Below are positions 1 through 44,097 of a DNA stretch of 44,097 nt, piece by piece. The translations under genes and the position numbers were made by a program. The stretch is from assembly GCA_937129385.1 (NCBI GenBank), contig CAKZNC010000190.1:1-44097 (forward strand), written 5' to 3'. The stretch comes from an uncultured Bacteroidota bacterium (GTDB lineage Bacteria; Bacteroidota; Bacteroidia; Bacteroidales; GCA-2748055). How positions within the stretch are numbered: the stretch's first letter is position 1; each line of letters opens with the position of its first letter. The notes beneath the pieces are model-generated. The model saw only the letters and a program-made list of their open reading frames with translations, had not been told where the DNA came from and ran no database searches.

Positions 1-1608
1 TCCAATATCTACAAAATGTCTGTGCAGGATGCCATTGATGGAAATATCACCTGGGTCAGCCAGGAGATCAAAGCCAATGAAAATATGCAAAAAATGCATA
101 TCACGGACGGTGACAACGCAATCATCGCCGGTTATGGAGAAACCCTGGTTTCTACCTCTGATGGCGGGGTCATCTGGACAGGGATTGAGACTCCGGAGCT
201 TCATGCCTTCGGTGCTTTATATGATTTTGAAAGTATCAGCAGTACCGGGGGGGCCTCTTATGCAATTACCAGGCGGCTCTACATGGTGGATTTTCCAAGT
301 TCCTCGGACTATTCGGATGTATATGCACATGGTCTTATGTATAAGTCATTAGACAACTGGGAAACCTGGGAATTGCTGGATTACCGGAGCCTGGGTTCAG
401 GTACCGATCAATCGTTAAATCCAAATGCCGAAGGCTGCTACGGAATGAATCCATTCGAGATCGCATGCGTGAATGATACCACGGCATTCCTCTATGTCAA
501 CTGGCTGGATACCATTGCAGGTATCGACAACAAAGACACACATGGCAATATCTTCCGCACGCAGGATGGAGGAGAAACCTGGGAATCACTCTTCGAGGAC
601 CTGGAAGGCTCCTACATCAACCATATCTGGTTCATGGATGACCAGACAGGGTATATCGTTGGCAATACATTTTTCAGGATGACCACCGACGGCGGGGATA
701 CATTTACAGACCTTTATCCCGATTTCCAGGAGACAGGAAGTCCGTCGGACAGTACAGTATTCCTTAGAAGTATTGAGTACAGGAATGACCAGACCTGGTA
801 CCTGCTCAGCTCGGTTGACGGTGTTTATGTTACCAATGATGGCGGTGCCAACTACAGTCACTTATTGGGAATCGGTGGCGGTGGAGACATGAAAATTCTG
901 AACGACTCCACCATCCTCGTCCTCGGTTCGTCCACCAAATCAAAGATCTCATGGGATTACGGTGTGACCTGGGAAAACTGCTATCCCGGATCATCGATCT
1001 GGGAGATCGGGGAGGTGCTTGATAACAAACTGGTAGCGCTGGCAAAATCGAATATCTACAAGATCCCGCTGGCCGACCTGGAGGCACCAAGCACCGAGGC
1101 AGAGATCATAAGTTTTACACTACCGGAACAGACCGGCGATGCGGTGATCGATGCTGAAAACGCAACTGTTGATATTGAGGTGGAGGTTGGTACCGATCCT
1201 TCGGCCCTCACCCCTGTGATTGAAGTATCCGAGGGTGCAACCATCTCCCCGGCTTCTGAATCAGAGCAGGATTTCTCTGCACCAGTTACCTACACCGTAA
1301 CAGCGGAGGACCAGGAGACAACGAAGAGCTGGACGGTTACCGTAACAGTCGCTGTCGGCGTTGCAGAACGCCGGACCGAGATCAGCCTCTATCCAAATCC
1401 CGCTGCTTCATTCCTGAAGTTAAACAACCTCGACCAGATTGAAAGGGTCACGATTTGCAATATCACCGGCGGAGTGGTCCTCAGGCAGGAGACTGCGGGA
1501 GGACAGGCAACCGTTGATATCGACAGGCTTGATGACGGGATTTACTTCATCACCTTTACGGGGGATGAGGGAAATGTGGCTTCAAGAAAGTTTATCATCA
1601 GTAAATAA
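1..1608 (+). CDS. T9SS-exported beta-propeller protein (YCF48/BNR-like), 5' end missing
   Basis: The frame is open from the first base (SNIYK precedes the first Met at base 16), so the gene starts outside the window and 535 residues are visible. The first ~360 residues carry repeated T-x-DGG-x-T-W/F motifs (for example TQDGGETW and TTDGGDTF), typical of YCF48/BNR beta-propeller blades. The string SNIYK occurs both at the window start and at about residue 350, as expected if blade strands repeat. Residues ~365-450 resemble the DUF5018/Ig-like spacer domains of Bacteroidota surface proteins. Residues ~457-535, starting at LYPNPA, form a type A T9SS sorting domain, so the protein is probably exported to the cell surface. 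It lies 55 bases upstream of the TonB-receptor operon on the same strand, with a hairpin between. Ligand unknown; a role with the downstream transporter is inference. Confidence 0.85.
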   Translation, partial: SNIYKMSVQDAIDGNITWVSQEIKANENMQKMHITDGDNAIIAGYGETLVSTSDGGVIWTGIETPELHAFGALYDFESISSTGGASYAITRRLYMVDFPSSSDYSDVYAHGLMYKSLDNWETWELLDYRSLGSGTDQSLNPNAEGCYGMNPFEIACVNDTTAFLYVNWLDTIAGIDNKDTHGNIFRTQDGGETWESLFEDLEGSYINHIWFMDDQTGYIVGNTFFRMTTDGGDTFTDLYPDFQETGSPSDSTVFLRSIEYRNDQTWYLLSSVDGVYVTNDGGANYSHLLGIGGGGDMKILNDSTILVLGSSTKSKISWDYGVTWENCYPGSSIWEIGEVLDNKLVALAKSNIYKIPLADLEAPSTEAEIISFTLPEQTGDAVIDAENATVDIEVEVGTDPSALTPVIEVSEGATISPASESEQDFSAPVTYTVTAEDQETTKSWTVTVTVAVGVAERRTEISLYPNPAASFLKLNNLDQIERVTICNITGGVVLRQETAGGQATVDIDRLDDGIYFITFTGDEGNVASRKFIISK

Positions 1609-1616
1609 GCACTCAT

Positions 1617-1652
1617 GCTGTTCCGGGAGATGAGCGCTCCCGGAACGGCTTT
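1617..1652 (+). terminator. Strong hairpin between the propeller gene and the TonB receptor
   Basis: Bases 1620-1629 pair perfectly with 1637-1646 around a 7-base loop. Two further pairs and one wobble extend the stem to 1617-1649, and TTT follows. It sits only 14 bases before the receptor ATG. It could terminate the upstream gene, or act as an attenuator or mRNA-stabilising hairpin in a read-through operon. The T tract is short, so full termination is uncertain. Confidence 0.6.
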
Positions 1653-1663
1653 CCCCCGGCAAT

Positions 1664-4396
1664 ATGAACAGACGTATACGCATACTCACCCTGCTCCTCA
1701 TCTGCCTTACATCGATTGTAAATGCGCAGCAGGGGGTCAGACTTGAAGGCAGGATCACCGACAGGAAGACAGGTGAACCGGTCATCGGTGCGGCTGTCAA
1801 CCTGAAGGATCTTGACATATGGACCGTCAGTGACACTGCCGGCAGGTTCCTGTTCCGGGATGTCCCTGAACGGCATTATACCATCGAGGTGCAATGCCTT
1901 TGCTACGAAAGTTTTACGACCGAGTTTGATGTACATCCGGGCGAAAAGCTGGACCTGCAACTGGTACCCACCTCATACGACATGGAGGAGGTGAGTGTAC
2001 TTGCAAAGAAAAGCACAAATATTGCAACCACTACCACGATAGGAAGCGCTGCGATCGAGCATGTGCAGGCCACCGGACTTCAGGACATCATGCAGCTGGT
2101 CCCGGGAAACCTGATGGACAATCCCGACCTCTCGGGACCCCAGCAGATCGCGATCAGGGAAATCGGCACCGATCCCAATAGTGCAATGGGTACCAGTGTG
2201 ATTATCGACAATGCACCTGTTTCCAATGATGCCAACCTCCAGGTGATTTCAACCAATTCATCACGCGAAGGATACCATACTGTTGCAGGAAAAGGAGTTG
2301 ACTTGCGAAATATCTCCAGTGACAATATTGAATCTGTGGAGGTGATTAAAGGAATCCCTTCAGTAGTCTACGGCAACCTTACCTCAGGAGCGGTAGTGGT
2401 AAAGACCAAAGCAGGATACAGTCCGCTTGAGGTTCGGCTTAAAAGCGACCCGAAGATCAAACAGGCAGCAGTGGGTAAAGGGCTGAGGCTTCCATCAGAA
2501 AATGGTTTCCTGAACGTGAATATTGACTACCTTTCTTCCTATTCGGATGTTGTGAGTAAATACCAGGGGTTCAAGCGACTGACAGGACAGGCCTCCTGGT
2601 CCCAGACTTTGATGAAGCAATCTGTACCGCTGAAAGTGAATGCACGTTTCAACGTTTTCGGAACCATAGATAATAAGAAAACAGATCCCGATGCCATGGT
2701 GAAAGAGGAAGAATTTGAAACCAGTGAACAGGGAGCCAGGTTTACACTAGGTGGTGACTGGTCACTGAATAAGAGTTGGATCACAGACATAGACTACACC
2801 TTTTCAACCTCTTATACACATCAGGAAAGCTACCAGAAAATCTACAGGAGCTCCAGCGGTGGCGTATCTGCTATCTCCCTTGCACAGGAAGAAGGTGAGA
2901 ACATCGGAATATACCTTCCCTCCGAGCAGTTTACAGAACTGACCGTTGATGGAAAACCTTTGGACCTGTTCGGACAGGTGACGCTGAACAAAACCATGAT
3001 CATCAGAAAGAATTTTATCAACAAGTTGCTGGCCGGAATAGACTATAGGTATGATGGCAACCTGGGGGAAGGTCAGTTATATGACATTGCCAACCCTCCC
3101 TTCATATCCAACAGCAGCAGCCGACCACGGCCCTTCAATGAGATCCCGGCAATACAAACCTACTCGCTTTACATTGAAGACAAAGTTGCCCTTCCAATTG
3201 GCTCCACAAAACTTCACGTTCAGGCTGGATTCAGACTTAATAATTTCCAACCCAAAGGGATGATTAACTCAGAAGTAGGATGGTTCCTTGAACCCCGACT
3301 GAACATCAGCTACAATCTACTCAATAATACAAACAACAGTCTGTTTCAATTACTGACACTCAATGCCGGTATCGGGAAGAATTACAAATCACCTTCACTG
3401 ATGCATCTCTATCCCGACCGCGCTTACTATGATCTTCCAATCCTTGATTACTATAATACACAGGATACGACAATTAACACAGCGGTTTTCTACTCCTTGA
3501 ATTACTCTACCGAAAACCCTGACCTCCTTCCATATGAAAATCTTAAAACTGAAATCGGGGTTGATTTTCACCTGGGACCGGTAGCAGGCAATATCACTGC
3601 ATTCAGGGAAGAGCTTGAAAATGGGTTTGATTTCATGCCTCATTATGAGTTCATCGATGTATACAGGTATGTCCGCGACAGCGTCCCGAAAGGGACAAAA
3701 CCGGATCTGGCCACTTTACCCACAGTAGATTTTGATTATATAATAAGTTACCTTACTCCGGTAAACAACCCAAGTACACTTAAAACCGGGGTGGAATTTA
3801 GCTTTGACTTCGGGAAGATCAAACCATTGTACACCTCCTTCCGGGTTGATGGAGCCTACCTGAAAACTAAAAGGATCTACAATACTTTTGATTATGAGTT
3901 TTTACCCAGTTCGCAATCTGATGAACAATTTGATCAGATCGGGATGTATCCTGCAGGGGAATCAAAAATCAGCGAGCGGTTGAATACCAATCTCAGAATG
4001 GTCACCCAGATTCCCCAAATCCGCATGATTCTCTCCACCACTATCCAGATGGTCTGGTTTAATATGTACTGGTACCCGTTTCATGACGAAGCCCCTATCT
4101 ATCTCTTTGACCGGAACGGAACAATCACTGAATATACTGATGAGATGCGAAAGGATTCGGACTATAAGAAATATTACGATAAAAAAACCCAATTCTACTA
4201 CTTCACCGAGGTAATGCCTCCTCTTTTCCTTGCAAATATAAGGCTATCCAAGGAGATTGAAGACAAACTTATGCTGAGCCTTTTCATTAATAATTTCATG
4301 AATTACAGACCAATGCATCTGTACAGAAGGTCGGATAGTTATATCCGGAGAAACCCTTCGATCTATTTTGGCGCTGAAATCAAATTTAAAATCTGA
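1664..4396 (+). CDS. TonB-dependent outer-membrane receptor with N-terminal carboxypeptidase-regulatory-like domain
   Basis: This 910-residue outer-membrane protein should import a substrate using TonB energy. Residues 1-22 are a Sec signal peptide ending near VNAQ. Residues ~26-103 are a CarboxypepD_reg-like beta-sandwich (start LEGRITDRKTGEPVIGA). The plug follows at ~115-255 (QDIMQLVPG, IESVEVIKGIPSVVYG, TSGAVVVKTKAG). The rest is a 22-strand-type barrel rich in alternating aromatic strands, with SPSLMHLYPD and ENPDLLPYENLKTE motifs near residue 570-620, and it ends in an amphipathic strand. It lacks the size and plug motifs of SusC. The downstream gene starts inside its stop codon (TGATG overlap), so the two are translationally coupled. 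The partner genes (DUF4876, DUF6850) suggest a specialised uptake complex; the substrate is not visible. Confidence 0.93.
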   Translation: MNRRIRILTLLLICLTSIVNAQQGVRLEGRITDRKTGEPVIGAAVNLKDLDIWTVSDTAGRFLFRDVPERHYTIEVQCLCYESFTTEFDVHPGEKLDLQLVPTSYDMEEVSVLAKKSTNIATTTTIGSAAIEHVQATGLQDIMQLVPGNLMDNPDLSGPQQIAIREIGTDPNSAMGTSVIIDNAPVSNDANLQVISTNSSREGYHTVAGKGVDLRNISSDNIESVEVIKGIPSVVYGNLTSGAVVVKTKAGYSPLEVRLKSDPKIKQAAVGKGLRLPSENGFLNVNIDYLSSYSDVVSKYQGFKRLTGQASWSQTLMKQSVPLKVNARFNVFGTIDNKKTDPDAMVKEEEFETSEQGARFTLGGDWSLNKSWITDIDYTFSTSYTHQESYQKIYRSSSGGVSAISLAQEEGENIGIYLPSEQFTELTVDGKPLDLFGQVTLNKTMIIRKNFINKLLAGIDYRYDGNLGEGQLYDIANPPFISNSSSRPRPFNEIPAIQTYSLYIEDKVALPIGSTKLHVQAGFRLNNFQPKGMINSEVGWFLEPRLNISYNLLNNTNNSLFQLLTLNAGIGKNYKSPSLMHLYPDRAYYDLPILDYYNTQDTTINTAVFYSLNYSTENPDLLPYENLKTEIGVDFHLGPVAGNITAFREELENGFDFMPHYEFIDVYRYVRDSVPKGTKPDLATLPTVDFDYIISYLTPVNNPSTLKTGVEFSFDFGKIKPLYTSFRVDGAYLKTKRIYNTFDYEFLPSSQSDEQFDQIGMYPAGESKISERLNTNLRMVTQIPQIRMILSTTIQMVWFNMYWYPFHDEAPIYLFDRNGTITEYTDEMRKDSDYKKYYDKKTQFYYFTEVMPPLFLANIRLSKEIEDKLMLSLFINNFMNYRPMHLYRRSDSYIRRNPSIYFGAEIKFKI

Positions 4397-5580
4397 TGAA
4401 AACTAAGTGGAACATATTGTTGATGACAGTGCTTTTTGCATTGCCCTCGTGTATTGAGCCTGTGCCAGATAGCAACTCCTACACCGTCCACCTGCTGGCA
4501 GATTATGATGAGGATGTACCGGAAGAATTCAAGGACGGAGCAAAAGTTGTTTTTTCCAATCTGACCAAGAATTATTCCTTTACTGCCTATACCTCTGATT
4601 CGGGTGACGTGACATTTGAACAGATCGAGCCGGGGTTCTACAGTGCCACGATTGTCCACTCATTCAGCAATGAGGGGAATGTCTATCACCTGAATGGCTA
4701 TGGCCTTGTGGATGTGTTTGATACTGTCGAAGACTCGGTTGAAGTAGTAACCAGCAAGACAACTGCCTGGGTCATCAAGCAGTATTATTACAGCGCCTGC
4801 CTCACACCTGCCGGAAAGCAGTATTCTGATGACCAGTTCGTAGAAATCCACAATAATTCAGAGATGATCCAGTATGCCGATGGTATCTCCATTGTGGAAC
4901 ATGAGTCATATTCACTGGAAGAAAATTACTGGAAGTTCCTTGAGGATAGCGCCATCGTGGCAAGAATGATCATGACCATCCCGGGTGATGGTGATGACTA
5001 CCCTGTACAAGCCGGAGAAAGTGTAGTGATAGCGCGTGATGGCATCAATCACCAGGATCCGATCTACGGCAATCCACTGTGCCCCGTGAACCTTGAAGAT
5101 GCAGAATTTGAATTCTACATATTCCGAGAGACAGGTGGTGACATGGATGCGCTGGGTGCCGACAATATGGTGGAGAACCTCTTTACCTTTCGGGGAAGCG
5201 ATGTAGTGTTTCATACACGCGGGGGCAGCGCCATCGCCATTGCAATGATCCCCGGAACCCAGGAGGAGAAACAGGAATTCGTCGACAATCATCAGATACA
5301 GAAAATTACAAGTTCTGACAGATATTATGGGATAGTTCCGAACGACTACATTCTTGATGCAGTTGAGGTCACGTGGGATGAAGAACATGCCATCTATAAA
5401 CGTTTACCGCTTGAACTGGATGCCGGTTACACTTATGTTGACGCAGGATCAAGATCCGGATTGTGTGTAAGAAGGAAGGTAGACACTATCATTGACGGTA
5501 GATATATTTACAAGGATACCAACAATTCGATCGAGGATTTCCTGAAAGATGTTGTACCAAAACCATGGATCAATGAATAG
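4396..5580 (+). CDS. DUF4876-type lipoprotein
   Basis: The 394-residue protein has a lipoprotein signal peptide with Cys19 (ALPSC). A prealbumin/Cna-B-like beta-sandwich follows at ~28-100, with alternating strands and a GFYSATI motif. Residues ~115-390 contain QFVEIHNNSE, which recalls lamin-tail-like folds, and match my memory of the DUF4876 family, known from Bacteroides-type operons next to TonB receptors. The start overlaps the receptor stop by one base and the next gene starts inside this gene's 3' end, so the three are co-translated. It probably sits on the outer membrane with the receptor as a substrate-capturing or accessory lipoprotein, as SusD does for SusC; that role is inference. 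Function is unknown in the family. Confidence 0.8.
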   Translation: MKTKWNILLMTVLFALPSCIEPVPDSNSYTVHLLADYDEDVPEEFKDGAKVVFSNLTKNYSFTAYTSDSGDVTFEQIEPGFYSATIVHSFSNEGNVYHLNGYGLVDVFDTVEDSVEVVTSKTTAWVIKQYYYSACLTPAGKQYSDDQFVEIHNNSEMIQYADGISIVEHESYSLEENYWKFLEDSAIVARMIMTIPGDGDDYPVQAGESVVIARDGINHQDPIYGNPLCPVNLEDAEFEFYIFRETGGDMDALGADNMVENLFTFRGSDVVFHTRGGSAIAIAMIPGTQEEKQEFVDNHQIQKITSSDRYYGIVPNDYILDAVEVTWDEEHAIYKRLPLELDAGYTYVDAGSRSGLCVRRKVDTIIDGRYIYKDTNNSIEDFLKDVVPKPWINE

Positions 5581-7132
5581 GTCTGCACTCATATGCACCC
5601 TCGTGATTAGCCTGTCGGTACACAGTTTCGCTCAGCAGTCCGATACATTAGTCAAAACCTCACAGGATATTTTTGAATTGATGGATATCCTCAATCCATG
5701 GCTGCATACAGAAAACCCTGCCGGAATGCAATTCAACCCGGGAATATCAATCTCGAATCTCTCACTAAACTTTAACAGGATTGACGGCGATTACCGCCGG
5801 GCAATGGATGGGGATACCCTGCAGAAATATTTCCTGAATACCACCAGCTATACAACAGTGGGTAAGACCATGTTATTCGGTAGCTTCAGTTATAAGAAGA
5901 GCTATGAGAGGAATTGTAACTTCACCCAATTAAATGATCCCTACCGTCAGACGCCTTACCGGTTAATCGATACAATGCAGAGGGATGATGTGTATGACCG
6001 GGAGTTTTTTAATCTCCGTGGAGGTATCTCCTCCCCTTTTGCCCGGAATTTCTCATGGGGTATATCTCTCAATATGGATGTCGGACTTGCCGCTCAGGAT
6101 CGCGATCCCCGGCCACGTAACAAGGTGCTCAACATGGATTTAGCACCGGGTATCCTTTTCACATCAGGTATCCTTTCCATCGGAATCAACATGCAGTACT
6201 CCTATTACAACGAAGACATCGAATCAGATGTAATCGAGAAAAATGTTCAGCATGCCTTTTTTCAACTTCATGGCCTTGATACCTATACAAGGCATGTTGC
6301 AGCATCATTTTACAGGCTTTATGAACGAACCACGCTGGGAGGAGAAGGTCAGTTCGGGTTAAATACCAACCATTTCAAAAGTATAATGGGCGGACAGATT
6401 CTATTCGTGGATGAGATGGCAAAGGACGGCAGGAAAGCCGGTGATGCATCCTGGTCTTACCTGAAGGATGATTCAAGGCTATTGGGAAACAGCTACAGGG
6501 TTTTCAATGCAACAACTTTCAATCACGGCAGGTACTATCATCACCTGAAAGCATCATATACAAGCAATTATATCCTCGGTTCTGAGATCATTCAGCGATT
6601 GGAGCAGGTGGGAATGAAAGGTGCCGTGAATTGGGTGGATTACGGTCCGGAAGAAAAATACGGATCCACACAAACAGATTTGAAGATCAATTACACCTTC
6701 CTCCTGATGAAGGAAAAGTACCTTGAGAATCTCGTGCTGCGTCTTGGAATGAACCAGCACTCCCTCGAAGAGATCTATCGTCTTCCCGATATGGAGCAAT
6801 CCTTCAGCAACCGCACCTTCAGTACCTCGGTACAGAGAAGTTTTTATATGGGCCGACATACCCTTGCAATCGGAGCCGGGGTCAGTACCCGAAAAAACCT
6901 TTCCGGCACGCTCGATGCCGCAAGAGAAAACTTTCTTACCAGGTACCTGGTGCAGCCCGATTTCAACTATCATACAAGCGATGCATCCGGATTCTGGTTT
7001 GATGCAGGCTATTCCGTGGAACTGAACCGGCTATTCGATAAGTTTTATGCAGGATTGCGGGCAGGAGCATATCGTAGTGAAGATCAAAAGGAAAGACAAC
7101 ATTTTAATATCAATACAGGCGTAATTTTTTAA
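5573..7132 (+). CDS. DUF6850-type outer-membrane beta-barrel protein
   Basis: I chose the ATG at 5573, which overlaps the upstream gene by 8 bases, because it begins a clean signal peptide (MNRSALICTLVISL...SFAQQ). An ATG eight codons earlier would put extra residues before it. The mature protein of about 495 residues has many alternating hydrophobic/aromatic segments (FNLRGG, YHHLKASYTSNY, FWFDAGYSVELNR) and ends in a strand finishing with Phe (FNINTGVIF), the classic barrel-assembly signal. The opening ILNPWLHTENPAGM resembles the DUF6850 outer-membrane barrel family that accompanies DUF4876 and TonB receptors. It may form a second pore or a partner of the receptor. The gene lies 10 bases before the ABC ATPase gene. 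Confidence 0.78.
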   Translation: MNRSALICTLVISLSVHSFAQQSDTLVKTSQDIFELMDILNPWLHTENPAGMQFNPGISISNLSLNFNRIDGDYRRAMDGDTLQKYFLNTTSYTTVGKTMLFGSFSYKKSYERNCNFTQLNDPYRQTPYRLIDTMQRDDVYDREFFNLRGGISSPFARNFSWGISLNMDVGLAAQDRDPRPRNKVLNMDLAPGILFTSGILSIGINMQYSYYNEDIESDVIEKNVQHAFFQLHGLDTYTRHVAASFYRLYERTTLGGEGQFGLNTNHFKSIMGGQILFVDEMAKDGRKAGDASWSYLKDDSRLLGNSYRVFNATTFNHGRYYHHLKASYTSNYILGSEIIQRLEQVGMKGAVNWVDYGPEEKYGSTQTDLKINYTFLLMKEKYLENLVLRLGMNQHSLEEIYRLPDMEQSFSNRTFSTSVQRSFYMGRHTLAIGAGVSTRKNLSGTLDAARENFLTRYLVQPDFNYHTSDASGFWFDAGYSVELNRLFDKFYAGLRAGAYRSEDQKERQHFNINTGVIF

Positions 7133-7142
7133 CTCTGACCAA

Positions 7143-8030
7143 ATGAACAATGTGATCGAATGTAAAAACCTGACCCATTACTATGGGAACAAGCTGGTTT
7201 ATGAAAACCTGAACTTTAATGTGCGGGAGGGGAGTATCCTCGGACTGCTGGGCAAGAACGGTGCCGGTAAAACCACCACCATCAATATATTGCACGGATT
7301 CCTGCAGCCCAGGGAGGGCGAATGTCTGATCTACGGGGAAAACACGCAGAACCTGTCACCACACACCAAGAGCAGGATCGGATTTCTGATCGAAGGCCAT
7401 GTGCAATATGCGTTCATGGACATCCACCAGATTGAGAAATTCTATTCGGGATTTTATCCGAACTGGAACAAAGAACCTTACTGGGAACTGATGTCCAAGC
7501 TCAAGGTATCTCCCAACCAGAAGATCTCCACCATGTCGTGCGGACAGCGTTCCCAGGTGGCACTCGGACTGATACTTGCACAGGAACCAGACCTGTTGAT
7601 CCTGGACGACTTCTCAATGGGACTGGACCCTGGATACAGGAGATTGTTCATCGACTACCTGCGCACTTATGCCAAGGCGGAGAACAAGACCATCTTTGCT
7701 ACATCGCATATTGTTCAGGACATGGAAAGACTGATTGATGATGTGTTGGTGATGGACTACAATCGCGTCCTGGCTCACAGCCCAATCGATAAGTTCATGA
7801 CAGGCTTCAAGCAATTCAGGTTTAAAACGAAGATTGAGATTGCCGGCCTGAAAAATGAAGCGTTTGTTGTAAACCTGGAGAAAGCAAAAAATGAAGTTGA
7901 ACTGTACACCTATGAGTCTGAGGATTTTGTTAAGGATTTTCTAAATAAGAACGGGATCCAATTCGAGAATTTCAGCCTGGTCCCCATGGGACTTGAAGAT
8001 GCATTCATAGGTCTCACCGGAAAATATTAA
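7143..8030 (+). CDS. ABC transporter ATP-binding protein with atypical motifs
   Basis: The 295-residue nucleotide-binding subunit has Walker A GKNGAGKT (37-44), signature MSCGQ (131-135) in place of LSGGQ, Walker B LLILD (151-155) and H-loop His189. The residue after Walker B, normally the catalytic Glu, is Asp156 (DDFSMGLDPG), and the Q-loop position carries Glu84 (FLIEG). Asp still allows hydrolysis in some ATPases, so the subunit may be slow rather than dead. The C-terminal ~80 residues are family-specific. The gene lies 4 bases before a six-helix permease gene, so together they form a type ABC-2 exporter-like module or an envelope mechanotransmission complex. Direction of transport cannot be read from sequence. 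Confidence 0.9.
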   Translation: MNNVIECKNLTHYYGNKLVYENLNFNVREGSILGLLGKNGAGKTTTINILHGFLQPREGECLIYGENTQNLSPHTKSRIGFLIEGHVQYAFMDIHQIEKFYSGFYPNWNKEPYWELMSKLKVSPNQKISTMSCGQRSQVALGLILAQEPDLLILDDFSMGLDPGYRRLFIDYLRTYAKAENKTIFATSHIVQDMERLIDDVLVMDYNRVLAHSPIDKFMTGFKQFRFKTKIEIAGLKNEAFVVNLEKAKNEVELYTYESEDFVKDFLNKNGIQFENFSLVPMGLEDAFIGLTGKY

Positions 8031-8034
8031 AATC

Positions 8035-8703
8035 ATGATAAAATCAATTGTATACAAAGAGTGGATCAAGACCAGGTGGTTCCTGCTGATCCTTACTGCA
8101 GTCGGACTGCTGGCGGTAGGAAACATCTTCCTGAAAGTACAACACGCCATTACCTTCAATGAAGCACACAAATACTGGTACCTGGTGCTATTCCAGAACC
8201 AGCAATATTTTAAAGGTTTGAAATTTGTTCCTCTTGTGATCGGACTTGGTATTGCACTGGTGCAGTACATCCCTGAGATCACTGCAAAACGGATCAAACT
8301 TACTTTTCACCTGCCCATCAATGAGAACAGGGTATTATTAATGATGCTCGGCTACGGCATTGTGGTACTGCTGTTCTGTTTCGCGCTGGTTTTCATCATC
8401 TTCACGCTGTTCAGTCAGCACTTCTTTGGTGAAGAAATCGTCCATGCGGCCCTGGTATCTGTGACACCGTGGTTCCTTGCCGGTTTTGCTGCCTATTTCC
8501 TCACGGCCATGATTGTCCTGGAGGCCATTTGGAAGTATCGCGTCTTTTATTTCCTCGCCTCGGCAGCCTTTATCCTTTTCTTTTTCGAGAAAGGAATTGC
8601 GGGCGCCTATGCACCGCTGAACTGGAAACTGGCTGTACTTACGTTGCTGATCAGCCTCTCGCTGACCTTCTCAGCGTATCGGTTCCGGAAAGGAGAAATG
8701 TAA
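8035..8703 (+). CDS. ABC-2-like permease, six predicted membrane helices
   Basis: The 222-residue integral membrane protein begins IKSIVYKEWIKTRWFLL, a start typical of ABC-2 permeases (amphipathic elbow, then helix 1). Hydrophobic segments lie near residues 15-33, 62-80, 100-126, 138-165, 170-190 and 198-215. It follows the ATPase by 4 bases and is probably its partner. No enzymatic motif is visible. It is short for the ABC-2 family and has no large extracytoplasmic domain; the downstream DUF4857 protein may supply that part. Confidence 0.82.
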   Translation: MIKSIVYKEWIKTRWFLLILTAVGLLAVGNIFLKVQHAITFNEAHKYWYLVLFQNQQYFKGLKFVPLVIGLGIALVQYIPEITAKRIKLTFHLPINENRVLLMMLGYGIVVLLFCFALVFIIFTLFSQHFFGEEIVHAALVSVTPWFLAGFAAYFLTAMIVLEAIWKYRVFYFLASAAFILFFFEKGIAGAYAPLNWKLAVLTLLISLSLTFSAYRFRKGEM

Positions 8704-8738
8704 TACGAACAGATCAACAGAAAATAAGATATATACTG

Positions 8739-9977
8739 ATGAATAAAATAAGCAGATATTTCCTCGTATTAATGACCATCCTGGCCGCCGCTGTTGCGCT
8801 GCCAAAACTTTACTGGCTGGCATTTGATAAGCCTATCCATGTTCCATTCGTGATGTACTCTTCCCAGGAACACGATTTCTTTATGATCGACCGGGAGAAT
8901 GACGAATCTGTCCGCAAAGACCGACAGGGAAATTATTACACAAGAGATGAGTTCGAGGTGAAACTTCCCATGTTCTTTTCCAGGCAACTGGCCATGAACG
9001 GTAACATGCCCGACTCGTTAAACGGCATGGACATTGACCTGCAGCAGATCAACCACGCCAGGTCCATGTTCAGGTACCGGCCCCGTGACATGCAGACACC
9101 AGATCCGGGACTCTATCCTTTGTTTGAAGCAGAATCGGGCCGGGCAAACCTGGAAATGCCCACCGATTTTTTCCGGATTACTCACCGGATGGAATTCCTG
9201 GATGCCGCATCCAACGAGATCGATGAGCGGAAAAGCCAGATGTTCACCACTGTGCTCGATAATCGTGGCTTTAACTATCCTGCGAAGATGATTGCCGGGA
9301 TCCCTACCACCAGGAAATCGTGCGATGAAGGTTACTTCGTGGTGGACAACGAGGACATGATGTACCATGTCAAGTTGATCCGGGGCGAACCCTATATCAG
9401 GAAGATAGAGGTGCCGGAAGGTCTGGCATTCAAACATATTGCGGCCGTGGATTTCATGGACAAGAAGTACTATTGTTACCTGATCTCTGAAGAAGATGAC
9501 CTTTATATCCTCACACAGGACCTGTACGAATTCATCAGGTGGCCATTCGATGCGCTGAAGGCCGAAACCGATGAGCTCAGGGTTTATGGAAACCTGTTCA
9601 ATTACACGGTACAAACCAGGAGGCCCGGGTATATGAAGGTGGTGGCCCTGGACAATAAATACAACAAGGTTGATGAATATGAAAAGACCTGGCCGGTAAG
9701 CTCCGAGACCAAACAGGGAAAGATCGCCAGTTTCATCTTCCCGGCAGAGCTGAGGCTCTCCGATAGCACTACCAACTTTGTGGATTTCAACTTCGAACTG
9801 ATGAAAAGGCTCAACTGGATCTACCTGAACATTGTATTGGTCATCCTGCAGATCCTGATCATCCGGAGAAGCAAGCTCAAACTCAACAGGAACATCCTCG
9901 ACCTGGTGATCGTAGGGGTAACTGGTATATTTGGTTTTATTGCTGTGAACTTCTTCCAGAACAAATTCTTCGACTAG
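8739..9977 (+). CDS. DUF4857-type membrane protein
   Basis: I chose the ATG at 8739 (412 residues, MNKISRYFLVLMTILAA), 35 bases after the permease gene. An upstream in-frame ATG at 8469 would overlap the permease by more than 230 bases and lacks a plausible N-terminus. An N-terminal membrane anchor (~5-25) is followed by a ~320-residue extracytoplasmic domain rich in charged and aromatic residues (DMQTPDPGLYPLF, TTRKSCDEGYF). Two C-terminal helices follow (IYLNIVLVILQILII and LVIVGVTGIFGFIAVNF). The family, recalled as DUF4857, is found beside ABC transporters in Bacteroidota. It probably completes the ABC module in the inner membrane. It ends the operon, just before a strong terminator. Confidence 0.75.
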   Translation: MNKISRYFLVLMTILAAAVALPKLYWLAFDKPIHVPFVMYSSQEHDFFMIDRENDESVRKDRQGNYYTRDEFEVKLPMFFSRQLAMNGNMPDSLNGMDIDLQQINHARSMFRYRPRDMQTPDPGLYPLFEAESGRANLEMPTDFFRITHRMEFLDAASNEIDERKSQMFTTVLDNRGFNYPAKMIAGIPTTRKSCDEGYFVVDNEDMMYHVKLIRGEPYIRKIEVPEGLAFKHIAAVDFMDKKYYCYLISEEDDLYILTQDLYEFIRWPFDALKAETDELRVYGNLFNYTVQTRRPGYMKVVALDNKYNKVDEYEKTWPVSSETKQGKIASFIFPAELRLSDSTTNFVDFNFELMKRLNWIYLNIVLVILQILIIRRSKLKLNRNILDLVIVGVTGIFGFIAVNFFQNKFFD

Positions 9978-10006
9978 ATCCTTTTCTGAGCATCTAATTG
10001 ATGCAC

Positions 10007-10049
10007 AAAATATAAAACCAGGGTCAAAGTGACCCTGGTTTTATATTTT
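10007..10049. terminator. Perfect 20-bp-stem bidirectional terminator
   Basis: Bases 10007-10026 pair without mismatch with 10030-10049 around a 3-base loop (AAG). The GC core (CCAGGGTCA) is flanked by an A-rich arm on one side and a T-rich arm on the other, so it works on either strand. It follows the DUF4857 gene by 29 bases and faces the end of the convergent GH99-like gene. Confidence 0.9.
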
Positions 10050-10076
10050 AAGTGGATCCTTCTTCTGCACCACTCA

Positions 10077-10156
10077 AAATTCTATATTACCCGGCTTGCG
10101 CCTCGTAAACTCAACCGATGCCTCGGATCGAAATTCTACATTCATCATTTATCATT
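10077..10156. repeat. Degenerate intergenic repeat, AAATTCTAnATT direct repeat
   Basis: The string AAATTCTA-N-ATT occurs at 10077-10088 and again at 10131-10142, and GCCTCG occurs twice between. The tail (CATTCATCATTTATCATT) resembles short intergenic filler repeats I associate with Marinilabiliales-like genomes. No terminal inverted repeats or coding potential are seen. Its mobile nature is speculative. Confidence 0.3.
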
Positions 10157-11544
10157 CACTTCCCCACCATCTCCTTCAATATATCCAGGTACAACATGCC
10201 ATACCCTTCGTATTCGAGTCCGGCCGTATAGGCCTCCCCGGATTCACTGTCGTCTTCAGAGGTGGCAGCAGCCACAGCAACCGGCTCGATCTGTGTGTCC
10301 TCGTGCCATTCATTCCAGGAGGTGACCACGAACAGGTAGTCAGTCTCCCGGTCAACCAGTGTTACCGCTTTCTCGATCATGGCACGGAACAGGGAGCCAA
10401 ATTCATCACTGGCCGTTAATTTCCGCGAAAGCGGGGTGTGTCCGTCGCGTACCCCGGTATCGTTAAACCCGGGAGATGTAGCCGGGATAAAGCCCGCTCC
10501 CGCTGCATGGGCCTTGGTCCGCCAGCCATCCTGAGCTTCATAATAGCTGTTGACACCCGACTGGCCGGCATACATCCTTGCACCTGAACTTCCGTAGACA
10601 TCGTAGTTGGTGATGGCATCCAGCAATCCGATCTGGTCAATGGAGCCCGGGGGCTGACCAAACACCTGGTCACCTACAATATACAGCTCATACCCCTTGC
10701 CGGCAGCAGCACTGCGCATCAGATCCATGGTCTCATCGAGCAGTCCTTTGCCCGACAGAACCCGGGTCAGGTAGACAAACAACACCGGCTTGCCTTCTAT
10801 CTTGTAGTAATTGGGATGGTCGAAATAATTATCTGCCATGTACGCAATGTCAGCCTCCACATTTGACATATCTGTAAAATCGGGCATTCTTCCTGAAGTC
10901 TCATAGAACAGTGCGATCTTCATATCTCCCAGGTCGGTATGGGGGAGGATATAGTCTTTCATCGTCACATCCGTCATCCTGCCCGGCCCCCACCAACTGC
11001 TCACCCACAGGTCGATACCTGCATATTCGCTCCAGGCCAGATGCTGCGCAATCACATCAGTGTCCCTGTCGTTGTATTCACCCAACTCCGGCTCCTGTAC
11101 CGGCACCAGGTGTTCGCGAAGATATGCTCCGCCGTGAAAATCATCACCCCCATACCAGGGATAGTAGTAAACACCTACCGTGACATCCTTCGGTGCATCG
11201 GGATCGACCACGAAAACAGTAAATGTATATTCATCACTGAATTCCCCGTCGCTCACGGTGATCGTAATGTCACATTCTCCCTGCTCGCCGGGAGCAGTCC
11301 AGTTCACAGTCTGACCCGTTGCTGTTCCCTCAAAATTCCCGCACGTTGCCTGCCATGTAAAGGCAAGTTCTGATGTGTCATCATCATCCACAACACATAG
11401 TAACTCGCTGGTCGTACCTATATTTACCTCCGCCAGGTCAGGCAATGTTCCAATTATCTCAGGTGCGGTGTTATCGGAATTTTTACATCCTGTGATCAGG
11501 ACCAGGATAACCAATGGAAAAATGAGATTGATGATGGGCTTCAT
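10156..11544 (-). CDS. GH99-like glycoside hydrolase lipoprotein with N-terminal Ig/PKD-like domain
   Basis: The 462-residue lipoprotein has Cys20 in LITGC. Residues ~25-117 form an Ig/PKD-like domain (EIIGTLPDLAEVNIG ... DITITVSDGEFSDEYTF). The catalytic domain (~120-462) opens with VGVYYYPWYGG, a GH99-type signature, and carries WNEWHEDTQIEP. Its Glu412 and Glu415 match the two glutamates (E..E, three apart) that act in characterised GH99 endo-alpha-mannosidases and mannanases. GH99 cleaves internal alpha-mannosyl linkages; related GH71-like and uncharacterised clades share these motifs, so the substrate is open. It stands alone on the minus strand, divergent from the SH3 lipoprotein gene, and converges on the terminator at 10007. 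Confidence 0.82.
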   Translation of the reverse strand: MKPIINLIFPLVILVLITGCKNSDNTAPEIIGTLPDLAEVNIGTTSELLCVVDDDDTSELAFTWQATCGNFEGTATGQTVNWTAPGEQGECDITITVSDGEFSDEYTFTVFVVDPDAPKDVTVGVYYYPWYGGDDFHGGAYLREHLVPVQEPELGEYNDRDTDVIAQHLAWSEYAGIDLWVSSWWGPGRMTDVTMKDYILPHTDLGDMKIALFYETSGRMPDFTDMSNVEADIAYMADNYFDHPNYYKIEGKPVLFVYLTRVLSGKGLLDETMDLMRSAAAGKGYELYIVGDQVFGQPPGSIDQIGLLDAITNYDVYGSSGARMYAGQSGVNSYYEAQDGWRTKAHAAGAGFIPATSPGFNDTGVRDGHTPLSRKLTASDEFGSLFRAMIEKAVTLVDRETDYLFVVTSWNEWHEDTQIEPVAVAAATSEDDSESGEAYTAGLEYEGYGMLYLDILKEMVGK

Positions 11545-11857
11545 ATTGAGTTTATTTAGTGTTATGAAAATACGTATTTATGCTGAACACAGGCTCCTGC
11601 TGCACTCATAAGGCTCTATGCCAGGAAATTAGTAACGGTCTGCCAGGATTACTTCCGGTTACCGAACAGGTAACCATAATACACATTTGCAATGAAACTT
11701 CCAAAAATACAAACATGGTTAACATGCCATCAGCACACAAGCATAGCTGTTTTTCCATTCAAACAGGGAGTAAAATAGTTTTTCACTCCAATCAAAAGCC
11801 TCGTCCGTCTATATTTTTACTAATTTGCAGGTTCTTAACCAAAAAGTGAACGGTTCC
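11545..11857. other. Divergent intergenic region, 313 bases
   Basis: The region separates the GH99-like gene (-) and the SH3 lipoprotein gene (+) and must hold both promoters. I see a TATTTTTG box on the minus strand (11709-11702) without a good upstream TTTG. Near the plus-strand gene, TAATTTG (11822-11828) has a one-base instead of two-base spacer. A 7-bp inverted repeat is listed separately. No gene or RNA is evident. Confidence 0.4.
11657..11675. promoter_or_regulatory. Inverted repeat GGTTACC-N5-GGTAACC
   Basis: Seven bases on each side pair perfectly around GAACA, between two divergent genes. There is no T tract on either strand, so an operator for a dimeric regulator is likelier than a terminator. 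No regulator gene is adjacent. Confidence 0.35.
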
Positions 11858-12607
11858 ATGGCAATGAAGATCACCTGCTGCCTTACGCTCATCCTGTTGA
11901 TCGGCTGCACCGCATGTGTGAATGAAACGAAAGGCACGTCCGATCGGACCACCTTTAATAACCATTACACCGAAGGGGTTAGCGTCTGGGACAGGATCTC
12001 TGCAAGGAGCCAGCCCGAAAGAAACTCCCCAAGAGCTTCATTGCTCAGCCTGGGGGAACGGTTTTTATACCTCGACACCTTTGCCATTGACTCTTCTTAC
12101 AATAATACCAAATTCCTGAAAGTCAGACTATCAGATTCCACAGATGTCTGGGTGTATGACTTTGCCAGTGTACTGAATGCAAAACCTGCCGTCGTCAAAA
12201 GCGAGGTCCCGCTCTACCTAAGGCCCGACCTCTTGACGATCTCCGACACCCGACTGCAGTCAATGGAGATCGTTGCTGTGGTTGAAGAATGGGACGACTG
12301 GATCAAGATCGTAAATGAGAAAAAAGCCAGTAAGGGCTGGATCAAGAAGGAATTCATCTCATACAATACGATTGACCTCGCCTTTGCGTTATTGGTAAAG
12401 CGAAGCATGGCTGAAGAAGATGCAGAAAAGCGGATCGAAAAGCTGGACGCACTCCTGGAGAACAATCCCTACCCCAATACCATGTTCGTGGAAGAATTAA
12501 GATCATTGATCGAGAAGGAGAAAGATGCGCAAAGGGAAAGTCTGTTTGAGTGGGACCGCGAAGAAAGGGATCGACGTGATGGTGATCGCCGCAACAATGA
12601 CCGATGA
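11858..12607 (+). CDS. SH3-like-domain lipoprotein with charged C-terminal tail
   Basis: I prefer the ATG at 11858 (MAMKITCC; the ATG at 11864 is also possible), giving 249 residues. An upstream ATG at 11825 adds non-signal residues. The lipobox is LLIGC (Cys17; Cys20 is an alternative). Two bacterial SH3-like segments are visible: ~41-90 (ISARSQPERNSPRASLLSLG ... VWVYDF) and ~97-160 (VPLYLRPD ... DDWIKI ... KGWIKKEFI). A helical region and a very charged tail (REERDRRDGDRRNN) follow, probably coiled or disordered. The class A PBP gene starts 72 bases downstream. SH3-like domains often bind peptidoglycan, so a PBP-associated role is plausible, but this is inferred from context only. Confidence 0.72.
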   Translation: MAMKITCCLTLILLIGCTACVNETKGTSDRTTFNNHYTEGVSVWDRISARSQPERNSPRASLLSLGERFLYLDTFAIDSSYNNTKFLKVRLSDSTDVWVYDFASVLNAKPAVVKSEVPLYLRPDLLTISDTRLQSMEIVAVVEEWDDWIKIVNEKKASKGWIKKEFISYNTIDLAFALLVKRSMAEEDAEKRIEKLDALLENNPYPNTMFVEELRSLIEKEKDAQRESLFEWDREERDRRDGDRRNNDR

Positions 12608-12679
12608 TGTCCCGGGTACATTTTTTTCTGAACACATCTCCTGTTCCTGTGTTGAGCGGAATAAAAACCTGGTTTCTGC

Positions 12680-14953
12680 ATGCTGAAATTTAATGATCAC
12701 ATTAAGTTTAAGATCAATTGGAAAAAGTTCCTGGAATTTGCCTGGAAATCAACCACGGCAGCCCTGTTGTTGTTGATCCTTCTCTTCCTGATGGTATACG
12801 TGGGTATTTTTGGTCGTTTGGCGAATACTGATGAGCTGCAAAATATCCAGAACCACCTCTCATCGGAGATTTACAGCAATGACAAGGTGCTTCTTGGAAG
12901 ATACTTTTACCAGGACAGGACCAATACCAGGTACGAGGACCTGCCGGAACATCTTGTTCATGCACTGGTCGCAACCGAAGATGTAAGATTTTATGAACAC
13001 CGAGGAATTGACCCCAGGAGCACACTGAGGGTGATCTTCAAATCCATCCTTCTACAGCAGAGATCCTCAGGCGGAGGCAGTACCATTCACCAGCAACTGG
13101 CAAAGAACCTCTTTCCAAGGAAGCGACTGTGGATCATCAGCATGCCTGTGAACAAGTTCAGGGAGATGATCCTGGCCGTTCGCCTCGACAAAGCATACAC
13201 CGACGAGGATATCCTTGAACTGTACCTGAATACAGTTTCATTTGGCGAGAACACATTTGGCATCGAAACCGCAACGCAGCGTTTTTTCAATAAGCAACCC
13301 TCAGAACTTTCAATCGAGGAGTCTGCCCTGCTGGTTGGCATGCTCAAGGGAACTTCTGCATACAATCCCCGAAACTTCCCGGAGCGCGCATTGGCCAGGA
13401 GAAACCTGGTGCTGTCCCGCATGGCAAGCAACAAATTTCTCGAACAGGAAAGCTGCGATTCACTCTCTGCACTGCCCATTAAACTGGACTACAGGAAAAT
13501 CTCCCACAACGAAGGACCGGCTTCCTATTTCAGGGAACACCTCAGGCAAAAACTACTCGAATGGGCGGAAAACAATCCAAAACCCGATGGCTCCAGGTAC
13601 AATATTTATACCGACGGATTGAAGATCTATACAACGATCAATGCCGATCTGCAGGCTTATGCAGAACAGGCAGTGGAAACCCACATGGAACACCTGCAGC
13701 GGATATTCGACAGACAATGGCGCAGCAGGGATCCCTGGGGGAAAAATAACCCGTATATCCTGAAAAAACTTGAAAGGACGGAACAGTTTGAGAGGTTGAA
13801 AAGGCGGGGCATGTCAAGGGAAGAGATATTTGAAACCATGAAAGTTCCGCATCAAACGGAAGTTTTTACCTGGCAGGGAATGAAAGAGATGGAGCTGTCG
13901 GCCTACGACTCTGTTGTTCATTATGAAAGCTTCCTTCATGCAGGCATGCTCTCCATGGAGGCCTCCACAGGGTATGTCCGTGCATGGGTAGGGGGTATCA
14001 ACTCTTCTTTTTTCAAATATGATCATGTCACCTCGCACAGGCAGGCCGGGTCAACCTTTAAACCGATTCTATATGCTGCAGCACTGGAAAACGGTCACGA
14101 CCCATGTTCCTATATCGAAAATGACTCGGTTGTTTACGAGGAGTATGACGACTGGACCCCGCGCAATTCCGGTACGGGATACGGGGGTTACTACTCCATG
14201 AAGGGCGCGTTGAGTCATTCTGTTAACACCGTAAGTGTAAAACTCCTTGAGGAGACAGGGATTGATAAAGTGATTGATTTTGCACACCAGCTTGGGATTC
14301 GCAGTGATCTGCCTGAAATGTTATCACTGGCCCTCGGAACCGGCGATGTGTCCCTGGAAGAGATGGTCAGGGCATACAGCGTATTTTCGAATGAAGGAAG
14401 AATGACCACCCCCATCATCCTCAGGCGTATCGAAGATAAAAACGGGGATGTGCTCTTCGAGAATGAACCCTCATTTTCTGAGCTACTGTTGGATCCCGAC
14501 CACGCCATGATGATGACTGAGATGATGAAAAGCGTTGTCGACACCGGAACTGCATCATCCCTGCGTACTATCTATAAATTTGAAAATGAGATCGCCGGGA
14601 AAACCGGGACCACGCAGGAGAATACCGACGGCTGGTTCATCGGGTATACCCCTGTGCTGATCACCGGGATATGGGTCGGAGGTGATCTTCCAAACGTTCG
14701 GTTCAGGTATGGCAGCTACGGCCAGGGAGCATATGCAGCACTGCCCATATGGGCAAGATACATGCAAAAAATCAACCGTGATCCACTCTACCGCCGCTCC
14801 GGGAAATTGTCATTTGAAATACCCCGATATATCAAACGTCAGCTGGATTGCGAGGATTACCTTGAAAATGATTGGCAATACAGGTGGCATGACCAGAGGA
14901 ACTGGATACAGAGGATATTCAGGTCAGACAACAGGGACCGGGAAGAACGCTGA
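12680..14953 (+). CDS. Bifunctional class A penicillin-binding protein (PBP1A-type)
   Basis: The 757-residue protein polymerises and cross-links peptidoglycan at the outer face of the inner membrane. A short cytoplasmic start is followed by one membrane helix (~25-45). The GT51 glycosyltransferase domain spans ~60-240, with Glu100 in ATEDVRFYEHRGID and GGGSTIHQQLAKN (131-143). The transpeptidase domain carries Ser458 in GSTFKP (SxxK), SVN at 514-516 and KTG at 641-643. All catalytic residues are present and the length fits the family. The insertion of ~90 residues between the domains (~320-415, rich in charged residues) is usual for Bacteroidota. It is probably co-transcribed with the SH3 lipoprotein. 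Confidence 0.95.
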   Translation: MLKFNDHIKFKINWKKFLEFAWKSTTAALLLLILLFLMVYVGIFGRLANTDELQNIQNHLSSEIYSNDKVLLGRYFYQDRTNTRYEDLPEHLVHALVATEDVRFYEHRGIDPRSTLRVIFKSILLQQRSSGGGSTIHQQLAKNLFPRKRLWIISMPVNKFREMILAVRLDKAYTDEDILELYLNTVSFGENTFGIETATQRFFNKQPSELSIEESALLVGMLKGTSAYNPRNFPERALARRNLVLSRMASNKFLEQESCDSLSALPIKLDYRKISHNEGPASYFREHLRQKLLEWAENNPKPDGSRYNIYTDGLKIYTTINADLQAYAEQAVETHMEHLQRIFDRQWRSRDPWGKNNPYILKKLERTEQFERLKRRGMSREEIFETMKVPHQTEVFTWQGMKEMELSAYDSVVHYESFLHAGMLSMEASTGYVRAWVGGINSSFFKYDHVTSHRQAGSTFKPILYAAALENGHDPCSYIENDSVVYEEYDDWTPRNSGTGYGGYYSMKGALSHSVNTVSVKLLEETGIDKVIDFAHQLGIRSDLPEMLSLALGTGDVSLEEMVRAYSVFSNEGRMTTPIILRRIEDKNGDVLFENEPSFSELLLDPDHAMMMTEMMKSVVDTGTASSLRTIYKFENEIAGKTGTTQENTDGWFIGYTPVLITGIWVGGDLPNVRFRYGSYGQGAYAALPIWARYMQKINRDPLYRRSGKLSFEIPRYIKRQLDCEDYLENDWQYRWHDQRNWIQRIFRSDNRDREER

Positions 14954-15022
14954 TCTGCCGGAATGGAACACGAATATATCCGCCAAGGCAATTGTCATCT
15001 TAAAAATGACGATTCACATTTC

Positions 15023-15052
15023 ATTGCTGAACCAACTCATTCATTAACTTTA
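15023..15052 (+). promoter_or_regulatory. Candidate Bacteroidota-type promoter (imperfect)
   Basis: ATTG at 15023-15026 is followed, 18 bases later, by TAACTTTA (15045-15052), one base off TAnnTTTG. The predicted start point is about 60 bases before the ATG at 15119. It is weak by motif, but the spacing is right. Confidence 0.35.
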
Positions 15053-15118
15053 CAATCTGTCATCTGTTCAACCGGGTGGCAGGATGAATCCGCCCCACCC
15101 TAAAATCAATGATTAATC

Positions 15119-15763
15119 ATGAAAATGAATACCTCGGTAGAGAACTACCTGGTCAACGGTTGCGGCCGTTGTCCGCTGTGCGGCACCCCTGATTGCAAGG
15201 TACACGCATGGACAGCGGAGCTGGAGTACCTTAGAAATATTGTTCTTGATTGCGGACTCACCGAAATGTCCAAATGGGGAGTCCCCACCTATACCTGGGA
15301 TAACAAGAACATCCTGATGATAAGCGCTTTCAAGGAATTCTGCTCAGTAAGCTTTTTCAAGGGTTCGCTCCTGAATGATGAGATGAACATCCTGGAAAAA
15401 CCTGGTAAAAACTCGCAGGCAACCAGGCTTGCAAAGTTTACTTCTGTCGATGAGATAGCAGAATCTGAAGACAACCTGCACGCCTGTATCAAGGAGGCAA
15501 TCGAGACCGAACAGGCGGGAATGAAAGTGGAATTTAAAAAGAATCCGGAACCCGTTCCCGAAGAACTGGAGGAAAAATTTGCGAAAGACCCGGCATTCAG
15601 ATCTGCATTCGACGCGCTGACACCGGGTCGACAAAGAGGCTACATTCTCCATTTTTCGCAAGCCAAACAATCGAAGACCCGCATCTCCAGGATTGAAAAA
15701 TGTACCCCGATGATCATGAGTGGCATCGGATTGCATGATGGGTACAAATCAAAAAACAGGTAA
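15119..15763 (+). CDS. YdeI/OmdA-type protein with four-cysteine N-terminus
   Basis: The 214-residue cytoplasmic protein has a DUF1801-like fold at ~35-130 (EMSKWGVPTYTWDNKNILMI, FKEFCSVSFFKG). It ends in an OmdA/YdeI-type domain: AFDALTPGRQRGYILHF and AKQSKTRISRIEKCTPMI, characteristic of the PF13376 family named for bacteriocin protection or OmpD association. The N-terminus has Cys15, Cys18, Cys21 and Cys26 plus His29 (CGRCPLCGTPDCKVH), which could bind a metal; this segment is common in Bacteroidota members. No signal peptide is seen. The gene stands alone between the PBP and the kinase. Biochemical function is unknown. Confidence 0.82.
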   Translation: MKMNTSVENYLVNGCGRCPLCGTPDCKVHAWTAELEYLRNIVLDCGLTEMSKWGVPTYTWDNKNILMISAFKEFCSVSFFKGSLLNDEMNILEKPGKNSQATRLAKFTSVDEIAESEDNLHACIKEAIETEQAGMKVEFKKNPEPVPEELEEKFAKDPAFRSAFDALTPGRQRGYILHFSQAKQSKTRISRIEKCTPMIMSGIGLHDGYKSKNR

Positions 15764-15915
15764 AAATCCGGGTGATCATTGCTCTAAACACCCAAAACTA
15801 CTTTATGGTCATTGTGCTATTCCAAAGATTTTTCAGGAGCCAGATTTGCATTTCGCGCCAAGGAAATCTGCAGGTTTCTTCCTGATTATTTAAAGTAGCG
15901 TTAACAGGGAACCGC

Positions 15916-15945
15916 TTTGAACTCGCAAATATTATCTTATTTTTG
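15916..15945 (+). promoter_or_regulatory. Bacteroidota consensus promoter for the histidine kinase gene
   Basis: TTTG at 15916-15919 is separated by 18 bases from a perfect TAnnTTTG box, TATTTTTG (15938-15945). Transcription would begin near 15952, giving a leader of about 20 bases to the ATG at 15973. This placement rules out an in-frame TTG at 15943 as start, because that TTG lies inside the promoter. Confidence 0.75.
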
Positions 15946-15972
15946 CACTTACTGACCACCGTACTTGGAAAA

Positions 15973-18024
15973 ATGATGGAATTAAAACCCGGTAAAACCA
16001 TATACTTGATCTTCCTGATCCTATGGATGCTTTCAGGCTTTCACAAAGTATCGGCACAAGACAGCCTGCATTCAGCGCTGGATACAACCGAGGTGGACTC
16101 TGTCAGACTGGAACTGATGATCGAGCTGGCAGATCATTACAGCAGGATGGATGAAAATGACTCTGCTGCCAGGTACTACCGGGATGCCATTTCGCTGGCC
16201 ACTGAAATTGTAGACCCGTTCAAAAGAGCTGTTACCCTGGACAAACTGGGAACGCATGTCAGGCGAACCGGTCTCTACGATCAATCACTGGAATACCATG
16301 AACAGGCCCTTGATATCTTTAAGGAATTGGACGACAAGCATATGCTCAGTTCAGTATATAACCACATCGGTGTTGTATACAGACGGAAAACCGAAGACAA
16401 TCTTGCACTGAAATATCACCTGATGGCATTGCGGATCGCAGAGGAGACAAGTGATCTGAGAAATATCTCCTATGCCAGCAACAGCATCGGCATCATCTAT
16501 ACCTACCAGAAAGATTACGAGGAAGCACTTAACTATTTTAACCGGGCCCTCAGCATTGCAGAAAAACGTAATAATGCTACCGGAATCGCCATAAATTACA
16601 ATTCCATCGCCTGGGTCTATGAACTAAACCAACAGTATGATTCTGCAATCGTCTATTACGAAAAGTCACTCGAAGTAAATAAGCAGTCAGACAACAAAAA
16701 AGGAGTGGCAATTTGCTATAATGACCTGGGTAAGCTATACCGTACAATCGGACAATATGATAAATCGCTTGTCTATTACGACAGTACCCTTGCCATTTTT
16801 AAGCAGAGTGAAGACCTGATGCACATCTCAATCAACAGGATCAATGTCGGACAGGTGTATGCCGACCTCGGTGACTATAACCGTTCGCTGAGCGAACTCA
16901 ATACCGGACTGGAAATTGCCAATAAGCTCGGTTCAAAACGCCTGCTGATGGATGGATATGAGCAGCTGGCCAATACGTATCAGAAGATAGGCGATCTGAG
17001 GTCTGCAATACAACACTTACGCAAGTATGAGGCTTACCGGGACAGCATCTATGATGAACAAAGTGCCAAAATGATCGCAGAATTTAAGATCCTGTTCGAC
17101 ACCGAGCAAAAAGAAAAACAGAACATCGTCCTCGAAGCTGAAAAAGAGGCACTTGACGATAAAGTAAAAAGACAAAGGCTCACAGTGTTGGCGATCAGTT
17201 CTTTCCTTCTCCTTGTAACCGGACTTGCCACCTACCTGGTAGTCATCAGGAGAAAACTGCTGTTGTACCAGATGCAGATCAGATCGCAGAACGAACAACT
17301 GGTCAGGAATGAGAAAAAACTGAACGAAATGATCGCCACGAAAGATAAGTTCTTCAAGATCGTGGCACATGACCTGAGGAATCACTTTAACGTGCTCATG
17401 GGATTCTCCAATCTGCTCAGGCAAACACACAAAGAGGTCGATGTCGAAGAACGTGGTGAAATGATCAGTAATATTTCCGATATCTCAAAGGAGACTTACA
17501 GCCTGATGGAAAACCTGCTGCTGTGGTCCAGGTCCCAAACCGAGAAACTTCCCTTTTCCCCGAAACAACAGCCATTGTCAATACTGGTAGATGCCAACCT
17601 GGACACCCTGATGTTCATGGCAAAAAGCAAAAACCTCTCACTGAAAACAGATATAAGCAAAGAATTGCAGGTATATGCCGACCAGGAGATGCTGAATACC
17701 ATACTGAGAAACCTGGTCATGAATGCCATTAAGTTCTCCCACGAGGGAGGTAAGATCGTTATCGCTGGAAAACAGGAAGAGGGACATGTAGAGGTATCCG
17801 TGCACGACGAGGGCACCGGAATGGAAAAGGAAGAGGTGGAAACGCTGTTTGACATCACCAGAAAAAGCTCCAACCGGGGCACCAATAATGAGAAAGGAAC
17901 CGGCCTGGGACTGATGCTCTGCAAAGAATTTATCGAAAAACACGGGGGCACAATTCACGCAGAAAGCGAAACAGGAAAAGGATCCACCTTTTACTTCACC
18001 CTGCCCGCTGAAGCTTCAGCCTAG
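15973..18024 (+). CDS. TPR-sensor histidine kinase
   Basis: The start is set at the ATG at 15973 (683 residues; 15976 is equally possible) because of the promoter just upstream. A signal peptide (to ~29, HKVSAQD) leads into seven or so periplasmic tetratricopeptide repeats at ~50-365 (for example YNHIGVVYRR and YNDLGKLYRTIGQYDKSLVYY) and a coiled coil. One membrane helix follows at ~403-424. The HisKA domain carries His466 in VAHDLRNHF, with the usual final Pro or Leu after Asn replaced. The HATPase domain (~570-680) has NAIKFSHEGG, DEGTGM and GTGLGLMLCKEF. No receiver domain or response regulator gene is adjacent, so it is an orphan kinase. The ligand is unknown; TPR sensors probably report on a periplasmic protein partner. 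Confidence 0.92.
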   Translation: MMELKPGKTIYLIFLILWMLSGFHKVSAQDSLHSALDTTEVDSVRLELMIELADHYSRMDENDSAARYYRDAISLATEIVDPFKRAVTLDKLGTHVRRTGLYDQSLEYHEQALDIFKELDDKHMLSSVYNHIGVVYRRKTEDNLALKYHLMALRIAEETSDLRNISYASNSIGIIYTYQKDYEEALNYFNRALSIAEKRNNATGIAINYNSIAWVYELNQQYDSAIVYYEKSLEVNKQSDNKKGVAICYNDLGKLYRTIGQYDKSLVYYDSTLAIFKQSEDLMHISINRINVGQVYADLGDYNRSLSELNTGLEIANKLGSKRLLMDGYEQLANTYQKIGDLRSAIQHLRKYEAYRDSIYDEQSAKMIAEFKILFDTEQKEKQNIVLEAEKEALDDKVKRQRLTVLAISSFLLLVTGLATYLVVIRRKLLLYQMQIRSQNEQLVRNEKKLNEMIATKDKFFKIVAHDLRNHFNVLMGFSNLLRQTHKEVDVEERGEMISNISDISKETYSLMENLLLWSRSQTEKLPFSPKQQPLSILVDANLDTLMFMAKSKNLSLKTDISKELQVYADQEMLNTILRNLVMNAIKFSHEGGKIVIAGKQEEGHVEVSVHDEGTGMEKEEVETLFDITRKSSNRGTNNEKGTGLGLMLCKEFIEKHGGTIHAESETGKGSTFYFTLPAEASA

Positions 18025-18025
18025 G

Positions 18026-18056
18026 CTGCCGACCGGCAACTGCCGACTGCCGACTG
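18026..18056. repeat. CTGCCGA short tandem repeats
   Basis: CTGCCGA occurs at 18026-18032, 18040-18046 and 18047-18053, followed by a partial copy, right after the kinase stop codon. This resembles small intergenic repeat clusters of related genomes. No function is visible. Confidence 0.5.
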
Positions 18057-18083
18057 AAATACCACTCTCCACTCAAAAAAGAA

Positions 18084-18107
18084 GCCGGGCCCGCTTCCGG
18101 ACCCGGC
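18084..18107 (-). terminator. Intrinsic terminator of the GH92 gene
   Basis: GCCGGG-x-CCG pairs with CGG-x-CCCGGC around a CTTC loop, with one mismatch. Read on the minus strand, it is followed by TTCTTTTTTG, a proper T tract. It may also stop the kinase transcript from the other side, but no plus-strand T tract is seen. Confidence 0.75.
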
Positions 18108-18118
18108 ATTCAGCAAAT

Positions 18119-18219
18119 TAACTAACTAACTAACTAACAAACTAAACTAAACTAGAGAATTATGAAAAGAAACACTACTCAGTCATTATAAATATTTACC
18201 AACCTTCGTTCGTATTCCT
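18119..18219. other. TAAC tandem repeat and possible SusC/SusD remnant
   Basis: TAAC is repeated five times (18119-18138) and followed by related CTAAA units. An ATG at 18162 then opens a nine-codon frame, MKRNTTQSL-stop. On the minus strand, codons ending at 18196 read NTNEGW-stop, a typical SusD C-terminus, one base out of frame with the neighbouring GH92 end. The layout looks like a SusC leader with an aborted start beside a SusD tail, left after a rearrangement. The peptides are very short, so chance is a real alternative. Confidence 0.3.
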
Positions 18220-20512
18220 ACTCCCAGAAGATCTTTTTTTCCTGTCCCATTACAAATCTCAGCGTACCCCCATCTGCAATGTCCGCATGATCAATATAGG
18301 AGGTGGTCAGTTTTTCTCCGTCCAAAAATACCTCCTGCACATAAGGATGATCATCAGAAAGCGCTTCAGCCTCCACAGTAAAAGTATTCCCCTCCTTCAT
18401 TGCGATCTCCACCCTGTCAAACAGGGGTTTACCAATGGAATATTTTGTATCCCCGGGGCATACCGGGTAGATCCCGATCGAATTCAGGATGTACCAGGCC
18501 GACATCTGTCCGCAATCCTCGTTTCCGCATAACCCGTCGGGCTGATCCGTATAAAACTCATCCACGATCTGAGAAACGATCTCCTGTGTCCGCCACGGCT
18601 GGTCGACATAATTGAACAGGTAAGCGATGTGGTGACTCGGCTCGTTGCCATGGGCATACTGACCTATCAAACCGGTTATATCAGCCGATTTTTCCTCACC
18701 CAATACCTCCGATGAGGTGGTGAACAGTGAATCAAGTTTCACTGCAAATGCCTCCTTGCCTCCCATGAGTCCGATCAGTCCATCCACATCATGCGGCACA
18801 TACCACGTCCACTGCCAGGCATTGCCCTCCACATAAGGTGTGTTCCAGTGTGACGAGTATCTTGGGTGGAACGGCTCATCCCAGGTTCCGTCGAGGCGTT
18901 TTCCACGCATGAATCCTGTCTCTTTATCAAAATAGGTCGCATAACGTTTGGACCTCGTAAAAAAGTCTTCAGCAATATCGTCCCTGCCCAGCTCAGCAGC
19001 CATCGTGGCAATTGCCCAGTAATTATATGCAAATTCAAGGGCCTTGGAGACCGATGCTCTCTCAAGGTCACAAGGGATAAACCCATACTTTTCCTCGTAC
19101 ATCTTTGCTTTTGGCATCAGGTTGCCCCAGGCATGCTCGGAGGGGTAACTAATTTCTTTTACTGTGTCATATTTTACTGAGTGCACGATCGCCTCCAGTG
19201 CCTTCTCCGCATCAAAATCACGTTGCCCTTTCATAAAGGCATCCACGATAACGGAGACGGCATGTGAACCGATCATCGTACCTGTATAATTGGATGCCAG
19301 TTCCCACATGGGCAGGATTCCTCCCTCGTCATATTTTCTCAACAACGCCCTGATCAACTCCTGGTTGTATTCAGGATCGATGATTGTGAAGAGCGGGTGA
19401 AGGGATCGATGTGTGTCCCAGAGTGAGAAAACCGTATAATTCGGACTTTCTGAGGAGACGATCTCCTGGTTCATGCTCCGGTAACGGCCATCAACATCTG
19501 AGTTGATCCCCGGGAAGATCATGGAGTGATACAATGCAGTATAGAATGTCCTTTTATCAGCTTCATTTTCGGTTTCAACCTTGATCCCCGACAATTTTTC
19601 TTCCCACTTTTCTGCTGCTGCCTTTCTGTAGGTATCGAAATCCCAATCCTTCGCCTCAGTATCCAGGTTCATCGCAGCACCCTCAAAACTTACCGGGCTG
19701 ATGCCAACCTTGGCGATCAACTGCTCGGTGGCATCTTCCTCAAATATAAGCTTGACCTTTATATTCTTACCGCTTACATTGTCCAGGTCCCGCACCAGCT
19801 GTCCGTCCATGTAAATCTCCGCAGTGAAAGGTGCTGAAAAACGTGCAGCAAAATAGACGGGATGATATTTGGCCCACCCGCTGGTCAGCTTCAACCCACG
19901 AATCTCACGGTCATTGATGATCCTGACCTCGTGTTTGGGATTTTGGTGGCCGTGAATGGTATGTGTAAGATCGATCAATATCCCCGGTCGCTCGTCCTGA
20001 GCAAAGCGGTACCTGTGGATTCCCACCCGTGTGGTGGCAGTTAATTCTGCATCGATATCATCATCAGTCAGCTTCACCTTGTAATAACCAGGCGTCGCTA
20101 TTTCCGAACTCCTGTCGAACCGCGACCTGAAACCACTATCAGGATCTTTTGCCTGCCCTGAATCCAGTGCGATCTCTCCCGAAAATGGCATAAACAACAC
20201 GTCTCCGTAATCACCGATTCCCGTGCCGCTTAAATGCGTATGACTGAACCCCAGGATGGAAGAATCGGAGTAATGGTATCCCGCACATGCATCCCAGCCA
20301 AGTATTCGTGTATCCGGACTCAGTTGAACAAGGCCGAAAGGTGTTGTAGCCCCCGGAAAAGTGTGTCCGTGGAAATCTGTACCTATAAAAGGATCAACAT
20401 ACTTCAGTACACTGCCGGATGTTTGCGTTTCGTCTCCGCATGAAAATAACATTCCGGAGAGAATGATCAATATAGCGAAAGGTTTTATACTTTTTGAAAA
20501 GGTGTGGTTCAT
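18218..20512 (-). CDS. GH92-type alpha-mannosidase lipoprotein
   Basis: I chose the start at 20512 (MNHTFSKSIK, 764 residues) because it gives a lipoprotein signal with Cys25 (LFSCG); an ATG seven codons upstream is less natural. The N-terminal beta-sandwich has the GH92 hallmark GTDFHGHTFPGATTPFG (~44-60). The (alpha/alpha)6 barrel holds VEGNAWQWTW (Glu562) and GNEDCGQMSAW (663-673, Asp666), regions that carry the catalytic acid and base in studied GH92 calcium-dependent exo-alpha-mannosidases. The residue assignments are by analogy. The length is normal. The enzyme is expected on the outer membrane or in the periplasm, trimming alpha-mannosyl residues. The upstream gene on the same strand is the SARP-like regulator, 184 bases away. 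Confidence 0.93.
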   Translation of the reverse strand: MNHTFSKSIKPFAILIILSGMLFSCGDETQTSGSVLKYVDPFIGTDFHGHTFPGATTPFGLVQLSPDTRILGWDACAGYHYSDSSILGFSHTHLSGTGIGDYGDVLFMPFSGEIALDSGQAKDPDSGFRSRFDRSSEIATPGYYKVKLTDDDIDAELTATTRVGIHRYRFAQDERPGILIDLTHTIHGHQNPKHEVRIINDREIRGLKLTSGWAKYHPVYFAARFSAPFTAEIYMDGQLVRDLDNVSGKNIKVKLIFEEDATEQLIAKVGISPVSFEGAAMNLDTEAKDWDFDTYRKAAAEKWEEKLSGIKVETENEADKRTFYTALYHSMIFPGINSDVDGRYRSMNQEIVSSESPNYTVFSLWDTHRSLHPLFTIIDPEYNQELIRALLRKYDEGGILPMWELASNYTGTMIGSHAVSVIVDAFMKGQRDFDAEKALEAIVHSVKYDTVKEISYPSEHAWGNLMPKAKMYEEKYGFIPCDLERASVSKALEFAYNYWAIATMAAELGRDDIAEDFFTRSKRYATYFDKETGFMRGKRLDGTWDEPFHPRYSSHWNTPYVEGNAWQWTWYVPHDVDGLIGLMGGKEAFAVKLDSLFTTSSEVLGEEKSADITGLIGQYAHGNEPSHHIAYLFNYVDQPWRTQEIVSQIVDEFYTDQPDGLCGNEDCGQMSAWYILNSIGIYPVCPGDTKYSIGKPLFDRVEIAMKEGNTFTVEAEALSDDHPYVQEVFLDGEKLTTSYIDHADIADGGTLRFVMGQEKKIFWE

Positions 20513-20556
20513 GATAAATATTTCTGAGTACAAAATATAAATCTGAACTTAAAAAA

Positions 20557-20590
20557 GGATTAATAAACAATTAACCCGGTGGATTAATCC
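20557..20590. promoter_or_regulatory. Operator-like GGATTAAT repeat upstream of the GH92 gene
   Basis: GGATTAAT occurs at 20557-20564 and 20581-20588, 24 bases apart. The second copy is part of a 10-base palindrome, GGATTAATCC. The site lies 45-80 bases upstream of the GH92 start. A regulator-binding site is plausible; the SARP-like regulator gene next door is a candidate. Confidence 0.3.
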
Positions 20591-20696
20591 GGAATAAAAG
20601 GTAAAATATTTGGAGGGATTGTTATACTGGATATTGGCGTCAAACGTACTTCACGGGGAGGATTTACAGAGAAAGATACGCTCGGATGGTTATACG

Positions 20697-23240
20697 TTAC
20701 TCATCCTTCGGTTTGCCGCTCTCGATAATGCTGTTGAATGAACGTTTGTACTCCTCATCGTAAAGCGTCTTGTACTCTTTGACGAATTTCGCATAGGATT
20801 TCTTCGCAAGACTGTGCTTTCCGAGTTTGAAAAGCGTACGGCACTGAAGGATCATCGCCTCCTCACTGGCGATATCGAACATGAACATGCAATTGGTCAG
20901 ATGCAGTACGAAATCTGGTTCATTTTCATTCTCTTCCACGTAATCAGCCAGGGTATCAATGATATCGTTGGAGACTTCAGATTTGTATACATCCAGCCAG
21001 TCAGCATCGGTATTCATCAGGAACTGTCCCCGGTCAATAATCTTCAGGAGTTTCATGATGTCACTCCTGCTCTGCTTCCCCCCTTTCCGAACAATATCCA
21101 GGTAATCGGCATAATCGATCTGCATGGTCTTAGGATCATACTCAAATTTCCAGTAACCTGTATCCTTTGAAATGGTGGCAATCCCCACCTTGTCGAGCAA
21201 TGACTTGATCTTCACAATGTTGACCGCACGGTTGTTCCTTGCACTTTCGGTGCTCTTATCAAACCAGAAGGTCTCCGAGATTACCTGCGAAGAAACTCCT
21301 TTGTTATGTTTCAGTGAATTCAGCATGATGAAGAGCAGCAACTTTTTAAGCAACTGTGTAAACGATCCCGTGATGTCATTCCCCTCGCGGTCGATCACCT
21401 GGAAACCTCCGAAGAGGATGACTGAACTTTTCACCGGATCCCGCCGGTTCACCTGGAAATCTGTCGTTTCAGCGATCTCTTCCCTTACGTCCAATTTCTC
21501 TTCTTTCACCGGGACCCCAGACTTCCTGGTACTTCTTTTCCAGATCAGCCACGAAACCAGCAAAACAATGGCAATAACCATGGCAATAAAGATCACCCTG
21601 GGGGCAGGCATATCTCCGGAACCAGTAAGTTCCGTCTGCTTTACCCCTTTCTGTGGCGGAAATGCCAGCGAATAAATATCCAAATGAGTCACATCATTAT
21701 CAAGATAGCTGGTGATCGCAATCATCTTATCCGATCCCCTGCTGAAATAAAGCTCGGCGTCGGACTGAACATCAATGAATCTGAAATCGATGGGGATGTC
21801 CAGGTTTTCAAGCTCAGGCTCGTCCAGGTTGATCCGGATCAGCTGCAACTGATTATCGAACTGGTACTTCGAAAATGCAAGTGCATACAACATTCCATCC
21901 TCTATCACCGCAGTGTTGGCAAAGCAGAATGCATCAACTGTTTCCGGACAATCATAAAACTTCGTGAAACTTGTATCTTCGAAATTGTATTCCAGTAACT
22001 CGTAATAATAATCCGGACTCACAGTCTGCTGTCCGCTTTTACTGCCATACCCTCCCAACATGTAAAGTCTGTTTCTTTCTTCGCTGTATCCTACTGCAGC
22101 AAGATACCTGGGAAAATATTCGCCGCTGTAATTCACCGTATCGAATCCGATCTGCCCCGGGCGGGATTTTAATACCAGGTTTTTATAATAGAACTGTCCA
22201 TACCCTCCAAATGTATAAAGCGTTCCGTCGGGATGCAGGAAGTTATTGTGGTGCCAGAAGGTGGTCAGACTGCTTGTATCAGGGGGGAACAACGACCAGG
22301 CAGCAACCTCCGGATCATAATAGGATTTGTAATTGTGGTCAATGGAGTAAGAGATCAGCCGGTCATCGATGGTATCATACAAAATCTCGTTTGAACTAAT
22401 GAATTTGTATGGACTTTCAAACTCCATGTTGCTGATTGAATTATCTGTCAGGTCCAGCGTAAACAACGACTGCGAGGTCCCGATATAGATCAGGTCATCT
22501 TCCTGGTTGAAGGCAGTCTCTGTCCATCCGTTCAAATCCAGACTTGCGATCTTCTTCCAGTTTGTATGGAGTGTGATCAGCCAGTTTGGATTCTTCACCT
22601 TACCATCCCTGTTATGCAGCACCTCCTCAACAATCTCACCATCGGTCTGTTTCAGAGGCCAGGAAAAAGACCTGTTGTCAGTATTCAACTGAATGTCCCT
22701 GATGTTCATTCTTGCCACATCGGTGGTGGCAAAATTCCGATATTCATGCGCACCAAAGAAAATACGGACACCCTCATCCGGGTCGTATCCTTCGATCTCA
22801 TCCACAAGTACTGTATCTGCAAGATGACAGGAGATCGTATTCTCAGCAATATTGATACTGAATCTGAATTCCGTCCACTCGGAGGTAAGCGTCTCAATAG
22901 GGATCTCATAAGAGATCCGGCTGGGCTGATCGTTAAAAATCAGCTGAAAGTTCTTTGTATTACCGGGCAGGAAGCCATGGATAAAATCAATACTCTTGGA
23001 GCCAATTACCATGCGGTAGACATAACCGAAATAGGAGATCAGGTTCGGCTGAAACCTGAAATCGAAACTCAATTCAAGGCTGTTTTCGAATTGAACAGGC
23101 TTTACCGGTGTCAGGTTGAGTTCAGTACGCTCATTCAACGGCACTTCGTGTCCGGAAAACTGGAGTCCGTAAGACTGCCCCTGCAAATTAGGAGGTATCG
23201 TTGCAAAGCACACCAGTACAACCAGGTACCGCAACGACAT
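20697..23240 (-). CDS. Membrane-anchored SARP-like regulator with extracytoplasmic LamG-like and Kelch sensor
   Basis: The start at 23240 (847 residues, MSLRYLVVLVCFATIP) gives a signal peptide; an ATG twelve codons upstream does not. The mature protein has a LamG/concanavalin-like domain (~25-215, ENSLELSFDFRFQPN, SEWTEFRFSIN). A Kelch-type propeller follows at ~220-540 (LYTFGGYGQFYY, LYMLGGYGSKSG). One membrane helix lies at ~549-569. The cytoplasmic winged helix at ~607-702 (VILFGGFQVIDREG ... SQVISETFWFDKS ... AVNIVKIKSLLDKVG) matches the OmpR/SARP-type fold, and an alpha-helical BTAD-like domain of ~145 residues ends it. This is a one-component design: outside binding would act directly on a tethered DNA-binding domain. 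Targets are unknown; the GH92 gene and the divergent CotH gene are the nearest candidates. Confidence 0.82.
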   Translation of the reverse strand: MSLRYLVVLVCFATIPPNLQGQSYGLQFSGHEVPLNERTELNLTPVKPVQFENSLELSFDFRFQPNLISYFGYVYRMVIGSKSIDFIHGFLPGNTKNFQLIFNDQPSRISYEIPIETLTSEWTEFRFSINIAENTISCHLADTVLVDEIEGYDPDEGVRIFFGAHEYRNFATTDVARMNIRDIQLNTDNRSFSWPLKQTDGEIVEEVLHNRDGKVKNPNWLITLHTNWKKIASLDLNGWTETAFNQEDDLIYIGTSQSLFTLDLTDNSISNMEFESPYKFISSNEILYDTIDDRLISYSIDHNYKSYYDPEVAAWSLFPPDTSSLTTFWHHNNFLHPDGTLYTFGGYGQFYYKNLVLKSRPGQIGFDTVNYSGEYFPRYLAAVGYSEERNRLYMLGGYGSKSGQQTVSPDYYYELLEYNFEDTSFTKFYDCPETVDAFCFANTAVIEDGMLYALAFSKYQFDNQLQLIRINLDEPELENLDIPIDFRFIDVQSDAELYFSRGSDKMIAITSYLDNDVTHLDIYSLAFPPQKGVKQTELTGSGDMPAPRVIFIAMVIAIVLLVSWLIWKRSTRKSGVPVKEEKLDVREEIAETTDFQVNRRDPVKSSVILFGGFQVIDREGNDITGSFTQLLKKLLLFIMLNSLKHNKGVSSQVISETFWFDKSTESARNNRAVNIVKIKSLLDKVGIATISKDTGYWKFEYDPKTMQIDYADYLDIVRKGGKQSRSDIMKLLKIIDRGQFLMNTDADWLDVYKSEVSNDIIDTLADYVEENENEPDFVLHLTNCMFMFDIASEEAMILQCRTLFKLGKHSLAKKSYAKFVKEYKTLYDEEYKRSFNSIIESGKPKDE

Positions 23241-23572
23241 CTTAAAATTATTACAGTCTCTTTGATCCCCCTGCATATCAGATATTACGGTTAAAAATTA
23301 CCAATTCCAATTAACCATTTTTTTTGGAAAGTAGAAAGCAAATGTACATAATTAATCATGATATTTCAGTAGTTTTTTTGCTGAACCGAGTTCTACCGAG
23401 CTCATGAGGCGAAACCGGATAATCTTACGAGGGCAACCTTTCAAACAAATACAGCACACAAAAACAGTGCGTTAATTAATTTTTAATGAATTGTTAAGTG
23501 AACCCCGTTACTTTTACCTGCCTGGCGTAAAAATTGCGCAGGAGCTACAAACAAAGCTGAATCTGATTCAAC
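23241..23572. other. Divergent intergenic region, 332 bases
   Basis: This AT-rich region lies between the SARP-like regulator (-) and the CotH gene (+). On the minus strand TACATTTG (23346-23339) is a good -7 box, about 100 bases from the regulator start, but without a clear TTTG upstream. On the plus strand TACTTTTA at 23509-23516 follows ATTG at 23490-23493 with a short 15-base spacer. No small gene or structured RNA was recognised. Confidence 0.4.
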
Positions 23573-25987
23573 ATGAGGATACCCTTTATTATTTCCCTTT
23601 TCGTTTTCTCTCTCACCGTATATTCACAGGGAACCGACCACTGGAAAAGCATTGTCCAGACAGGCATGACATGCAAGTACATGATCCCGGACCAGGAGAT
23701 TGGTGATGCATGGAAAGACAATGATTTCGATGACAGTGGCTGGACCGACGGCTTGAACGGGATCGGTTACGGGGATGACGATGATGCCACAATCGTACCT
23801 TCCGGAACACAGTCGGTGTACATGCGCTATACATTCAATATTGAAGATACAGCGCTCCTCAGACAATTGATCCTTGACATGGACTATGACGATGGTTTTG
23901 CGGCATACCTCAACGGTACAGAAATCGCCAGTGGGAATATCACCAAGCCATACAGCTGGGACATGACACTCGAACGCGACCACGAAGCTGCACTCTACCA
24001 GGGATTGCTGCCCGAAAGATGGAACCTGAGTGAATCTGTGTATGGCCAAGCCCTGGAAAACGGGAACAACATTCTTGCCGTCGAGATCCACAATGTGGGC
24101 ACCACTTCAAGCGACATGAGCTCAAACGTATTTTTACATGCGAATTTCACGGAGGATGTTACAGGATACAGTGATCCGCCACAATGGTTTAAACCACCGG
24201 TGACACTTTACAGTCATCTCCCCATCGTAGTTATAAATACAACCAATAGCATCCCCGACGAGCCCAAAGTACATGCATGGATGGACATCATCTATACTGA
24301 AGGTGATACCTCGAGTCAGTACGACACGCCAAATGTCTATTCCGGCCATATCGGAATTGAAAGAAGGGGCGAGTCATCGTCTGGATGGCCCAAGAAGCAG
24401 TATGCCATTGAAACACGTACAGCACAGGACAGTAACCTGAATGTATCCCTGTTGGGGATGCCGGCAGAAAACGACTGGATATTGAATGCCCCATACTCAG
24501 ACAAGACCCTCATAAAGAATGTGCTTACCTTTAAGCTATCAAGGCAGATGGGAGAATCTGCACCCAGGACACGTTTTGTCGAAGTGGTTCTCAATGGTGA
24601 CTACCAGGGCATCTATGTCCTCATAGAGAAGATCAAACAGGACAGTGGCCGGGTGAACATTGCCAAGCTATTGCCGACCGACACCGAGGGAGATGAACTC
24701 ACCGGTGGATATCTCGTCCGAAATGACAAAACCACTGACATGGAATCATATGAGTACTGGAGAGGTCCTTCCGACCGACCTTACGGATTGCAGAGCCTGT
24801 ATATGTTCTACGACCCCAAATATGAAGACATGGCCTATGAGCAGCGAAGATACATCGTGGATTTCACCAAGACCTTCGAAGATGCCCTGATCTCTTCGAA
24901 TTTCAGGGATTCACTCGACGGGTACAGGAAATATACCGATGTATTCTCCTACATTCATATGATGTTTATCAATGAGATGAGCATGAATGTGGACTGCTAC
25001 CATTTCAGCACCTATTTTTATAAGGACAAAGATTCGGACGGGGGAAAATTCTTCTCAGGGCCAGTCTGGGATTACAATCTCTCCTGGGGCAACGTGAATT
25101 ACGGGAATGTATATGCCGACGATGGGTTTATTTATACCCGCGGTGGCAGGATGTTTCATTGGCGGCGCATGATGGAAGATCCCTGGTATGCCGACATTGC
25201 CTATGGCAGGTGGGACGACCTCCGAAGCAATGTGCTGAGCTGGCAGAACATTGAACACATCATCGACAGTTGTGTCACCCTGATGGGTCCTGCCATCGAC
25301 AGGAACTATGACAGGTGGCCTGTCCTTGGAACCTATTTATGGCCCAACGTGGAATGGCCGGAAACCCATGAGGAAGAGATCACCATGTTAAAGGATTTCA
25401 TTATCGAACGGCTCCCGTGGCTCGACAGCCAATGGAGCGGTATGGGGGATTATGCAGACTATCCTCCGCACCTTGTATGTCGGGACGACCAGTATTTTGT
25501 TGCCAACGTGGGTGCAGGAGCTTACTTTGTTGCTGAATATGGTGAACTGGACCCTGAATTTGCATGGGATGATTTCAATATTGAATCATTGAGCAACAAT
25601 ATCAATGGAGACAGGAGCCTGAACGGGGTAACGATTCCTGACAACACTTCGATTACCTGGACCATCACCGATTCACGCGGACAACAGGAAACATGCAGCT
25701 TCAATGTTTTCGTTGAGCCAACCAGTGTCATCCATGATGTGTATGCCGATTACCGGCTGAATATGTATCCCAATCCGGCCCGCGACCATTTCATTGTCGA
25801 AGCGAACTTCCCGATCAGTGAAGTCCTTGTGCAAACGATGGACGGGAAAACCATTCAGCATACAAAACCCGGCTTCGAGCGAAAAGTACAGATCAATACT
25901 TCATCACTCAGCAACGGGGCTTATATCGTAACCGTGAAATCGGATAATGGATTCAGGCGCAGCGAGCTACAGGTGATCACCAGGTAA
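23573..25987 (+). CDS. T9SS-exported CotH-family protein with N-terminal jelly-roll domain
   Basis: The 804-residue protein has a signal peptide (to ~19, VYSQG). A beta-sandwich at ~22-193 follows (WKDNDFDDSGW, GIGYGDDDD, LDMDYDDGFAAYLNG), a galactose-binding-like fold often found before CotH. The CotH domain (~215-620) shows GHIGIERRGESS, PKKQYAIET, NDWILNAPYSDKTLIKN, LNGDYQGIYVLIEKIK and GPVWDYNLSWGN, the last carrying the Asp/Asn expected for kinase-like metal binding. CotH-family members are protein kinases in Bacillus spores and invasins in fungi; in Bacteroidota they are uncharacterised surface proteins. An HYR/Ig-like spacer (~636-730) and a T9SS sorting domain (~740-804, MYPNPARDHFIV) end it. 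It is divergent from the regulator gene. Confidence 0.88.
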   Translation: MRIPFIISLFVFSLTVYSQGTDHWKSIVQTGMTCKYMIPDQEIGDAWKDNDFDDSGWTDGLNGIGYGDDDDATIVPSGTQSVYMRYTFNIEDTALLRQLILDMDYDDGFAAYLNGTEIASGNITKPYSWDMTLERDHEAALYQGLLPERWNLSESVYGQALENGNNILAVEIHNVGTTSSDMSSNVFLHANFTEDVTGYSDPPQWFKPPVTLYSHLPIVVINTTNSIPDEPKVHAWMDIIYTEGDTSSQYDTPNVYSGHIGIERRGESSSGWPKKQYAIETRTAQDSNLNVSLLGMPAENDWILNAPYSDKTLIKNVLTFKLSRQMGESAPRTRFVEVVLNGDYQGIYVLIEKIKQDSGRVNIAKLLPTDTEGDELTGGYLVRNDKTTDMESYEYWRGPSDRPYGLQSLYMFYDPKYEDMAYEQRRYIVDFTKTFEDALISSNFRDSLDGYRKYTDVFSYIHMMFINEMSMNVDCYHFSTYFYKDKDSDGGKFFSGPVWDYNLSWGNVNYGNVYADDGFIYTRGGRMFHWRRMMEDPWYADIAYGRWDDLRSNVLSWQNIEHIIDSCVTLMGPAIDRNYDRWPVLGTYLWPNVEWPETHEEEITMLKDFIIERLPWLDSQWSGMGDYADYPPHLVCRDDQYFVANVGAGAYFVAEYGELDPEFAWDDFNIESLSNNINGDRSLNGVTIPDNTSITWTITDSRGQQETCSFNVFVEPTSVIHDVYADYRLNMYPNPARDHFIVEANFPISEVLVQTMDGKTIQHTKPGFERKVQINTSSLSNGAYIVTVKSDNGFRRSELQVITR

Positions 25988-26009
25988 CAGGTCTGCCTGT
26001 ACACGAAAA

Positions 26010-26036
26010 CCCCGCCGGGAGCCAGCCAGGCCGGGG
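26010..26036 (-). terminator. Candidate terminator between convergent genes
   Basis: CCCCGCC pairs with GGCCGGGG with one bulged base around a 12-base loop. TTTT follows on the minus strand, so it best fits termination of the sulfatase gene that ends at 26054. It may also serve the CotH gene. Confidence 0.5.
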
Positions 26037-26053
26037 ACAGAAAGTCGTCCATG

Positions 26054-27460
26054 TCAGTAGTCCAGCGATTCCCGGAAGCGGGTATATTCCTGCTCCAGCT
26101 CCTTTAGTTTTTCAGGCGCACTGGCAGCCTGGTTTTCCTGTTCGGAAATATCACCTGAAAGGTTGAAAAGGAACCGCTCCCCTTCCATCATTTCAGGTTT
26201 GATACCGGGATAATCTGCAGGTGTGGCCTGTTCGACCGGCGCAATGATCGTCTCCCCGTCCGGTGCCCGCTTGTCCTTCCAGTTTTCCAGGTTGGGCTTA
26301 TGGTAGAACCTGGGCCTTTCAAGAAACAGTTTCCAGTTGCCATCCCTGACCGTCCGAATTTCATTGCCTCGCATCGTAAAGATGGGTGGATGTGAGGTCC
26401 GCTCACCGGTGAGAATAGTTGTTATGTCCTCCCCATCCAGAACCACTTCGGCTGGCAGATCAATGCCTGTAAGTGACAACAGGGTGGGGAATATATCGGG
26501 TGACCAGCATGGGGTTTCCACCGTCTCGCCTGCCGGAAAGACATCCGGGTACCGGATGATAAAGGGAACACGTACGCCCCCTTCCCAATTGGTGGCTTTT
26601 TTCCCCTTCAGGGGTTTCACGTTTCCTCCGTAGGATGCCCCATTGTCGGACATAAAGATCACGATCGTGTTTTCCAGGATTCCCTCTTTTTTCAATTCTG
26701 AAATGATCGCCTGTACCGACCAGTCCAGCTCCCTGATCACATCCAGGTATAAATCGTCGGGAGTCTCAGGGGTATAAAAATTCTCTGACGCAGCCAGAGG
26801 CTTGTGAGGCATGGCATGACACAGGTGCAGGAAAAATGGCTTGTCGCTGTTTTTACGGATGAAGCTGATCGCTTTCCCGGTGTAGGTTTTCGTGAGAATC
26901 GCCTGGTCGACCGGGTACATCACAGTATCCATGTTCTCAATGAGCTGCACCGGGCGCATGTCGTTGCTGTAGAGGATCCCATAATATTCATCGAACCCGT
27001 GCTTCACGGGAAAATACTGGGGAAGATGCCCCAGGTGCCATTTCCCGTAGCATGCAGTTCGGTACCCATTCTCCCGGAACACTTCCCCCAGCATGATTTC
27101 GGAATCACGGATCCCGACACTGTCGATGCCTGCATCGGGTGCCGGGTTCTGCACAACGCCATGCCGTAGCGGAAAACGACCGGTCAGCAGGGTTGCCCGC
27201 GAAGGCGCGCAATAGGGAGTGGGCACGTAAAAATCTGTGGCCCGGACACCTTCACTGGCCAGTTTGTCGATATGCGGCGTAGAGGTGGCCTCGTCACTGT
27301 AGCAGGAGATATCGCTGTACCCCATGTCATCGGTAAGGATGATCAGTACATTCGGGGGCTGGATTGATTTCTGGTTTCCATTGTTGCATCCGGAAGTAAG
27401 GAGCAGCATGCAGGGAACAATGGATGTGATTAAGATGGATCTTTTCAATATGTGCATCAT
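26054..27460 (-). CDS. Lipoprotein sulfatase (S1 family)
   Basis: The 468-residue lipoprotein (Cys25, LTSGC) hydrolyses sulfate esters, probably from a glycan. The S1 signature CAPSRATLLTG puts the formylglycine precursor at Cys84, with the C-x-P-S-R core intact. Metal ligands Asp44 and Asp45 (LTDDMGYSD) and the later SDNGAS motif are present, as is YGKWHLGH. A formylglycine-generating enzyme must activate it; none is encoded in this window. The C-terminus is normal and has no T9SS domain, so it is membrane-anchored, unlike the other sulfatase here. The endonuclease/exonuclease/phosphatase-family gene lies 106 bases upstream on the same strand and may be co-transcribed. Confidence 0.94.
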   Translation of the reverse strand: MMHILKRSILITSIVPCMLLLTSGCNNGNQKSIQPPNVLIILTDDMGYSDISCYSDEATSTPHIDKLASEGVRATDFYVPTPYCAPSRATLLTGRFPLRHGVVQNPAPDAGIDSVGIRDSEIMLGEVFRENGYRTACYGKWHLGHLPQYFPVKHGFDEYYGILYSNDMRPVQLIENMDTVMYPVDQAILTKTYTGKAISFIRKNSDKPFFLHLCHAMPHKPLAASENFYTPETPDDLYLDVIRELDWSVQAIISELKKEGILENTIVIFMSDNGASYGGNVKPLKGKKATNWEGGVRVPFIIRYPDVFPAGETVETPCWSPDIFPTLLSLTGIDLPAEVVLDGEDITTILTGERTSHPPIFTMRGNEIRTVRDGNWKLFLERPRFYHKPNLENWKDKRAPDGETIIAPVEQATPADYPGIKPEMMEGERFLFNLSGDISEQENQAASAPEKLKELEQEYTRFRESLDY

Positions 27461-27566
27461 GATTGTTCTGTTTATACAAATATGAATTGATTTCGGTTAT
27501 TGAGAGTCCTAATTTGCATTTCATTCTCGCAGGCCACCCACTTATGAGGGGTTTTTAAGGCGGATT

Positions 27567-28490
27567 TCACTCGTAACCGGTCAGCTCAAACTCGACATAG
27601 ATGGGGTTGTGATCCGAGGGATAGACACCGTCAACATTGTACTTCACCTCTTCATATTTCAGCACCTTCACCGGACCCTTGTATAAGATCCAGTCGATCT
27701 CATTGTGATCCGTGGATGTGTCGGTAAACAGACCGGGGACATTGCCTGTGGCTCCTTTAACAAGGACCTTGTAGGGTGGACTGCCGGGCCTGCAATTGAA
27801 ATCCCCCATCAGGAATACCGGTCGCTCCGCTGTCCATTCACCGAATCTTGCCAACGCACTTACCCGGTCATGGATAAGTCGTGATGCATTCAGCCTGGCC
27901 AAGGCTTCACTGCGGCTGTTAAAGAAATGGGTGTTGAAAACATAGAATTCCCGGGTATGCTCCCAGTGTCCGCGGTAATCCTGTGGATAGGGACCATTTT
28001 TCCCTTCGGCAGGAATATCGATTAATGCCAGCCTGACCCAGGTGACCATTCGGGGATTGACATCCGGACCGCTCCCGATCACCTCCGGGGTTTCGGAAAG
28101 CTGGAAACTCTGAAGCTCCCGCAAACGAAACTTATCTCTTTTAATAAAGATGGCCATGTGCTCATCATCATCACCACCCTGGCGTCCTTCTCCAACGACA
28201 ATATATTCCGGGAGATGCGCTGCCAGGAAATCGATTTGCGCTTTCAACCCCTCCTGCGTGCCGATGATATCCGGATCATACTGCCGGATCATCTCCAGCT
28301 GCATATCGCGACGTACCTCCCAGGCGGGTTCAAAGGTCGGACTGGCAAACTTGATGTTGTAGGTCATCATACTGATGGTCAGGTCGTCACCACCCATGTT
28401 AGGTGACTGGGCCAGGGCGGAATCTTCAGAGATACTTGTCAGACCGATAAGGCAAAAAACAATTGCAGGGATAAAAGAAGATGGTTTCAT
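27567..28490 (-). CDS. Secreted endonuclease/exonuclease/phosphatase-family enzyme
   Basis: The 307-residue protein has a signal peptide (to ~28, SALAQS). All EEP-fold catalytic motifs are visible: Asn45 (MTYNIKF), Glu80 (GTQEGL), His188 (FNTHFF), Asp230 and Asn232 (MGDFNCRPG), Asp266 (IDWILYKG), and Asp293/His294 (PSDHNPIYVE). This fold hydrolyses phosphodiester or phosphomonoester bonds in nucleic acids, phosphoinositides or sphingomyelin; secreted members in Bacteroidota have unproven substrates. It is divergent from the Gfo/Idh/MocA gene and upstream of the sulfatase on the minus strand. A role in removing phosphate from a glycan or nucleotide is inference. Confidence 0.9.
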   Translation of the reverse strand: MKPSSFIPAIVFCLIGLTSISEDSALAQSPNMGGDDLTISMMTYNIKFASPTFEPAWEVRRDMQLEMIRQYDPDIIGTQEGLKAQIDFLAAHLPEYIVVGEGRQGGDDDEHMAIFIKRDKFRLRELQSFQLSETPEVIGSGPDVNPRMVTWVRLALIDIPAEGKNGPYPQDYRGHWEHTREFYVFNTHFFNSRSEALARLNASRLIHDRVSALARFGEWTAERPVFLMGDFNCRPGSPPYKVLVKGATGNVPGLFTDTSTDHNEIDWILYKGPVKVLKYEEVKYNVDGVYPSDHNPIYVEFELTGYE

Positions 28491-28651
28491 ATTGCGTGAT
28501 TATTATTGGAATTCGGAAATAGGTCCGGATCGCAAACCACAAATTACTGTGCATGGTATAATGATCGCTTAATAATTGATTAATGGAGCCCAATTCGAAT
28601 CATTAATACTCAGTTTATTAAAAATTAACAGGCTTGATGTATATTGTGTAC

Positions 28652-29743
28652 ATGAAAAAACAAATACTCCTGGCAGTTTGCATCTGCCTGATCGGAACAA
28701 TGATGATCGCACAACAGCCGGTAAAGATCGGGGTTGCCGGGTTATCGCATTCCCATGTAGTCCCTTTGTTGCGCAATATGGACCGGGATGATATCGAGAT
28801 CGTGGGGATCGCTGAAAGTGATGAAAAACTGGTGCAGCGGTATGTAGATAGATTTGGCTTTGACAAGGGGCTGGTATATGAAACACTTGAAGAGATGGTG
28901 GAAAAGACAGCACCCGAGGGTGTGATCACCTTTACTTCGATATTTGACCACCTCAAAGTTGTGGAAGTTTGTGCTCCAATGGGCATCCATGTGATGGTGG
29001 AGAAGCCGCTGGCGGTATCCATGGAGCATGCCAACGAGATGGCCGGACTGGCAAAAAAGCACGGGATCATGGTGCTGACCAATTACGAAACCTCCTGGTA
29101 TCCGTCAAACCATTTTGGATACAGCATGATCCGGGAAGGGAAGCTGGGCAAGCTCAGAAAGGTCATCGTATATGACGGACACAAGGGGCCGAAAGAGATC
29201 CGGGTGAACGAGGAGTTCCTGGACTGGCTCACCGATCCGGTCCTGAACGGTGGCGGGGCGGTGATGGATTTCGGCTGCTATGGCGCCAATCTGCTTACCT
29301 GGATCCTGGATGGTGAAAAGCCTGAAAGTGTCTATGCCAGCCTGAATCAGTACAAACCAGGTGTCTACCCGAAGGTGGACGACGACGCCACCATCATTCT
29401 CTCCTACCCCGATATGGAAGGGGTGATCCATGCATCATGGAACTGGCCGTTTAACCGAAAAGACATGCATGTTTACGGGACAACCGGCTATTTTTACCAG
29501 GACGACGCAGAACATGTACGGTACAGGCTTGATGAATCATCCGGGGTACAATCGGAGCAGATCGGGCCGGCCACCATTCAGTATACCGACCCATTCAATT
29601 ATTTCGCCGATGCGATAAGGGGAAAGGTGGAGATCAAACCAACCGACCTCGCTGCACTTGAACTGAACATCACCGTTGTGGAGATCCTCGAGGCTGCAAA
29701 GGAGAGCAGCATGAAAGGCCGGGAGGTGAGGCTGACCCGGTAG
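28652..29743 (+). CDS. Secreted Gfo/Idh/MocA-family oxidoreductase
   Basis: I chose the ATG at 28652 (363 residues, MKKQILLAVCICLIG), which opens a signal peptide cut near MIAQQ; in-frame TTG/ATG codons at 28634-28637 are earlier but unlikely. The N-terminal Rossmann domain begins KIGVAGLSHSHVV, with the usual GxGxxG altered. The EKP motif is at 118-120 (VMVEKPLAVS). The C-terminal domain has GGGAVMDFGCYGANLL, of the glucose-fructose-oxidoreductase-like subtype in which Tyr replaces His. The family oxidises or reduces sugars using NAD(P). Export is notable since the cofactor is cytoplasmic; it must be carried tightly bound. It follows the divergent EEP gene. Confidence 0.88.
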   Translation: MKKQILLAVCICLIGTMMIAQQPVKIGVAGLSHSHVVPLLRNMDRDDIEIVGIAESDEKLVQRYVDRFGFDKGLVYETLEEMVEKTAPEGVITFTSIFDHLKVVEVCAPMGIHVMVEKPLAVSMEHANEMAGLAKKHGIMVLTNYETSWYPSNHFGYSMIREGKLGKLRKVIVYDGHKGPKEIRVNEEFLDWLTDPVLNGGGAVMDFGCYGANLLTWILDGEKPESVYASLNQYKPGVYPKVDDDATIILSYPDMEGVIHASWNWPFNRKDMHVYGTTGYFYQDDAEHVRYRLDESSGVQSEQIGPATIQYTDPFNYFADAIRGKVEIKPTDLAALELNITVVEILEAAKESSMKGREVRLTR

Positions 29744-29912
29744 ATAAAATTACGCATAGTATTCCGGAGGGATTGAATGGGTTTAAACCTCCCAATGCGT
29801 GACATGAAATGCTGTTCATAATGATGAGATACAAGATTAATCTTTAATTAATATTCTGTTATTGTATACAATTTATCATTGTGTTATCATTCATTTTTAA
29901 CCCCACAATTCC

Positions 29913-32900
29913 ATGATGAAAAGTATCCGTTTATCGCTTTACCTGGTTATTTCGCTATCCATTCTTATCCTGTTTCCGCAGGATAATACAGCACAAACCG
30001 AAGCTGCGCTGGTCTATCCCGGTGAAGATGGCAGACTGGTATATGTAAAACATGCCAACGTCGAGGAAAGCAACCTGGATAACATGGTCATTGATTATTC
30101 TCACTGCGGCTTCATGGGTGGCGGTGTTGCCATCCCGGACATCCCGGTAATGGCCACTGTATATCCTCAATTCGGGGATGACCAGCAACGGATCCAGGAG
30201 GCCATCGATTATGTGTCCGGACTCGAACCAGATAAAAACGGATACAGGGGCGCAGTATTGCTGAAAGCAGGCACCTATGAACTCGGAAATTCTTTACAGT
30301 CGTTTAATGATGCTCTACAAATTAAAACCAGCGGTGTGGTCCTTCGCGGAGAGGGACAGGGGCCCGGTGGAACGATTCTGAGAACGGCATACGAAACGAA
30401 GCACCAGGTGATCGCAACACGGCCGCAAAGACCATCCATCGGCACCAGTAATCTTACAAGGATCGCCGATCCATATGTGGGGTCAGGGGTTTTTGGATTC
30501 CACGTGGAGGATGCCAGTGCCTACCAGGCCGGTGACACTATCTTTGTCCGCTTTACACCAAACCAGGCATGGTTCGACGAAACCTATGCAAACGCATACA
30601 TGGGAGACGGAGACATTGACTGGGACGCCGGGACCTATACCATCAAATATGAACGTATCATCACGAATGTGGAAATCGACAGCATCACCATTCACTCCCC
30701 CGTGATCATGCCGATGCAGACGAGCTTGGGCGGTGGTGAAATTGTGAAATTATCGCTGTCACAGGAGCGTTTAAACAGGGTGGGCGTGGAAAACATGCGC
30801 CTGATCGGCACTGGGATTACCCCAACGTGTCCCGCAGATGATCCAAACAGGCTGCAGACGGCGATTCATTTTGAATACACAGAGAATAGCTGGATCAGGG
30901 ATATCACGGTCCTCCATACCTCCAATTCACTTTTTAAGATGTGGGACGCTCACCATGTCACCATAGAAGATTGCGCGTCACTTGATCCGCTTGGTCCGAA
31001 ACGTGCCGGTTACCGCTACACCTTCTATTTTGATGCGGCCTCCAGCCACAACCTTTGTCAGCGCACCTACACTTACGACGGCCGACATGACTATGTGCTT
31101 GGTCCCCGGATCCCGGGACCCAACGTGTTTCTTGATGGTGTTTCCGAACGGGGTGGCACACAGGGCCCACACCAGCGACTGGCCACAGGCACCCTGTTTG
31201 ATAATCTGAAACTTCAAAGTCTGATTGCCCTTGAGCACCGGAACGGATCCGGCTCGGGTCACAGCTGGGCCGGCATGCAGAGCACGATCTGGAACACGGA
31301 ATCTCCTTCCGTCATCTGTGATGCACCGGTGGGCCATATGAACTATGCCATTGGCAATACGGGCACCGAGATACTGAGCGGATATATCAACAACACACAA
31401 CCAGGCGTCTACAGGGGACATTACGATTCACACGGGGAGCATGTGGTGCCCAGGAGTCTCTATCTTAAACAGCTGGAAGACAGGCTGGGAACCTCTTCAG
31501 TAGGAAATATTACCATACCTGAACAGCTGGATGGTGTTATTTATGACATGATTGAATCCTGGAAGGGAGAGGGTGCGCTGGAAGAAACCGGTACAGCATC
31601 AATGGCCTCCCCCACAGATTTAACCGTATCGGACCTGGGAACCACGGAAGGATCGGAGTACATTGAATTCCAGTGGACCGACAATGTGCCGGATGAGACC
31701 AAATTCATCCTCGAAAGATCAGCCGATGGCGGTGTGACATTCACCCAGGTGGCAGAGCTCGCAGCCAATTCCAAAACTTTCAGGGACGAAGATATTCTCC
31801 AGGATACTTACCATTACAGGCTCAAGGCAGTGAATGACCTGTTGGAATCGGGGTATGTTTACCTTTTTGCCGACCTTTTCGACGAGGCACTATATGCCAC
31901 CGTGACTTTCAGGGTGGATATGCAGGAGATCAATGACCTCTTCGATGGTGGCGATGTATGGATGGTCGACCACATGGACGATGCGAGGTTTGAAATGACA
32001 GACGAAGACACCGATTCCATTTACACCCTTGCCCTCTCATTCATGGTGGGCAAAAACCTGGCATACAGTTTTGCCTACCAGGACGGGGCAGATTCCGCAA
32101 CAAATATCGTGATGGAAACCGTTACAGGTGACTGCCTAAACAGCGAAGGGACCAGGCATCTGGTGGTGACATCGGAAGATATTGTGCTTCCCCCGAATCT
32201 ATTCGGATCATGCGATGTAGCACTTCCCGATGGAACCGATGTAACCGATCTGGAAGGAACCATTATCTTCGGATCAAATGATGATGAGCAATGGATCGAT
32301 GCAGAAAACGGATCCGGTTCACCTCCCAATGAGAGAGTTGAAAAGCTGATCGATAATGACATCGAGACCAAGTACCTGGTTCGGGCAGTATATTCCTGGG
32401 TGGAGATTAAAACCAACCGGTTTGTGAAGCTGAACGGCTATACCATTACCTCCGCCAACGACGCACCTGAGCGGGACCCCAGGGCATGGGAGCTGAGGGG
32501 CTGGAACAGGGAGACCGAAACCTGGGAGACCCTCCACGAGGTGAACAACAACCCCGTGTGGGAAAGCAGGCACAAGATCAGGGTCTGGAACATCGAAAAT
32601 GATCAATGGTACCACAGGCACCGCCTCTACATCCAGGGAATCAATGGCGACATCCAGGGTTTGATGCAAATGGCAGAACTGCAGCTGTTCGGTGAAGCGG
32701 GAGATTATACGGGTACCCGGAATGTTACGCAGGATCCCGCAATGGTCTGGCCCAACCCGGCAAGCGATCAACTGCATATGATGTGGCCGGTGCAAGGGAA
32801 TGTGACCGTCGAACTTTATGATGTCTCGGGGAAAAAGGTCCTGGATAAAATTCACCGGGATGGATCGGCGTCATCATTCAGCATGGACGTCTCCTCGCTA

Positions 32901-32978
32901 AATGCAGGGATGTATATTCTCAGGCTGATGAATGCCGATGAGATCGTGGTAAAGAAGATCCTGGTGGATCAGCATTGA
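29913..32978 (+). CDS. T9SS-exported multidomain beta-helix protein, candidate polysaccharide lyase
   Basis: The 1021-residue protein (ATG at 29913 or 29916) has a signal peptide to ~28. A right-handed beta-helix at ~55-525 resembles the pectate-lyase-3 type: DYSHCGFMGGGVAIP, GAVLLKAGTYEL, VVLRGEGQGPGGTIL, and repeated short turns (SWIRDITVLH, HHVTIEDCAS). An FN3 domain (~566-650), a VTFRVDM-type beta-sandwich (~660-768), a discoidin/F5-8-C-like carbohydrate-binding domain (~780-928) and a T9SS sorting domain (~942-1021, VWPNPASDQLHM) follow. The catalytic residues of this lyase-like family are not known to me, so the activity is unproven. The gene converges on the sulfatase at the end of the polysaccharide locus. 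Confidence 0.85.
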   Translation: MMKSIRLSLYLVISLSILILFPQDNTAQTEAALVYPGEDGRLVYVKHANVEESNLDNMVIDYSHCGFMGGGVAIPDIPVMATVYPQFGDDQQRIQEAIDYVSGLEPDKNGYRGAVLLKAGTYELGNSLQSFNDALQIKTSGVVLRGEGQGPGGTILRTAYETKHQVIATRPQRPSIGTSNLTRIADPYVGSGVFGFHVEDASAYQAGDTIFVRFTPNQAWFDETYANAYMGDGDIDWDAGTYTIKYERIITNVEIDSITIHSPVIMPMQTSLGGGEIVKLSLSQERLNRVGVENMRLIGTGITPTCPADDPNRLQTAIHFEYTENSWIRDITVLHTSNSLFKMWDAHHVTIEDCASLDPLGPKRAGYRYTFYFDAASSHNLCQRTYTYDGRHDYVLGPRIPGPNVFLDGVSERGGTQGPHQRLATGTLFDNLKLQSLIALEHRNGSGSGHSWAGMQSTIWNTESPSVICDAPVGHMNYAIGNTGTEILSGYINNTQPGVYRGHYDSHGEHVVPRSLYLKQLEDRLGTSSVGNITIPEQLDGVIYDMIESWKGEGALEETGTASMASPTDLTVSDLGTTEGSEYIEFQWTDNVPDETKFILERSADGGVTFTQVAELAANSKTFRDEDILQDTYHYRLKAVNDLLESGYVYLFADLFDEALYATVTFRVDMQEINDLFDGGDVWMVDHMDDARFEMTDEDTDSIYTLALSFMVGKNLAYSFAYQDGADSATNIVMETVTGDCLNSEGTRHLVVTSEDIVLPPNLFGSCDVALPDGTDVTDLEGTIIFGSNDDEQWIDAENGSGSPPNERVEKLIDNDIETKYLVRAVYSWVEIKTNRFVKLNGYTITSANDAPERDPRAWELRGWNRETETWETLHEVNNNPVWESRHKIRVWNIENDQWYHRHRLYIQGINGDIQGLMQMAELQLFGEAGDYTGTRNVTQDPAMVWPNPASDQLHMMWPVQGNVTVELYDVSGKKVLDKIHRDGSASSFSMDVSSLNAGMYILRLMNADEIVVKKILVDQH

Positions 32979-33057
32979 TCATAGGATCACTTTTGATCAA
33001 CAGAGATGATCACTGAGCAGAATTGATCTGCTATTATTACCGTAACAAATTGTGATC
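32942..33057. repeat. Cluster of nine GATC sites, some about 10 bases apart
   Basis: GATC starts at 32942, 32957, 32967, 32977, 32985, 32995, 33008, 33025 and 33054. Several are within TGATCA palindromes. The first three lie in the coding end of the beta-helix gene, the fourth spans its stop codon, and the rest lie in the convergent intergenic gap. Confidence 0.6.
33016..33032. terminator. Weak convergent terminator hairpin
   Basis: AGCAGA and TCTGCT pair perfectly (6 bp) around a 5-base loop. ATTATT follows on the plus strand. It lies between the beta-helix gene and the convergent sulfatase gene, so it is well placed, but the stem is short. Confidence 0.4.
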
Positions 33058-33074
33058 AATTGTCAATGTTGCCA

Positions 33075-35972
33075 TTACTGAACATGAAGCAGTTCTGAGC
33101 TCACTGCCCCATCGACGGTTACCTTCACCAGGTAAGTACCGGGGACCACATGGTCAAGCGAAAGCTGGACGATATTTCGTCCTGCAGGCATAGACATAAC
33201 GGGCTGTAAGGAACCAACCCTTCGTCCGCTCAGGTCCAGCAATACAACCTCTGCAGTTGAAGCGCTGACCAAATTCAGCTCGACGTTCAGGTGTCCATCA
33301 GCCGGGTTTGGGTAAAGTTTCATCACCTGGCCGCCGGCCATATTCTGTTTTGTATAGGTATCCTCCTTGAAGGTAGCAGTAATCACTGTTGACGAGGCAC
33401 CCATGGTCACAGTTGTCGGCGAGGCATATGCATCTTCGATCACTCCATCCCCGGATTCAATGATCCACTGATCCAATTCCATACCCCTGGGCGGATCGGC
33501 CTCAATGGTCACTTCATAGGCTTCAGGATAATTTCCATCACCTTCGCCACCATCCACCAGCAAGGTGTAGAGCGGTCCCACGTTGGGATCGATCAGCTGC
33601 AGGGCGTCGATACGCGAGGTGACTTCACCCGTTTTGAACCTGTATATGCGAAACCAGTTTATCCTGCTTAGATCAGGTGACCCAATTTTTCCGGCCTCAC
33701 TGATCTTCAGGGTGATGAAATTCCACCCATTGGTCAGTTCCGGCATGCTCCAGTTATACTCCTCCTGGTCGGGCTTCCCCCCACTTCCCAACTCTACCTG
33801 TCCGCTTGTTTCCAGCTGGGTCACATCGGATATGTAATACCAGAAACGGAGTTCTGTATCTGCCACTGTACCAAAACTATTGTATGATGGGAAGAAAACT
33901 TTTTTAAACTCATCGGTGCTCGCAGCAGTGAATTCAATACAACCTCTCCCCTGCTGTTGGTCTGTTTCGTTCAGGGACAATCCGGATGATGATTTCCAGT
34001 CGGTGGTCGCATCACAGTCGTCCAGGTAGTTCCCCGGGTTCCCGGAGATCACCTGCTTCAGTTCTGATTTATCGCCAAACCACTCCTCTCCATCCTGGAC
34101 CATCTGCCACTGGAAATTGTAGATCCCGTCAGCATCGGGTACGATCACTTCGAAGGTGAATGTTTTCTCTTCACCGGGCACAATGCTGTCACCTTCAGCA
34201 AGGTGTACGCGATCAGGTCCCCAGGTTGTGTTGTCTGCCGGTCCCTGGCTTCCGAGTCTGAACTGACCTGTAGGTGTCCATGCAGTTTCACCCGTATTTT
34301 TCATGGTGATGCTCACCTCCATTGTATCACCGGCTGTAAGCTCAGGCACCTGCTGGGATACAAATTCGGCATCATTACCGGTGGGCTGTCCCCCTTCAAG
34401 CAGGTCGCGTTGTGACACACTGTAATAGTGGACTGAGTTTCTTTCTGCCAGCCATTCCAACAGGGAGGCCCTGAGTTCTTCAGCCTTTTCAAGGTAATCT
34501 GCCCTGTCGGGATTATCGCCCAGCAGGTTGTTCATCTCGTAAGGATCTGTGTTCAGGTCATACATTGCATTGATCACGTCTGACTTAATGGTATAGGGGA
34601 TGATCAGCTTCCAGCCATCCTTGAGGATCATATAATTTGGATTGTTCGGGCGGTCCCACTCTGTTACAACATATTTACCATGTGTCGTATCGTTCCTCTC
34701 GATGAGTCCGCGCAAACTGGTTCCATCGGACGGACTTGAAGGTACCTCCAGGTAATCCAGGATCGTAGGGAAGAGATCAACCAGGGATACATAGCCGTCG
34801 ACGGTTGTTCCGGCAGGGATATCTCCTGCCGAGCTAATCAGAAGGGGAATGTGTGCCGACTCTTCCAGGAATACGTTCTTTTCCCGCATTCCGTGTGCAC
34901 CCAGCATTTCGCCGTGGTCACTGGTATAGATGATCAGGGTATTGTCGGCAATACCCAGCTCGTCGAGTTTATCCAGGATCTCCCCGACATAATCGTCAAT
35001 TTCCGATACCAGGCCATAATATTCGCTGATCATGTATTTGATCAGATCCGGATCAGCGTAGTCGGTCCAGTTATGTCTTCCATTGGCCCTGTCATACGGT
35101 GAATTCAGCATCGGATCATCGATGCTCACCGGCGGGACCATTTCGTCCACCGGGTACATCCCGTACCATGGTTGGGGAACCAGCATAGGCGAATGCGGAA
35201 AGTGAAAAGAACAGGTAATGCTGAAGGTAGAATCTTTCAGCCGCTCGATGGCATCCAGTGCCTGCCCGGCCTGGAAAGCTGTCATGGTATGCTCCGGACC
35301 AAGCAACAACTCCCCGTGCTGATCCGGCTGTACATGTGACAGGTTGGAGTTTTCCAGCTCTTCCCACGTCATCCCGTAGAAGCGGTCGAGCGGATTTGCA
35401 ATATAAGGGTATTTTGACATGCCATCCACAAACTGGCCCGGACCGGGATCCGGGATATCCCCAAGCGTTGCCAGGTAATCGCGCCAGATATGCGCCTGTC
35501 CGCCCGGACCGAAGATATACCCGCCATTGCTCGCATACTGTACGGGGTTTTCATATACCTCCCCGTGGGAGGAAAGCGCATGCCACTTCCCATAATATTC
35601 GCAATGGTATCCATGATCAGCCAGGATCTCATCAAAGGTCGGTCCGGTCATTACCTCCCCGTCATAATAGTAGGTCTCCGCATTTGAATTCACACCGGTA
35701 TTCTCCACCGTATAGCCCGTCAGGATCGATGAACGTGCTGGTCCGCACACGGCACAGGGTGTATATGCATTCCTGAAGAAAGCGCCCTGTTCCGCCAGGC
35801 GGTCCAGGTTCGGAGTCTGGATCACATCGTTTCCGGCATGACTGAGTGCATCAAATCGCTGCTGGTCGGTGATAATGAAAAGCAGGTTTTTCTTCTCCGT
35901 CTGTGCTCCTGCATTCTGGATGAGAAACAGTATTATAATCGCTAACAGATGGCTTACTTTCCGATGGTTCAT
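33075..35972 (-). CDS. T9SS-exported multidomain sulfatase (S1) with NBR1-Ig-like and carbohydrate-binding-like domains
   Basis: The start at 35972 (MNHRKVSHLLAIII, 965 residues) gives a signal peptide ending at ~24; an ATG twenty codons earlier adds non-signal residues. The sulfatase domain (~28-515) has metal ligands in TDQQRFD (Asp36), the C-x-P-x-R core CGPARSSILTG with Cys76 as formylglycine precursor, YGKWHA (127-132), and SDHGE (351-355). An NBR1-Ig-like domain follows at ~535-643 (TMKNTGETAWTPTGQFRL). Next are a jelly-roll-like binding domain (~647-797), a divergent InlB-type repeat (~800-870) and a T9SS sorting domain (~884-965, LYPNPADGHLNV). It closes the SusCD locus on the minus strand, 123 bases after the DUF gene. 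Surface desulfation before import is the likely role. Confidence 0.93.
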   Translation of the reverse strand: MNHRKVSHLLAIIILFLIQNAGAQTEKKNLLFIITDQQRFDALSHAGNDVIQTPNLDRLAEQGAFFRNAYTPCAVCGPARSSILTGYTVENTGVNSNAETYYYDGEVMTGPTFDEILADHGYHCEYYGKWHALSSHGEVYENPVQYASNGGYIFGPGGQAHIWRDYLATLGDIPDPGPGQFVDGMSKYPYIANPLDRFYGMTWEELENSNLSHVQPDQHGELLLGPEHTMTAFQAGQALDAIERLKDSTFSITCSFHFPHSPMLVPQPWYGMYPVDEMVPPVSIDDPMLNSPYDRANGRHNWTDYADPDLIKYMISEYYGLVSEIDDYVGEILDKLDELGIADNTLIIYTSDHGEMLGAHGMREKNVFLEESAHIPLLISSAGDIPAGTTVDGYVSLVDLFPTILDYLEVPSSPSDGTSLRGLIERNDTTHGKYVVTEWDRPNNPNYMILKDGWKLIIPYTIKSDVINAMYDLNTDPYEMNNLLGDNPDRADYLEKAEELRASLLEWLAERNSVHYYSVSQRDLLEGGQPTGNDAEFVSQQVPELTAGDTMEVSITMKNTGETAWTPTGQFRLGSQGPADNTTWGPDRVHLAEGDSIVPGEEKTFTFEVIVPDADGIYNFQWQMVQDGEEWFGDKSELKQVISGNPGNYLDDCDATTDWKSSSGLSLNETDQQQGRGCIEFTAASTDEFKKVFFPSYNSFGTVADTELRFWYYISDVTQLETSGQVELGSGGKPDQEEYNWSMPELTNGWNFITLKISEAGKIGSPDLSRINWFRIYRFKTGEVTSRIDALQLIDPNVGPLYTLLVDGGEGDGNYPEAYEVTIEADPPRGMELDQWIIESGDGVIEDAYASPTTVTMGASSTVITATFKEDTYTKQNMAGGQVMKLYPNPADGHLNVELNLVSASTAEVVLLDLSGRRVGSLQPVMSMPAGRNIVQLSLDHVVPGTYLVKVTVDGAVSSELLHVQ

Positions 35973-36025
35973 TGAAAAAGGGGTTTTTCGTAGTTTGGGA
36001 CAATTATTTCTATAAATAAAAGCGA

Positions 36026-36063
36026 CCGGCATTAACCACCTGTTAACAGATGCTTAACGCCGG
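36026..36063 (-). terminator. 38-bp imperfect palindrome between the SusCD block and the sulfatase
   Basis: The two arms run from CCGGC at each edge to a central TTAA, with one mismatch and two wobbles. On the minus strand it is followed by TCGCTTTTATTT. It fits an intrinsic terminator with partial read-through; a protein-binding operator is an alternative because the centre (CTGTTAACAG) is itself a perfect palindrome. Confidence 0.65.
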
Positions 36064-36095
36064 ATTTATAAACTGGTGATTGAGCTTGAGTACTG

Positions 36096-37127
36096 CTATT
36101 TTGCATCGAGTACCACCACCTGGAACTCTTCGAAAGTTACATCTGTATCGATAAAAACCAGCGAATCCATGGCATGGTAGGTATCTCCCCCATCTTCGAA
36201 AGTATAATCAAGGTAGAGTGTCCTGTGCCGGTAATCGGTATAACTTTCCGCCTCTTCATCATCCTTTGTGTAAAATTTCCCTGATCCGTTCACTACCACC
36301 GTTGTACTGTCCATCTGGGTCAATGAAATATCCCTGGAGCCCTCATCAAAGGTAAGGAGCATTCTGTATTTACCTCCTTTATTGGTCCCCCCCAGTGTTG
36401 ACACCATGCTTTCCGTCAACGATCGTGTCGTAAGTTTTGTCATATCGTTATCGGTAAGAAATCTTGTGGAATAGAAGGTGGTATCCGGGGTTGCAGCTGT
36501 TGTGTTGATTGTTCTCCCCCGAAGCAGGTAAACACCGTGCAGCTTATTGATGTATTGAATACCGAAAAGGGTATAATTTTTTGGGGGTGTATTCCATTGC
36601 TCAGCAACACGCGGATCGGGATCTTCAAAGAGGCTTGAGGGATCTCCGCTGAGCACCGTGTCACCAAAGGCATCTGTTATTTTTACCGGGATGACGTATT
36701 TAAGATCAACAGTTGCGGGATCTGCAAAGAAAGCATCCTCCAGGTTCACCCTCATTTTACCGAAAAAGCTTCCTGCCGGAATCGTGATCCTGTCAAATGT
36801 GGCATTGTAGTATTCCGAAGGAAGAAGCGCGAGGGTATCCCCGTCAGCATTTGTTATATTTTCAGTCAGCTCCGGAGCCAGTTCAACGGCAACAACTCTT
36901 TCCTCTTCATTTTCATAGGTGCCCCCGAGCGCCACACCGATGCTGAACGCGTGTTCCCTGTCTATGGTATTATCTCCTTCAACTTCATCGCCAAGGATGA
37001 GGGTCCTCACTGGTGTTTGAAATGGGAAGTATACTGCCTGGTACTCAAAATCATCAAATTCCACATCCTGGTTGGTACAACTGAAACCCAGGATAATTAT
37101 GCCTAGCAAGAGAAATGTCCTTTTCAT
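36096..37127 (-). CDS. DUF1735/DUF5627-like surface lipoprotein
   Basis: The 343-residue lipoprotein has Cys17 (LGFSC). The N-terminal ~130 residues look like a DUF1735-type beta-sandwich: YQAVYFPFQTPVRTLILGD, REHAFSIGVALGG, DRITIPAGSFFGKMRV. This domain type accompanies SusD proteins. The C-terminal half (~165-343) matches my memory of DUF5627 (GIQYINKLHGVYLLRGR, SLTQMDSTTVVV). It follows a SusD gene by 27 bases in the same operon. Such proteins usually act as surface glycan-binding proteins next to SusCD; direct binding here is inferred from context. Confidence 0.78.
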   Translation of the reverse strand: MKRTFLLLGIIILGFSCTNQDVEFDDFEYQAVYFPFQTPVRTLILGDEVEGDNTIDREHAFSIGVALGGTYENEEERVVAVELAPELTENITNADGDTLALLPSEYYNATFDRITIPAGSFFGKMRVNLEDAFFADPATVDLKYVIPVKITDAFGDTVLSGDPSSLFEDPDPRVAEQWNTPPKNYTLFGIQYINKLHGVYLLRGRTINTTAATPDTTFYSTRFLTDNDMTKLTTRSLTESMVSTLGGTNKGGKYRMLLTFDEGSRDISLTQMDSTTVVVNGSGKFYTKDDEEAESYTDYRHRTLYLDYTFEDGGDTYHAMDSLVFIDTDVTFEEFQVVVLDAK

Positions 37128-37154
37128 ATTTTCTCAATTTATTTGTTGAAACTA

Positions 37155-38885
37155 TTATTTCCACCCCTCATTCTGTACAATATCGTATCTCAGCGTCTCA
37201 TCATAGGGGATGGGTCCGTAGATCATGTATTCGGGGAAGACGCGTGACTCGACATCAAAATAGGTGAAGGTCGTCCCATCTGCCGATACCTGAACGCCGG
37301 TAACCGGCTGGTTCATTTGATCAACCAGGTTCCATCTGCGAAGATCCCAGAACCGCTGTTCCTCAAAACACAATTCAATCCTTCTTTCATTGCGGATCAA
37401 TTCTCTCATTCCTGCCTGATCCAGTCCATTCACATATGCTGTGGAGGTGATCCCGACTCGCTCTCTCAAGGCATTCATCACTTCACGCGCTGAAAATCCT
37501 CCAATGCTCCCATCCGGTCCGACAGCTTCATTGGCGGCCTCGGCAAACATCAGCAGTACATCGGAATACCTGACATAGGTATAATAATGCATGCCTGGAG
37601 AGTTGACCGTAGGATCGAGATCAACATTGTCAGTATTCATGAATTTCCTTAGATAGTATCCTGTTTTGGTGGCGTAGTTATTGGTACTTCCGACTGCATC
37701 CTGACTGCCGGCGCGGGTATTGATGGTAACGGTCTCGTCGCCCTGGTCGAACTGTGACCCGTCGAAGAAGATGTACTTTTCCAGCCGGGGATCCCTACCA
37801 GAATAGGGATCACTTGAATTGATCTTACTCAGAGGTGTCGGACTCCCATCCGCCATGGGAAATGCATTGACCAGGTCCTGCGTCGGATTTGTAAGTCCTC
37901 TTCCGTACAGGGAAGGTGGGTAGTTCTCCTCCTCCCAGCGTTGTCCTTCAGCCTCCCTGGAGGAGTACCAGAGCACTTCGCGATGCTGTTTCTGGTAACT
38001 TGCAACAAGCGGATTGTTGTAGAAATCCAGGAGTGAATTGCTTGAAGCATTAACCGTCTGCAGCCCATAATTTACAACCATCACGTTGGCAGCCGCCTCA
38101 GCAGCGACCTGGTAAGAATAGGTTCCGTCGGAGAAGGCAGGGCTTGCGGCATACAGCAATGTTTTGGCCTTGATAAACCTGGCAACAATATCATTGATTC
38201 GGTTTGCATTCCTTGCTCCCATGGCCTGGTCGATCACCTCATCATCAACATCCCGCCAGCGTGTGGGCAAGAGATTGATCGCGCGGTCGCAATCTGTAAT
38301 AATAAATTCAACCAGGTCAGGGAAGCTTGAACGCGGCACCTGGTAATCTGAGGAATTTGTTGCATCCAGCACCCTGTCCACAATGGGTACACCGAGCATT
38401 TCCCCGTTCGCACCTTTGCCAGCGTGGGCCTGGAGCAAATGGAAATAGTTCCACGCACGCAGGGCGTACGCCTCACCTTTGAGCTTAACAGCAAACAGTG
38501 AATCGGTGGTCTCATTTTGCCAGTACCACTCGATCTCATCCATGTTTTCAAGGAATGTATTGATGTAAAAGATACTTTCATAGTTACGATTCCATTCACT
38601 GAAAGGATTGCTGCTGGAGGTCCATCCCCCCGAAATCACTGTTTTGATACTGCTCGAAGGATCATTATTCACCGCATCGTCGGAAGCATAGGATAAGCTG
38701 AAGTTCCGATGCTCGGTTGGTAAGTTGCGATAAGCATTCATGAGAAATCCCTCTGTAAAGGTCATCACCGATTTGATGTCCTCCATATCATAAATATTCT
38801 CATTCTCTGGCTCCAGCAGTTCACAGCTGTTGCAGATCCCGAGGAGTGCGATCAGTGCCAGTATATTATACTTTAATATTTTCAT
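37155..38885 (-). CDS. susD: SusD/RagB-family outer-membrane lipoprotein (second pair)
   Basis: The 576-residue lipoprotein (signal peptide to Cys21, ICNSC) should form the lid of the SusC channel encoded just upstream, and bind glycan at the surface. SusD hallmarks are KGEAYALRAWNYFHLLQAHAG, the YADVLLMFAEAANE-like YSDVLLMFAEAANE, MNALRERVGI, LIRNERRIELCFEEQRFWDLRRW, and the C-terminal VQNEGWK. It starts 17 bases after the short SusC gene. Length is normal. The substrate cannot be read from sequence, but a sulfated glycan fits the locus. Confidence 0.96.
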   Translation of the reverse strand: MKILKYNILALIALLGICNSCELLEPENENIYDMEDIKSVMTFTEGFLMNAYRNLPTEHRNFSLSYASDDAVNNDPSSSIKTVISGGWTSSSNPFSEWNRNYESIFYINTFLENMDEIEWYWQNETTDSLFAVKLKGEAYALRAWNYFHLLQAHAGKGANGEMLGVPIVDRVLDATNSSDYQVPRSSFPDLVEFIITDCDRAINLLPTRWRDVDDEVIDQAMGARNANRINDIVARFIKAKTLLYAASPAFSDGTYSYQVAAEAAANVMVVNYGLQTVNASSNSLLDFYNNPLVASYQKQHREVLWYSSREAEGQRWEEENYPPSLYGRGLTNPTQDLVNAFPMADGSPTPLSKINSSDPYSGRDPRLEKYIFFDGSQFDQGDETVTINTRAGSQDAVGSTNNYATKTGYYLRKFMNTDNVDLDPTVNSPGMHYYTYVRYSDVLLMFAEAANEAVGPDGSIGGFSAREVMNALRERVGITSTAYVNGLDQAGMRELIRNERRIELCFEEQRFWDLRRWNLVDQMNQPVTGVQVSADGTTFTYFDVESRVFPEYMIYGPIPYDETLRYDIVQNEGWK

Positions 38886-38902
38886 CTTCCTGATATTTAA
38901 GA

Positions 38903-41755
38903 TTAAAAAGTGGTGATCAATCCTGCCGAGATACCGGCTGTCCTTGGAGACCCACCAGGATTGATCTCAGTAAATTCGCTGTTTTTACTGAAGACAACCA
39001 GGTTATTTGCCCTGAGATAGATCCTCGAATCCCTTATGAAAGAATCATTGCCGGTCATGTTGATATGATATGTAAGCTGCAGTGTTGATATCCTGAAGGA
39101 ATTGTCCTGGAAGATCCAGTAGTCGGAAGACCGGTCATTGTGATTGGCATCCGTCGTGGTAAGTCGTGGATGAAGTGCGTTGGGGTCCTCGTTACCGGGT
39201 CCGTATGCTTCATTTGCCATGACCGAGTACTTGTTGTTCCCAAAGACGCGGAAATAGCTGCCCGACCGGTAGTCGTAATCTCCTAACTGACCGATTCCCA
39301 GAACATAAAGCTCAAAATTCCTGAACTGGACATCCAGATGCAGGCTGTACTGAAGTCGTGTGCTGTGTCCAATGATGCGGTTATCAAGCTGATCGATGAC
39401 ACCATCGCTGTTTTGATCAAGATACTTGATATCGCCAGGGAAAACTGCGCCGAATGTAGGTTCGGGCAAGCCGTCTGCAAGCGTACCGTCAGGATTGAAA
39501 TCATCCTCCGTGTACAATCCGTCAGAGCTGAGTCCCCACATGGCATCAGTGGCGGTTCCTTCCCGCATCAGCTCCTTGTCCTCACCCTCGTAAAAAGGCT
39601 CCTCCCTGCGTATGATCTTTGGTGAAACGAAAAGCATATTGGTCCCAGCCGAGATCGTCAGGTCATCATTTGCCCTGAACAAGTATTCCAGTCCGAGGTC
39701 TGCCCCATGATTCCGGTCGCTGTTGTAATTTTCATACACCAGGTGTTCAAATCCGAGGATTTGCGGGAAGGTACTGGACATGCGGGTAATATTGCCCACT
39801 GCAGCACTGTTAAAATATGCCAGGCTGACACTTACCGATCTGTCCAGCAGCAATGCATCAAACCCAAATGTAAAATCCCTTCTCTTCTGAAGAGAAATAT
39901 CATTGGGGGCTGAGGTCAGCACCGTCTCCCCGTTCCGTGCGATCCCGTTCTGGTAATCGAAACTGCCACCACGGACAAATGTACTCTTGTAAAGGAAGTA
40001 ATCATCCCAGTGATCATTTTTAGTAATCCCGAATGTTGACTTTACTTTCAGGTAGTCAATCAAGGTAATGTCTGACAGAAAATCTTCCTTGGAGAGGATC
40101 CATCCCACGCCGATTGAAGGTGCCAGCTCAAGACGATTCCCCGGGGCAAGTTTCCTGCTCCCCACGCCCATAAGAGCTGCCTCAGCAGTGTATTTGTCAA
40201 GGTAGGAATAGTTCCCGTAGACCCCGGTATGAAACAGGACATCACGTTGTATCTCATCGGCCTGTGTAAGCAGATTATTATAAACAACAGCAGTGGCGGA
40301 TACCTTATGTTCGTCAAATGTCCGGTTGTAATTCAGGGTTCCATAGTAGGAAACACGTCTGAAAAAATCTGAATTCCCTGACCTGACATTGTACTTATTC
40401 GGTGCAACATCTGTTCCATGGATCCTTACTGAATCCACCGCTCCGCTGGAACTGTTGAAGAATGGCTCATAAACGGCAAACTCAGCACTTTGAGTGGCAA
40501 AAAGTGTGTTAAAGAAGTTCATGCCCCCGTAAACGCTGCCGGAAAGCCCTTCGGCAATAAAACTCAGGTCCAGGTTGAGTTTTCCGCTGAACTGGACATC
40601 ACGCTGCATATATTTGATATTCCCGTTCTTATAAAATGTTCCGTAGATATTATCGAGGTAAGTTGAATTCCCCCCAAGCAGCTGTCCGTCCACAAGTTTT
40701 GCATTTTCAAGTACACCGTTCCGGATGGAATCATTGCCAATGATATTCGGATCCCACAACATGGGATAGTTGTTGGGAAGCTCGTTGTTAATGATGGACC
40801 AGATGTTGCCTGCATTGGGTCTTGTGTTCTGTGACAATCTTGCAGTTGCATCCAGGCTCATGTTCATGTATTCATTAATCCGGAAGTCCAGGTTTCCCCT
40901 GAAATTCATCCTGTTGGTGATATCCCGCTGCGGGGTATTCAGCCACCCTGTACTCTGACTCCAGCCTGAATTCACATAGTAGGTAGTGTTTTCATTTCCC
41001 CCGCGGACGTCGGCAAAGACATTGGCTCCGGTTGTATAATCCCGGATATAGTCATTGGTCATAAACCGATTATCAGGATAGCGTGCAGGATTGGTCCCGT
41101 TGCGGGTCGCTGCTATGGCTTCATCAGTATACCTCACTGATGATGGCCCGATGCCGTCATTCAGCTGTGCCTGGTTATACTTCACCATATAATCGGCTGC
41201 ACCCAGGTAGGAGGGCATGGCCCTGGGCTGTGCTCCTCCAAATTCACCGAAGACGCGGATGTGATGACTACCGGCATTGCCTCGTTTCGTATTCACCAGG
41301 ATCACCCCCTGGTCACCCTGTGCCCCATACATGGCTTTTGAAAGGGCATCCTTGAGGATGACCACAGTTTCAATTTCCAGCATATTTAAAGTACTGAGGT
41401 AGAAATCACCCTGCGGTATCCCGTCCACCAGGATCACCGCGTTCCCTGTTCCCCATGTATTATATGCACCAAAGAGTCCAGGTACTTTCCCGTTTATTAA
41501 TGCCCCCAGGCTGAGTGTCTGGTCCCGCTGCAATTCCTTCTCCACGTCAATAACCACGATGGAACCAGTCATATTTTCAGCTGAGGTTCTGCGAAACACG
41601 AGATCCACCTCTTCCTTTTGGTTCAGGTCAAGCCGGGCAGGATCGCTATCACCCGGTGTTGATTCTGTAGTGGTCTGTGCGATATTCATTTGCGATAATG
41701 AACCGAGCATTATCAGGCAAATCAGTCGTATTGTTGTTTTTTTAATCATCATCAT
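38903..41755 (-). CDS. susC: SusC/RagA-type TonB-linked outer-membrane protein, short form
   Basis: The 950-residue protein has a signal peptide to ~27 (MNIAQT) but no N-terminal CarboxypepD_reg-like domain, which most SusC proteins carry. The plug begins directly (TSAENMTGSIVVIDV, NAVILVDGIPQGDF, METVVILKDALSKAMYGAQGDQGVILVNTKRG-type segments at ~60-160). The barrel has SusC motifs (NMSLDATARLSQNTRPNAG, FGFDALLLDRSVSVSLAYF, FPGDIKYLDQNSDGVIDQLD) and ends in a strand finishing with Phe. It lies between two SusD genes in the same operon and pairs with the downstream one. A segment at ~48-54 (EEVDLVF) may be the TonB box. Start could also be at the second or third Met. Confidence 0.95.
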   Translation of the reverse strand: MMMIKKTTIRLICLIMLGSLSQMNIAQTTTESTPGDSDPARLDLNQKEEVDLVFRRTSAENMTGSIVVIDVEKELQRDQTLSLGALINGKVPGLFGAYNTWGTGNAVILVDGIPQGDFYLSTLNMLEIETVVILKDALSKAMYGAQGDQGVILVNTKRGNAGSHHIRVFGEFGGAQPRAMPSYLGAADYMVKYNQAQLNDGIGPSSVRYTDEAIAATRNGTNPARYPDNRFMTNDYIRDYTTGANVFADVRGGNENTTYYVNSGWSQSTGWLNTPQRDITNRMNFRGNLDFRINEYMNMSLDATARLSQNTRPNAGNIWSIINNELPNNYPMLWDPNIIGNDSIRNGVLENAKLVDGQLLGGNSTYLDNIYGTFYKNGNIKYMQRDVQFSGKLNLDLSFIAEGLSGSVYGGMNFFNTLFATQSAEFAVYEPFFNSSSGAVDSVRIHGTDVAPNKYNVRSGNSDFFRRVSYYGTLNYNRTFDEHKVSATAVVYNNLLTQADEIQRDVLFHTGVYGNYSYLDKYTAEAALMGVGSRKLAPGNRLELAPSIGVGWILSKEDFLSDITLIDYLKVKSTFGITKNDHWDDYFLYKSTFVRGGSFDYQNGIARNGETVLTSAPNDISLQKRRDFTFGFDALLLDRSVSVSLAYFNSAAVGNITRMSSTFPQILGFEHLVYENYNSDRNHGADLGLEYLFRANDDLTISAGTNMLFVSPKIIRREEPFYEGEDKELMREGTATDAMWGLSSDGLYTEDDFNPDGTLADGLPEPTFGAVFPGDIKYLDQNSDGVIDQLDNRIIGHSTRLQYSLHLDVQFRNFELYVLGIGQLGDYDYRSGSYFRVFGNNKYSVMANEAYGPGNEDPNALHPRLTTTDANHNDRSSDYWIFQDNSFRISTLQLTYHINMTGNDSFIRDSRIYLRANNLVVFSKNSEFTEINPGGSPRTAGISAGLITTF

Positions 41756-41780
41756 AAGATTGAAGATTTGTTATGATTGT

Positions 41781-43616
41781 TTACCACCCCGGATTTTGTT
41801 CCCAGTCATATGTAAATCTCGTCAGGCTGGTTTCAAATAGCATCCAGTAGTGGGCATCCTTGAAAACAAACCCCTGCTTATCAACACGCTTCACTGTTGC
41901 GTTATCTATCTCCTGGGTATCTCCGACCAGGTCAAAATTCAACGCCGTGATCTGGACGCCATCCTTCAGGTGCGCTCTTTTCCACCTGCGAATGTCGAAC
42001 CAGTAAACCCCTTCATACGCCAGCTCAACGGCGCGCTCGTTCCTGTAAAGCAACCGGAAGGCCGGATCTGAGTCCAGTTCGCAGGATCCCGGCTGGGCAT
42101 TGCCATCATAAAAAGCCAGTACATCGGCAACATCGGGCTGGCCCGCGCGGCGCCGCACAACATTCACTGCATCTTCAGCTGACAATTTAAGCCCGGCAGG
42201 GACGACTGTATAACTTCCCGTGCTTTCGAACACTGCCTCTGCATAGGTCAGGTAAATATCTGCCAGCCGGAGCAGCGGGGTCGAATAAGTGGCCTCACCC
42301 ACATTGTTCTTGGTTACCCCGTCCTCCATAAATTTCCTGATTGCATTGCTGTTCAATGCACCATCAGCTGTAAGCTGCGCTGTGGAAAGATCAAGGGTGA
42401 TGTCATCAATCACATCCCCGTGTACATAAAAGGTAAAATCAAACCTGTTGTCGCGGTCATCCCATCTCCTGACCGGATCGGTATCATAGGCCAGCTGGTA
42501 GCGGGAGCCATCCTTCATCTCAAATTTATCAAGATACATCTGCGATCCCTGTGCCGCTTTCTGTCCCGTAAGCTGTCGCACACTGTAGTTCCTTGCTTCA
42601 GACTGGCGCACCACATTTGCCCCGTAGATATCCACCGGTCTGTGGAACAACACTTCCGGTGTGCCGGGCTGGGTGCCGTCGAATGTTGCAAATACCGTTC
42701 TGAAATCTGCAAATTCCGTGAGACCGTCGGCATTCACCTCAGGCATCCCGGCGGGTTGAGTCCCTTTCAGGCTGATGGCAAGGTCGATCGCCTCCTGGCA
42801 TGCCACCGCGCACCTGTCGAGAAGTTCCTGGTTGTACTCCAGCACACCTGTCGCCTGCTCATTGAACAGGGGACTCGCTGAAAACTGGAGTGCCTTTGCT
42901 TTGAATCCAAGTGCAGCAACACTTGTTGGCCGGCCCCAGTTAATGTTGGGAGAGGGCCATACATCGGGAAGAAGCTCCGAAGCCTCATCCAGGTCTTCAA
43001 CAATGCGCTCAAACACAGCCTGGACATCCTTGTATGTTGTTCCGTTCTTTTCGTAGGTCCAGTGCCGCTTCATATTCTGGTCTTCTGCCGAGAATACCGT
43101 ATCCACATAGGGAATCGTTCCGAATGAGCGTACAAATTCGTAATGATAGTAGGCCCTGAAAAAGAGCGCCTGTCCTCTTAGCCAATCCCGCTGATTCTGC
43201 GTGGCCTCAACGAGGAGTCCGGATTCAAGCTTTTCAAGGCATAGATTTGCGATCCGGCAGTTTTCCCACATATGGGAGTAAAGGCCTGCCTTGAAGGCTT
43301 CCAGTTCAGCGATTGCATATATTCCCCTGTTGGTAAGGAGATAATAATAGTTGCCGATATTGCCGTTGTATACCGACTGTCCGCTCGGGGATAAAGCTTC
43401 ACCCCCGATGGAGTGTGTGACCCTGGCACCATGCCTGTTATAATCAACCAGGTTCCGGATCAGTTTGTCCTGGAATCCCTGGAAGGATTCATAGGTGCCG
43501 AAAACCTGTTCTTCTGATATTTCAGCCACCGGGGGAATATTCAGGTAGTCCTCGCATCCCGTGAAGATCATCAGGGCGATGAAAAACAGACTTGTTTGAA
43601 ATAATTTCCGTATCAT
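41781..43616 (-). CDS. susD: SusD/RagB-family outer-membrane lipoprotein (first pair)
   Basis: The 611-residue lipoprotein has Cys21 (IFTGCED). SusD motifs are RDWLRGQALFFRAYYHYEFVR, TSVAALGFKAKALQFSASPLFNE, LLRLADIYLTYAEAVFES, NVVRRRAGQPDV, YRNERAVELAYEGVYWFDIRRW and the C-terminal EQNPGW. It lies 23 bases after the SusC fragment at the window edge, its likely partner, and 25 bases before the short SusC. Acidic residues just after the Cys (ED) fit surface exposure in Bacteroidota. Confidence 0.96.
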   Translation of the reverse strand: MIRKLFQTSLFFIALMIFTGCEDYLNIPPVAEISEEQVFGTYESFQGFQDKLIRNLVDYNRHGARVTHSIGGEALSPSGQSVYNGNIGNYYYLLTNRGIYAIAELEAFKAGLYSHMWENCRIANLCLEKLESGLLVEATQNQRDWLRGQALFFRAYYHYEFVRSFGTIPYVDTVFSAEDQNMKRHWTYEKNGTTYKDVQAVFERIVEDLDEASELLPDVWPSPNINWGRPTSVAALGFKAKALQFSASPLFNEQATGVLEYNQELLDRCAVACQEAIDLAISLKGTQPAGMPEVNADGLTEFADFRTVFATFDGTQPGTPEVLFHRPVDIYGANVVRQSEARNYSVRQLTGQKAAQGSQMYLDKFEMKDGSRYQLAYDTDPVRRWDDRDNRFDFTFYVHGDVIDDITLDLSTAQLTADGALNSNAIRKFMEDGVTKNNVGEATYSTPLLRLADIYLTYAEAVFESTGSYTVVPAGLKLSAEDAVNVVRRRAGQPDVADVLAFYDGNAQPGSCELDSDPAFRLLYRNERAVELAYEGVYWFDIRRWKRAHLKDGVQITALNFDLVGDTQEIDNATVKRVDKQGFVFKDAHYWMLFETSLTRFTYDWEQNPGW

Positions 43617-43639
43617 ATTATGTTGTTTTTCACAGGTTA

Positions 43640-44097
43640 TTAAAATTGAATATTGAGACCGAAATTGATCTGCTTCTTGGTTGGATAGTTCTTACCCGGA
43701 TCATCCATCCCTACTCCGTCATTCGGCATCTTTGTCCAGAGGAAGAGGTTTCTTCCATTTGCATAGATCTTGACATTTCTCATCTTCACCTTATCTGTAA
43801 TCCGGCTTGGAAGTGTATAGCCAATCTGAATGGATTGCAACCTTAAAAAGGATCCGTCGTGCTGCACCCACTGTCCCTTTGGAGTATATGCCTTTGCGCT
43901 CATAGCTAAAGCCGGGTGTGTGGGATCTACATTATTATATTGTGGCGACCACGTATCTTCAAGGATCGACACAGGTGCGTAAATATTGTCAGACCAGAAC
44001 AGTGGCGGACTGATCCGCCTGGTTGCATTGTAAGCACCGAGGAACCTGATCAACAGGTCAAATCCTTCAAAAGTGGCTCCTGCTGACATCCCGTAAT
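43640..44097 (-). CDS. susC: SusC/RagA-type protein, C-terminal end only
   Basis: The frame stays open past the first Met (44089) to the window edge (YG precedes it), so only the last ~152 residues are visible. They show the SusC C-terminal pattern: FEGFDLLIRFLGAYN, DGSFLRLQSIQIGYTLP, KIYANGRNLFLWTKMPNDGVG, then NYPTKKQINFGLNIQF with the terminal Phe. The SusD gene follows 23 bases later. The gene is cut by the window, not broken. Confidence 0.93.
   Translation of the reverse strand, partial: YGMSAGATFEGFDLLIRFLGAYNATRRISPPLFWSDNIYAPVSILEDTWSPQYNNVDPTHPALAMSAKAYTPKGQWVQHDGSFLRLQSIQIGYTLPSRITDKVKMRNVKIYANGRNLFLWTKMPNDGVGMDDPGKNYPTKKQINFGLNIQF

Follow-up and report, generated by a model that had tools for sequence, protein, structure and literature searches.

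Can a single membrane protein connect a signal from beyond the inner membrane to the glycan genes of a Bacteroidota bacterium? The question is raised by contig CAKZNC010000190.1 of an uncultured Bacteroidales organism, analysed here over its full 44,097 nucleotides (the window). A preliminary description had placed at 20697-23240 a SARP-like regulator tethered to the membrane below glycan-type sensor domains. The gene proved to be real: its close relatives are collinear with it, the top match being 48% identical across residues 15-853. Its reading frame of 859 amino acids, however, runs to 23276, and 23240 is the second methionine; lying directly ahead of the signal peptide, this residue 13 is plausibly the true start. 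We propose, with a probability of roughly 80%, that this gene encodes a one-component transmembrane protein activating glycan genes via a triple-repeat site with an 11-bp step. Very probably, it turns on sugar-chain-degrading genes in many Bacteroidota.

Table 1 Features of the window, with predicted domains of the regulator, candidate operators and neighbouring genes
Feature	Position	Strand	Remarks
Regulator CDS (membrane-tethered SARP-type)	20697..23276	-	859 aa; start maybe 23240 (residue 13)
Signal peptide	23175..23240	-	~residues 13-34; N-terminal hydrophobic helix in model; ends ..LQGQ ahead of conserved YGL.F
LamG-like beta sandwich	22659..23171	-	~residues 36-206; strands in model; weak Laminin_G_3 support
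Kelch beta-propeller	21657..22574	-	~residues 235-540; fold match to LZTR1 Kelch, Kelch_6 in relatives
Membrane helix	21531..21602	-	residues 559-582; model and hydropathy
Juxtamembrane linker, variable	21429..21530	-	pLDDT under 50 at 583-612; gapped in alignment
OmpR/SARP-type winged helix	21138..21428	-	residues 617-713; structure prediction
BTAD-like TPR bundle	20721..21116	-	residues 721-852; structure prediction; BTAD profile weak
Candidate operator, GH92	20548..20575	-	three TTAA at 11-bp steps; TTATATTTTG (-7-like) at 20540-20531; likely ATG 20512
Candidate operator, CotH-domain gene	23471..23498	+	TTACTTTT (-7-like) at 23508-23515; ATG 23573
Candidate operator, sulfatase	36031..36058	-	TTTATTTA (-7-like) at 36020-36013; likely ATG 35972, not 36032
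Predicted target GH92	18218..20533	-	Glyco_hydro_92 5e-177; probable start 20512
Predicted target, secreted CotH-domain protein with C-terminal sorting domain	23573..25987	+	CotH 1.9e-54, Por_Secre_tail
Predicted target, sulfatase with sorting tail	33075..36032	-	Sulfatase 1.6e-44; probable start 35972
Surrounding glycan cluster	26054..43616		Pfam labels; SusC-type gene by blast clustering
Cluster sulfatase	26054-27460		
Cluster members Exo_endo_phos, GFO_IDH_MocA	within 26054..43616		
BT_3987-like gene	36096-37127		
Two SusD genes	37155-38885 and 41781-43616		
SusC-type gene	38903-41755		no Pfam match; label from blast clustering

The genome of the window carries one copy of the regulator, and relatives occur in 10 of 61 related genomes, its own counted. 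Relatives are widespread in Bacteroidota: public genome contigs yielded 285 tblastn-confirmed stretches, of which the best 80 were retained; the hosts of these 80 include Pedobacter, Mucilaginibacter, Dyadobacter, Larkinella, Spirosoma, Chitinophaga, Bacteroidales MAGs and others. In an even sample of 395 genomes of the phylum, a whole-protein profile matches 15 (four of them by the Kelch part only) and a C-terminal profile 12, one weakly; with so few matches, the family is patchy rather than universal. One copy, annotated as a hypothetical protein, lies on plasmid pPP5 of Persicobacter psychrovividus, with two GH92 genes to one side and a SusC/D pair to the other.

An AlphaFold2 model computed for the full-length protein from 53 sequences (mean pLDDT 86) places along the chain a signal helix, a sandwich (~38-206), a propeller (241-540), a helix (559-582), winged-helix-type beta-alpha elements and a helical bundle. 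Modelled alone, the C-terminal part reaches a pLDDT of 92.7 and a pTM of 0.86, and Foldseek ranks AfsR first (E 3e-6) and EmbR second among its matches. VIA-align superposes it on AfsR with a Z of 15.4 (234 residues aligned, rmsd 4.3, 11% identity) and on EmbR with 14.7, dropping to 8.0 for the next fold, which is not a SARP; chance values of up to 13 are possible for helical models, and both matches exceed this value, cover both domains and stand far clear of the other rows. The predicted structure thus contains the SARP fold, an OmpR-type winged helix followed by a BTAD TPR bundle, in line with the DNA-binding half claimed at the outset.

Sequence profiles give a fainter picture. For the window protein alone, Pfam returned weak Kelch matches only, below the curated cut-offs; neither of the SARP profiles, Trans_reg_C and BTAD, matched it, let alone above their curated cut-offs. 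Among 13 family members Trans_reg_C was found in one (4e-4), BTAD in one (0.037) and Kelch_6 in all 13 (E up to 0.5). When only C-terminal parts were searched, also with E up to 0.5, BTAD appeared in 7 of 37 relatives (best 0.005) and Trans_reg_C in 5 of 37 (best 8e-5), while the C-terminal profile retrieved from the PDB sequences SaeR at E 0.095 or worse and nothing better. Of the domains predicted by the preliminary description, Kelch was therefore confirmed in the relatives, whereas Trans_reg_C and BTAD are marginal there and absent from the window protein. The winged helix, with which that description was to stand or fall, is found by structure prediction though marginal by profile: reading the silence of Pfam as its absence is overturned by the structural matches to AfsR and EmbR.

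On the sensor side, the propeller aligns to the Kelch domain of LZTR1 (9mf0_F) with a Z of 22.9 over 273 residues (rmsd 3.3). The LamG-like label is the weakest part of the architecture: Laminin_G_3 matches one of 32 members (6e-6), the sandwich profile hits a single PDB chain at E 0.33, and full-length fold searches are uninformative on the sandwich because they are filled by Kelch rows. Hence the Kelch half of the proposed sensor holds firmly and its LamG-like half weakly.

For the membrane topology, alignment A2 combines the window protein with 52 of the 80 loci, omitting L023, whose frame is split into two ORFs, and 27 others. Of the 53 members, 50 show a membrane helix above the hydropathy cut-off at the aligned position. 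Lysine and arginine average 5.2 within 15 residues on the DNA-binding side of the helix, against 1.9 on the other side, and 48 of the 50 helix-bearing members share this excess. Together with the signal peptide, the bias predicts an N-out, C-in orientation, which agrees with the earlier placement of the DNA-binding half in the cytoplasm below one helix. On the assumption that the helix sits in the inner membrane, the ectodomain would face the periplasm. A secreted Kelch or galactose-oxidase-like enzyme, considered as a full description of the protein, is excluded by the membrane helix and the cytoplasmic SARP half.

To survey the neighbours, the ORFs of the 80 loci were called and clustered, each cluster being labelled by the Pfam match of one representative or of its window member; the representative of the GH99-like cluster scores under its curated cut-off. 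In 72 of these loci (best 80 of 285), a GH92, GH3, GH43, GH95-like, GH99-like or SusC/SusD-type gene lies within 10 kb of the regulator. GH92 is present in 51 of the same best 80 of 285 and directly adjoins the regulator in 39, and SusC/D-type genes occur in 35. Judged by the GH92 density of the same genomes, 1.1 loci with a GH92 gene within ~10 kb would be expected, and 24 of 39 were found (39 of 40 loci counted, L026 left out). The GH92 flanking signal is seen in 19 of 33 taxonomic groups, related loci not being independent. The link of homologues to glycan genes anticipated in the preliminary description is thus recovered for the main family; its scope narrows among deeply branching relatives, where L137 and L142 do have Sus or GH92 neighbours but none were seen around L132-L136 and L138-L141.

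Classical SARP sites are described as direct repeats that recur at a step of 11 bp, frequently three times, over the -35 region (excerpts of PMC10972967), which led us to examine how repeats are spaced in intergenic regions of promoter type. Next to the regulator, self-similarity at offset 11 amounts to 492 against 143 in shuffles, the repeat units being mostly [A/G]TTAA[T/G]. The density of TTAA pairs at 11 bp, per 100 kb, is 335 next to the regulator and 119 elsewhere in its neighbourhoods; 40 random 20-kb regions drawn from these genomes give 17. Leaving aside convergent gaps and gaps of <80 or >1200 bp, triples at this step occur in 52 of 120 intergenic regions that flank the regulator, in 33 of 287 from the remaining neighbourhood and in 1 of 232 taken at random; spacings of 8-10 and 12-15 bp yield 0-3 sites in any set. 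Mere A/T-richness is rejected as an explanation by the specificity of the step and the single case among random intergenics. We therefore put forward, from these statistics, a candidate operator of three TTAA-centred direct repeats with an exact 11-bp step, the geometry of SARP sites.

Among the best 80 of 285, 45 loci have a flanking triple and 55 any triple, which corresponds to 12 and 14 of 33 taxonomic groups, loci of one genus not being independent. No triple was found in the examined intergenics of 25 of these 80 (Pinibacter 0/3, Chitinophaga 0/3), in ten regions of deeply branching relatives (L132-L141), or in several paralogues (e.g. L119-L122, L125-L128).

At a fixed distance past the last repeat comes a T/A-rich, -7-like stretch with TT at +41/+42 in 94-95% of 86 oriented sites; it resembles the Bacteroidota -7 box, and little else is conserved. 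The predicted sites are direct repeats with an 11-bp step over the -35 region, and share with those of SARPs three repeats, the step and the -35/-33 position (PMC10972967, in excerpt). By label, the genes downstream of the 86 sites are GH92 (31), SusC (15), GH95-like (12), GH99-like (9), the regulator (2) and unlabelled (17). The strand of the motif agrees with that of the gene in 36 of 41 tandem pairs, disagrees in one and is undecided in four, an agreement that is partly circular, the score for orientation having been derived from the pooled sites themselves. Autoregulation as the main output was discarded, given that 25 of 28 sites in divergent regions score, by the same partly circular measure, as pointing away from the regulator.

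Across 39 regulator-bearing genomes, the strict pattern gave 85 sites and its reversed control 3, with at least one site in 32 of the 39. Over the 395 genomes of the phylum it gave 60 against ~39 (hand count). Ten of these 60 fall in the 11 regulator-bearing genomes of the sample (the weak match in G405 left out), 7 of which have none; the remaining sites are near background, with ~50 against 37 for the control outside regulator-bearing genomes. Twenty sites in six other genomes were chosen by hand to lie away from the regulator, individual distances being unchecked: 15 have a correctly directed ORF within 500 bp and 5 no ORF. Sugar genes stand at 9 of the 20 (two GH92, two GH99-like, one GH95, two ROK, one ThuA and one TonB receptor). 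The other ORFs are two ECF sigma genes and one each of MG2, Fasciclin, cytochrome c and an unidentified gene. The cytochrome c gene belongs to a family that flanks the regulator elsewhere.

The window's own genome holds four strict sites in 4.28 Mb, three of them inside the 44-kb window and each oriented to its gene. The first repeat precedes the ATG by 62 bp for GH92 (likely ATG), by 101 bp for the CotH-domain gene and by 85 bp for the sulfatase (likely ATG 35972), and all three have the -7-like element at the conserved place. A loose pattern finds 13 sites in this genome against 2 for the reversed control. Outside the window, such sites lie ahead of two GH99-like genes, whose identity to genes flanking the regulator in other species is 77% and 54%, and of a sulfatase 66% identical to that of the window, as well as of a TonB receptor (259 bp away) and an aldo/keto reductase. 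Some precede a TetR gene, a histidine kinase and lipoprotein-like genes; the TetR and kinase genes count against the operator reading.

If the candidate operator is correct, it would tie the regulator directly to glycan genes. In the mechanism that we envisage, the periplasmic LamG-like and Kelch part would meet a glycan-derived cue, and the change would be relayed through the single membrane helix and the flexible linker to the cytoplasmic SARP-type winged helix and BTAD-like bundle. Probably assembled into a dimer or a larger oligomer, the subunits would bind the three direct repeats at their 11-bp step, which appear to sit in the -33 region, immediately ahead of a -7 element of Bacteroidota type. 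The bound regulator would then bring in RNA polymerase in the way of AfsR and other SARPs; activation in this manner is favoured by the position of the site in the -33 region. Within the window its targets would be the genes for GH92, the CotH-domain protein and the sulfatase, and elsewhere in the genome dispersed GH99-like, sulfatase and TonB-receptor genes. Neither a phosphorelay nor a sigma/anti-sigma pair would be needed for the regulator's step.

The cue itself might be of another kind. It is possible, though doubtful, that the ectodomain senses a protein or envelope cue, for example a surface enzyme or transporter, and that the glycan genes are output only: the Kelch domains that its fold matches are for the most part eukaryotic and protein-binding, its LamG-like match is weak, and relatives with other or missing Kelch parts (L013, P0002) retain the same DNA-binding half. 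Against this stand the tight linkage to glycan clusters and the periplasmic or surface glycan enzymes among the predicted targets, from which a product of glycan breakdown would be the simplest cue, and the presence among the matched propellers of YjhT (2uvk), a sugar-acid epimerase. Nor must the regulator act while tethered. The 30-residue low-confidence linker between helix and winged helix could be cut, freeing the cytoplasmic half, but we regard such proteolysis as unlikely, as the linker is not conserved, no cleavage motif was noticed, and tethered one-step regulators such as SusR have been described (excerpts of PMC3878776).

The sign of regulation would follow from site position, and a membrane-bound repressor lifted by ligand might be imagined in place of an activator. 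We find this improbable: the repeats precede the -7-like element at the position of a -33 box, where SARP activators bind, and activator sites of SARPs overlapping the -35 region are described (PMC10972967, in excerpt). Most improbable of all is that the TTAA repeats serve another regulator, or belong to the architecture of glycan promoters, with the SARP-like protein being incidental. Although the repeats are short and A/T-rich and some loci lack them, just one of 232 intergenics picked at random from these genomes contains them, strict sites stay near background across the 395 phylum genomes, and their step is that of the classical SARP repeat (same excerpts). A tethered activator responding to glycans is the reading that we retain.

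How does such a protein compare with known regulators? SARPs are usually soluble, with an N-terminal DNA-binding part; here this part is C-terminal, after signal peptide, ectodomain and membrane helix, and tethered to the membrane. The likeness to AfsR of Streptomyces and EmbR of Mycobacterium spans the winged helix and the BTAD-type TPR bundle (~234 residues) at an identity of only 11-14%, and whereas those proteins go with antibiotic or arabinan genes, this one goes with glycan genes and an A/T-rich repeat. In ToxR/CadC-type regulators, too, a winged helix and a periplasmic sensor are connected by a single membrane helix, but their winged helix is N-terminal, the reverse of the order here, and they are not known to have a BTAD part. 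A similar layout is that of WP_211744650.1 from Parabacteroides distasonis, in which a Laminin_G_3 domain and a membrane segment precede a C-terminal part that is SARP-like and 24.5% identical to residues 561-853 (2e-20). It differs in having no Kelch match, another N-terminal part and Gfo/Idh/MocA and sugar-isomerase neighbours; its region (24.9 kb) contains no 11-bp TTAA triple.

Excerpts of PMC3878776 file the regulators of glycan use in Bacteroidota as SusR-like, hybrid two-component, and ECF sigma/anti-sigma systems. According to them, SusR of Bacteroides is a membrane protein with a periplasmic sensor and a cytoplasmic DNA-binding domain that controls starch genes in one step. Sensor, membrane helix, cytoplasmic DNA-binding domain, glycan locus and direct repeats are all shared with our regulator; by the same description SusR is set apart by a DNA-binding domain said to resemble no known one and by predicted repeats with a spacing of 67 or 77 bp instead of 11. 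One-step membrane regulation of a glycan locus is therefore not new, and of the "one-step alternative" of the preliminary description the one-component layout is supported while the principle had already been published for SusR (PMC3878776, in excerpt), a precedent which that description passed over. The hybrid two-component systems, too, combine a periplasmic sensor with control of polysaccharide utilization loci (same excerpts); unlike them, the 859-residue protein has no Pfam match to histidine kinase, receiver or AraC-type domains. Within the regulator protein itself, sigma70 region 2/4 and FecR-type anti-sigma domains gave no match either. On hemicellulase regulation, the portion of PMC10766802 available to us mentions hybrid two-component and ECF systems, and the word SARP is absent from that portion. 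In titles and abstract openings, a range that left most subscription journals and bioRxiv outside, we found no published description of a SARP module with such a sensor and operator. Apparently new are the SARP module, the sensor and the operator; already known is the principle of a one-step membrane regulator.

With somewhat better than even confidence, we see in this family an unrecognised class of transmembrane signalling in Bacteroidota, in which exchangeable periplasmic sensors (LamG-like and Kelch, the sandwich alone, or other parts with LamG) are joined by one helix to a SARP module. It would act from the membrane, via the three-repeat 11-bp operator, on dispersed regulons of GH92, GH99-like, GH95, sulfatase, SusC-type receptor and sugar kinase genes, and in some Dyadobacter would relay to ECF sigma genes. 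This would add a further candidate class of glycan regulator, missed by annotation. Since a precise operator accompanies the regulator, its regulons may be predicted genome by genome, and the pair could serve as an orthogonal glycan-responsive promoter part. The SARP design, with its 11-bp repeats and BTAD part, would then extend beyond antibiotic control in Actinobacteria to a membrane-tethered switch.

Other genes of the window are listed in the table. The histidine kinase gene seems to have no relation to the SARP-type regulator, and the window's own GH99/WbsX-type gene does not belong to the GH99-like sequence cluster found beside the regulator elsewhere.

Genes in the window and a gut relative of the regulator
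Feature	Location	Remarks
GH99/WbsX-type gene	window 10156-11544	
PBP1A-type gene	window 12680-14953	adjoins the sensor histidine kinase gene
Sensor histidine kinase	window 15943-18024	closest to FimS (1.8e-87), under the FimS cut-off
SARP-like relative (L100)	L100:10255-12930	Parabacteroides distasonis, NZ_OY725768.1

Far from the regulator in the window's own genome, a divergent intergenic region (L183, G000:C15) carries three loose matches to the predicted operator; it is flanked by a GH99-like gene on one side and a gene for a T9SS-tail protein on the other. In two Dyadobacter genomes (L222, G073:C8; L223, G080:C12), ECF sigma-factor ORFs lie 43 and 81 bp downstream of strict predicted operator sites, a possible relay from the regulator to a sigma factor.

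Two deeply branching genomes (L140, G283; L141, G472) encode a tandem pair of regulators, with frames of 684 aa and 854 aa; the propeller of the shorter one is slight or absent, and no Sus-type genes occur among the neighbours. The Kelch part is missing from a relative with a 520-aa frame (L013/L126, G045:C63), which retains a sandwich-like part, the membrane helix and the SARP half. In a weakly matching protein (1.7e-7; L113, G405:C21), a long helical-repeat sequence precedes the SARP-like C-terminal part, apparently with no membrane helix. Finally, the P. distasonis protein, whose gene is adjoined by Gfo/Idh/MocA and sugar-isomerase genes, combines an unassigned N-terminal part, Laminin_G_3 and a membrane segment with the SARP-like half. 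Judged by this protein, the sensor parts of the regulator family look exchangeable.
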